Shown piece by piece: positions 1 through 64,000 of a DNA stretch of 64,000 bases; the first letter of the stretch is position 1, and each line of letters opens with the position of its first letter. The notes under the pieces are model-generated. The model searched no databases. It saw only the letters and a program-made list of their open reading frames with translations, and was not told where the DNA came from. Position numbers and translations under genes: made by a program. Source of the stretch: Sipunculus nudus (lineage: Eukaryota; Annelida; Sipuncula; Golfingiida; Sipunculidae); NCBI GenBank assembly GCA_026874595.1, contig CM049313.1:53555659-53619658 (forward strand), given 5' to 3'.

Positions 1-3000
1 GAAAAGGGCAACTTCACATAGAGTAATTAAGAACCGTTTTTCATGAGTCCCCTTGTCTATGTATTAACCACAAGGGGCGCCCTATCCTGTTAGAACGGTA
101 TGGGTACTGTTCATTGGCAGCAGGAAAATGTTGGGTGAAAGTACTCTCTATTTTGGCTGTTTTAATTGTGAGGTCCCAAGACAGCTGCCTAAACCTACAA
201 AAGGAAATAAGAAAAAAAAAAATAAAAGCAGCACAGGAAGTGATTGGGTAACTGCTTATTATGCGGCGAAGTTATCCAGGAGAGCAACGAAGCGTAGGGA
301 GGGATGGTGGGAGCCAGGTCTAGTGCTTGGAAACCTGTCTATGCAGTTCTATCATGTTCGTTAGCCGTTAAAATGAACGTGTCTTATATAGTTTACAAAA
401 CTTCTACGGTAGATTGATAAATACTGCACTTTTATGGCCACCATAAATTCGAAACAACCAGTCCCCCCCCCCCCCACGTGCCCACGATAATACACATTGA
501 TACCATGACAACGTGTGGCGGTACCAGGACGACAGCGCCTGTACGACTCCATGTGTGATGTGTTACGTAGTTCTGCCTGGGTTTGGCCGTGACATTACAC
601 AGTAACAATTCCGAGGGTTGCAAAGGTCATGAAAAACCATTGTGTTCATATCTGAGAGGCAACATTTCAGATAGTTGACATGTCTGTCAATTAACATCAT
701 AGACGCGTGGTCTGATATAGCCGCCGACGGCGACGTAACAGGTTTCAGTTTTCTGTTGCGTCGCCGGCCTATAGGGCTAACTGGAGTTATAGCACGATAC
801 GATCTGTTACTCTTAGAAAAGAATTTGAATGAAAATATTTCCTATGGTTTTAACAAACCAATGTTTACATAATGATGTATGTCGAAAGGCCTGTAATAAA
901 AAATAACCATTATGGAAAGCATGAAGCACCTGTAACATCAACAACTGATATTATTTGTCCAGAGAGAATTGAAGCATTAACAGACCCGGTAGACATTTTG
1001 CATTTAGTGGCAGTCTTGTATAAGGCTTTACGCCAGCGCTGGTCTCTGCAGGTAAACATTACTGAGCACATTTCCTCTTCCGGTCTGGGTACCAGGACCC
1101 AATTAATACACCTAAGGACCACCGCTGCTGAGTGCTCTGTTACCCGGTGTGTAAGGCTAATTGATATGAGTAATATATGTTTTGACCAGTCACAAAATGT
1201 CTTACTTACATTAGAATACGTATAAAAGAGGGGCTTTTAATGATGGCTCGCCGATTACAGATATCAATAGTCCGTTTCGTCCCCTTATGTCCACCTGTTT
1301 TTTTTTTTTTTTGTTTTTTTTTTTGGTTATAAAAATTTTTATCAGTGATATTTGAAGGGTTGAAAATGATAGTATAGGATGGAGGATTAACGGGCCTAAT
1401 TTTCATCAAGATGAATAAATACCTACCTTATACCTTATTTAAGAAACATAATTATTAAAAAAACATATCAGACCGACTTATGGCGGTCAAGGTCGATGGT
1501 CACTTGCGAAAACAGCCCCAGTTGGCAACTGCTGATTCGATGATGTCATGTAAAAACATAAAATATACCCAACTAAAACAAAGATGGCTAATCATCCGGG
1601 GACACATCATATCTGCCAACTCATTGTGAAGAGTGTAAAAAGTAATGACACATAAACATTGTTGGCGCGTCTAAATTTTCGCACTTTTTTCGATTTTTAC
1701 AGCTTTAGCGTGGTCCGAATTTTCGCGCAAATCAGTACGTATGGGGATTTCAATTTGTATCAAATTAATGAAATATTTTACGATCACATAAAAGATAGGT
1801 TTGTAACGCAACCTACCTTCCACTTAACAAGCTTCGGGTGACTGCGTACATGCTACGTCCTATAGTGAGTACCGTGAATGCACGGGGTAAACAAATCGTT
1901 ATTACCGGGACTAAAATGTTACGTTTGATGATGCTATGGTACTGCACCCAGACACGCTGTTTGACATATGAGTAAATTGTTGAATTGCTCAACAACAGCA
2001 ATTGTGATTATTAACTAGAAGCAGCTTGCTGTGTGAGCAGAGTCAGCTGACCGTAATCGCGGCTGTGGCCGGCTCTCAGTCGTACTTCAAAGACAATTTT
2101 TAGGGCGGTTCTAAAGGTTTTCACAGGCTATTTCTGTTTCACAGTTGTTTCTACAAATCACTATTTACTGAGGTGGTTTTTTAGCTGAGTTATCACTTGC
2201 TATGATATCTTATTACAAGCAAATGTACATGACTACTCTGACATCCTGATTGAAGAAGCCTAACTCAAGCGACCCCGCAGGGAGGATTACTAGACTCATG
2301 GGACTATGTGAAAACGAGAAATTTCAGTCAAGTTGCGAAAGATCGCATCGATCAGCAAGTGACATCACAACCTCCCAAGCGCTGCCGGCGTGAATACCAA
2401 AATTTCGATGAAAGCACAAGACTTTTGCGATAGAAAATAAATTTTGTATTTCAAACAGTGTTGTTCAATTTCTCATTGCCCCATCAAACATTAACGATCT
2501 ATATGACAAAGCATCGTCTATTCAATTCGCCATTGCTCTTTACTTGTATCAAACAATAGTGTCGGCACCTAACGGTAAAAAAAGTACACGGATGTCTTGT
2601 GTGTTTGAAATAACGCGTGTTCTTAATTTAGCGCAAGTCACGCTCCCGCGAAAAGCGCGAAAATAAAAACCTGCTTACAAAACCAATTCCACAGTATATA
2701 ATTATATTTTATTTGAATGCTTTGGTTATATATACATAGCTGTGAATCTCACTCAGAACACGTGATTCCGCTCAGTCATTAATTACTTGTCTGCTAAGAT
2801 ACCGGAATGGATAAGCAAAATTTCTGTTTGTTGCTTGATAATAACCGCCACATGCTGGACCGAAAATCTGTTTTAGTGGTGGTAACGGCGGACACAGGTG
2901 GAGCACTGAATCGTCGTTTATGAATAACGTTTATGCACACGTGTGTCCCCTTACGTTAGTGAGGGAATAATGAATGTGATAATTGCTGCCTTGTCAACGC

Positions 3001-3990
3001 CACAAAACTTAATATTACTTGCATATTATAGCCGTTCTTGCTTGAATGGGTCAACGCGACTTCGGCAGTGTTCGTCAGGGACGCATAACTCCCATTTGTC
3101 TATTTCACATGCGTAGTTTGTGTTATTTACGATAGATGACGCCCCGAGTGATCCTCCGGTAAATTCTCATTTGCTGCAGTAATACGGAATATCACCAACC
3201 CGAAACTCTCGTGTGTGGGGTAATTTACAATGCATATGACGAAAAACTTGTTAACGTTGTCTAAATGGCAGAAACTGCAAGTATAATATGGCATTCGTCC
3301 AGAAGCTCTTTCGGTTCATCGTTAGGGTTCGGCTCCCGTATAGGCATGGCTGCGTCTCCGCTGCTAGGATTGGCGGAGAAAATGCATGCTGCTTCTGCCT
3401 TTTTAGTCATTGGTGCCATGGCTTTCCTCATGTCACCGGTGCGGATAAAATGGTGGCGGTATCTCGGCTCTCGTTGACCTGGTTTGGTTGGCATCCCGTC
3501 TATTGGCTCATCAAAATAACGCTTAAGTGGCGCACAGCGTTGTAGTCTCGACTGCAACAACCTGTAGCTGAACAAAAAGCAGAAACATCTTCAGTCAGGC
3601 ATGGTCAATTTACATTCTGAAAAACTGCAGGCAAACAACAAATGCCTCCTAGCATCCAGCATGACCAGCACGTTCTTTCAACATAGCTGTAAGTGCAAGC
3701 GCAAATGTTCGAAAAATAAATTCCTGTAGGCATTTTCTGAAGAAAGCATGACACATGTCCAGCCAGTTAAATAATATCCTAAAGAACAAGAAAAAAATAG
3801 GTAACAGTGTGGTATCCACGTTTGAGTCAAATGGTAGCCATATTCCAAACTGGCTGTCGCGTAGTAATTTGTGACTTAAAAAGTGAAAGGAAGGTCAGAT
3901 ATTAATTGATTTTTGTACCCAAGTCTATGGGTTGTATTACATGTTACATAAAATGTGATAATTTAGATGTAATAAATCAACAAGATAATG
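1..3990. other. No supported gene; AT-rich intergenic DNA
   Basis: I see no splice-bounded exon, RNA gene or recognisable transposon domain here. There is a run of 13 C at 463-475. A GC-richer patch at about 3265-3575 is open on both strands (about 100 codons on minus), but neither translation is recognisable and no splice sites frame it. It could be a fragment of a repeat or of an old gene. Confidence 0.5.
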
Positions 3991-4030
3991 ATAAAGACTG
4001 AAATTTCAAGCATTTTAAAGCATACGATTT

Positions 4031-4390
4031 TGTAATATGCAAATTAGGCCCGCAATTGACAAAAAATAATATTTTCTTCAATTTCTCAAGAACTAACCAT
4101 GATAACTTTCTAAACATTATATTTTTTGGACCTGGGGTTTCATGGTCAAATATACCAATGAAACAATAATGACGACGATTTATTTCGTATTTTAAATGTA
4201 ATTATTTAAATGGAGGCCGTCATTGATGAAACTTCTACTTTCCTTGTTATCTCTCGAACTAATCAAGATAACTGGTCGATCATTGTGTCTTTTCCATGTT
4301 TTCATGGTCAAAGATTCAAAAGAAACCATGTTACGAACGATTTATTTTGTATTTAAAATTTTTATATGCAAATAAGGGCCGCCATTGATG
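4031..4390. repeat. Degenerate tandem repeat, period about 170 bp
   Basis: Three related blocks recur: ATGCAAATTAGGCCCGCAAT near 4037, a TTAAATGGAGGCCGTCATTG block near 4205 and ATGCAAATAAGGGCCGCCAT near 4366. Each is followed by a similar text about a strand-closing TCTCAAGAACTAA-like or TCTCGAACTAAT motif. Copies are clearly diverged. It directly precedes the LINE relic. Confidence 0.6.
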
Positions 4391-6660
4391 AAAGGTCTAC
4401 TATCCTCGATAGCTTACAGGCGTGTCATGACTGGATTAACGAAGGGAGGCCCCGAGGGGATTCGGCCCCGTCCTTTCTCAATTATAAAAGGACAAAGAGG
4501 GAATTTAGGAGAGAAATGCGCCGTTTTAACTTAAACCAGGAACGGGGGATTTTTTGAAAAAAAAAAACCTGTGTAATAATCAAATTACGTAAAAGGAAAA
4601 GTGGGCATTAAACACATTGCATGAAATTCCCTGATATCTTAGTTAATAATCCTTAGTCCATTATGAGGAAATGGGCGAATTACTTCGAAAATTGTTTACC
4701 CAGAATGAAAGTCCAAATTTCGATCAAGAATTTTACAATTGCACAACAGCTGAGCTTTTCGAGTTGTCCGTCAGGTTGCTGGACAATGTAACACTTGTTC
4801 TCGACGTCCCAATTACACAATCCGTGATCACTGCCGCTACAAGGCTCATAAAGAAAGGGAAAGCAACAAGCTTTAATCAGATTAGATCAGATGAGAATGC
4901 TAAATATGCAAGTGGTGTTTTGTCAAACCTTCTACTGACCCTGTTCAATCTTATTTAGCGTCAGGTAAAGTTCCTGATAACATGAAACGAGGTCTGATCA
5001 TGACTTTTATAAAAAAAAAAATCCACTGAAAAGTCGCTCTAATTACCGCGGAATCACATTGCTGCCTTGTATATATAAACTACTAGAGCTTGCATTTTTT
5101 ATTAGAAATCAAAATTATATAAAATGGTTCAACGATTGTCCTTTCCTGATGAGGAGGAATTCGCTTTTAGATAGGGGTCAGGGGTTTAGGGTGCTTTCTT
5201 CTGTATCAGTGAATGTATAGCACACGCTGTTAAGAAACTCAAAAGTATTTGTATGCTTCCTCGAAAGTACCAAAGCTTTTGACCGCGTGTTGTATGCGGT
5301 ATTTTTCACTTTTCAGCTTTATGAATTTTGTATAAAAGGGAGTCTCTGGCGTTTGATTGTAAATGATTACAAAAAAAAATGCAAAGAGCGGTTTTGTACG
5401 AAGGGATGATTTCTGACTGGTTTGTTATCAATCAGTCTATCAGACAAGGGTGGCGTTCTCTCTTTCTGTACTTCTTGTACATAAATGACTTGCTAATTTA
5501 TTTTCTTGAAAATAAGCTAGGTGCTCTTACACTATATATACACAGGGTGTCCAACTAAAGCAGGTGACATTATATTATTGTCCTTTTCTCCGGGTGAACT
5601 GCAAAGAATGATAGACATAACGTTAAAGTACCCAAAAAACATGACGTTTCATTTTTAATGCCGATAAAACCAAGATTATAACATTTAGTGAATCTTTCCA
5701 GGCTTTTAATATCATGTCCTACAGGCGTCAATTGTCTCTAGGAGATCTGCAAATAGTCAATTTAGATCCCACAATCACCTGGGAATAATGTTAAAAGCTT
5801 CCTATAATTCTCTTGAAAGGACACGGGATGTGTGTCGTAAAGGAATGTGTATATATTTCTCTCACTTACAGAAGCTGGGCCAAGACAACATTGATTGGAC
5901 CCAACCATGAGCCTAAAGCTCTACAAAAAGGTTGTGCTTCTTGCAGTCTTATATGGAGCATTGCTATGGTGTTCCCTTTCAAGATAGGAAATTTTTTGTA
6001 AGAGCGCATACACCGTTTCTCTGTGTAAAAATTATGCAGATGTTGCACACGCGAACAACTTCTGACATCGCACTTTGTTTTCTTGGAGTGCCTAAGCTTT
6101 ATAGACCGGTTAAAACTGTTATTTGTTGGTAGGCTACTCAGAGGCAAAGCTTCAAGTCTCAGTAAACACATTTCTTAACCAGAGATTCTTAAGTTATAGC
6201 ATGCATCCCAGATCGCTTGGTCCGTCTGCAGACATAGTGGGTTTATTTGTAAACTATTGTTTAGTTAAATTCCTGCTTTACTTAACAATCTTATGCTACC
6301 AAATAAACGAGAATGGGAGGTAGTGATTTCAGAAACAAATGCTCGACACAAAGAGTCGCTGCCTAATGAGAAAAATTCAACTTGCAACAAAACTAAATGC
6401 TTCCTACTCTGTCATCCGCAGCGCTGTCAACACTCCGTGTTCTGGAGTTTTGCTCTTCGTATGCCTTATTGTCTGCGCGCGTGTTCTCTTGCGGTCAAGC
6501 TTGTTGCATGTTTTAAAAGGAGAGGCAGCTATCCATTCATGATCTTTTTCACTTTTGTGGCAACTTTTACCAGAATGCAATTTACCATGATGTCATTCAC
6601 TGCGATGCGTCCAGTTGTGGCCACGATTAGCTTTGGTGTAACATTAAGGATGTACAAGAC
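4366..6660 (+). mobile_element. Decayed non-LTR retrotransposon (LINE) reverse transcriptase
   Basis: Conceptual translation across several frames gives the ordered core of a LINE reverse transcriptase. First comes a helical segment with the motif IKKGKATSFNQI (about 4850-4890). It is followed by SGKVPDNMKRG, then SNYRGITLLPCIYKLLEL (about 5035-5090), a box A relic STKAFDRVL where the catalytic Asp position reads Glu (about 5265-5295), YINDLL (about 5480), and a C-terminal part with KTKIITFSESFQ and TTSDIALCFLGVPKLYR (about 6055-6100). These follow the usual RT order on the plus strand. Stops and frameshifts are frequent, so the copy is dead. The clade (RTE, CR1/L2 or other) cannot be settled by eye, and I see no target-site duplication. 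Confidence 0.75.
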
Positions 6661-8594
6661 ATTATAACTTTAGCAGCACAAATTTAGCAGCCACTCTGTC
6701 ACAATATGTATAAACTAGTATGTACTTTAAATAGGTATAATAAACTAAATGGTATAAATAAACTATATATGTACTTTATTGTGTAACCATGGTAACAGCA
6801 AGTTTGGAGAAACTATACATCGGAAGAAAGGCCTTTGAATGACGATTAAAATGAGTTAACGTTGAAGTACATACGACTAATAGTGAAAAATACATGAAGA
6901 AAAAACCGTATTGCAAACTTTTGATAACCTTGACCTTAGTCCTATATTGACCAAAAACCCTAGGCTTCCAGGACTTTTGATTACCTAAGCTTTAAACCTA
7001 AGTAAATTTTTAAATTGAATTTAAACTTAAACCAATCATTTTCAAGCTTACACATTACTTGAAGAACAGTTACAACAGGGGCCTACCACCAAACAACGAA
7101 AAGCATGTGCCGGACATTGGAAACCAACAGGGTGATAAGGCTCATGATCCACTTATGTATCTAAAAACCCTGTTGTAGAGATCGCTAGAATTACTAGTTG
7201 CACACCTTTTGTATTTTCCATTTAAATCTTAAGAGCATTCTCGAAATATCACGGAAAGTACAAATATTTCTGCTAAGTTCTCTTGCTCTCTCGGGCAAAA
7301 TATCAATAAACGTTGTGTCCTTTGAGTATTTAGTATAGTGTGTTAGTATAAATAAAGTATGATGCACTAGTAAAACTAAAATTCTCTTTCGGGCTTCCTC
7401 ATTTACGTTTGGAAAATATTCGGCATGAGAAGCAAACTATAAAAAATATGTGTGTAATGTTTGCGCTCACAAGCGCATCTGCATGGTATTAATGAGACTC
7501 TGCTTGGTTGAAGTATACCTGCCATCAGGCGGTGGATTCTTTAACTAAATACGAACACATCGACCTTTCAACTTTATTTCTAAATGGGTCAGACTGACTG
7601 TATTACCCCCACAGGTTCGGTCAGTGTTTTACACAGTGAAGAGATCAGGCGCAGATCTCCCCTCCTATTCCCCGTGTGTGAAAATAAAGCATATTTCATG
7701 AATATTTAAGAAAATGCAAAACACCCGTTGGTACGCATTCTGTGTAACTTCTAATCCTATTCACTGGGGCCGGTTGCTTGTTGAATGTGGCCAGTGACAC
7801 TCTTTTGAAGCAGCAATAAAGAATGCTTAAGAAACAATCGTGGGCAATCAACTGTATTCCCAAGTATGTATCGTCCTCGAGACAGACCGGTTTTCATGGC
7901 AGGACCCTCGTCCTGAGAAATAAATCAACCAGAGAAACAAAGACGCCGTTAGAATAGAGGTTCCTTTGGAAGGTTCAGGTAGGGACGTTTTACTATAACA
8001 AGAAATATTCGAAATGATATTTCCGGAAGGCAGTCAGTTCTCCTTACCCATTTTAAGATTTTAATTTGGTGCTAAACATCAAAGTAATACTCCCACTATG
8101 TTGAGCCTGGTAGTTTATTGGTTTATATGCTAAGGCGTTGACGTAAAGACTGTAATTATATGAAAAGCACATGTGGAAGAAATTTTATATCCAGCAAGAA
8201 GAAAGCTCTATCAAAAGTAGCGCCTTCAAGTAAAATTAAAACGCTGAAGTTCAAATTTGTTTTAGAATATCCTATGGAAAAGACACCACGCCTAAAGGTT
8301 AACCTATTTTTTTTTAAAGTTTATTGATTAGTTTTACTTGCTCTATTCGACACATGCCCACCTTGCACAATCAGTAAGTCGTAAACGGATGAGGTGTCGC
8401 AAATGTTTAACTTCTTCCTGGGGCGTTTTCGTTATCAGGCCCTGTTCCTGTTCCACTATTGCTCCTTTGTTCTCCTAACCGAAGCTTGTTCTTGACGCAA
8501 CAGACAATCTTCCCCGGTTATAAGTTCAGAAAAGTTAAGAAAATCGTACCGTAAGATGATCCTAATCATTAAGTTGTATCATTATGAATTACAG
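6661..8594. other. No supported gene; upstream region of helical-protein gene 1
   Basis: AT-rich DNA without a visible exon. It must contain the promoter and perhaps a non-coding first exon of the gene starting at 8623, because the sequence just before that start reads like an intron acceptor (TGAATTACAG then GTAGCC). I cannot place a TATA box with confidence. Confidence 0.4.
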
Positions 8595-8622
8595 GTAGCC
8601 TGAATAGTCTGTACCCGCCAAC
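8595..8622 (+). promoter_or_regulatory. Probable end of a 5' UTR exon of gene 1 (intron in leader)
   Basis: TGAATTACAG|GTAGCC looks like a 3' splice site 28 nt before the start codon. The paralogue on the minus strand shows the same arrangement with a stronger acceptor (TTTTATTCTTCAG|AGAAGAAA directly before its ATG). Both genes therefore probably have a separate non-coding first exon farther upstream. The start codon context here is CCAACATGA. Confidence 0.4.
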
Positions 8623-11600
8623 ATGAGGTTAGTATTCGCCCTAGTAGTTGTCGGCGCGCTGGCGTGGACCGCCCAAGGTAAGTCGTATTTTAATTATTTA
8701 AAATATATGAACAAATAAGCATATTCTCGGGTAGGTCAAATTTACTAGTGTGTAAATCTCTTTAAGTGAATATTATAACATTTAAATCTTTATTGGCAAT
8801 GTTAGTGTCGATGCCAATTGAAAGCACAATTCAGTTAATATACTGTCGAAACTCGGAAAATATTCACAAGAAGCTGTGAAAAATAAGTTTAAATAAAGAA
8901 AAGAATTTAAGGTAAATTGCCACATGAGGGAATAAGACGTGTGGTCCAATTATTTGAAAGCCTTGACCAATCCTTAGCATAAACTTATTTCCAGTATTTT
9001 ACATTTTTCTGATTGCGTTATTTTTAGATGGAAAATTTCTTAGGGGCCAGCTTCGCGGGGGTAACTTAGTGGGGGCATTTTGTTTTTGCGTGTTTTTGGT
9101 GGCTGTGAATGGTTATTTCCAATTAAAAGCCAGATTTTTTCCCCAGCAGTTTGGATATAGCAATTGTATGCAGCCGATCTAAAATATATCTAGTACTAGA
9201 TCACCTAGAATTGAGATTAAATGGAACAGAAGCTTTACTTAAATTACTATTGAGTGGTTATCATTTTGGTTTAAAGTTTGTAGTGCTCTATAGTATATAA
9301 ATATTTAAAAAAAACTGAAAACTGTCACAAATGATAAAAAAATTATCCGGCTCCCTAACTGTCCGCCGCTTGGTCTGTTGAAATGAGTTCAGCATTGTAA
9401 ATGACAAATATAGCCTGTACTTATTGCAGACAAGAGCTTATATTTGACCTGCAGTTGCCACTTTAATACACTCGGAAATCAATCACAGGTTACCACGTAA
9501 AGTGATATTGTTGAACAAAAGGATTCATGCTATAGAAACCTGAGCTAAACTGAATTGCACTTGGTAGCCAGCCAAACCTAATTGGAACCCCCAACCCCCA
9601 TTATTTTACGGATTCCTGTAAAAATTAAATCTTCTTAACTCCCGTGCTCTCATACTCATTTGGAAACCCATTTTCGTAGAATTTGTGCAGTTCAAAACAA
9701 AAACTTTTTTTATCTAACCGCCTCCATTTTTTATGCTCTCTTATCTTATTTTCGAAGTATGTACATCTGCAGTGTTCCATTTCGGGTTGGAACTACGTGG
9801 CAGGCGGTAACACTCGCTTCCTATAATGTTATGTTTGTATTCTGGCGCGCCCAAGTTCGGTGTCTACTGCACCTGCGGGTCCTCAGTGTGTAATCAACCC
9901 CATTGCTGGGTCAAAACACAGAACTCTACCGTGAAAATCTCACTGCCTCTTCTGAGATTTGAACTCACGACTTCCCGCCTTTACCCAGTGCTCTACCCCT
10001 GAGCCAAAGAAGCCGACAGTTCCACACAGGTTAATATTTATCGCGTAAACATGAGTCATCTATTGAATATTGCAGCTTGATTGGAAAAGATGAAGCTGGA
10101 TTGGAGTTGGGTTTAGTGTTTCAGTATAAGTGGATTTGAATGAAGTGACATTTTTGTGGTAATCCCATTGTATTTGAGCTGGTTAAATGAATTTGAATGA
10201 CGTGACATTTGTGTGGTAATCTTCACAGGCGGCAGCTTCTCTCGAGCTATCGGTGCGATCGCCAGGTCTTCCAAAGTACGTAGGCTTGAGAGCCTGATTT
10301 TCCACGGTCTGACCTTGGCGGACATCAGCATGGGGGTCACTCATATGGTCATGAAAGGCTGCGAATACGAACCGGAATTGTGTACCATCAGACCGGAAAT
10401 TGAAAAACTTGAAAAGCAGGTATGTGTAATTTGTGCAGGATACTTTACATAAATTGGAAAATATTGTCATAGAAATACAATTGTCAGTTTTGGGGTAATT
10501 TTCTCAGAACCTTTAACATTAAAAAAAATTCTGGAATAGTGTAACAGTTTCCGGAAGTATGTTAAACTTTCCAGAAATATATTGGAAATAAAGACATCTT
10601 GAAAATCATTATTGCAATTGTCTTTCGAAAATTATTTTTGCAATTGTCTTTATTTCCAATATATTTCTGGAAATTTTTATAAATATTTGACTTTCATGAT
10701 TTTTCTTTCATTTTTGGAATAAAGGAAAATTATGACCGTTAAGGGAAGACTTGATTCCAAAGACCACTTGGAAGCACCTTACTTAAGCTGAAGCCCTTTA
10801 CTCGTTTAAATTTCATTCTTCAGACAGTGGTCTAGGTAATGGTCGAAGTGCATGTGCTTAATGACAACTGCCGGAGTAAGGGGATTCTTAAATGAAAATT
10901 TTCACATTACTTGTTTAATTTGTCTATCGGGTTAACTAATTTTAATTTAATGCTTGATTCAAATATTGCTATTTTTATTGTATAACTTAATTCTTGGAAT
11001 GTTCATGAAAGATAAAAAACCGGGAACACTGTTAATAATAATATATAATGAATGGCAAATACGTATTTATGTGTATAATATTTAATGGGTTCTTATTTTT
11101 TATTTAAACTAAAGATTCTGATTAAATAGAAAATTTCATAAAGTATCAAAAAGTGGACATTGTACTTGATTTAGATCGTGTTAATACATTGGTGTTTATA
11201 CATTTGTACAAACTGGGTGTTGTGAACGCAATACATTAATAATCAAGCTTTTTGTCCCCCGCTTCCTTGGAAGGAACAGGCGCCATTGATTTCGGTTTGT
11301 CGGTCTGTCCCTCTGTCAGTCTTTCGGTTTGTCAAGCCGTTAGGTTTACGTTTCTGTGCGATAACTTTCCTTAATATTATCTGATTTCATTCAAATATGG
11401 GTCCGTGATTGCTCTCGTGCTTACCCTGGTTGGGATTTGTTTTGGTGTCTGTCTCACAAGATAATTATACAAAAGATATTTAATTTTTATATGATGAATT
11501 AGCGCATTTATTTTCACTTATCACCAATAGTTGTCGCTAGCGGTGGACATAAACTACTTAAATTTTGTTCAGTAACTGCCAGGTGCTGCCATCTTTTTAG

Positions 11601-14600
11601 CGTGATTAAAACTATTTGTAATTACTCGCCAAAGACTTTAAATCATCCCGGACTTGAAGCGGGAGACAGGCATTTCTTTAATTTGTTTTAGATTTATATT
11701 GTAGATCGCTCATTCTGTGGGTGTTAAATCTGTTTTATCTCAACTGGCATTTTTGTCAACTGACTTTTTTGTCAAAATACACTTGTCATTGCAATACCTG
11801 AAAATGAACAATGGATAGTTCCTTTTTAATCAAACGTTGTAGGTTGAAGATATTTCCAAAAATGTTAAGACCAAGGCGGACGAGCTGGAGGCGCTCGACA
11901 CCGCCAACAACGACATGTACACGTCCGTGAATCAAGCAAACCAGAACAACCGGGCCATCAGAGATATCCTGCTGCGCATCAGCGAGTTCTCCGTAGACCT
12001 GATGACAACACTAGCGGAAGTGACGGCGGTACAGAGCGTTGACGTGGACCAGGTGAAGCTTGACGCGTACAGATTGGGTACCAGCGCCGATCTGGCGAAG
12101 GATAACGTGAACGCATTAAAGGATGCTACGGAAAAATACTTCAAAATGTACAATACACATTTCCTAGCCTTAGACCTTGGCCCGACCTTGACCTACTACG
12201 CATATTTGGCGGGAGTTGAGATGAAGGCGTACAAAAAGAAGCATAACGCTAAACCTCCCAAGCTCGCGAATGTTGACAGTGGCATCCAAAAGTCTACTGC
12301 CAGCCTCGGCAAATCTGGGGGTGTTCTGAATAAAGTCCGCTCTAATACGAAATTGAAATATATGAAGGTTAGTAGTCTCAAATGTCGTTTAAATATAAAT
12401 ATCCAGGTGTTAATTTCATGTACATCAAATGTTTTTGTTGTAATAAAACCTGAATCCAATCTTTGTTTTGTCGATAACAACCTGAATGTGAAAAAAAAAA
12501 ATCCATTATCGTTAATCTATCGGTGTTTATATAAATCAGTTAAGGATGAAATACCATAAGTAATGCATTGAAGCGGTATTCAAGCGGATTCTTTATATTG
12601 AAATCTATTAAGTTTGGCAATGTTATATTGTCTGATAGTTAATTCTCATGAGAATAATACGCTAAACATAGCCTGACCAATTAACAAATTCATGTGAGGA
12701 TAATCGGTAGACAAAAGTTTATACAGACTGTAATTGTTTGGTAACATTTCATATTAGCTCCGCAAACTGTTAAGTCATCTGAGCTACAGCGATCACCCTT
12801 TGTCAGTCAACCGGCTGGCCGTCCGTCCGTTAACAGGGTACCTTTCATGGCATGACTGTAGAATAACTAGCTCAACTCCCTGAAGCACAACACTTCTGTA
12901 AACAGAAAACGTTTTGTTCAGCTGCTTGTATCTTAATTTTTTCCAACTTATAATTACCTGCCTCTTACCTCTCTAATACATGAATTCTAAACATCATACC
13001 GTCAGTTTAAGTTCATAACTTTATCGAGACCGTGATTCTCCAGTCGCTCTTAAATGGTAACCGTTATACCAAGAAACTTCAAACTGTACATCCAGGTAGG
13101 TCTCAGGCATCTTTTCTCCGAAACCCGAAATTAGGTTATGGTCACCCATATCCTCAAGACTGCAGACCGAAAACATGATTTTTTTAGCACCCTGAACGAC
13201 AGATGGGCACAAATCGTATGCATTAACCATGGAATCTTCTAACGCAATAAACTGAGATCCTTGGCAATTCTACTTGGAAACCTGAAACTAAGTCATGGTA
13301 ACCAGGTGGACTCGCCGCGAATGAGGCTTTACCTTATCTTCATTTACTAATTTAATATTTCATATTTTCCGAAATCATACATACGTGACCGAACATCTGT
13401 GAACATTACTTTTTAAAGCTCCAAATCTCAGAGATGCTGGATACACACCAACATCTAACCCTTTTTTTTTCTAGACCCATTCCCCAAATGCCCTGAAAAT
13501 TTCGGCTTAAGTTTTGGATAACGTTATGTTTGAGGACGCGCGCGAGCACACACACACACGAACGGGAATCAACGCTTACCTTCCGGGCGTAGGCAAAATT
13601 AGCCGAACGTCATGGCCCATGGGCCTCTTGTTTTTGTATTGTAATACAAAAGTTAATTGATGCAAGTCGGCAGAGGCGGTTCCAGTATTTAGGAACAGGA
13701 GGGGTCAAACCCAGTGCCAGCGCAATAACTTGTATTTAACATTAGGATGTAATTTTTTAAAGTATTATCTGCAGATAATCACTTAATTTGGTCACTCCAA
13801 TGTAGCAAAATTCTTTTCAGACTGCATTAAACGTCGCATTCAGAGGAACCTTGTACGCGGCCAGCATCGCAAACTTCGTGTTGACTGCTAAGAAGTCTGA
13901 AGAGATGTTGAAGAGCCTGAAAGAGACCAAGGCTTTACTGGAGGAGATTATCGCTAAAAATACTGAGGTAGGACTTTTTCTTCTATGCTTTCAGGAACGA
14001 GACTTGTTTTTAATCATACTGAATCAGGAGACGAATGTTCATGGAGTACGTGGTTGTACTAACACGCGATGATAAGGGAAGAAACTCGGGAGTTATGAAA
14101 GGAAATTAGGAACAGTTTACACAAAATGTGGTTTTTGGCCGAGCGTACTAAGTCATCTGAGCTACAGCGATCACCCTTTGTCCGTCGTCCGTCCGGAAAC
14201 TAAACTGTATATCCATAGAGGTCTTAGGCAAGACTCCTTTGAAAACCTTAACTTAGGTTCATGTTGACTTTTTTTATGACCTAACATGATTTTAAGCAGC
14301 CAAACAGTCAGACGGGGCACAATTTGTATCCATTCAGATCTGGAATTGTCTGACAAAAGTGCACGGAGGTCCTAGGAAAATGTCCTTTGAAACCGTTAAT
14401 ACGGTCACGGTGACCTATATTCTGCGACCTACGGTGACCTCATAGACTATTTTCTGAAAGCTATGAGCAATAAATATGAATTTGAGCACCCAGACAGACA
14501 GGGAACAAATTGTATCCATTTTCCTTGGAACCTTCTGTTGTAAAGTCCGGGGGGTCCTATGGGTAAAAAAGACAAGATTAAACGAAGCATCCTTGTAGCA

Positions 14601-17600
14601 CCTAATGAAAAAGGACTTGATATGATACTCAAAATCTTAAATCGAAGCTTTAAATATCTGGTTTTCTGTCTGGTTCTTTGGACCATGGTTGGAGACAGAT
14701 GGTTAATATTCAACTTAATAGAATGTGCTCATATATTTAAATGAAATCTTAGGTTTAGTGACAATTCCATTTTGATAACTTATGCCACCCTTTTTGAAAG
14801 ATATAGAAGCATGGTTTAAGTATAACTTTAAGAATGTTTACACTCCTGATGTTATTTTATGTCAAGAGTTGTTTTTTAATTCACATATAAAATTAGATAA
14901 GAAAACTGTTTAAGTAAAGAAAGGTAGAATGCTGGTGTCACAAATTTATAAGATTATAAAGAATAAGGATAGACAATACACATTCCTGTCAAATACAGAA
15001 CTGACAAAAAAAGTTAAAATTCGGCAAATGCAGTATTAAGTATAATTGACGCAATTCCAGTAACTTGGCAAAAATAGTTAAAAACATGTAATAATACACA
15101 TAATTACATTCCAGATAAAAAATGATATAATCATGAACTTTAGGAAAGTCGCTTAAAAGGTTTACAAAGATATAATAATGGATGTCTGCACTGAACCTTT
15201 AACAACTATTGATAAATTGACTAGACGCATGCAGTGTAACCACCAAGATTTTGTATATAAGCCTTTTAACAAGTAAATACATCAAAATATCTGAAATATT
15301 AAGAATGTTTTAATTTAATCTTTATTCACAGGACTATAACTCTCAATCCACTTTTAAATAGGGAAAGCAAGTAGTGTGCTCTGTTCACCTTGTAAAGTAA
15401 AGAAATAATCATACATCTGTTTATAATTGTAGGGAAGTATAATTGTCGGGGAAATACAACCCATTTTTTTAAATTGGTTGATGAGCAAACACATACCAGT
15501 GACGAAATTTTTTCAGTAAAATATTTATTTTTTAACAATTCTACCAAACCTTTTATAAATATGCTTATATATTGCATACCTTTTTTAAATTAAATGTGTG
15601 CAAATGTAAAGTTTAAGGCCAAACTTCTCTTTTTAATAATAAGCTCTATATTGAACAGATATATACCAGAGAAATATTACTTCCAAGAAAGGAAATATGT
15701 TAATAAAAAAAGTTATCCCCTTTTTGTAGAAAAATTTCATGTTATTCAGGTGAACTTGATGTACGGTAAACGATAATCATATTCTTTTAATGACCTGTTA
15801 TTATTTTTAATGCTATCTGGTTTTTCTATTCAGCAACCACTGTCATATTATGCTCAATGATTGTAAACGTACTGTTTCAAGCTTGAAAGGTAACCATTCA
15901 AGATGATATTTATACCTGGCGAAAATATACAATTTTTCACTGAAATTGGTCTCATTATATAAATATTACTACGCTTGCATTTTTTTTTTTTTTTTGCAAT
16001 TATGTAACGTTAGTCTCTTGTTAAGTGCTTTTGTCTCAGGTCTGATGTATGTGTGTTGTATCCAACATGGTATTGATGTTTATTTAAGCTGTTGTATTGA
16101 AAGGTTCCGGGGGGGGGGGATCCTTGTAAAGTCTCCTTTGAATACTGGAACTAGGTCTTTAATTCTTGTAATACATTACAAAATATAACACATTACAAAA
16201 TACAAAAAAAATGATTTTGATCAGTTTCCAACAATAACACTAGCCATAGGCTATTCCAACAGACAAAATATAACATTAATAAAGGAAATCCGCACCCAGA
16301 AAAATTCAGCTGAGCGTCATGGCCCATGAGCCACTTGTTTTATATACAAGAAGGTAGGATGCAAATGTCAACTGACAAGCCAGTTTTTCTTCAATTTGAA
16401 AAGTTTAATACGTTTAAATAGTAAATATTAGAAAGCGATTTAAACATGTTTATGTGTATTTATGGTGATACTTTCTATATGATACCACCTTCATAACCAT
16501 TACAATTTATACAACCATTGCATAATTCGCGTGAAATTGAATTCGTCCTGCTCTTGAAACTGATCTCCAAACTAAGACTCATCTAGACTAGTGGCCAGTG
16601 TCTGATAATTTTTGTCACATGGTCGCCAGAACAGGTTATGACTAACCTCGCAACCAAAATCGCGTAAGAGGAGATCTTAAGTGCGATTACAATTTTAATG
16701 TACTTAACCATTTAAAATTGCAGGTTATGACGAACATGGCCGACAACATAGCCTATGAGAAGACTGTGAAAGTTGATCTTGAGAATGATTACACAGAAGT
16801 GGCAGAGACTTAGGAAAATGGTACAGACTTTCTTAGGCAGATGCACGACTTCCCAGAGCATCTGTTTAGCACGGCCCCGACAGGGATGCCAACATTCAGC
16901 GTTGACGGTAGGTGGCCTAGTTTTAAATATGAATTAATGTTGTCGTAATAATACTTTTAAAAAAAAACTTCATTTCCAAACTTTATTTGCCTTGATCATT
17001 CAAATCAATTCTGGATCTTTTTAAGTAGACTCGAAAAATAATTTCGATGACGTCTTTAAAAAAATGGGAGGACCTGGAAAATAAGTTAACTTAAAAGAAC
17101 TAGGGAACCTGGGACCATCTGAAATCCGTTCGGTCTACAATCAAGAGCCTTTCGAACGAACAGAAATGAATAAGCGTGCCTCAGTATTTGCCTGTTTCCT
17201 CGCTGTTAATCTATTACTTAACGTATTCGGGATATTGAACCTAACAGGAGAATATTGAACCTTGTATGAGCAAACTATTAAATACTAATACGCTTAACAT
17301 TTTCAATTTACTGAAATTATACACAAATTAAGTCGTTTGACAATATGAATATAGAAATGTAGAACGTATGTAAATCAGGCTCTTTACTGTAAATCATTGT
17401 CTGGACACGCTGATCTCGTGTTATTATAGGAAAATTTATCTTTTCAACAGGCCTAGCTTTGTCGAACATCCTGCAGCGACAAGTTGAGACATTAACATTC
17501 CTTTTAAAGTGGGCAGAGACCTTGGACGGAGTCTACGACCGGATTGCGGCAGTCAGTATCGTAAAGAAGATGCAGCTGGATGTGACCAATATGAACTCTT

Positions 17601-17731
17601 ACATTGTGTTAAGTATTTGTCAGTCTTTGGACAAAACATTGGTCCACGATGACGTCTTTAGAGCTATAGCCTTCCAGTACCCGACGCTAACAGAATACGA
17701 AGGGGTAAATCTGGCAGGATACAAGAGTTAA
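8623..17731 (+). CDS. Secreted helical protein of unknown family, paralogue 1 (six exons, in-frame TAG)
   Basis: Exons: 8623-8677, 10229-10419, 11843-12367, 13821-13967, 16724-16907, 17451-17731. All have GT donors and AG acceptors, and the joined length is 1383 nt (460 codons plus stop). Exon 1 encodes a signal peptide (MRLVFALVVVGALAWTAQG) with intron phase 1. Exon 2 holds a conserved CEYEPELC motif (Cys63, Cys70), probably a disulphide loop. Exon 3 is mostly charged amphipathic helix, with a conserved FLALDLGPTLTYYAYL stretch and then a variable Lys/Ser-rich linker. Exon 4 has a hydrophobic, Ala-rich segment ending in YAASIANFV. The C-terminal exon ends AFQYPTLTEY. The exon pattern matches the paralogue at 22106-29154. 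Codon 336 (16811-16813) is TAG, where the paralogue has Phe; homology continues beyond it. The product is either 335 aa, or 460 aa if the stop is an error or is read through. Function unknown: a secreted coiled protein with one internal hydrophobic helix could be membrane-active, but no family motif proves this. Confidence 0.85.
9939..10017 (-). repeat. tRNA-like sequence (tRNA pseudogene or SINE head) in intron 1
   Basis: On the minus strand the D arm folds as GCTC/GAGC around AGGGGTA, and a T arm TGAG-TTCAAAT-CTCA is present. A 7-bp acceptor pairing GCTTCTT/AAGAGGC closes the fold with one G-T wobble. The anticodon arm does not pair well, so a functional tRNA is unlikely. A related head with GGGGGTAGAGCACAGG lies at about 59645. 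Confidence 0.5.
10569..10672. repeat. 27-bp perfect inverted repeat (hairpin) in intron 2
   Basis: Left arm 10569-10595 (TTCCAGAAATATATTGGAAA then TAAAGAC) is matched exactly in reverse complement by 10646-10672. The 50-nt spacer also repeats part of the arm (GCAATTGTCTTT twice). This looks like a short fold-back MITE. Confidence 0.7.
11237..11700. repeat. Probable interspersed repeat in intron 2
   Basis: A GC-richer block with reiterated GTCTGTC/GTCGGTCTGTC and a TCAAGCCGTTAGG motif, unlike the surrounding intron. Such text is typical of mollusc interspersed repeats, but I see no second full copy in this window. Confidence 0.35.
12765..13637 (-). repeat. Interspersed repeat of the ACAAGTGGCCCATGGGCC family, intron 3
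   Basis: Bounded at the left by GTCATCTGAGCTACAGCGAT and at the right by GTCATGGCCCATGGGCCTCT. These are the reverse complements of the two ends of the element at 31358-32940. The interior (about 13020-13250) resembles the roughly 340-bp tandem unit of that element. Confidence 0.6.
14146..16343 (-). repeat. Long interspersed repeat of the same family, intron 4
   Basis: Starts with AAGTCATCTGAGCTACAGCG and ends with CAGCTGAGCGTCATGGCCCA and CACTTGTTT, the same termini as the copies at 12765 and 31358. The first 400 bp hold two diverged tandem units. The rest is AT-rich with no ORF I can recognise, and includes a run of 11 G at 16109-16119. Confidence 0.55.
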
Positions 17732-19000
17732 CTTTTTCGAATTGTCTCTAATGTGAAGCAAATTTTACTAATGTGCAGTAAATTTGTAGCCATGGTCAGT
17801 TCAGTCTAATTCAGTCAATACTGTGAAACATTTGTCCTTAAAGGTTTGTGATCTTCCACGAAAATCTAAACGTATGGTTTGTTTGTTAAAGATAAAATAT
17901 TAAGTGGCGTTGGCCCTTGCCGTTGTCTATAAGCTGTTAATTTCTCGTTCCTGTTACAGAAAACCTCTGGAAGTACGGATCTAATTCAGGGTGTTGTGAA
18001 ATAATACCTTGTAAAACTCCTATTGCTGTTTGTTTTCTTTACCAAGGTTACCTGAGATTTGTTAGAGAAGAAAGTTGACATACAGGCATAGATGTATGGT
18101 GTAAATTTGCCATTATCATTATCGTTCGAATACTTTTAAAAATAATTTTACATAACATTACCGAAACCTCTAGAACCATAGATATAATTTTAACACCCAA
18201 CCCGCTAGGTCATAAATTAAGTAGTATTAAACCTCCCATGGTGGTCATTATGCAATATTTACCTTTAATCTGAATCTTAGCATACAAAAGATCGTATACA
18301 CTACACGACGATCATACAGGAAATTTAATGGAATAGCCTCCCTTTATGACTTTTAAAAGGATTAGAATTGACTCAACCACATTTTGACTCGACTACATTT
18401 TACTCACTGTATCTAATGTAAATGACGCTTGAATTCTCTGGAATGAGGCCTTTCTCTACGTTTGTAATAAGCATGCACTAATTAGATAAGTCAGTGTAAA
18501 ATTCCAAAAACCTTGTTGATGAAAATGAAAATTCGAGAAATGGAGGCAACGTAACTTCATGTACAAAATAAGGTTAAAAATCAATGAGACAGGCTTAGTC
18601 ATTTATTATATGGTATGAACCAAAAAAAAGATAGGGATATTGTGAACAGCATCTTAAAGAAGCTCAAAATGGCAATAATCCCAATTACATTTAATTTTGA
18701 AGCGGCCCTACAACTGTCTGTGAAATTTTCTACGTCCAAGCAGTTTTGACATCCATCATCCCCCCCCACCGTAACTTTGAATTTAAACTAAACAAGCTAC
18801 CTACCCCACTGAAAAGAAATCCACAAGAATTACTCCCATACAAAAAGATAAAGGACCCAAAAAAGATATTAATAATTATCGGCCTTTTTCTGGGGTTTTT
18901 TTTTTCCTCATTTAGCATGCATATCTAAAACAGGTTCTACATGCTCAAAATTTATAACTCTTAAAAATTATTACCATTTTTAACATGACATAACTCATGA
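17732..19000. other. Intergenic, 3' side of gene 1; no feature recognised
   Basis: AT-rich downstream DNA. No clean AATAAA signal close to the stop codon at 17731 could be singled out. ORFs of about 60 codons at 18730-18928 overlap on opposite strands and have no support. Confidence 0.4.
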
Positions 19001-19006
19001 TCAGTA

Positions 19007-19505
19007 TTGTCACACCACACACGCAGCGGACATATATTCCCGAGTTCTTTCACACAGAAAAGTCCAAAATACCACTCGTTGTCTGAACTGAAGAACACGG
19101 TTTATTCCGGTAACATCCAACAAGTGGCCACCGTCGTCGTTGACTGGTTCCAATCTTACAATAACAACGTCTTCAACAAATACCAATCACGTATATCTTC
19201 TAACGCCCTGATCGGCTGCAACTATATATATATTCTCTCCAGGACTAATACTGTCCTCGCGGAATTTATAACACACCCCGCTCAGTGTTCAACTATATAA
19301 CGACCCGTCACCAGTTGACGCTAGCTTCCAAAATCATACACCGCCTGACCGGCCTTGACACCGCCCTATTTATACCTGGGTAACCGAAACTTCTAGAGGT
19401 CTCTAGAATAATCAAGTCGTTCCTTGTCAAGACTAGCACCTACGGGATTTTCTAGAATTTACCTATTGGAAATTACACATTACCTGAATTCTCTAGAACC
19501 TTCTG
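19007..19505. repeat. GC-richer insertion, possible LTR-like or other repeat
   Basis: A block distinct in composition from its flanks. It contains AACACGGTTTATTCCGGTAA, a promoter-like TATATATATA, and repeated TCTAGA-containing words (CTAGAGGTCTCTAGAATA, TTCTCTAGAACCTTCTG). The organisation resembles solo LTRs elsewhere in the window, but no terminal repeat or target duplication is visible. A 97-codon ORF through it is probably accidental. Confidence 0.25.
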
Positions 19506-20056
19506 TCATCTAATTATAATAAATCATGGTACAGTAAGTCCATTTACTTATATAATAAACAAAATACTTTAAAAAAAATTGGTTAAAGGTAAACTGGTGT
19601 TTTACTATATTTGTCCGTTTATGCCTTGGGTCCGCAGTCACTGTTGTATATTTAAGCCTTCCTGATACACTTGTACTCCTCGCGATTTCGTGTAAAATTA
19701 AACCTGAGACACAAGCACATTCATCCCGCTTATGCATCCTTCTCGCGTGTGTTTCTCTAACTATACTTTATTTTGTAACAAATTATTAGATTTTGTTACA
19801 AATTTAAGTTGCAAAGGGACTATTCTTTTAATCGCCAACCTCTACATTCCTCCCTTTGTTGGTTTTAACTGAATACTTCAGGTGACTATATAGCTTACTC
19901 CATATAAAGGACTACAAATCAGCGGGCCCGAATACAGGACTCCTATTAAGCGGGTCCGATGCTGTGTACTGAGTGATCAAAACGTGGATTTAACTATCTG
20001 GCTTCACAATGTATATTGTACTGTCAACTATAAAGTTCAGGAACATTGAATATTGT

Positions 20057-20192
20057 TGCGGGTAGCACATAAAAAGCGGACAGAACTGTCTCGCTGGTGA
20101 AGCTTGCTTTTCTAGCGAAGCGGTTGGTACCCCGGACATGGGCGCCATCGACATGGGTTCGAATCCGGGATCGGCCCCTGAGCAATTTGTAT
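20057..20192 (+). repeat. tRNA-derived SINE, copy 1
   Basis: Internal polymerase III promoter elements are present: A box TAGCGAAGCGGTTGG at 20113-20127 and B box GGTTCGAATCC at 20156-20166. A hairpin TCTCGCT...AGCGA precedes the A box. Reverse-complement copies occur at 43001-43149 and 60793-60950, with a partial copy at 33820-33880. Confidence 0.7.
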
Positions 20193-21734
20193 ACGTAACA
20201 ACATAAGCATGGGATATGGCTTAGCAACACTTCTACAGAAAATCTTAAGATATATATTAGAACTTCTCGTATATTTTCCGGGCAATCTAAGGAGTGCAAT
20301 CTTGCACTACACAGATGCTGCTTTGGTCATTGTTTGCATATTTTGTACTGAAAACCGGTTTGTGTATCAGTCTTTACGACGTGTATCGGCCTTGTCCTCT
20401 GACAAACCTCAAATTCATCAGCCTCGGTTCTGATGAACCTCTTATACATAAAATTTCGATCGAAATTCAGTATTGAGAAGAGTATTCACATGGTTGTGAA
20501 TTCCGTGTAACTTTTATCAACATACAGAGATTTTTTTATGGAGAAAACAGTCCGGGCTTTATCGACATGAAAGTCCAAGTCACTGAAGAGCATTTGACGG
20601 CAGCTGTCGGTTGTGGGCCCAAATAAACATGGGTCGCCTGGTTGTTTGCTGTAAACTATCACTATAAATCACACTCTCTATAATTGCTTCAGATTAATAC
20701 GGATTATCCTGATACTAAAGTTTGCTAGATTGAATAGGTATAATGATATTAATGAATCTGTTTTATTTATGAAATTAAATTAAAGCAAGTACACCGAAAA
20801 AAATGGAAAATCTCAAACTGTATTTATTTATTAAAGTAAGCTGTATGAACTCGTCATTTAAATGAAAAGGTATAAATTGATTCTTAGTGTTTGCTTATAT
20901 AAAAAAGTAATTTGATACGGGTGAATTTATGACCTGTATTTCATCTCCTGCTATGACTGGTGGCATTATTTTCCAGTCCTTAAATTACTAAGTCCGTATA
21001 TTTTTATCAGCATGAACATAAACAGTGTATTGAAGAAAGTATGTAAAAAAACGGGTTGCCGGGGGGGGGGGGGGTGTTATTACCGAAAGCAGTCTTGGAT
21101 TGGAGGCGTTACATTAGGTTTTCGCTTAAATCTAGTTCTGGGAATATAAAGGCAGAATTAACTGACAAATCTTTTGGTTTATTTTTCTGCAATTTATTTT
21201 TCTTTTGAAAAAACTTTTTAAGCAGTGAGGGGATGCTTGGGAAAGCTACCCTGCCCGTGTAAACTGACCAGCTGAGACATGGACCTTATCTGCTCGACGA
21301 TTGGGACATTCCAAAGGAATAAAGAAAGAAGCCCCCGTCCTAAGAAACACCCGCTCAAAATCCAACCTTATGAAAAAATCTTCCCAAAAAATCACATTAA
21401 CAGTCACATAATAAAAAGTTGCAGAAGACTTAATTTCCCCGATAGGTGTGAATGGGATATAGGAATAACTCCTTTATCGTTCCTCGCTTAAGGCTTATAC
21501 CCTATTGTTCCCTTAGTTTTCATAACAATACATCTTAAGCGTAAGATTAAGCTATAAGAGTCAAAGCTTTTCCATTACTCAGATTTTTGCACAATCCAAA
21601 ATCCTAAATTAGCAATTGCTAAATCAAATTGCTTTGCTTTTATTCACTGTTTTGTACCTTAATAACATGTAAATAATGCAAATTAGGAAATTTAATATCA
21701 CTGAATTTAATCTATTTTTAGAAGATTTTATTTT

Positions 21735-21935
21735 ATCTTAGTTCTTCTTCTAGTAATTTTATCTCAGTGCTAGAAGAAGAAATGCATCTTTCATCAAAAT
21801 CATTAGAACATTAGAAAGAGTTCTTCTGATAAGTTCTAAAAGAGTTAAATACATCTTACATAAAAACATATTAACAGTTGAAGAGTTCTTCTAGTAATTT
21901 CTTTTTTAGTTCTAGAAGAAGAAATACATCTTACA
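21735..21935. repeat. Two related hairpin repeats with TTCTTCTAG / CTAGAAGAAG arms
   Basis: GTTCTTCTTCTAGTAATTTT is mirrored by GTGCTAGAAGAAGAAATGCA at 21736-21790. The same arrangement recurs at 21880-21932, each followed by ATACATCTTACAT or a close variant. This is a small fold-back repeat downstream of gene 2. Confidence 0.5.
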
Positions 21936-22105
21936 TGAAAGGAAATCATAAGACCAGTAGAACAGTATTTAATTAGATAATTGCGATCACAATTATTAGA
22001 TGTTCCTAAATCTCAGTATCTGTGACACAATGAACCAGTTTCGTGCTTTCAATATTCTCACCGTATTCCGGTTTTATCCATTGTCTGCATATAACTTAGT
22101 GTTCT

Positions 22106-25100
22106 TTAACCCCTGTACGTATCCATGACTACACCATTGTAGTTCGTCATCTTTGGATACTGGAAGGCTACTGTCTTCATCAGCATCTCGTTCGTTATTG
22201 CCTCATCCCTCGTGATGGTTTTAATGAGGTCGAGGACCGTTGCAGCGTTAAGCTTTGTGACATTTAACTTGAGATTCCCCACCAAGTTGACGGCAGATAT
22301 CCGCTTGTATACACCAACCAGTGTGTCAGCCCACTCGTCTACAAACTGTAGCGTCTCTTTTTGTCGCTCAACGATGTTGTCCATGGTGACATCTGTGGTG
22401 ACAATTTGACAATATATTACTCTAAATCGATATCTAAATAAAATAATAAAGGAATTATAAGATTTCAAACCACACCAGAGCAAAAATCAAACACTTGAAT
22501 GAATTAATATGTCTAAATATTGGAAATGTAAAATAATGTTTTACAAGTGTCAAAGCCAGCATCATAAACACATTGATGTATCCTAATTATTAAGAACGTT
22601 CGTGTGACCAGATGAACATTTAATGGAAAATCAGACAATCCCTAGACCACAATGTAACCAAACCAACTGCCTCTCCTCAATTTCCTTACAGCATTTTTAT
22701 ATGATACAATTGTAATAGGTCATTTACTTTTAAGTCAAGATTCATAAGATGAAAGAAAGAATGCCACTGCAAACACTGCACAGAGACACTTAATGACAAA
22801 TTAGTACCCGATAAGTGCAACTTCTGTGTCTTGGATATAACCAACTCGCTTAAGCGTTGGTTATAATTACATGCAAGTAATGTGATAACCGTGTCTACAA
22901 AATTTCGGAATGATTGGTGTAATGGTTCATGAGATAATTGGCAGGTGGACCATTTTAGTAGTCCACCCTCCTATATGCATTGGACTAATTAATCAGAGAA
23001 ATGGATTTATTTTTTTTTCCTTATTAAAGCAGACCCTTCCAAGTAGAAAATACACCTTAAAGCCAGCTATACACCTACCATTTCTGTAGAAGTCATGTTA
23101 TTTATATTTCTAGCTTACTCTGCATACATATAAAGTGACTTTATGTAACTCATGTTAGAAAATCATTTAACGTATGTATGAGCCTGTTTACAATGTGTTA
23201 GTAAACACGGAACATGCGCCAGTATAGACAAACAGAAAAACTGTGTAACCTAAGGCGGTGGGATGCATATTTGCGGAAGGTAAATATGTTATAAACATGT
23301 TATAGCACTTGGATATAAACAAAATAAACAGCTTGCGTGATATGGGATTGGAGTTTTCTGGCCTATAAATTGTTATAAAAGGTTAATGGTCTTCGCTTTT
23401 GCTGATAAACTTTAGATATCGAATATGCCCCTTTAAGCCCTGTAACCGGACTAAAACGACCATCAACGCAATTTTTTTCAACTAATTTGAAATCATTTTA
23501 ACAAAAGTACCGTAAAATCAGAACGTCAACAATGCGTTACTTACCGTCAGCGGTGAAAGCCGGGGTATTTGAAGGGAAGGATTCAAACAGGGTCTTAGGG
23601 AAATCATTCATTTGTTTCAGGAAGTCAGTAATGTTCCTGAACGTGGTAGAAATATCAATGTAGTTCTTATTCAGCTCAACCTTCGTCGTCGCTTCCTTTG
23701 TTATTTCTGCGTCCAGTTCAGTTATTACCTACGTGAGAAATTAAACGTGATGATGTTTGAGGTTAAACAGTATCATTGGTTCCAATTTTCGAACAACTTG
23801 TCTAAAGTTTCCCGATTTGTATTAACCTGGCCAGACAATAATTGGTCTTTTAATTGTTGAATTTTGAATTAAGTCATTTATTTAAAAGTTAACCTTTAAA
23901 TATGCGAATAAGATTTATTACATATATATATATAACAGAGACAGGAGTTACACATTAAGAAAGAGAAAGATCGGGAGAGGACGAGAGAAAGAATGAGAGT
24001 GAAAGAATCATTGGGAAAGAAAAAGAAATAGAGAGAAAGAGAGCGAGAAAGAGAGAGGAAGAGTGACGGAAAGAAAGAGAGAGACAGAGAGAAAAAGAGG
24101 AAGAGAGCGAGAAAGAAAAGAGAGAAAATAGAAAAAGAGGAAAGAGAGTAAGGGAAAGAGAAGGAAAGAAAAATGAAAGAGAAAAGACAAGATTAAGATG
24201 GCAATAGGAGAGAGACAGAACGTGACCCTGGGAGAAGGAGAGACAGAGTTAGAGAGATGGAAACAGAGAGAGAGACACAGACAGACTAAGAGATAAACAA
24301 CGAGAGAAAGAGAGAGAGAGAGAGGAGGGGGGGGGGGGCAGAGAACAAAGGCATGCTGATGGTTCGACATAACATACAAAGAGACCTGCCTGTGAGTAAT
24401 TAGCCAGTACAGAGTCCAAGTCACTTTTCCTTTCCTTCAGTGAACGCAACTGCTGTTTTGAGGACTGCACTGTAGTTACAAAATTTGCAATACTGGCGGC
24501 ATAGAGGCCTCCTCTGAAAGCGAGGCCCAGAGCAGTCTGTAAAGATTAATAAATAAAAAACTTCATACATCATAGAGAAAATATATAATATATAGAAACG
24601 TAATTGTCATTACTAATTCAATGTGATAATTTTCATTGATCTGGATTGTAATTAATGCATGGCCTTAAATATATATGTACAATACGCTATGGTTATCAAG
24701 CCCTACAAATATCTAATACGTTGTTTGTTTTCTTACAATTAATTCACAATGATGATTTTGGTGACTAGATATGATTGGAACCCTAAAGGTCCACAATTTG
24801 GGCCCCGCCATGACAAGTTCCTGAAAGGCTTACGGGATGTTGATGGATCTGGAAAACGACAGAGCACAACCTCTCATCGGTGTCAATCTTCGGTACAATT
24901 TTCATGGCAAATGCTTGAAAGATTCTTGTGACAATGCGCTTGTAAGGAATTCTTAGATCGCTGCCTGGTGGCCATATTTTATTTCTGATGTGTCTTAAAT
25001 ACGATTGTGCACATCCTCCCAGGGTTTCGATCGAAAAAGATTTTCCCGGCCATATCTTGAAAGATTCTTGCAACGATGAGCGCGAAAGAGCATGACGGAC

Positions 25101-28100
25101 GGACACGAGGATGGACAGACAGACAGAAGCAAAGAAAACCTGATTTTCTTAAGGGACTCGCATAGGCGGGGTCCTGATAAATGCTAGCTTATAAAATACC
25201 TGACTGGTGCTAATAAAATAACTACAATAGTAAAAAAAAATTGTAAAGGCTCGATTTAGTTAAATTCTACTTGCCTTCATATACGAAAGTTTTGAGGTTT
25301 TGGTGGACTTTGAGGTAGTGGAAGGCTCTCTTGAAATGCTGTTGCTCGCCTTGGCTTTACTATAAGCTTTGCTCGTCTTGGTTATACTCCTCTTGGGCCT
25401 TTTGCTTGTTGTGTCCACGACTTTAGAGGGCGGTTTATTCTTACTAACTGTTGGAGGTGATTTTGTCGGGGTTTGCTTGGAACCCATCAATTTAGTACCA
25501 GTAAGATAAGTGTAGTACGCCATTGACGGAGCAAGGTCAAAAAGAAGGAAATTTTTAGTATACGTGTCTGAGTATTTATCCAATTCTTCCATGGTGCTTT
25601 CCACGTTTTCCTTGGCAATGTTAGCTTTAGATAACAGTGTGTATGCATTCATTTCCGTTTGTTCAATGTCCACTTTGTCCACGTGCGTCACTTCCTGTTG
25701 AAGACCTATCTCCTCCACAGGGAAGGCCCTGATAGGCATTAAACGGCTGATCAAGTCTTTGTTTAGTCGGTTGGCCTTGACCAAGGTCATTGACATGTTG
25801 TTACTGGCGACGTGGAGATTTTCCAGTTCTTTGGTCTTTATTTCCATCGGTATGGATTTTTCTTCAACCTAAAAGATGTTTCATAAAATGAACATATACT
25901 AACGAAGCATATATATGCATTAAGTTTGCACAAGGAAACATATTCTAAATACTTATTTTGAATAAGCATATTTTAATTGATTTCAAAATATTCTCTCATT
26001 TAATGAAATAACAGTAATGACAAATCCATTGAGGCACTATTTCTGGATAAAGATGAACAACCAAATAAAGTTCAAATCTAAAAATTACCTATTTATAGAT
26101 TGGATTCCAGTAAAACAATGACACATCCATACTTAGAATAGCTGTATTAATAATTGTTTCCGTGGTTCGCAGAGTAAAAAAAAAGTTTTCCTGTTTTGGA
26201 GATAAAAAAGAAATGTTCTGTGATATGTTTGTTGCAACAACATATAATGTAATGATAGTTTTCATATATTTATATCAAAAGATATGGCATCTCTACTTCT
26301 AATTCTGTCCATTACTGTTTTATACTGATTGGTAGAAACATTTATGCATTCTCATATATATTATATTTAACGATACATGTACGGTTTGAATAATTATTTT
26401 CATACTTGGCATGAAAAAATAACATACATATTACAAAGTTAAATCTAGTTTTAGTTTAGCTGGCTCATAGTCATCGGAGCTGTAGCGATCACCCTGTGTG
26501 CATCGTTCGTTCCTTAACAGCTAGGCACAAGTCAAAACTGATAGACTTGGAACAGTTGTAAAAGAAATCAAAATTTATGTTACGGAACCTAATAACAACA
26601 GATCATGTAATCAGATGAAATGTCGAGGGGAATGAATAGAGAAGTCAGTGGTTTTTTGGTAACAAATAATTAAAATTTATTCTTAGAACAATCCTAAGAT
26701 TACAATACACAAAATTAATACGATTACACAGTATACCAATAATAAAAATGTACAGTACCAGAGTGTCCGGATCCTAGGCTTTGATTTCTGGTACCAACAC
26801 CGTCACAGCTCAACAAGAGTCCTTTAACATAATTTATCCATATGAACAGTTCATGTAAATCTTCTCAGAGAATAGTCCGAATAAATCTTGAAAACATTCT
26901 GTTGTATTCCAAAACTGAAGTTCTGGTAATAATCCCAAAGGCAAACTGAAGACAACCCGTATTTAATCTGTAAAAATCCGTAGAAGATCTGTGAGATCTG
27001 CAATTATCGGAGAGGTAAAAAAAAAAAACACTGACGAGAGAGTCACATTCTTCCGTGTCCGCTGGTTTTTTTTCTCTCTACCGGCTCTAAACACGGCCAA
27101 ATTTGGACTCGAGTGCTCGTGTATGAACATGCATATCTGAATATTACTACAAACTTACGGGCAGTCTGAAGGCCTATTTATTTATTATTGTAGTAATAAT
27201 CATACCGTACAGTTTATTTCGAAGGGACTTACATTTATGAGTTATATGCTTCCGAATCGATTTTTCCCACCCTGTTCAATTTTAGTATTTATATTTAATC
27301 CATCGTTGGGATCAAGGTAAGCCGTCCCGGAGTTAAAATTCATGAATATTTTGCATCGGTAAACAGATGTCCGTTTTATCCTTAGAGCGTTGCCGTGGTA
27401 ACGAGTACTCGAATCATAGTCGACTAAAGGTTATCGGGTACAACATTTTGTACCCGTTTACAGCCCTAGTTGGAAAGGTCACTGATTTTAGATAACATTT
27501 GTAGATGAGCAACACTGGTGATACCATCTACATTTTCTTCTGTATCACGTTACAAATTGTCTATATTGAAGGCACATATTAAAAGAATGTGCATCACCAC
27601 TGACATGTATTCATCACCTTGGGAAATTTTGCTAGAGTACGTTTATAAGTGTGGAGATAAATATCATATTTAGATATAGAGAGCGTTACTTTTTCTCCTT
27701 GGGTCGAGAGAAATATGATCAGAATAGCGTAACCTTTTCCCCAATTAGGGGGAAGATATGATCTGTAGCTGTAGATACGTTACTTTCCCTCAGAAGACAT
27801 AGTCGGTCATGTAGATAACGTTACTTTTCACCTGGTGAGGGGAACATAAATTATCTTTAGATGGAGATAGCCATACCTTCACCCGGTAATTAGGAGAAAA
27901 ATATGACCTGTAGATGTAGATAACGTTACTTTTCACCTAGTAAGGGGAACATAAATTATCTTTAGATGGAGATAGCCATACCTTAACCCGGCAATGAGGA
28001 GAAAAATATGACCTGTAGATGTAGATAACGTTACCTTTTCCCCTAGTTTTCCTAGTTGTGGTTTGATTTCACAGATCTCTGGCTCGTATTCACATCCTTT

Positions 28101-29154
28101 CATAACAACATGGGTGATACTCATAGCGAAGTCAGCGAAGGTCAGGCCATGGAATATCAGAGACTCCAGACGTTTGAGCCTGGACGCCGTGGTGCTGGTA
28201 TTGGTCCGTCCACCAAAGCTCCAAGCTTAAGTACAACAGATTTGATGACGTCTAAGCCATATGTGATGAGGCAGAAATAGATGAATATTAATCAGATTAA
28301 AAATTGTGTTTTTTTCCTGAGTTCCTTCGCTCCTTATCCAGAACATTAAGGATTAAATATGGGAAATCAAGCGTCATATACAACAAAGGAAATTAAAAGA
28401 AATACTAGAAGAAATTGGGTTAAAACAATACAGAATGTCGAATCTTAGGTTCGAGATTTAATTTTCACTCACAGATAAACATGGAACAGCTGTCACTACA
28501 ATTGATCCATTGTGCATAATAAAAAATATACACAAGCATAAAAAATCAGACACAATGCTTTCGTATGAGAATGTGCAAAAAATATTTTTCATAAACCGTC
28601 TGTTGCTTCATATATGAAGATATACATCCATACGCTCCTATTCTTTATCATGTTATGGCTTTGTTTTTACATAAAAGCGTTATACTGAGCAGTTTGTGCA
28701 AAATTTTTGATAAAATTCGTCAGCACATGTACAGCAACCTTAATTTCAATACGTTCTCTTGATTGTTGATACGTGGTTACAACATGGAACTAAATGAATC
28801 AGATCAGCATTCTTGTAATACCATTAAAGGTTCTCATTTTCTGTTTTACCTGGTGCCTTCAGCTTTACGTTATCGAATTAGTGAATACTTTGATATAACT
28901 TAAAAAATAAAAAAAGCACTCTATTCATACGATTAAAAATGTAATAGAATAGCAGCTGCAGTAACATATCATCAATTATAAAGAGAAATGTGACTATAAG
29001 CATACGTTTACATCATCAATTATACAAATTTAAAGACATGTGGAAGATTCTTAGAGCAATGCCAGCAGATGGGTTGATTAAAGAAAAAATCCAGGTTACC
29101 TTGAGACGGAAAAACAACCACAAAGATAATCATAAAGACTGTCAAAACCTTCAT
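22106..29154 (-). CDS. Secreted helical protein of unknown family, paralogue 2 (six exons, intact)
   Basis: Exons in transcript order: 29154-29100, 28225-28035, 25868-25275, 24536-24390, 23728-23545, 22392-22106. The joined length is 1458 nt (485 codons plus stop) with no internal stop. Exon 1 encodes a signal peptide (MKVLTVFMIIFVVVFPSQ). Exon 2 has CEYEPEIC (Cys63, Cys70), the only cysteines I find in the protein, so probably one disulphide. Exon 3 has helical heptad-like sequence, FLLFDLAPSMAYYTYL, and then a Lys/Ser/Thr/Pro linker longer than in paralogue 1 with a furin-like RPKR (239-242). Exon 4 has LYAASIANFV. Exon 5 has TDFLKQMNDFPKTLF. Exon 6 ends AFQYPKMTNYNG. Exons 1, 2, 4 and 5 match paralogue 1 exactly in length and phase. 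Introns 3 and 4 begin with GC (GCAAGT and GCAGGT); the frame works only with these. The gene converges on paralogue 1, about 4.4 kb from stop to stop. The reaction or role is unknown. Confidence 0.88.
23058..23440. repeat. Probable degenerate MITE in intron 5 of gene 2
   Basis: Left part (CTTAAAGCCAGCTATACACC) and right part (ATATGCCCCTTTAAGCCC) loosely resemble the terminal inverted repeats of the element at 63175-63643. The interior shares TGTGTAACCTAAGGCGGTGG-like text with that element (there ATGTAACCTAGGCTGGTAGG). Confidence 0.35.
23935..24345. repeat. About 400-bp polypurine tract in intron 4 of gene 2
   Basis: Almost pure A/G on the plus strand, built from GAGA, GAAA and GGAAAGA units and ending in 12 G (24327-24338). 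In the transcript it is a pyrimidine tract between the GC donor at 24389 and the acceptor of exon 5. The long minus-strand Ser/Leu ORF over it is a composition artefact. Confidence 0.75.
26578..27110 (+). repeat. Truncated solo LTR, TGTTACGGAACC family, in intron 2 of gene 2
   Basis: Begins TGTTACGGAACCTAATAACA and runs colinear with the LTRs at 52367 and 57099. Shared words are AGAAGTCAGTG, AATTTATTCTTAGAAC, GGATCCTAGGCTTTGATT and TCCGTGTCCGCTGG. Homology fades after ACCGGCTCTAAACACGG, so the 3' end is missing. It is antisense to gene 2. Confidence 0.65.
27690..28045. repeat. About 104-bp tandem array abutting exon 2 of gene 2
   Basis: Units contain GATGTAGATAACGTTAC, TTTTCACCTAGTAAGGGG, AACATAAATTATCTTTAGAT and GAGAAAAATATGACCTGTAG. 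Two units near 27815-28020 are nearly identical, and earlier ones are diverged. The last unit runs into the exon 2 donor at 28034/28035, so donor-like text (AAAAGTAACGTTATC on minus) recurs through the array. Confidence 0.75.
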
Positions 29155-29162
29155 TTTCTTCT
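29155..29162 (-). promoter_or_regulatory. Probable end of a 5' UTR exon of gene 2
   Basis: On the minus strand TTGTTTTATTCTTCAG is a strong pyrimidine-rich acceptor, followed by AGAAGAAA and the start codon at 29154. The mRNA leader is therefore probably spliced from a non-coding exon upstream (higher coordinates), as in paralogue 1. Confidence 0.5.
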
Positions 29163-31357
29163 CTGAAGAATAAAACAATATTGAGATCATGAACTGATAA
29201 ATACTTCTCACCACAACATTGACGAGTCAAAAAATGTAACCTCTACATGTGCTATTCGAACTTGCGTTTTGTATTTACTGTGTAAAGGGTAGTTACAGCT
29301 AGCTGTGCGAATCCTGTTACCACACTGAGATCCGAACCAGTCAAATAAGTCCATTATATGAACGTAATTTTGCAGTAATTTATTATAAACATTCATTAAA
29401 ATACTAATTAAGAGGAGCAATAATTTGCAATACAAATACATATTTGCCGAAAATAATTTGAAACAGCTAACCATTTATTTACCTTTTGATAGTTGTCAGG
29501 TCCACATGTGTTTCTCTGCGTGCACTGAAATGCACCACAGGTACTTTCAGTGGATCCCTGCAGAGTGAAGTCGAGTTTCATAGACAAAGACATTTTAACG
29601 GTTGGATGGCTGCGCTCCAAAAACCACACAACATTTGTTTTTTACCTTTGTGTCGCTGTCAGCTTTCCTCCGTAAAGGAAACACAACATGTTGCAGGTCT
29701 AAAGGTAACGTTTTTCTAGTCTCCTGTTAAAAAAATTACGGTGAATGATTCTGGACACAGAAAAAAAATCTCTAGATCTCCAGGTAATGTCTCCACATAT
29801 GGAGATAAAATTTCACAGGAAAAAATGTTTTATTGAAGTCCCCTTTTGAGCTGTTAAAACCATTCGATAATTTTTTAGCATAAATAAAACCAAGATAAAT
29901 CGACCGGGTTTACTCTGGAACCGTTTATAAAAATAAACAAAAAGGGCGGTGTGCAGGCTTTCCATTTTGTTTATATCCACTTCTCTGTAGCAGGGAGGGG
30001 GGGGGGCGACCTATAGCAAGGACATCTAGTGGTAATTACCAGAGTTTTGTTAATGACAAAATGAAGAAGCTTTAGGATGGAAGTCTTAGACTACCTTTAC
30101 CAAGAGATGCTTGACCACGATCTTCAGTAAGTAAGTCAGACAAAATGTTGCGTTGCTTCAAATGCTCTCTCAAAATTCAACAAGGGGCTCTTTCAACGTG
30201 CTATCAACCACCTTCGGTCACATTTTTTTTTCAGTATGTCAACATTGGCTGCTGTAACTTGTGTTCCAATAGCTTGTAGATACCATTATAAGTCACAGGT
30301 GCCTTATAAGAACAATTTTTAGCTGATGTTAGATTAAGTTCCATAACATGTATGTCGAGGAAGTCGGAAATTCCATAAATTCTATAAACAAAGGATTCAA
30401 GTAAATAGTGGATTAATGATAAAAATACAGGGTTTACACGTTTCCCTCCTATGAAGTTTTATCACGAGATAAATCATTTTTTTCATGACGAATACCTTTT
30501 TGTCTCGAGATATTTTTTTCATGTGAAGTTTTATATCGAGATAAAACAGTTTTCACACTGAATTTCTTTTTTGTCTAGAGATCTCCAGGAATTATAGACT
30601 AGGTGTAATACACGGGATAAACCAAAGCCTTGCTCATGAGATGTGCCACATCTTTTTTTTTTAAATTAACAATAACAAAGACATTCATTTTAGGAAGCTT
30701 AGGCACTGATATGGACTAAATCGTCCCTAACTACCCCAGGTGAGATCAATTAATGTTAACGGTGTCGCTGTGTTTTGTCCAAGATCAACATTTAACTCGA
30801 CAAGATTTCCATCACATACATATGTTTTGGTTCGATCATGCCTTTTATTTTACTACTTACGTGTAATCTTAAATGTAGAATATCTTTGCCAGTGGATGTT
30901 ATGTAATAAAATATTTTGTTTATCAAATCCTGCATGTTTGGTTCAACAGTCTATACGCTATATAAAATTGTACACATGTTTATAATGAATAGGACAGAGA
31001 AGTACATATTTTTTCTCGTTTTCTTTTTTCTTGTACAGTATGTACACTTTCGTTCACCTCTAAATGATCTAGATGATTCTCTCTGCCTTCAATCTTTTCG
31101 AAAGGATTTTTATATCCATGTTCCATTAATCTTTATATCATTTGAATGTACCTTACCATCTCTTCTTTTAAAAAAATGGATAAAAAAGTTCATTTAAGAG
31201 TTTTGTTATCATAACATCAAAATGATTGGTCCCAGAAAAATGACCACAACAAATGCAAATTAATATACTTATCTTGTCGTTTATTTGAATCTGGATTGCG
31301 TATTTCTATTTTTTTATGAAAATTAAAATTATATTAATATATTTAAAATAGCAATTA

Positions 31358-32940
31358 AAACAAGTGGCCCATGGGCCATGACGCTCAGCTGAATTCAAGG
31401 AATGTTGAACAATGAGCAAAATGACTGCCAGAGTGGAAAAAATCATGAATTTTGTGAAAAGTCCTTAGAAATGGGTTTCAGTGGGCTTTTGGACAGATGA
31501 CAACTTCATTTGAAGGTCTCATAAATAGAAAAAAATGCGTAAAAATTTGATAAAATAAAGGGAGTGCCACCAGTCTGCAGGAACTGATGAAACACTCCAT
31601 GATCAATATATATCCAAAGAATCATGGCTATCAAGGCATTAGTTATTCAGATACTGGAGCTTTTGTTTGTATCAAATTTTTAATTATTCTTGGGGGTATT
31701 TATGAGCCCTATAGCTCAGGGAATATGGGTAACAGAAACCTAATTTCAGGTTTCCAAGGAGATTTTTCATTAGTCTCCCTGGATGTGAAGTTAGAAGATT
31801 CTAGGTTCAGCAGTTACAGTTTGTGCCATGTTAACAGATGACCACTTCATTCGAAGGTCACATAAATACAGAAAAAATGCCTACAAAATTGAAAAAAAAT
31901 ACAGGTGGCACCACCAGTTTGCAGGAACTGAAGGAACACTCCATGATCAATATACCTGCAAAGAATCATGGAGATCAATACATTGGTTATTCAGATATTG
32001 GAGCTTTTGTATCAAATTCTTAATTATTCTGAGGGGTACTTACTACGAAGGATATGGGTAACAGAGACCTAATTACATGTTTTTCCCACAGACTTTTCAT
32101 GGACCTCACTTGATGTCAAGTTAGAATTAAGAATCTAGGTCAAGCGGTTACGATTTGTGCCCTGTTAACAGATGACAGCTTCTTTGAAGGTCTCAAAAAT
32201 AAAGAAAAAAAAATCGTAAAAATTGGAAAAAAATACAGGTGGCGCCACCAGTTTGCAGGAACTGATGGAAAATCCAATGATCAATATTCATGCAAAGAAT
32301 CATGGTGATGAATGCAGTAGTTATTCAGATACTTGAGCTTTTGTATCAAATTTTGCATTATTCTGGGGGGGGGGGTACTTTGGAGCACCATAGCTCCAAG
32401 GATATTGGTAACAGAGACCTAATTTCAGGTTTTCAAGGAGATTTTTCATTGACCTCCCTGGATGTTAAGTGAGAAGATTTCAGGTCCATTGGTTACGATT
32501 TGTGCCCTGTTCACAGATGACAGTTTCATTGCAGGTCTGAAAAAAAAGAGAAAAAATTCGAAAAAATTGGAAAAAATACAGAAGGGGCCACCAGTCTGCA
32601 GGAAGTGATGGAACATCCCATTATCTATATTCATACAAAGAATCATGGTGATCAATGCAGTACTTATTCAGATACTTGAGCTTTTGTATCAAATTTTGCA
32701 TTATTCTGGGGGGGGGGGGGTACTTTGGAGCGCCATAGTTCAAAGGATATTGGTAACAGAGACCTAATTTCAGGTTTTCAAGGAAATTTTTCATAGACCT
32801 CCCTGGATGTCAAGTTAGAAGATTCTAGGTCCAGCGGTTACGATTTGTGCCCTGTTAACGGACGGCCGGACGGACGACGGACGAAGGGTGATGGCTATAG
32901 CTCAGATGAATTTAAGTCAGCTGAGCTAAAAACTGTTATA
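31358..32940 (+). mobile_element. Interspersed element with four internal 340-bp tandem units, specific to copy A
   Basis: Begins ACAAGTGGCCCATGGGCCAT then GACGCTCAGCTGA, and ends near GGTGATGGCTATAGCTCAGA then AAGTCAGCTGAGC. Tandem units start at about 31567, 31911, 32246 and 32588 (each at CCACCAGT[CT]TGCAGGAA) with a period of 335-344 bp. Each carries TCATGG...ATTCAGATACT[GT]GAGCTTTTGT. The duplicate at about 54460-54510 lacks the whole insert (GCAATTA...CCAGT...AATGTCACTGGA), so it inserted after the duplication. I see no coding sequence for a transposase. Confidence 0.75.
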
Positions 32941-33616
32941 CCAGTCAGAGCTAAATGTCACTGGATATATCAGAATGAATTTCTTGTTAATTCGTTAATT
33001 GTCACGCTATTAGTTATTAAAACATGCAGGGTATACACATAAAGTCTCCTGCATGATGATATAAACTATCCTCTTAAGCAAATCTGCTTGATACAGTGAG
33101 AAAGTTCTTTGACTGGTGGTGATTTAAATCATCCAAATCATAATCTGGTAATAATACTGATTAGACTCCAAGAACGTGCCCGATATCTATACAACCTGCT
33201 TTGACAATGATAATCCTAAACATTTTATCCACCTCTCCTAGCAATCGTCTTTCATATATAGACGTTCTCTGTCACTGGATTTAGGCCCTGGCAACGTAAA
33301 GCCTGTATTCACATAAGTGATCACAAGGATAGAAGTCAGTTATCATATTTTACTAGAGTTACCCTCCTACTGCTATAACACAATATAATAGTGGCATTTG
33401 ATAAACAACAACAAACAAACATATAAATATATAAAGTTCAATAAATCACAGTCAAAGTGCTAATAATGTACCATATATAGATCAAGATATTGTTCGAACT
33501 GTACACACATATTTGATCTTTTCAGTGTGTACATGAGGAGTGTGCATAGCTAAAACTGTCCTTTCGAAATGGTACTGTCGTACATTATTAAATATATTAT
33601 AGAACATAGATATGGT

Positions 33617-33618
<2 letters not shown>

Positions 33619-33688
<70 letters not shown>

Positions 33689-33764
33689 GATCTGCTAGAC
33701 TGCAGTCTTTCCTCCGCGTTAGTGACTCAATATATATACACACACACACACATATATATATATA

Positions 33765-33815
<51 letters not shown>

Positions 33816-33957
33816 TAATGTCGATCCCGGATTCGAAAACATTTCGGTGGAACACCAGTCCAGCGTTCGAACCACTTGCCCATACATCAAGTTTCAATGC
33901 CTAGCATTCATGCAGACCCGCCTCTATTTGCACCCAGTCAAACTATATTTGCATCAA

Positions 33958-34042
<85 letters not shown>
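33619..34042. repeat. Three long (AT)n arrays with a SINE fragment between them
   Basis: Dinucleotide arrays at about 33619-33682, 33771-33814 and 33964-34042. A partial tRNA-derived SINE (minus, 33820-33880, with B box text CGGATTCGAA in reverse complement) sits between the second and third. The Tyr-Ile ORFs through these arrays are artefacts. Confidence 0.85.
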
Positions 34043-34044
<2 letters not shown>

Positions 34045-34329
34045 GAGGAAGGGTCACAAGCCATTGAATTGATTTGTTATCGATATTTATTATTCGAAGA
34101 AGATTAAATATATAATATGTTATCCAGAAATATCAGTGCCAAATACACTCCAGTGCCATATTTAGTTCATGTTTTGGAATGGAAAAACAAATTAAAAAAT
34201 CAAATGTTTAATACAATCGTTTTGTGATTCGTTTGATTAATCTGGACATATTTATTCATTATTTGTGCAGCCAGAATTATCCTGGTTTGTATTTTGGATA
34301 TTCTGCGCAAGATGTCTTAAGAACTGACT

Positions 34330-34430
34330 TAAGAATTTTAAGTATGTACCCCCAGTGAGACGCTCTATAATACCCGCCATAAATTACTCCCATTGTGCCT
34401 TTTATGTGGAGCTATTAATCAAGATTTTTT
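34330..34430 (+). promoter_or_regulatory. Conserved block upstream of small gene A, TATA-like
   Basis: About 100 bp before the start codon region, strongly conserved with 58575-58675 (AAGTATGTACCCCC, CTCTATAATACCCG, ATAAATTACT, CGGAGCTATTAATCAAGAT-like text). TATAAT and ATAAAT lie about 170 bp upstream of the ATG at 34537. Candidate core promoter, judged only by conservation between the copies. Confidence 0.3.
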
Positions 34431-34536
34431 TAATCCTATGACACTCTCCGGATTTCTGCTGATATGTTCGTGTCAATAAAAGTGATTAAAAAAACAGGCT
34501 GCACAAACACCGTGCATTCGGCAACTAATCTCAGCC

Positions 34537-37500
34537 ATGACGTGTACGGTCTGGATTCTCCTCCTGTCAGGAGGGGTTTTAGGCATACTGGTTAAGGAAT
34601 TTATCATTTGAATCTTAACTTTATACCATGCATATAAGATGATGTTAATATCAGATAAGAAAAAGGATTTGCCAGAGTAAACATGGAGGTATGCGTTTTG
34701 GTTGGTGTTAGAAATAAGGTGTAATTTCGTGACCGATCATTAGTAAAATTCGTTTGACCTCTGCCGACCGATAATCGGAAATAATCAGTTGTTTAGAAGT
34801 ATGAACTTTCGGATCATATATAGACCGGTACATCTTCTCACCTGATATGTAGGCCCACATTACAGGCTTATAATGTTATAATTCAATAGCCTAAATGTCT
34901 TATAGTAACTTTGGAATTCAGTTCTTTTTGGTAAATACAAACTTTTCTCTAGTATACTTGCATAATGATATAAAAGAACACATTTCCTCATCACAAAGCC
35001 CAAGTTACACGCAAAACTTGCAATCGCTTATGGCACTGTAAGATCAGTCATCGGATCGGTTCCATCAACTCGACCAATCATTGATTATACTCGATCATCA
35101 GCCAATCACTAGATTTGGTAGAGATAAACTTTTTTTCATACTTTCATGACAATAAATCTTTATGAAAAAAAAACAATATTTCTGCTTCCTATAACAACCT
35201 GACAATATGAAGACAATATGTGGTAAACATTATTGGATACTTCTGGTCGACTATTCGTTTTTATTAGGCGACTCTTTGTTTAAAACTCAATTTTACATTT
35301 TAGTGAAGAATTTTCTCTCGAGAGTTCCTCAGAGACTGAAGGGTTTGGAAAATAATGGTCGACAATTGTACATTTACAATGGATTGTAAACATTTTAAAA
35401 TTGTAATTTTAATTTAAACCGATTACGTCATTGACGTTCACATTGAAAAAGTAATCCTGTCTATTTGACTTTTTTAAATGATACTATTGTATTAACTTAT
35501 TCACTTAAAAGTATACCCTTTGTTGCCAAAATCTCAGGTCTGAAGAATAGAAAAAAACTGATTATAAATACACGTAAAACTATTAATTTTTATCAATATC
35601 GTTCCTTTTAGTCACTAGCATTTTCGATGCAATATATGTGTGTATACAATAATTTAGGATGGAGATAAGATGAAGATTAGTTAAAACTTAGGTGAACTTC
35701 CCATTGAGGTATCTCTACCCATTTATTACCCTTTCCAGCTTCGCAGCCAGGAGATAAAATCGTTCAGGCAGATGCCACCAATATGACAGTTTTATTCAAA
35801 CCATAATGCATATTACAATTAATCAGTGTATACACTTTTTCAACCAAAAACAACTCTGGAAAATAGAAAAAAATTTACACCTAATACCGAAAAGCGGCGA
35901 TGGATGATGCGTTTTCTTCCCCATACGTCTGCATACTAAAGTTATATGTAAAATTCTACTAGCACTCTAGGCACACCTGTTAAAATTGTTAAAGGTGTTG
36001 AGTCCCCCCCCCCCCCCCCCCCCCCCACCCCCCTTATAAATTTTCTCAGAAATTCAATATAATAGTTGCTTAAGCAATAGGAATCATGAATAGCATTATC
36101 GAAACGTTTTTTTAGATAACTTATGTATCTCCGCCGGAAGCTTTCTCACACTTTTATCTGTGAAGGAAACCAATATTACGGTTCACCGGGCGGTTATTCT
36201 ACGTTAAAACAAAGCCGGCTTGTAAGCTGGCTCGGGACCGGAACTTAAAAAAAAATCCATATCTATAAATGGAATAGAATCCTTGAAATGAAATACATGT
36301 TCTTTATGATTCTGTTAACCTCTTAAATGTTATGTTAGTTCAATGCTTGGTATTATCCTAATCCTTACCAAAACATTATCAAATTAATTTTAAAAAATGA
36401 GTAAAGTTGGTAAAAACAAACCTGATAACCATGATGAAAAGACAAAGCCTTGCGACCTGGCAACGGTATAACAATGCAAAGCCATCGACACTGGCTGCTC
36501 TATGTCATCCAAACTTTAGCTAGATTGTGACGTTGTTAATACTGTTGTTTGTCCCTTGCATATAGGTTTAATACTCGGTGGGCCAAAAGGGTCTGGGCAT
36601 GCGTGGACGTGGAACTATGAAACAACCCCGTGGAATAACTTTCACAGGACAACAACGCCCGTGCAAAACAGAGATACATTTTCGACGCCCCCCCCCCCCC
36701 CCCCCCCCCCCCGTGAAGGGAGCACGCCATCCGAACCTAATGGTCACGACGGGTCAACAAGTGGTGTACCACCAGGTCCCAGTAACGGGTTAGAAAGTTC
36801 TTTCACTCAGTTCTTTGAAATCATGGCACATGTCACCCTTTTGCGATGAATTATTGACACAAATTTAAATGATTAACCATAAATTATACAACCATGAGTA
36901 CTTACACCAGCTTTCCGCACTTTTGTTTCTGTGCTCTTTGTGTGTTTGATTTGTCTCGGTGGTATGATAGAACAAATCCGGAGAGAGTGGTTAGGCCAGC
37001 AGGAGTTTAGGGAAGAGTTACTTAAGCAGGGCTCGAAATAAGCGCCAGAATACATATTAGATTTTGCCGGCATTTCTCGTGGCCAGTCAGTAAAATCACC
37101 CACTAGGCTAGAGAAAAACAGTAGCATATGTTTTGCTGTGTAGCAATAGAAACCTTTCTTGAATCTTAGATAACCAGTCTTGTAAAAAATATTTTAAATT
37201 TATTTTAATACGACAATCAGTTCAACTGCTCTGATCACGGAGTACTTCCTTCTAGAGCATTTATATTCTCAACTGAAGAAAATGTATGATCATTTTTGCG
37301 GCCGTTCTTTTTATACCAAGACTCAGATATACTCAGATTGTAAGTGTAACTGCTCCATACCTGTTTTAGCTATACTTGTGCCTCCCTTGAACCTCCCAAA
37401 ATGCAGCATAAGGGCATTTTCATGTCTACCTCCCCTCTGCTTCTCCTGTGCAACCAACGCGACCACTCTGCCTTCATTCTACAACCTCGGCCATGCTTGT

Positions 37501-37932
37501 ACCTCCCTTCTGCCATCTTTGAGCAACCTTTGAGCAGCCCACCACCTCGGCGACCTTTGTGCGATTGTTTTGAACATGTTCAAAAACTCACGGCGACCAT
37601 GGCGTCCATAGCGATGTCTGAAACTAATGTGTACGACCTTTGAACGACCTATAGGCAACCATTCTGCCTTCTTCGAGCCTCCTACGGCGACCTGGTAAAT
37701 TTTGAGGTCGCACACGGGAGACACAAAGGTCGCTCTTCTGTGTTAAGGCCCCTTTAATTGTGAAAGGAATGCAAATTCGCGATCACGAAAATACAGCGGT
37801 AAATCTTACTGGAGGATAGATTCTTTAAAGATAAAATAATGTAATGTAACCAAACGAGAAATTTCGATTCTTTGCAATCTCGACCAAAGGTCTCTCCGCT
37901 TCCATGTAGATTTAGCAATATTTCGTCATTTT

Positions 37933-37968
<36 letters not shown>

Positions 37969-37969
37969 G

Positions 37970-38007
<38 letters not shown>

Positions 38008-38391
38008 CATTGTGATCATTGGTAGAGGCCTCACAACTTTGCCAAATGTGTTGTGGGTTTCGCCCGATTTGCCTAGAGAAACTAATCGCAATCGATTGCC
38101 TCGTTCATATAGTAAATGAAATGGTCATAAAAGGAAAAATTTAGTGGGTCGGTAAAATTCTTTGAAGTAATTTTCTGCCCTGCCAGGCCCGTTGTCCGGT
38201 TGAAATTTGTTATTTAAGGGCCCTGCTCTGTGTAATATTTTACGGTATTATACAAACATTACGACTGAAACTGACAATATATTGTTCTGTTTTACAGTTC
38301 CGACATACACCTCATGAAAACGGCTATTATCATGTTGGCGCTGTGCGCATGCGCAGTATACTATCCTTGGAACAATCAAGACCAAATCTAA
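34537..38391 (+). CDS. Small Thr/Pro-rich secreted or GPI-anchored-like protein, copy A (three exons, donor defect)
   Basis: Exons by homology with copy B: 34537-34570, 36566-36788, 38298-38391, joining to 351 nt (116 codons plus stop) in frame. The N-terminus is a signal peptide split by intron 1 (MTCTVWILLLS|GLILGG). The middle is rich in Thr, Pro and Gly, with eight consecutive Pro encoded by a run of 25 C (36688-36712), and is a likely O-glycosylation region. The C-terminus MKTAIIMLALCACAVYY is hydrophobic and followed by eight polar residues. The exon 1 donor reads GA (CTGTCAG|GAGGGG), whereas copy B has GTAGGT at the same position. The exon 2 donor is a weak GTTAGA. AATAAA overlaps the stop codon (38390-38395). 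Either this copy is becoming a pseudogene, or the donor base is an assembly error or a rare GA-AG site. Function unknown. Confidence 0.5.
36004..36026. repeat. Poly-C tract of 23 in intron 1 of small gene A
   Basis: Uninterrupted C run followed by ACCCCCC. One of at least 17 long G/C homopolymers in the window. Confidence 0.9.
37380..37760 (-). repeat. GC-richer repeat in intron 2 of small gene A
   Basis: On minus it begins AGGGGCCTTAACACAGAAGA and contains reiterated GGTCGC, AAAGGTCG and AAAGGTTGCTC words. It is absent from the shorter matching intron of copy B (787 bp against 1509 bp). It looks like an inserted MITE or SINE, but the far end is not defined. Confidence 0.35.
37938..38008. 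repeat. (CT)n followed by (AT)n microsatellite
   Basis: TCTC repeats at 37938-37968 followed by alternating AT with one TGT interruption to about 38008, in intron 2 of small gene A. Confidence 0.9.
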
Positions 38392-39249
38392 TAAAACAGA
38401 TCGCTTGGATTTTTTATTCATTTAAACAATTGTAAACTTTTTCCGACTTTGACATCACACCTACGCCATATAATCTCTGGAAAATAATAATGGCCAGGGA
38501 AAGTAACTAAGAAATCTAGACTCGGGTCAAATGATGACGCCATTTGTTGAGATTTCTATATGCCATTTTTTGAAAGGCCCAGTAAAAGGGCATCGGAGGG
38601 AATCAACGATACATATGGCTGAATAATTATGATCGGTGACGTTCACGCCGCCGTGATGATCCGAGGTTGGACTGGTCTCCACCAGGTGGCGCATTTCAAA
38701 AAGTTCTCAGTGTCTAAAACCGCAGTTTTGATAGTAATGGTTTATACAGATTAACAGCACTCGCGTTCTGACAGTCATGAGTGTGCAAAAACTTCAAATT
38801 GTCCGTTTTGTTTCAGACTGGCTTCGTTATAAAGGTTTATTTATATCATATTCGTATTTTCCATCCCGGACACGTACATATATATTGTAAATATATTCGT
38901 ATGATTGAAAATCTAAACTGAAATGCTTTATTGATAAAATTATGTTGTGACAAATAAAAGGAGTTACGATAAAAATGGAAATGTTTACATTAGCATATGT
39001 TTTTATTTAGAAGTTTTTCTTATCAAATATATCATACAATACAATGCTTTGTTGACATCTTTTCCCTGAAGGAAGAGAATATAACGGAATATGAGCAACG
39101 ACCCCTGAATTCGTGTGTATTGACTAGATATTAATTTTGGATTTTGCCTTGAGATGGTGCCTTCAACAACGTATATAGCATACCGCATTCGATATGAAAG
39201 TAACCTGCTGTCACCTGTCAATAGTGGGATCGCTCAGCTCAGTGCTTCA

Positions 39250-42200
39250 AGTAATATAGCGTCACCTTGTGTACTGAACAGGAACCTCCAAGCACATTCT
39301 CCCCACGTGAGATCTCTCTATTTAAGTCCTCCTGACATCATCCAATCCAAAATAACTAACAAAACGTATTTTTCCGTGAATCATATTTTATATATTGATA
39401 ATCTTTTGGATCTATTTTGCAGTGTAATATCCGGTATTGTTAATATAAACAGAAACTTATGCATGTACTTCTTTGGATAGTTTACGTGATACAACTGTTT
39501 CCAGAATTGTTGAGGATGTAAATCGCGGTGATAGTGCAGCGACACTTGTTGTGGTCTTTTCAACATTATGCAAAAGGATTACATGCATTGTTACGGGGAT
39601 TAACCATTATTGCATGCTGACATAAGACATGAGTGCCAAGGGATCGAGAGTCGCATGTTGGTTACATTTACTGATCATACAAGTGAGGCGGTGGCTGGGT
39701 CAAAAGTCAGGTCAAACTTTATGCAAAATACATACGAACGACATACCAACACCTTGCGCTAGGACTTGGTCTGATTATTCTAGTCATACATTCAGACACG
39801 CATGGTTTCATTTGATAGACACCGGTAGAATTATCCCTGAGAAATCTATCGAGATGTACCAGATAAGGCCAAAATACAAAAAAGGTATGGTTCTCAGGCA
39901 CTTTTTTACATATTTTATTTTTGACCTTTTTTTTGTCTGTTTCGATGAACATGTTATATGATTAGAAATGGAAATAACTGTTTTTTTTTGTTTTTTTTTT
40001 TGCTTATCAGGTAAAAGCACTACCTAACTTATATTATTTTATCTTTTTGAAAGATAAAATCTAAATAAAAATTTTTAATGCGGGCGTTTAAAATTGACGC
40101 GGGCGGTGCCTGAAAACCACACCTATTATGTTTTTTGGTTAAGTCAGCTGATATATTTGTCAGTTGTGTCTTTAAGCCTATCGCTTGTACCGGGACTGCG
40201 TGAAGCTGACATTTGACTTAAAGAGTCGGGAAAGTGTAAACATTCAAAGGATTATTAACAAAAAGAAAAACACTGATCTTTGGGTTATTTTCAGGTCCAT
40301 TCAAATATTAATTTTGATACAACGCATGACTAGAAACGTTTAATCCACGAACATTTTAACCCAATCAATAGTGTGTCAGGTCATAAAACATGAATTTAAA
40401 ACCCATGATTTTTTCTGAATCTTCAGTATCACCAAGCAAGCACATGCAAAAGTTTCTATTTATATTTTCAAAATTAAATGCCACGTCAACGATACTACAC
40501 CGCTAAGTAGGTCTATATCTAGATACAAATTGGCCGTGACAACCCGACTCAGTATGCCGGCAATCGGATAATTGGGCTGGTAATTTAGCCTACTCGAGTC
40601 GTGATACTGGTGATATGGAGGATTGTATCGCAGTTGTCTTGCATCAGGTTGCATTCGTATTGTGGTAAACGGCCCATAATTTCAATTTTATGCTAAGAAT
40701 GATGAATAATCACAACAGTATACATGGGAGCTCACAACCCAGTCTGAACATGGTCTCATTGACACGGGTCATTTCCTGTATCGCCTGCAAGCTGCCTGCG
40801 TCCTGTAACCCGTGCGAGCCTTGCTTATGTACATGCGGTCATAAATTCAACAAAAATGCCGATGGAGGGATTTACCAATGTGCTGGGTTAAACAGGCTTT
40901 TCTCGCTCATATTTGGTATTATTTGAAAGTATACAAAAACACTAACGATTGGTCTGGTTAAAGTTGATTGACACAGCACCTATACGCCATGAGGCGTTGT
41001 CAGAAATGACGAATAAATTTGCATCTTCATAAGGCTTTATGATGCGTTCCTCAAACTTAGATGTAATGACACTCTGGCGCCAGTAATCTGGTCGTAATGC
41101 CAAAGGGTCGATATGACACTAGGTACAAATAGTACGGCTTGAAACAAGCGGTTCAACGTGGTAAGGGGAAATTCTACCTCAAGTTTCGTTGGATAGAACT
41201 GTTCAAATACGTTTAGGTACATACTAGTATATCTTGTGTCTCATGAAGACACACAAAAAATGCATATAAACTTTAATACAGATGTTTAGACGCCATTGGG
41301 TCCAAAATTACTGCCGAATGATCAGTATGTTCGAAAGGATGGACCTTAACGGTAAATAAAATCGAGATATTGTTTCTTCTCCTGCCGCGCTCATAGTATC
41401 TTCCGGTCGTATAAGCCAATAAAAATATGGCATGGTTGTAAACACTGCGATGTATGACGGGAGGGACGTTTATGTAAATGAGGGTCTATCCAAGAAAATG
41501 AGCTGCTTATGCGGGGAGAGGTTCATTTTCATAATTTCCCAACCAAATGTGTATGGAACACCTAATGGATCTGTCCAATGAACTGTGAGGCAGAGTCTCA
41601 CCGTACCACTATGTAACGCTTGCACCCCTGATAGTGTCAACACTCGTGCAGTCTCCACGCATGACCAAGTTCTATCGTAACATATGATCAGCAAATGCTT
41701 CTTTTCTTTTAACACTTCATGTATTGACATCGAACCTGTATGGGTGAACATTTGTGAATAACATGAAACCCTACCTCACATGTTACCGGCATGATGTGAT
41801 GGTCACTCCGCCAATATTGTCCAGGAAATCAAGCATAACATTTAATGACTATGCAGCACAAGAATAAATGCGTGATCACACTGCATCTCCATCCGTTATC
41901 AATCTTGAAGCAAGTTTAATATTAATGGCCGTTGAAAATTTTACATCTACGTTAACATACTTGTGTACTATAAGTAGAAGACATTCCAAATATTTTAACT
42001 TATTAAGGGGGACTTGATCAGGAGTTTGGAGAAAATACCTTTTGTCCGCCTCACCCTTAGGCGGAAATGCATTATTTCAAACTAGGTGATTTGATTAAAA
42101 TCTTGAAAATGATTTAAAGTTTTCTCGTATTTCAATAGTCTTTGAATTATTTTCACTTTGAGATAATGCGTTTGTCAACTAAGGTGATATTCTGACGCTT

Positions 42201-42960
42201 TGTCAACTCTGTCCTAAGGGGGGCGGGGTCTTTAGATGGGCAATTGAGTAAAGATTCATATTACAGGGGTTTGAGGGAGGGGGTTCTCTGCGTACTCTTG
42301 TCTATTGTCCCACTAACATTCTTTTAGAAAACAAGGCCCGTGCCCTGTCTGACGGTTTTTAGTATCTCTAGATAAATCCACGGTTGCTGTCATTAAGTGT
42401 TAGATTCATATAATATCGCACATGCCAAAAAGCACTTGCTCTAGTTATTCTTTTTCTATATTCTAAATATTGGGTATTAATTTCATATTACAATGAAATT
42501 ATAATATGCCTTTGGTAACCTGTGCTCATAAAATTTTATTATCAGTCAGTCAAGCTGATGCGTGAATGCAGGGGCAAAAACTTATCATCCAAATCGTAGC
42601 CTAGGAGTAACTTATACGGACACAAAACGTGTTCAGTGACTCTATAACCCGTTTTATCAGAGTTAAACCTTATTCATTCCTCTCTGTCTCTCAGTCCGTC
42701 CCTAAGTATTAACTAGATTCAAGAAATATACGAGTTGTCGCAAGGGAAACCGGCCCTCTCCTCCCGGGGGAGGTTTAGAGAGTATTAAAATTTAAGTATA
42801 TAAGCTTTGTCATCACTACCCTGTGTCAGGGTTACCGCTCAAGTTACTGCAGAGATGCCACAAGCAGGGCATAATAATGGAAATTAAATAAGATTCAAAA
42901 GCTTTTGCTGAAAAAATACTTTTTTTATTTAACTCTTACTAAAAAATCAATTGGACACGC
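39250..42960. other. No supported gene between duplication copy A and remnant C
   Basis: I find no splice-bounded exon. Minus-strand ORFs at 41037-41222 and 41470-41751 (93 codons) and a Cys-containing plus ORF at 40690-40926 have no recognisable motif and no clear splice sites. They may be chance ORFs. Confidence 0.4.
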
Positions 42961-43000
42961 AAATTCTCAGTTTCATTTTATCTTTAATCGTGCATGTCTC

Positions 43001-43149
43001 GTTACGAAGACAAGTTTCAGGGGAAAATACTGGGCCGATCCCGGATTCGAACATATGTCGGTGGCGCACAAGTCCAACGTACAACCGCTTCGCTAGAAAA
43101 AGCATGCTTTACTAGCGAGACAGTTAGGTCCACTTTTATGTCACCCCGT
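43001..43149 (-). repeat. tRNA-derived SINE, copy 2
   Basis: Reverse complement of the element at 20057. On minus it runs GACATAAAAGTGGACC, CTAGCGAAGCGGTTGT (A box), then a CGAATCCGGGATCGGCCC B-box region. Flanks differ from the other copies. Confidence 0.65.
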
Positions 43150-43446
43150 AAAACATCCCTTCTTAAGAGCGTTCTGCTACCAGAACAAGACTAATTATCC
43201 CAGGAGTCACACTTTGGTGAGCTTATTCCCTGGGTCACAAAGTTTACCATCACGTAGGACGAGCCCTAATTTTTTTACTAGTTATAAAAAAATGTGACGG
43301 AGGTATACACACGGTCGTCTAATTTTATCAAATACCCCCTTCCCTGTTCATTTTTTAAGAAACGCCTGAAACACTTGTTATCCAGAGGACAAGTGCCTTT
43401 ATGTTATTTGACCCATAATGTCACGTGTAATTTCTTTCATCCGAAG

Positions 43447-43502
43447 AATGTTTCATCTGTGCATGAACGTATAAATGTTTCATCTGTGCATGAACGTATA
43501 AA
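43447..43502. repeat. 27-bp unit tandemly duplicated
   Basis: GTTTCATCTGTGCATGAACG followed by TATAAAT occurs twice in perfect succession. Confidence 0.85.
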
Positions 43503-43639
43503 TTTTAACCTTTTTATGTGTACTTGTATACAGTGGAGGCCGTTCATCCGACCACCGTTCATCCACAAAATCGTTAAACGTAATTGAAACTTGAGAAATT
43601 AAATTATGACCGTTTATCAGAATTAAGCCTATTTTTTAA

Positions 43640-43860
43640 AAAAGAAAGTCAATTGATGACGTCATGTGTCAAGATTTCCAACTGCTCATGTTGACACTTT
43701 CGAGAACCTAGAGGTTATCTACGTGTTATATGAACAGTGTATTGAATAATGTCTGCCCTTTTTGACACTGGAGGGATCGAATCAACAATACACATGGCTG
43801 AATAATAATGATGGGTGGTCGGACCGGTCTCAACAGGTGGCGAATTGAACATAGAACTCT
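43640..43860 (+). repeat. Third remnant (C) of the A/B segmental duplication
   Basis: Shares with 38525-38700 and 61460-61680 the words GATGACGTCATGTGTCA, AATCAACAATACACATGGCT, GAATAATAATGATGGGTG and CTCAACAGGTGGCGAA. In A and B this block lies just downstream of exon 3 of the small gene. I could not find a matching exon 3 upstream of it here. Confidence 0.6.
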
Positions 43861-43985
43861 TTAATTTTTATTTTAAAAAAGTTTTATTTTAATTTTCGAA
43901 TTTACCTGAAGGTGTCGCTTCCAACAAATTACTTTAATGGAGCAGTGCCTGCCTCAGAAAATTCTTGCACACATACACACACATG

Positions 43986-44019
<34 letters not shown>

Positions 44020-44485
44020 GCTTGCACCTGTGTTTAAAACCACATAATAGTCCATAAACTCCTATTGATCTACTTGAAAATTGATAAATTAATCAATTTG
44101 TACTTCCGATAAGGAATGCGTTGTAACCCATGACAAGGGTTGGCTGAATGAAGACATTAAATGCTTGTGTGATTGGTTGATGGTGTGTGTGTGTGGGGGG
44201 GGGGGGGGTGCGATGGTGTGTTTGTGCGTGTGTATGTGTGTGTGATGGTGTGGGTAGGTGCATGTGAGTTTCGATATGTTTAAAATATGTATGTGACATG
44301 TGTGTATTTATTTCATACAAAGACCTAAAAAAACAACACACACCGAATGACATCTGTCCTCAAAGCCAGAATTACGTATCACGTTGACAGGCCTGGCCGG
44401 CTGTAGACACTCGAAAGGATCGTAAATTATACTAACAGATGAGCGTCGGTTTCATGTTTGATTAATGTAATTGTTTTGTTCCCAG

Positions 44486-44633
44486 CGGTGATGGGTATGA
44501 CAAAGGCGCCCTGCCCTTTCGTTTAAAGATTCACATGTTGCTTCTGGCTCAGAACGTGAACGGTAACCCTTGGACCAGTTATTTATTCAGCTTGCATGAA
44601 CTAAACCTGCCTGCCACACCCGTGTGTCCACAG
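44486..44633 (+). CDS. Orphan internal exon candidate
   Basis: A 148-nt open stretch bounded by TTGTTTTGTTCCCAG and CCACAG|GTAAGTTA, a perfect donor. A TACTAAC branch-point-like word lies at about 44430. In the only open frame it encodes 49 residues (GDGYDKGALPFRLKIH, then LLLAQNVNGNPWTSY, ending LPATPVCPQ), with entry after two codon bases and exit in phase 0. Codon-like GC content differs from the flanks. I do not recognise the domain. A possible following exon is the open stretch after CTGCTTTAG at 55381 (phase-compatible, about 40 codons to a TGA), but the link is speculative. Confidence 0.35.
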
Positions 44634-44679
44634 GTAAGTTATGATTTCAAGTGGAGTCAATTTATCTTCAAGGGTGCAC

Positions 44680-44704
44680 GGGGGGGGGGGAACTTTATTT
44701 ATAA

Positions 44705-44772
<68 letters not shown>

Positions 44773-44866
44773 CATGGACAGTGCCCTGACTAGTTTAATA
44801 ACTAATTGTACAATTCATGTAAAATAGATAAGTTTATATATATTTATATTTATATTTATATATATA

Positions 44867-44900
<34 letters not shown>
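44680..44900. repeat. Poly-G run followed by long (AT)n arrays
   Basis: Eleven G at 44680-44690, then alternating AT at about 44709-44769, and again TATATTTATA-type and AT repeats at about 44833-44900. Confidence 0.9.
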
Positions 44901-44907
<7 letters not shown>

Positions 44908-44909
44908 AT

Positions 44910-45711
44910 ACTGAAGAAAAAAAACAACACTGTAAATTCACTACAGTCTGTTTCATGGGATGCGACCCGATCATCAGGTGAATGTTGTTAGAATGAAGCT
45001 GACGGCGTGGTTTGAAAAGCCGAGACTTTACGAAATTACAAGATTATGCATTGTGCATATCGGGGAGAGCATGTAAATGACTGACACTGATCCTATTGTC
45101 CTCGGGGCACAATAGGATTGGTCGTGGTACAAGTGCGATACTGGAACATAGCAGGGCAAAGAGTTTTGTTGTTGTATTAATGTTTATGTTTAATACAAAG
45201 ATATTACCAGGATGCCCATTTAGCATAATAAGCTGATATTTAATAGGGTTCTTGGTACAGTGAACATTTCAGTAGTACACACATATCATATAAAATACAC
45301 ATATATTATGAAAATACACAAAATAAAAGGCAAATAAACAATATCAAAGGCAAATATACTATACTCATACGAAGTGGACTAGACTCGACAAACTCACCAT
45401 GGGGAGTGGCAACGCCATGTCCCTCAACACTTCTAAGCAGTGAGAGAGCGACTACCTGAACAGGTGAGTCTGCCCAGTGGATCCTCGTGAGGGGGGGGGG
45501 GGGGGGGGCACGTAGAATATTTGTATGAATGCTAGGTTTTAAAACTTTTCAGAGTGAATTTGTTTTGATGGCGGCACTTGGAGAGAATTTCAGCCCTTGA
45601 GTTCAACAATGATCCAACAATTTAAATTCTAACAACATTCACCTGATGATCGGGTTGCATCCTGTGAAACAGACTGTAGTGAATTTACAGTGTTGTTTTT
45701 TTTTCTTCAGT
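44910..45711. mobile_element. Fold-back element with 85-bp terminal inverted repeats
   Basis: Arms 44910-44994 and 45626-45711 are near-identical reverse complements. Both contain ACTGAAGAAAAAAAACAACA, TTCACTACAGTCTGTTTCA, CCCGATCATCAGGTGAATG and TTGTTAGAAT, with only about three mismatches. The 630-bp core has no ORF of note and includes 18 G at 45491-45508. No clear target duplication; the left flank is an (AT)n array. Confidence 0.75.
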
Positions 45712-47169
45712 GTGATATCGCTCTGGCCTAGTCTGTAGGCCATAGAGCTCTTTACAACGGAGGGTAACTCTACCTTCTATATATGTTTATATACATTTAT
45801 TGTCTGTGTGACACATTTCAAATATATTACATTTAAGTAAAAGGTTTTAAAAAAGTAAGGTACATTTTTTTCGCTAAAGGTTAATTCTAAACCAGGTTTA
45901 GATAGCTAATATTTCCTAGCAACACAGAAATGGAACCCAAGTCTATCCAAATCCGAAATGTTGCTTCTCAATGATGCGCCTTGTCTCAAGGGACATGCAG
46001 GGTCACGTTTTAGGAGGCAGCGAACAGCTGTTGTCCCCTCACGTTTAAAGTTGTAAACGCAAATGTTTTTAATCAAGCCATTTCTGTATAATTTGTCATC
46101 AAAATAGTTAATAGTTCATGTATCTTTAGTTCGCGCTAATAAAAACCAATAATGCCTCTCATATTGTGAAATGAAGGATATAGTGCAGGGGTCGAAATAA
46201 CGCGAAAACGAGACAGGCAAACACGCGCACGGAAAGGCATTTTCCATCGATCCGCTGAGAAGGTTAACTCATATGTTTTCAACATAAGTAGTTGATATGT
46301 AGTAACAAACATGACACAAAAATGAAATATTTTATAGGTGGTGTTCCACCGACTCCCTACATATTTCCCTATAATTTCTTATAGTTTCCAGCATATACAC
46401 CCAAATCTCCTTTATTTATTCTTTTGTACTCCACAGTCGTGTTTCTTATATCACAGTGCTACTATTGAAAACAGTCAGTTCTTTTTACATGTAAGCGTGC
46501 ATGTAGGATGACATGTAGGATGGCATGTAGAATGCAGAATCGGGTTTAATATGATGATCGGATGCATCTTTTGCGGAAAGGCAAATATTTCTGCGTAAAG
46601 GCAAACCTGTTTTAATGCCTTTCCGTTGGAAAGGTGAAAAATTTTAAAGTATTACGACCCCTGAACAGGGAACCATATGCAGTTGCCCCATTGAATGACC
46701 ATAGATGTTAGCCTGTTGTATGTTGTAGACCATTAAATAGAAATTATAATGAAAAAAAAAATAGAATTTATCTAAGGACAGAATTATCTTTAAAATATCT
46801 AATGACAAGTTAGTGAAGACCAAAAAAATCAAATATATACTTTAAAAAATACTTCATAGAAATCATTAGCAAAGAACCCCCTGCTTTGCCCGTTCCAGCA
46901 AAATTATAAGCGCTACATTGTCTCTACATTAAGAGCTTTATCAATACAGGCAGCTTGTCCATGCAGTTTCCCGGAGATGTATACGTATGTTTCCATGTTT
47001 TTCTGTACTGTCTCGTAAATAATCGGGAGACAATACAGCAGGTGTTTAGTTACTCTCAAGAGAGGATTATATGGTGGTTACATATCGTGCAGACATCACA
47101 ATGCTAAAGATCTTGTGACAATTGAAGTCGTTTATGGGAAATCCTCTTTTGCCTGTCTTTGACTGACCG

Positions 47170-47227
<58 letters not shown>

Positions 47228-48180
47228 CTTAAATACCCGTCATTTTTATCATGACATGTTGTTTGCACGCCTTTCCAGCTAAGTTAGTAATAAGTAATAA
47301 TAACAGCAGAGTGAATCATGCATGCAATGCAATTGCTGACAATAATCATTTCTGCAAGTACATTTTCATTCAATTAAAGTATGTATAATATACATGGACG
47401 TACAAAAATGTCAGCTTTTATGCCTGAAAAAATTCCTCTGGGTTGTAACCACATCATTCAATAATCTAAGTATGGCTATTGCCCAGTGAATGGATATGCA
47501 TCACGTAAGGTTTTATGAGGCGAGTGTCATGCATGACATTCCGAGGCGAAGCCGAGCGAATGCCATGATTGGCACACTCCAAGTGGGACAATACTTATTG
47601 GTACTTTTATTAAACTGGATGAGTCGGATACCTTGATTCAGCCATCGCATTTAGTGTATTGTTTTATCGATGGAGACAATACAGGATTTTTGTACATTTT
47701 TGAGACATCACAGAGACAATTTGTTATGGCTACAGGTCACTTTGACGCACTTACTTGGGACGTATAGCCTATAGGCCACCAGGACGCACGCACTGAGTGT
47801 ATCCAGAGAGGGCGTATTGGTAATACTAGGGTATAGGTATCAGGGCTTATGCAGCGGGCCCTACCGGTCACCATTCATTGTGTATATTGTACATCCTGCC
47901 TGCACCAATTTTATTGCACGTTCCGGTGAGAGGTATGTCTTAATGGGATGCGTCTTACCGAGTGCACACCGTTATGATTCTCGTTCTGTCTCTCTGAAAG
48001 GATGACACGCAAATTCGTGAAGCGTTCAATATTTTTTGGGGGTAGTGAGCGGAGACCTTCTCGTGGTGCCCCTGTAAGTAGGTCCGGTAAATCAAGTTTA
48101 CAGTTTACAGTGTTCCATTGAGGATGAAATTTGCTCCCAGGTGGGAGTACGGGACAGGAGTTTAGCAACTAGTGATTAGT
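45712..48180. other. No supported gene; contains an (AT)n array
   Basis: AT-rich DNA with alternating AT at 47171-47225. The text becomes GC-richer after about 47740, probably the approach to the R2-like element. No splice-bounded exon recognised. Confidence 0.4.
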
Positions 48181-51100
48181 CAAAACCGTTTCGGGGCGGC
48201 CGAACAATCATAGCTGCGTTTAGGAACACCATCATACCGGATCGAAAACTGACTTTATCCGCCCATCCGACCTGTCCTTAACAGGTCGTATTGTTGTTTT
48301 TGGAGTTGTTACTCAACACGTTTTGTTTATTCGTTTATGCCACTGCATAATCTGCAACTCCTGCGAGAACCACCTGTCTGACGATGCCTGTTGAAACAGA
48401 CCATTCCCCGGCCGGATTTGTCTGCGACATATGCCTTCGCTCCTTTACAGCCAAACGTGGTCTCTCAGTTCATCAAAGGAGAATGGGTATCACGCCAGGG
48501 CTGCCGACGATAACCAAGCGAAACCCAAGGCCTGATGGGACGAGGAGGAGAGCTACGCCCTTGCCTTCCATGAGGTCCAGTTACAGGCCCAAGGACTGTC
48601 AGCTACCCAGATCATCAATGCCTTGGCAGCGTCGCACCCGTCTCGCACCCGCGAGGCAATCAAGTGCCACAGACGCCGTTAGGACCATAAAGACCTCTTC
48701 TCCAGCTGAAGGAGTCAAGACCTGCCTCAGATTCCGATCAAAAACCACCCTTGGCCGGATCACCAAAAGAATCGCCCACTGGATGGAGTGCAGCCGACGC
48801 CGACCCCAGCGAGGAGTGTACGTCTCCGGGTAGTACTAGAGAAGCTTCCGTTCTTCCGACACCTGTAGTAGAGATGTCTCCCCAAGGGGCCACCGCAAAT
48901 ACTCCGCCAACGGCCGAAGCCATACCACCGATGCCAGCGATCAGCGCTCCCGGAACATCAAGTACTAGACGAGACCGAGCCGTAAGTCAAGTCGGAGGAC
49001 CTCAGCGAGACACCCAAGCGATGTCGTCTACCAACAACTGTACCCACCTATCACCCGAGTACGACCTGTGGAGGGATACCATGGATCGTGTGGTCAGCAG
49101 CGACATCCGGAGAGGTGTCCTCCCCAAGGCTCTGAGGGACATTTGGTTGACGGACAACGAATCAATCCGGGAAGCCGTGACCAAGGACTTCATCGAATGG
49201 CTGGGATGTCCCATCACTTATACGTCCAAGACTAGAACGCAATCCGGGATACCACCCGACTGCACTGGCCGCGCCAGGAGGAGGCAAGAATACCCTATCG
49301 CTGAAAAAAAGTTTAAGAGGAACCGCACCAAATGCGCCCGTGACATAATCAGCGGGCAACTTGGATCGAGTTGTTCTGTTCCCCTGCAGATACAAGAGCC
49401 CTTCTGGAGGAGCGTGATGGAGGGAGATTCAGGAACAACCAAGTCCATGGATATTGGCCAATCCAGCCACTGGGAGATTGTCGCACCGATAGCCGAGGAT
49501 GAAGTTGCCCTTCAATTGAAGTCTCTCAATAATGGATCCCCTGGTCCTGACGGGATCACTAAAGAAGACCTCAAAATATCAACATCCAGCAATTGGCAGC
49601 CAGATTCAACCTATGGCTTCGATGCGGCATCCCACCAAATCAATTGAAGTTCGGCATTACGGCGCTGATCCCCAAGGTTAAAGACCCAACCGAGCCTGGG
49701 CAATTCCGCCCCATCACGATGGGATCCATGGTCGGCAGATTATTCCACCGAGTTATAGCGCGTCGCGTGGAGACGCACGGGACGTTCAGTATCAACCAAC
49801 GTGCCTTTCTGAGAGGTGACGGGATAGCGGGAAGCATCTACTCCCTGCAGACGATAATAAAACAAGCCAAGAGGGACCTTAAGCCGCTGACCGTCGCCTT
49901 TGTTGATGTTAGGAAGGCATTTGATTCTGTCACCCACGACGCCATCCGGATAGGTGCCCTCCGATGTTGGATTCCGCGCCTGTTCGTGAACTACATCTCC
50001 GATCTATACGAGGGCTCCGAAACCAGACTCCGAGTTGATGGATCCTTCTCCGGCCCCATCAAAGTGACCAGAGGCGTACGACAAGGAGATCCATTATCAC
50101 CCCTGCTATTCAACGCAGTGGTCGATAGCGCCCAGGAAGGTCTGGACCCAGCGCTCGGATTCAACATTGGTGGTGATAAGGTAAACCATCTCGCCTTCGC
50201 GGATGATTTTGCCCTGACATGCAGCTCTCCCAATGGTGCCAGGCTGCTGTTTACACATCTGGAGACAAGTCTTGCCAATCTCGGCCTTTCGTTGAATGCC
50301 GCGAAATGCGCCACCATCCAGATCGATGTTCACGGCAGGAAAAAGAAGTGGTTCGTCAGTCCGAAGAACATCTTGAAGACCAGCAACGGTGAACAAGTAT
50401 CTGCCCTCAGTGCCAGCGCAACATACAGATACACGGGTACCCAGCTCCGCGGAGGACAAGCCAGCGGCCCCAAGTGTATCGTGGATCTTGAGGTGAAGCT
50501 CCAGGGCACTACAAGAGCGCCACTGAAACTGCAGCAAAGGCTATACCTGCTGCGGTATCACATCATTCCCTCGATCATCCATGAATTGACTCTCGGCCCT
50601 CTACGGAAGTCGACCCTCGAGTACGTGGATAAGCTGATTCGGTCAACTGTCCGATCGTGGCTGAAGCTACCGAAAGACACAACAACCAGTTACCTGTATG
50701 CCGACCCCCAAGACGGTGGGATCGGAATTCAGCACTGCGGGATCCAAATCAGTTTGCTGCGCCTTAGACAACTCGAGAGATTTGCCAGGTCTGCATGCAA
50801 CATCCAGCAGGCCATCTCGACCACATCCGCTTTCCAGGATGAGTTGGCTAGATGGGACGTTCCTCCGAAATACGCTGGTGTACCGATCACGAATAAGAGC
50901 ACTGCTGCAGCGGCTTTCCGAGACGTGTTACACCAATCCGTTGATGGGCGAGGGCTCAGTGAAACAACTCAGTGGGATCAACCAGTCTGTTGGATCAAGT
51001 TCCCCGGTGCCATGTCTGGCCGCAACTTCATCCAAGCGGTCAAGCTACAAGTAAATCTGATGCCTTCTGAGGTCCGATGTGCCAGAGGTCGCCCAGAGCG

Positions 51101-51660
51101 GAACACCCAATGTGACTGCTGCCGTCGCCCCGAGTCTCTCGGACATATCCTTCAGGTGTGCCCGAGAACCCACGCAGCCCGCATCAAACGTCATGATAAC
51201 ATCAACCTTTAATTGCCGAAAAAACTACAAAACGAGGGCTGGGACGTCGTTCGAGAAGCAAGCATCCCGACATCGGCTGGCAGCCTGACATCATTGCTCA
51301 TCACGCGGACAAAGGATGTCATATAATCGACACCACTATAGTTGCCGACAACGCCAGCCTCGCCGAATCTTACCAGCAGCAGGCGAGGTACTACCGCACC
51401 TAGGACATCTTCGACTGGTGCAGCCGTCGGTACGATGAAATCAAAACCTCCAGCGTTGAACTGAACTGGCGCGGCATCATTGCCGCTGACTCCGCGAAAG
51501 AGCTGTCCGAACTCGGCCTTGCCGCGGCGTAACCGAAGTGATATCACTTAAAAGCTTGGAGGGAGGCGTCCATGCCTGGGACGCCTTCCGGCGGGGAACT
51601 TTTCGGTCCCAAAACAGGTAGTCGTGCACGCGCTCGTCACACGCTTTCTCGCTGGGTCCT
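48180..51660 (+). mobile_element. R2-like non-LTR retrotransposon with restriction-like endonuclease (inactive)
   Basis: Boundaries are approximate, set by GC content and coding homology. Domain order is that of the R2 group: N-terminal C2H2 zinc finger, Myb-like DNA-binding region, reverse transcriptase, CCHC-type Cys/His motif and PD...D endonuclease. R2-group elements normally insert in ribosomal RNA genes; I see no 28S or 18S rRNA sequence at either edge. The 3' part after the endonuclease (51541-51660) is GC-rich UTR-like sequence with an inverted repeat around AGGCGTCCATGCCTGGGACG. No poly-A tail or clear target duplication was found. Confidence 0.8.
48384..51540 (+). pseudogene. R2-like polyprotein, frameshifted
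   Basis: The zinc finger CDICLRSFTAKRGLSVHQRR starts at codon 14 of the 48384 ORF. A frameshift near 48485 separates it from its last His. The Myb-like region WDEEESYALAF...ALAASHPSRTREAIKCHRRR is at 48536-48679. Next frame: the ORF at 48751-49647 holds the pre-RT linker and SLNNGSPGPDGITKEDLK. A frameshift near 49580 leads into 49593-51212 with the RT motifs QFRPITMGSMVGRLFHRVIA, FVDVRKAFDSV, GVRQGDPLSPLLFN and LAFADDFAL (the catalytic Asp pair is present). The Cys/His motif CDCCRRPESLGHILQVCPRT lies at about 51115-51175. A TAA at 51210 and a frameshift near 51285 interrupt the endonuclease (WQPDIIAHHADKGCHIIDTT). At least five lesions; not functional as assembled. Confidence 0.85.
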
Positions 51661-51941
51661 CATTTTTTGCAGCCTTATTGAGAGTAGTTCAACAAGTACA
51701 CAATAAAATGTAGCACATCAATCTTAAGTCTCCTGATAAATCTACTGGTCTATCACGAGAATAAATCATTGACGAAGGATTGATAAAATGGGGACGGTCA
51801 CCTAAGATTTCAATCAGTGCTGACACCATTTTAGTTTGTAGACATTCAAATATTAAAGTACACTTTAATGCCATTATTTAAGAATTCTATTAGCGTTTAA
51901 AATGTAGAAAATAATACTTGGGGGGAACCAAGGAAGAAGAT

Positions 51942-51962
51942 GGGGGGGGGGGGGGGGGGGGG
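51942..51962. repeat. Poly-G tract of 21 at the edge of duplication copy B
   Basis: Uninterrupted run of G immediately before the point where homology with copy A begins. Confidence 0.9.
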
Positions 51963-52366
51963 TAGTAAATGTTTCGACATCTGAGGGAAAAAATTTCACA
52001 GAAAAAAATGTATTATGGAAGTCCCCTTTGAGTTGTTACAAAAAATCGAGGAATAATTAGCGTAATGAAAATTAAAGATAAATTGACCCACTCTGATATC
52101 TGGTTATAAACATATCTGTTGAACCTTTTCAAAAATAAAGATAAATTGACCCACTCCAATATCTGATTATAAACATAATCTATTGAACCTTTTTATAAAA
52201 ATAAGCCGAAAAGCCCGATCGCCAGGCCGTTCTTTTTTGTTTATATCCACGAGCTATAGCATTTTGGGCGCCATTTAATCGAAAGACCTGCAACAGGGAC
52301 ATCTGGTGGCTATTACTGGAGTTTTGTAAATGACAAACGGTTGTGTTTGTGACAAACTATAGATGC

Positions 52367-53120
52367 TGTTACGGAACCTAAAATCAACAATAGTCGTGAC
52401 GAGCATAAATTTTGTTATGGAGATTTTAAAAAAATCAGATTCTGTAACACTAGGCAACGTGAAATGTTTAGGGGAATGAATAAAGAAGTCAGTGTTTTTT
52501 TGTTAACAAATAACCTGGATACCCCCACTGTCACAGCGACAAAAGTCTTTTAAAGCATATAATCAAGATGAACATTTCACACAAATCTTCTCAGAGATTA
52601 ACAATCCGGTTCAATCTCAAAATCAATTTGTAGTAATCAAAAGTGAAATTCTGATAGTGATCCCAAAGGCAAACTGAAGACTATATAAGATCCGTCACAA
52701 ATTCGAAGAAAAGCTATAACTGCCGCAATTATCGGAAAAGGTCCATAAACTGACTTACACTCTTCTGTGTCCGCTGGAATATCTCTCTCCTCTCTCCCGG
52801 CTCTAAAACACAGCCCCTTATCTATAACTTTTCAAATCCAGCCAAGAACTTTCTATTTCTCGAACAATCAAAGAACCCAATAGTACACACGTTGCAGGAA
52901 ACATCTAGAACAACGAATGCTGTGTTTCTATATATCAGGGTTTACACGATGGCCGGTCCGGCTCGGCCAGGCGAGAAAGCCCCAGACTAGCATGACCGCT
53001 GTGTTTACACGTCAGACCCCACGCGCGGGCCAGGCTATTCCGTCACAGCAACGGCCAATGCTAGCGCCGCACATACACATGTAAAGCCGCACGAACACAA
53101 CAAAAGAGACATCTGTAACA
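52367..53120 (+). repeat. Solo LTR with 4-bp target duplication
   Basis: Starts TGTTACGGAACC and ends ATCTGTAACA (TG...CA ends with the short inverted repeat TGTTAC/GTAACA). It is flanked by ATGC at 52363-52366 and 53121-53124. Copy A has the uninterrupted site (TTCAAATGCTCTCTC near 30160). A secondary insertion beginning CAGGGTTTACACGATGGCCG is nested near 52938-53090. A 4-bp duplication fits a Ty3/Gypsy-type integrase, inferred. Confidence 0.75.
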
Positions 53121-55380
53121 ATGCTCTCACCTCAAACAACAACAGTAAGGGGCTCTTCCAATGTGCAATCAACCACTTGTGTAACCACTTGTAACTTGCG
53201 TTCCAATAGCTTGTAGATATAAATCATAAGTCACAGGTGCCTTATAACAACAGTTTTTAGCTGATGTTAATTTAAGTTCCATAACATGTATGTCGAGGAA
53301 GTCGGTAATGCATAAATTCTATAAATAAGGGATACAAGTGAATAGTGGTTTAATAAAAAAAAACAGGGTTTGCAAAATCATGTTGAACACGTTATCCCCT
53401 ATGAGGTTTTTATCACGAGATAAACCATTTTTTCATGACGAATACTTTTTTGTCTCGAGATATTTATTTCCTGTGACGTTTTATCTCGAGATAATTATAG
53501 ACTTATAGATAGAATTATAGATGAATTATAGACTACGTGTAATACACGGGATAAAACAAAGCCTTGCTCATAAGATATGCCAAATATTTTGATTTTTTAA
53601 ACATTAACATGGACTTTCATTTTACGAAGCTTAGGCACTGATATAGACTAAATTGGGCTTAACCACGCCAGGTGAGATCCATTAATGTTTACGGTGTCGC
53701 TGTTTTTTTTTCCAAGATCAACACGTAACTCGACAAGATTTCCCTCAAATATATATGTTTTGGTTTGATCATGGCTTTTATTTGACTACTTATGTGTAAT
53801 CTTAAATGAAGAAAATCTTTGTCAGTGAATGTTATGTATAATAAAATATTTTGTATATAAAATCTAGCATATTTTGTTCAATAGTCTATACACTATATAC
53901 AATTGTACACATGTTAATTATAAAAGGGACAAAGAATTACATTTTTTTTTTTCACGTTTTCTTTTTTCCTGTACAGTATATGTATACTTTCGTTCACCTC
54001 TAAATGACCTAGATGTTTCTCTCTGCCTTCGAATTTTACGTCAGCATTTTATATCCCTGTTCCATTAATCTTTATATCATTTGAATGTATCTTGCCATCT
54101 CTTCTTAAAAAATAGAAAAAAATGTTAATTCAAGAGTTTGGTTTTCATGACATAGAAATAATTGATTCTAGAAAAGTGACCACAACAAATGCAAATTAAT
54201 ATACTTATCTTGTCGTTTATTTGAATCTGGATTGCGTATTTCTATTTTATTTCATATTTGGTCGTATTGACATTATGTGAGTTAGCCACTCTTTAAATTA
54301 TAAAAATAGTGATCAATTTCAGACTGAATATACATCTTAAAGCACTTACATTCCACATTAAGGGTACTCAATCTGCATGCACGATTAACATTGTAAAGGG
54401 TGGTGATAAGCCATGTTTTGTATAAAAATTAAAATTATATTAATATATTTAGATAAGCAATTATTTAAGAAACCTGTAAAACCAGTTATTCAAATGTCAC
54501 TGGAAATTTCAAAAGGAATTTCTTGTTAGTTCTCCAAGTGTTACGCTTTCTAACATTAAATCTACAGGGTATATAGGGATTAATATACACCTGAACAAAA
54601 TTTTGTTTCACACACAACTCTCCTGCATGATTATATGAACTAGCTTCTTAAGGAAATCTGCTTGATACAGGGAGAGAGTTCTTTGACCGGTGGTGAGATT
54701 AAATCATCCAAACCATAATCTGGTAGTTACTAATATAGACACCGCGAACGTGTCCGATAACAATAAAACCTGCTTCAGGTCAGTGATAATCCTAATCATT
54801 TTATCCGCCTCTCCTAGCAATCGTCTTTCATATTAAGACGTCCTCTGTCACTGGATCAGGCCCTGGTAAGGTAAAGCCTGTACTCACATAGGTGGTCACG
54901 AGCGTAGAAGTTAGTTAATATATATGTATATACTATCAATGCAATACAAGTAATAGTTCAATATATCACGGTCAAAGTGTTTTTCCATGCAGGGGAACAA
55001 AAATAATGTACCATTAATATAGTTCATGATGTTGTACGAACTGTATATACATTGTACTCATATTTGATCATTTTAGTTTTTACCTGAGGAGTGAGCACAG
55101 TTAAAGCTGTCCTTACGAAACACTACTGTCGTACAAAATAATGAAGTGTAACTATATATGGTACATTATGTAAATATATATATATATATATTGATAGGGT
55201 AACGCGAATTTTGTGATTTTCCGTATCTCCTCTGATACCACTGTTGGGATTGCCGTGTTTTTCGACAAACATATGCTCCGGGTTTGTCCGAAGGGATTCC
55301 ACCGACTTATATTTCCAATATATTTGAATTACCTGCATAATTTAATAATTTAAATATTTTCCTCTGCCCCCCTGCTTTAG

Positions 55381-55600
55381 GCGTCCGGGAATGGTAACAC
55401 AACGGCCATAGAGTGTGTGATGGCGGGACCCACCTTTCCCTGGGGGCTCTATGCGGGGTTTTCGTGGAAGTCCTGGTCACTGGCCGTAAATTCTCCTCGG
55501 TGATCCCTTCTCAAAAGACAACCTCCGCGCGGGGACAGGTTCTATGGTGCACAAGGAGATCTCGCATGAGGAGAATGCTCAAAAGGGAGGATCTGTGAAA
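55381..55600 (+). other. GC-rich open stretch, possible exon or repeat
   Basis: Preceded by a good acceptor (CCCCCCTGCTTTAG). One frame is open for about 40 codons from the acceptor to a TGA at about 55502. Another frame is open for 62 codons from 55413 to 55598. Neither is recognisable. It sits in the B-only insertion, so a transposon fragment is as likely as an exon. Confidence 0.2.
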
Positions 55601-55696
55601 GAATCAACATAACCTAAATGGTATTGCAGGGGCGGAGAAAGTAAAGAGGGAGGGGAAAGGGCCACAATCAGCTTTGGATCCAGAAAATCGGGAGGT

Positions 55697-55714
55697 GGGG
55701 GGGGGGGGGGGGGG
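55697..55714. repeat. Poly-G tract of 18
   Basis: Eighteen G, then C and six more G. A GGGAGGGTATAAGAGGGGGT block follows at about 55880. Confidence 0.9.
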
Positions 55715-56495
55715 CGGGGGGTTGTTGCGCTTATATTTCGTTTGCGTTTGATGGTAGTTATGTAAAACTTAAGTTGTATACATATATATATATTTATATA
55801 CTACACTATGAATTTCAATGTATGAAAATTTATATATTTAAATTTCAATTATGAACCATGTTAATTGCATGAACACGAGGGAGGGTATAAGAGGGGGTAA
55901 CCCCCTCCCACATGGGGAAATATTTGAATACACCAAGGGGGACATTAGAGGGAATTTTCATCAACAAATTTATTAGGATTTTCTGTTCCCTTAGAATCCG
56001 CATAATGTAGTCAAACTATAGATGGGATGAATAATTCATATTTATATTTCTTCAAAATTCTAATATAAAGTTTCAGTTGTTTTCAACCTGCAATGTTTAT
56101 GGAATGTTAAAGTCTAATGCTAAACTTTCCATTATACTGTGATCTGTAAGCATACCTGACTTAACAGAGCACACATCGTGAGTTCGAGTAACGGCATTAG
56201 AAGGGAAGGCTTGAGATTGTATAGGGTCGACCCTGACCAGGGCCTGGCGCTCTGTTCTGCGGTTGTTTATAAATATCCTCGACTAATGAATTTGAAAGTA
56301 ATAAACTGTGGATAAGTTAAAGAAAAACTTATTGCTAATTAATAAAAAAGGAAACCTGTAAATGAAAATGAATCATGAAGTTGGGAAAATAAAAAGGTAA
56401 AATGAGAGATATTGAAGAACAGTGGGGAGGTGCCTGCCGCGGGAGTCAACTCACGATCCGCCACTGGTAATATATAGCAAAGCAATAAGATGCAC

Positions 56496-56496
<1 letters not shown>

Positions 56497-56538
<42 letters not shown>

Positions 56539-56768
56539 AGTGTGTGTGTGTACGTCTAAACACCTCACAATTATACAACACAAGATGCTCACTTAATTCC
56601 AATTCGGATCAAACATAATGAAATGTACAAATAAGTACCAAATCAACGGATACCAGTGATTGTATTTTAGAAAATATAATTATGACTAGACAAAGTGAAA
56701 TTCCGAGAGGACGGCGTGTACTCGCTGCATCCGGGGTTATGAGTCGGATGGGGGGGGGGGGGGGGGGG
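56497..56768. repeat. (AT)n array and poly-G tract of 19
   Basis: AT repeats at about 56497-56535 continue into a short (TG)n. Nineteen G lie at 56750-56768. Confidence 0.9.
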
Positions 56769-57035
56769 CGCAAGCTTAAAATACGACACAATGCTGAGAA
56801 AACAGAAGTTCTTCTAATTATATATAATTATATATACTATTATATATACCAGAGCCCGAGCGCTGGTTTAGGCGACAGAACAAATATAAATAAAAATGTG
56901 TCCGCACTTATTACGACGGTAACAGTGACGCCACGGTATGTCATTGTTTCATTTCAACTCCACCTCTGCCGAATGGACCCCCCACTGACACTTTTTTAAT
57001 TGCCGTTATGCTGAGAAAAAATATAACCCTGTTTA

Positions 57036-57041
<6 letters not shown>

Positions 57042-57098
<57 letters not shown>
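57042..57098. repeat. (AT)n array directly at the 5' edge of a solo LTR
   Basis: Alternating TA for about 57 bp, ending exactly where the LTR word TGTTACGG begins. The LTR apparently inserted into, or next to, a TA array. Confidence 0.9.
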
Positions 57099-57102
<4 letters not shown>

Positions 57103-58010
57103 ACGGAACCTAAAAACAACAGATAATGTATTTTGCACAAATTTTGCATCGGAGATAAAGATAAAACCAGATTCCGTAACACTAGGCAGCGTGAAATGTC
57201 AAGGAGAATGAATAAAGAAGTCAGTGTTTCTTTTGTTAACAAATAATTACAATTTATTCTTAGAACTATCCTAACATTACAATACTCTAAATCAATACAT
57301 TTATATTGTATAACAATAAAAATATACAGTACCAGGGTGTCGGGATCCTAGGCTTTGATTGTGGATACCACCACAGGTAAACAAGAGTCCTTTAAAACTA
57401 ATAATCCACGTAATTAGCAATAATCCAAAGGCAAACTGATGAGAGTCCGGATTATATTATGTATTAAGTCCGATAAATATCTGACACCACTGCAATTACC
57501 GGTTGGGTCCCAAAACTAACGAGAAGGTTACACTCTTAAGCTGCGTGTCCACTTATGCGGTACGGATACGGATATGGATGCGGATGCGGACGCGTTTTAA
57601 ATCGCGCATATGGAATATAGAAAAAGTGTGTCCACTTATACGGTGCGGATTGCGTGCGGCGTGCGGAAACGGATACGTTTTTTGAAAACCGGACCATGTA
57701 GCCGCGCGTACGGAAACGCATGCGGAAACGCATGCGGAAAGTGCCATATTGTAGGGATGAAAGAGGGTGAACGAACTAAAAACGCACTTTAAACGTATCT
57801 AATGGACATACACGCACAAAATATCCGCGTACGTATCCGCATCAGTACAAGTGGACACGCAGCTTTAGTGTTCGCTGGTATTTCCCTTTCTGCCGGCTCT
57901 AAACACAGCCCCTAATTTAAAGCTTCTCAACGAAAATTCTTTAAATGAAAAATTCCAAAGAACAATACACACGCACATGAAACATCTTGAACAAAGAACG
58001 GTGTTAAACA
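57099..58010 (+). repeat. Solo LTR, TGTTACGGAACC family, with nested MITE
   Basis: Starts TGTTACGGAACCTAAAAACA and ends near GTGTTAAACA. It is colinear with the LTR at 52367 (GTAACACTAGGCAGCGTGAA, AATTTATTCTTAGAAC, GGATCCTAGGCTTTGATT, CCGGCTCTAAACACAGCCCC). Its 3' flank AGCTTCAATGCC matches copy A at about 33888, which lacks the LTR. It is interrupted by the MITE at 57539-57864. Confidence 0.7.
57539..57864. mobile_element. Harbinger-type MITE nested in the LTR (TTA target duplication)
   Basis: Perfect 16-bp terminal inverted repeats AGCTGCGTGTCCACTT and AAGTGGACACGCAGCT, flanked on both sides by TTA (57536-57538 and 57865-57867). The related LTRs read straight through this point (CACTCTTCTGTGTCCGCTGG at 52760). 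The TTA duplication is that of PIF/Harbinger elements. The 326-bp interior has internal inverted copies of CGGATACGG-like words and no ORF. Confidence 0.8.
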
Positions 58011-58065
58011 AGCTTCAATGCCGAGGCAGTATGCCTCTATATGCACCCCGTAATAATAATAATAA

Positions 58066-58067
58066 TA

Positions 58068-58120
<53 letters not shown>
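58066..58120. repeat. (AAT)n/(AT)n array
   Basis: AATAATAATAAT then alternating AT, corresponding to the array at 33964-34042 in copy A. Confidence 0.9.
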
Positions 58121-58124
<4 letters not shown>

Positions 58125-58574
58125 GTAAAGTCACAAGCCATGTATTTAATTTATTATCGATAATTAATTCCAAAAAAATCTTAAATTCGAAGAGATTAAA
58201 TATATTATATTTTATCCAGCAAAAACGGTGCCGAATACATTCGACTGCCGTCTTTGGTTCATGTTTTTAGAATGGAAGAACAAATTGAAAAAAAATTTTT
58301 TACTATCATTCTGTTATTCGTTATAATCCGCACATTAATATTAATAATTTGTGTTGCCAGAATTATCCTGGTTTGTATTTGGGATATTCTGCGCAGGATG
58401 TCTGTACGAATTAAAAGTATATTAAATGTAAGTCTGAGATCTTCAAGAAATTGAAACTACTGGTGTCATCATATAGTATGATAATCAAATAAAGTCACAT
58501 ATTTCTGACCATAACTTTGACTATTCAGACTACAAAAATGATTTAGTCTATCTGCATGATAGGTTGTCCTTCCT

Positions 58575-58675
58575 GACTTTAGAAATTTAAGTATGTACCC
58601 CCTGTGAGCGGCTCTATAATACCCGTTATAAATTACTTCTATTTCGCCTTTTATGCGGAGCTATTAATCAAGATA
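58575..58675 (+). promoter_or_regulatory. Conserved block upstream of small gene B, TATA-like
   Basis: Partner of 34330-34430. It holds GGCTCTATAATACCCG and TATAAATTACT about 150 bp before the ATG at 58778. The leader word TGTCAATAAAAGTGATTAAA also matches in both copies. Confidence 0.3.
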
Positions 58676-58777
58676 TAGCTAAGCCTGCAGATTATACTCA
58701 GATAAGTATGTGTCAATAAAAGTGATTAAAAAAGACAGGCTACACCAAGACGGAGCATTCAACCACAAACTCCAGCC

Positions 58778-60721
58778 ATGACTCGCACGGTCTGCATGCT
58801 TCTTCTGACAGGTAGGTTTGTATAAATACATTGGTTCAGGAAATTTATCTTTTGGACCCATAACTTCATTCCAGTGATCATGAATAAGATAACTAGCGGT
58901 TCATCCATCATTTTTACATGCCAACTGTAACATCCGGGCTTTAATTTGTCCGCAGATTAATTAGCAGTGAAACTTGGAGAAATAAACTTGATGAGGTTCA
59001 TTCAGGGAGCGGGAATGAGAAACGAAGGTACTGGATCTATATGCAGAGAGTGTTCGGTTGCAAGGGCATCTGTATATCTGCAAAGTTTAAAGCGGTATAA
59101 CGATGTTCTTGGACCACGCCCAAATACTTAAATTATAGTAGGAAGTTTGCTTGGACGGTTTACGTTCCAACATAGAGATACGCTCCAATCCATCAAAATT
59201 TTATATTATCTTTTAATGAAAATTTTAAACATTACAAAAAAAGCGATATTCTTGGCCTAGTAACAATTACGTTACGTAACAATTTTGTTACGAACGTTTT
59301 CTTTCCTTATTCCACCGCCCCCCCCCCCCCCCCCTTCCGCTCAAAGCCCGCAGTAACTGTAACTAGTTGGAATTGGTTACATATATGTATAATATATAAC
59401 ATATGTGAAAATATATAGTTGTAATTCTAATCAATTAAAAATTATCGTGATAAAAGATAGATATCTCAGTCTTTTTAAATATTTACTTAATATGTATTTA
59501 TATTATTTAAAAGGTAGTCTATGATGTTCTATGTGAAATATATACCTAAAGTCTGGTAAAACATTCCAGCTCCACTGATAAATCTATTCACTTTTATTAA
59601 GTGGCATTCATATAAGCCTCAAACAAAACGTTTCATATTGTCATGGCTTCTGTGGCCTGGGGGTAGAGCACAGGACTCAAAGGCAGGAGGTCGCCTCAGG
59701 CGAACCCCCCCCCCCCCCCCCCACACACACACACTATGTGTGTGCTCTGCAGGCTTTATGGGAAGGCCTTGTCCTACGGCCGTGGTTCACTAACAAACGG
59801 GTCCGCCTCTTTGGGGTTCCTCGGAGGTATGACTCAGGTATGTGGATGATTACAGAACCAGGTGCATAAGTCACCGGGCCTGGTTAACACTAGAATATAA
59901 ATTGAGAGAAAGCCGTGGGCTATTGCCCTGTCACGTTGTCTGAAACTGGAATGTTTTTCTGCAGATGTGCATATTCTAAGTTAAACTGGCATTAAAATTT
60001 GGAGGTGGTACCTAAATATTATATATTTTCGATGCATGGTTCATTTCTATATTATGTAGTTATGTAATGTTTATCATCTATATCAATGACTTTTTTTTAT
60101 TTATGAAATAGACATTTTGAAAATGAAATTCAGTGCATGCAAAAAGTAATTAAGTGACAATGGCAAATTTCATAATTTGCATCGTGTTTGGTTTTAATAT
60201 TCTTATTCTTTACACCCTTGTTCGAAACCTGAGCTAATTTGTGAAGTAATATAAAAAATTTAAACGTTTATATATACTTTTTTTTGCTATAGGTGTAATT
60301 CTGGCTTGGTCAAACGGGTCAGTGAATGCGTGGTACTATAGTTCAACCTCGTGGCATCACGAGACCACAGTGCAGCGTGAACGTGAACCGACCACGACAT
60401 CCGTGACAACTGAAATCGACGCAACGACAAGTAACGTACCAACAGGTCCCAATAATAGGTAACGAGGATGTTTCAAACAGTTCTCTGACGTCATGAAATG
60501 TACAACGACAAATTAATCAGCTTGATCAAGCACCATCATGTAATAATAACCTAAATTAAAGATTATTGATAAAACCTTGGTTAATTATACACAGGTACTT
60601 CGCATTTTTAAGCCTTGTACTGGTATGGATTACTGGCATGGAGAGGAAAACCAATCAGCTCAGAATTTCTTATGAAATGTTCTTTTTTTACCCCACACAA
60701 TAAACAATATTTTTTATTAAA

Positions 60722-60782
<61 letters not shown>

Positions 60783-61312
60783 ATATATATATGTAACGAA
60801 GACAAATTGCTCAGGGAAAAGTATTGGGCCGATCCGGTATTCGAACCCATGTCGGTGGCGCACATGTCCGGCGTTCAAACTGCTTCACCAGAAAAGCAAG
60901 CTTCACTAGCGAGACAGTTCGGTTCGCTTTTATGTCACCCCGAAACAATATATAATGTGAGAGATATAAGAATGATATAACTATGGTTAATTTTGCTTTT
61001 TGGCCATACTATTATTATATTTACATGTTAGGTATTGCGGAAAAGCAGGAATCAAGAAATCAAAAGTAAGACTTAAAAATAACGTAATACAACTAATGGG
61101 CCACGTACTCCATTCCTCCATTAGTACTAAGGTGATTGTATGGGAGTGTAGAGATTAACCTTGCTAATTCAATGTAATATGTCAAGATACCATACTAACA
61201 TTCCTATTATAAGGGAATCTTACGATATATAGTTTTGTTTTTCAGCGCCTGCAAACACGATATGAAAACGGCCATGATCTTGTTGGCGCTGGGCGTCTGC
61301 ACAGTGTACTAG
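58778..61312 (+). CDS. Small Thr-rich secreted or GPI-anchored-like protein, copy B (three exons, intact)
   Basis: Exons 58778-58811, 60293-60458, 61246-61312, joining to 267 nt (88 codons plus stop). Donors are GTAGGT and GTAACG; acceptors are TTTTTTGCTATAG and TTTGTTTTTCAG. Residues 1-16 (MTRTVCMLLLTGVILA) form a signal peptide split by a phase 1 intron. NGS at 19-21 is an N-glycosylation sequon. Residues 36-62 are Thr-rich and probably O-glycosylated. NNSAC at 65-69 could hold a GPI attachment site before the hydrophobic tail MKTAMILLALGVCTVY (73-88). The mature peptide would be about 50 residues, CD52-like in layout but with no claimed homology. Its paralogue is at 34537-38391. No enzyme or binding motif is visible. 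Confidence 0.6.
59318..59334. repeat. Poly-C tract of 17 in intron 1 of small gene B
   Basis: Uninterrupted C run. Confidence 0.9.
59643..59960 (+). repeat. tRNA-headed SINE-like repeat with internal poly-C
   Basis: Head with A-box-like TGGCCTGGGGGTAGAGCACA, related to the tRNA-like sequence at 9939-10017. Then a run of 18 C (59705-59722), (CA)n, and a GC-rich body GGGTCCGCCTCTTTGGGGTT. It lies in intron 1 of small gene B and has no match in copy A. Confidence 0.5.
60722..60950 (-). repeat. (AT)n array and tRNA-derived SINE, copy 3
   Basis: AT array at about 60722-60791 adjoins the SINE at 60793-60950, which on minus has CTGGTGAAGCAGTTTGAACG, CGACATGGGTTCGAAT and CGGATCGGCCC. It lies in intron 2 of small gene B. 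Confidence 0.7.
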
Positions 61313-62259
61313 ATTGGGGAATAATTACACAAATGTAAATTGATATGACAGATATGACACTATAATTGTAAAATATATTTCTGGTTATGACGTCACAGGC
61401 GCCATTTTCATTTCCTGAAAACCGAGCCACAGAATAAGAGTGACCAAGAATCCAGGACTCGGATCAACAAATGACGTCATGTGTGGAGATTCCCATTTGC
61501 CTTCATTGATACCTGTGCGTAACTGTTGCAATACCCATGCATTAAATAAGTATTATTAAGCTGTTAGATTGCTTAATTTACCAGGCATAGGAGGACATCA
61601 ACGATACACATGGCTGAAAATAATGATCGGTGACGTTCGCGGCTCCGTGAGGATCCGAGGTCTCAACCAGGTGGCGTAATCTTAATAATATAGATAACTT
61701 ATGTCGTGCCATATTACTTACTATTAAAAGACAATAGTTAGGTGTTAAACATATCTACGGTGTCTAAAACTGCAAGATATAGCATTATGGCTCAATCCTT
61801 ACATTAATTGTGATAAATATTAACATCTCAACCTAACAGATTAATATTGGTGTAAACATTTGATCATATTGTCCGTTTCATGGTAAACAGCCTGCATGCA
61901 TGTACAAAGTTTCACCTCTGGAACCCTTGTATGGTTGATATAGATACATTATATCCCTGTGACTGAATATCGTTCAAGAAATGTTGGTTAAAATGATTGT
62001 GTTGTAAAATATTACAGACGATTAAAAGACAAATGCATTCAGTAACTTGTGTTATATATACTGTTAGAGTTTATCATATAAAAACTATTATACTATGCAA
62101 ATATCTGATTAAACAGTGATGAGAAGAAATCGGATCGTATTTCACGACTTAAGATAGGCCAATCTCTGGACTAGAGTTGTCCGAATTAAGTTATATTTGG
62201 ATTTTGCCTGAAGATAGTGTTATAAACACACATTGTGATATGATGTGCGGCCACATTTT

Positions 62260-63170
62260 TATATTTAATTTTTAGCCGCCGCAACCTCTTTTTTGGGTTT
62301 CAGACTTTTTGCGGCCTGAACCCCATCCCCTCTTCCGGACTGGAGGACCTTTTTTTAAGGTTTTGTCTTCAGTTGTCCTGAGTTGGACCCCCTCAATTCG
62401 TGAATCCTGGATCCACTCCTGGACCCGACACAGAAACAAATATCTCCACTCATCTATTTTCTGAATTTTGTTATTTATGTATTTTCCCAAATGTTATACA
62501 TCAAAGAGGTCATAGTTATAAACAAAAGGCCCGCGAAGCTGTAGACGAAAGTTGATTACAAATAAATTATGAATTCATTCTTGGGCAGTTTGTGTATGTG
62601 TGTAGATGCTAAAGTAGTTTACAAAACATTCCTATGTGACATACAACAACACGTATAAGGATTAGGCGAACTACGACCAAAAAGGAGAGGGCAAATATTA
62701 ATCTTTGGCGGATTTCTTAAAATAAATATTGTTTCTAACTTTTGTGGCGTATCTGCAGGTATGCAACATAAAGATAAAGAAAAACTAAACAGATAATCAA
62801 AGGGCTTGTGTTGAAATTCACACAGCAGTCATTGTTCACTCATTGGTCAAACTGTAAAAAAGATGAATTGTTTAATACTTGACATATAACGAATTGATTG
62901 TAGTCAATCAAGAAGCCGCATACACATGAGGACATTCCTGCTTGAATAAGTGTGTGTATGTTACTAACTGAACTATATGTGTATTCTTTCCTTGCATATG
63001 TACATATAGGTTCAGCCAGACACACACAAAAAAAGTGTCAACAGTGTTTTGGAAGCAAACCTCGAATGCAGTGAGCGGGTGATTTTGTGTTTCTTTTTCT
63101 TTAACGGGAGAGACACAATACATGTATAAAATGTGCCAGGGTGTTTAGAAAACTTTTAAAATTTTCAAAA
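62260..63170. other. No supported gene
   Basis: Contains a pyrimidine/purine-skewed patch at 62280-62420 but no splice-bounded exon or recognisable repeat end. Confidence 0.4.
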
Positions 63171-63174
63171 ATTC

Positions 63175-63643
63175 TTTAAAGGTGCTCATTCACCTACCTT
63201 ATGAAAAAGAATGTGTGATTTCTAGCCTCCTCTTGGTGTATATTAATGATCTGAGGGTTATTTTGGCTGTGAAAAGTTCTCACAAGGCCATCCTTAAGAA
63301 GGTATGAACTTGTTTATCAACTACATTTTTTTGTAAACACAGCAATGTTGACAAAAGGGAAAACATGTAACCTAGGCTGGTAGGTTACAGATATGCGGAG
63401 GTAGAAAGGTCACTTGTTGCAAAACGCCATTTGCAAGGCTCTTGCTTATCTGACTTGCTCGGAGATGCCCTCGTTGAATTTGTTTTATTTTGGCGGGCCC
63501 ACATATATAATAAACACAGTGTTATCAACAAGACAAGCAGTCATTTATCAGGAATATCCACGTTTTCTGTCCCTTTAGTATAAAAGCTCCAATGGATTAC
63601 CTTTTAATTGAATAGGCCATTTAGGTGATTGGGCTCCTTTAAA
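63175..63643. mobile_element. MITE with 22-bp terminal inverted repeats and TTAA at both ends
   Basis: Left end TTTAAAGGTGCTCATTCACC and right end (reverse complement) TTTAAAGGAGCCCAATCACC match at 19 of 22 positions. TTAA lies inside both ends, which would fit a TTAA target duplication. The 425-bp interior has no ORF. A degenerate relative is at 23058-23440. Confidence 0.6.
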
Positions 63644-64000
63644 TCGTATATATGATCAATAATACATTAAGTCTATTTTCACATACTTTTGAGCATTATC
63701 TTAGGGAATGTGTGCCATTGCACAAGGCAACAACATTACAAAGGACTTGGTCTATATTTGCAAAAATAATTAATCCTTGAAAGATAGGAGCGGCGAATCG
63801 GTAGAACAATAATGTTAATTGTGTGGCCTTACTAGGACAACGCACCGAATGACACGTGCCACCTGTCGGGCCCTCAAGGTGCTTTTTTTTGGAGTAGATA
63901 GTGTCGGGGCATATGTCACCAAGATTTTTTTCCCTGAAAAAAGTGGACACCCTACATTTTTGTGATCCTTAGACCTTAACTTTTACCAAAAAAAATATGG

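Follow-up and report, generated by a model that had tools for sequence, protein, structure and literature searches.

Two convergent genes in a stretch of Sipunculus nudus DNA, with nearly identical exon layouts, raise the questions of which protein family they represent, whether their exon structure reflects constraint, and how their products might act. The window (the whole stretch of DNA analyzed, 64,000 nucleotides) holds gene A (8623-17731, + strand) and gene B (29154-22106, - strand) tail to tail, and our gene models bear out the coordinates, the convergent orientation and the five common introns with their phases given in the initial annotation. On the + strand, gene A comprises exon 1 (8623..8677, 55 nt, predicted signal peptide), exon 2 (10229..10419, 191 nt, holding KGCEYEPELC), exon 3 (11843..12367, 525 nt, with a predicted helical region, hydrophobic segment 1 and a basic linker), exon 4 (13821..13967, 147 nt, with hydrophobic segment 2 and the beginning of the next predicted helical region), exon 5 (16724..16907, 184 nt, with a stop codon inside) and exon 6 (17451..17731, 281 nt including the stop). 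On the - strand, gene B comprises exon 1 (29100..29154, 55 nt, predicted signal peptide), exon 2 (28035..28225, 191 nt, holding KGCEYEPEIC), exon 3 (25275..25868, 594 nt, with a predicted helical region, hydrophobic segment 1 and an enlarged basic linker that carries RPKR), exon 4 (24390..24536, 147 nt, with hydrophobic segment 2), exon 5 (23545..23728, 184 nt) and exon 6 (22106..22392, 287 nt including the stop).

The five introns lie at matching places in the two genes, with phases 1, 0, 0, 0 and 1 in both, and the exon lengths (55, 191, 525/594, 147, 184 and 281/287 nt for A/B) agree with the earlier account of equal exons of 55, 191, 147 and 184 nt and a middle exon of 525 against 594 nt. 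That account ascribed the difference in the middle exon to growth of its linker. In the alignment, the 69-nt difference does resolve into two gaps, of 7 and 16 codons, both within the Lys/Ser/Thr/Pro-rich linker. The last exon, not listed there, differs as well (281 vs. 287 nt). Protein identity is moderate, as had been stated, at 38% (184/484; E 5e-126). A dN of 0.52 against a dS of ~2.2, which is saturated or nearly so, indicates that A and B were kept as coding sequence through most of their history. A and B are inverted (tail-to-tail) gene duplicates: adjacent homologues with common intron positions and phases. Judged from splice sites, phase and homology, the exons of each gene appear to be joined as modeled, and on the same sequence grounds both appear to be real genes. 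Their equal exon lengths are ordinary inheritance by duplicates, for which special constraint is not needed.

All five introns of gene A are GT-AG. Introns 3 and 4 of gene B have GC donors (window 25274 and 24389, directly after exons 3 and 4), where the equivalent introns of A have GT. B intron 2 contains a 105-bp tandem repeat in 2.3 copies (27809-28047), which at one end extends over the donor and the final 13 nt of exon 2; by eye, a donor-like sequence recurs within the intron. Within A intron 1 lies a tRNA-Phe-like match on the - strand (9944-10013), possibly a tRNA-derived repeat, and upstream of gene B is a 345-bp satellite-like repeat in four copies (31493-32859). A GC-rich block at 48351-51547 contains open frames at 48351-48833 (C2H2-like finger, below cut-off, E 0.006), 48691-49647 (in a different frame) and 49563-51212 (reverse transcriptase, RVT_1, E 1.3e-29). 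The block resembles an interrupted copy of a non-LTR retrotransposon, which we take to be of the R2-like kind.

A whole-genome search (1.43 Gb, 153 contigs) with B located a third gene, C, whose mature part lies on another contig (C9:20827978-20829135, - strand) in an open frame of 433 codons with no internal stop. C is homologous across nearly its whole length to B (23% identity, E 4e-29) and to A (23%, E 9e-29). Its mature part occupies one exon, which begins at a splice acceptor at the same place and phase as intron 1 of A and B; intron 1 is the sole shared intron, and introns 2-5 are absent. A candidate signal-peptide exon with phase 1 and donor GTAAGT lies ~3.9 kb upstream (C9:20833172-20833112, 61 nt) and is more hydrophobic than the two other candidates that a looser scan found in the 9.6 kb upstream of C. 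A stricter signal-peptide-exon scan of both strands (207,404 bases from 103.7 kb) gave six rows: one first exon from each of A, B and C, and three that overlap one another at a single simple-repeat site. The signal peptides assigned earlier to A and B stand. C may instead start unspliced, at an in-frame ATG just upstream of the acceptor. Introns 2-5 may have been lost by C or gained by A and B, either direction being possible without an outgroup.

Because the mature part of C has no introns, we reject a frozen exon architecture held by constraint that outlasts sequence divergence, as had been proposed; since C shares intron 1 only, the layout belongs to the A/B pair and not to the whole family. 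Likewise, the landmarks described as invariant hold within the pair but are altered in C, where CEYEPE[LI]C becomes CAFRPNIC, LYAASIANFV becomes FTAYMIYDMT and AFQYP becomes AGLYP; KGC-x3-P-x2-C is common to all three proteins. The initial annotation had not included the third member, the TAG in exon 5 of gene A, the second hydrophobic segment or the GC donors of gene B.

The whole-genome search with B scored 20 candidates and gave at least 12 matches, none of them outside A, B and C. The search with C scored 10 and gave at least 2, namely C itself and B exon 6 (E 0.5). Searches by tblastn and by profile across the 303.7 kb surrounding the two loci gave A, B, C and a few stray matches at E above 1, with no further copy below E 1 that would indicate a larger cluster. 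A degenerate pattern built on part of CEYEPE returned 0 matches and is uninformative, because its fixed first two codons fit neither A nor B. It is highly probable that A, B and C form a small family of at least three genes, with A and B as its inverted duplicate pair. In the family plan, a phase-1 intron separates the signal-peptide exon (a candidate one in C) from the sequence of a mature protein of ~410-470 residues (full frame). That protein has one CX6C pair and two hydrophobic segments round a length-variable basic linker, beyond which come another region and the C-terminal part.

The earlier statement that no family could be assigned agrees with searches of Pfam, NCBIfam, PHROGs and PDB sequences, which gave no convincing match. 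Against Pfam (hits listed up to E 10; HMMER filters drop most above 0.1), every hit of A (searched in two pieces), B and C was below cut-off, the best being BAR_3 (E 0.0002, first piece of A) and COX14 (E 0.0008, C). All NCBIfam hits of the first piece of A and of B were also below cut-off (best E 0.0034), PHROGs gave weak matches of unknown function for B and C (best E 0.0036), and PDB sequence searches with B, the three-protein alignment and C gave nothing below E 0.19. Weak generic coiled-coil matches appeared in both the profile and the PDB sequence searches. Among the part of the literature covered, no title or abstract opening described the family, and five peptide strings of A and B had no match. 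At the sensitivity used, A, B and C thus appear from their sequences to be a family of at least three genes without assignment. As a separate matter, a bacterial or viral source was considered and set aside: pattern-seeded scans, which miss distant relatives, confirmed no relative among 165 candidate stretches on prokaryote genome contigs or among 169 and 2 candidates on viral contigs.

Gene B is intact. Gene A carries an in-frame TAG at codon 336 in exon 5 (16811-16813, + strand), so that as assembled it encodes 335 of ~460 residues and lacks the C-terminal part. The TAG lies 94 nt upstream of the last exon junction, a distance at which nonsense-mediated decay would be expected. It is about an even call whether gene A escapes permanent breakage, the TAG being either an erroneous base or a null allele that segregates, with full-length A and B in other individuals. 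The exons, splice sites and reading frame are unbroken on either side of the stop, and the evolutionary pattern does not differ before and after it: dN between A and B is 0.53 before and 0.49 after, and, with C as outgroup, A-specific differences number 34 before the stop and 16 beyond it, against 27 and 11 B-specific ones, with no faster change beyond the stop. Against this, the TAG stands as assembled in the sole copy seen, and both tests compare old duplicates and would miss a recent loss. These tests do not tell apart a recent stop, an allele and a base error as the possible origin of the TAG.

We then consider what the proteins might do. Windows of 19 residues were scored on an interface scale with signal peptides excluded, and the two most interface-favoring windows start at residues 189 and 260 in A, 189 and 283 in B, and 153 and 215 in C. 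These fall at alignment columns 199-217 and ~283-311 in all three proteins, flanking the linker, so the single hydrophobic segment of the initial annotation was an undercount. Among 2000 shuffles, the two windows were reached by 1 and 2 in C, by 429 and 476 in A and by 169 and 185 in B; they thus exceed shuffles in C only. On the same scale, the window at residue 41 of B is a near tie with segment 2 (-2.89 vs. -2.91). On the Kyte-Doolittle scale, the maxima of 19-residue windows outside the signal peptides (1.28 in A, 1.39 in B and 1.22 in C) are all under the usual transmembrane cut-off of ~1.6, and windows at residue 41 (A, B) and 359 (C) outrank one or both segments. Any case for a special meaning of the two segments would rest on their common position.

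The helical layout proposed earlier holds with low confidence for the A and B proteins. In favor, a scan limited to 3.3-3.8 residues places the best helical period at 3.50-3.54 for both the N-terminal and the middle region of A, B and C, and a predicted structure of A exon 3 alone is helical, with a mean pLDDT of 50 and a pTM of 0.25. Among the helical regions of the proteins, windowed helical power strongly beats shuffles only in the N-terminal region of A (1/200); it does not in that of B (82/200), where power at the strand period exceeds that at the helical period (2.58 vs. 1.51). The B linker, expected to be loose, was reached by 0/200 shuffles in the same test. Linker identity is poor between A and B (12/48) and between A and C (2/39), though not between B and C (12/39). 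RPKR in the B linker, which we take to be a furin-like motif, does not occur at that place in A or C; in C, RNKR stands immediately before segment 1.

In the mechanism we propose, each protein would be secreted as a soluble helical bundle with both hydrophobic segments buried. Contact with a target surface, or oligomerization, would release the segments as a hairpin into the membrane, with the basic linker as the loop, and the likely role would be in defense or in a secretion that acts on foreign cells. The membrane activity suggested earlier is kept as a possibility. We hold the whole explanation, a duplicate family with a membrane-acting hairpin, tentatively, and rate membrane action through the hairpin as unlikely and pore formation as less likely still. 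We lowered our estimates for the hairpin mechanism and for the whole explanation because the Kyte-Doolittle result and the helical-power result for B weigh against them; none of the family matches supports a membrane role, COX14 for C being below its cut-off.

The main rival to the hairpin is a structural or matrix coiled-coil protein (of mucus, shell, egg coat or similar), whose helices would oligomerize, whose basic Ser/Lys/Pro linker would bind acidic polymers or be modified, and whose segments would form the bundle core. The best helical period near 3.5 residues, the Lys/Ser/Thr/Pro-rich linker (longer in B), the weak generic coiled-coil matches and the lack of any Kyte-Doolittle window of usual transmembrane strength all speak for such a protein, and we give it a substantial, though less than even, chance. 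It accords less well with the interface-favoring windows, which coincide in the alignment of A, B and C and reach their greatest strength in C, the member that has diverged furthest, or with the poor conservation of the linker in the A-B and A-C comparisons, B-C being the exception. Another candidate is a soluble, exchangeable-lipoprotein-like carrier, whose amphipathic helical bundle would bind lipid through the hydrophobic segments and make no hole. It would suit the signal peptide and the interface-favoring segments but is quite unlikely, and the Pfam hits, listed to E 10 (filters drop most above 0.1), include no apolipoprotein family. If the hairpin reading is true, A, B and C would be an unassigned animal effector family with a directly testable fold and activity. 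If it is false, they are a compact example of an unassigned secreted family in which a pair keeps five introns, a third member has a single-exon mature protein and one duplicate bears a premature stop. We consider the exon conservation unsurprising, and the family without assignment, with its possible membrane hairpin, mildly interesting.

Among known systems, class I membrane fusion proteins resemble B in the order of an RPKR motif, a hydrophobic segment and a helical region. Unlike in those proteins, RPKR in B precedes the segment by ~40 residues, and A and C lack it at the corresponding position. Class I fusion proteins also carry a C-terminal transmembrane anchor, and none is seen here: C-terminal Kyte-Doolittle values, at most 0.78 in A, 0.85 in B and 1.22 in C, stay under ~1.6, a standard by which the two central segments fall short too. 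Apolipoprotein L is a soluble helical protein with a hydrophobic hairpin, as proposed for A, B and C, but Pfam lists no match of theirs to its family up to E 10. ClyA-like toxins are presumably similar to A, B and C in size. It is very unlikely, on our estimate, that A, B and C are animal-encoded, secreted, defensive helical pore formers on a ClyA-like plan, in which the B linker could be cut at its furin-like site for activation. In the part of the source available (PMC6162564), ClyA-like alpha-pore formers are described as having a common five-helix bundle, in which the membrane-active region lies between helices 4 and 5, and ClyA, XaxAB/YaxAB, Nhe/Hbl and Cry6Aa show the order predicted for A, B and C: helices, a central membrane-active or hydrophobic part, and helices again. 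Unlike these toxins, A and B are animal genes with introns, and A, B and C have no such family among their Pfam matches (where filters drop most hits above 0.1) or PDB sequence matches. We say that the proteins may work like ClyA, not that they are ClyA, because sequence does not place them in that family and the likeness lies in the predicted order of their parts; that order of hydrophobic and helical parts, with exon 3 of A as the part folded (mean pLDDT 50), would fit the ClyA-like plan.
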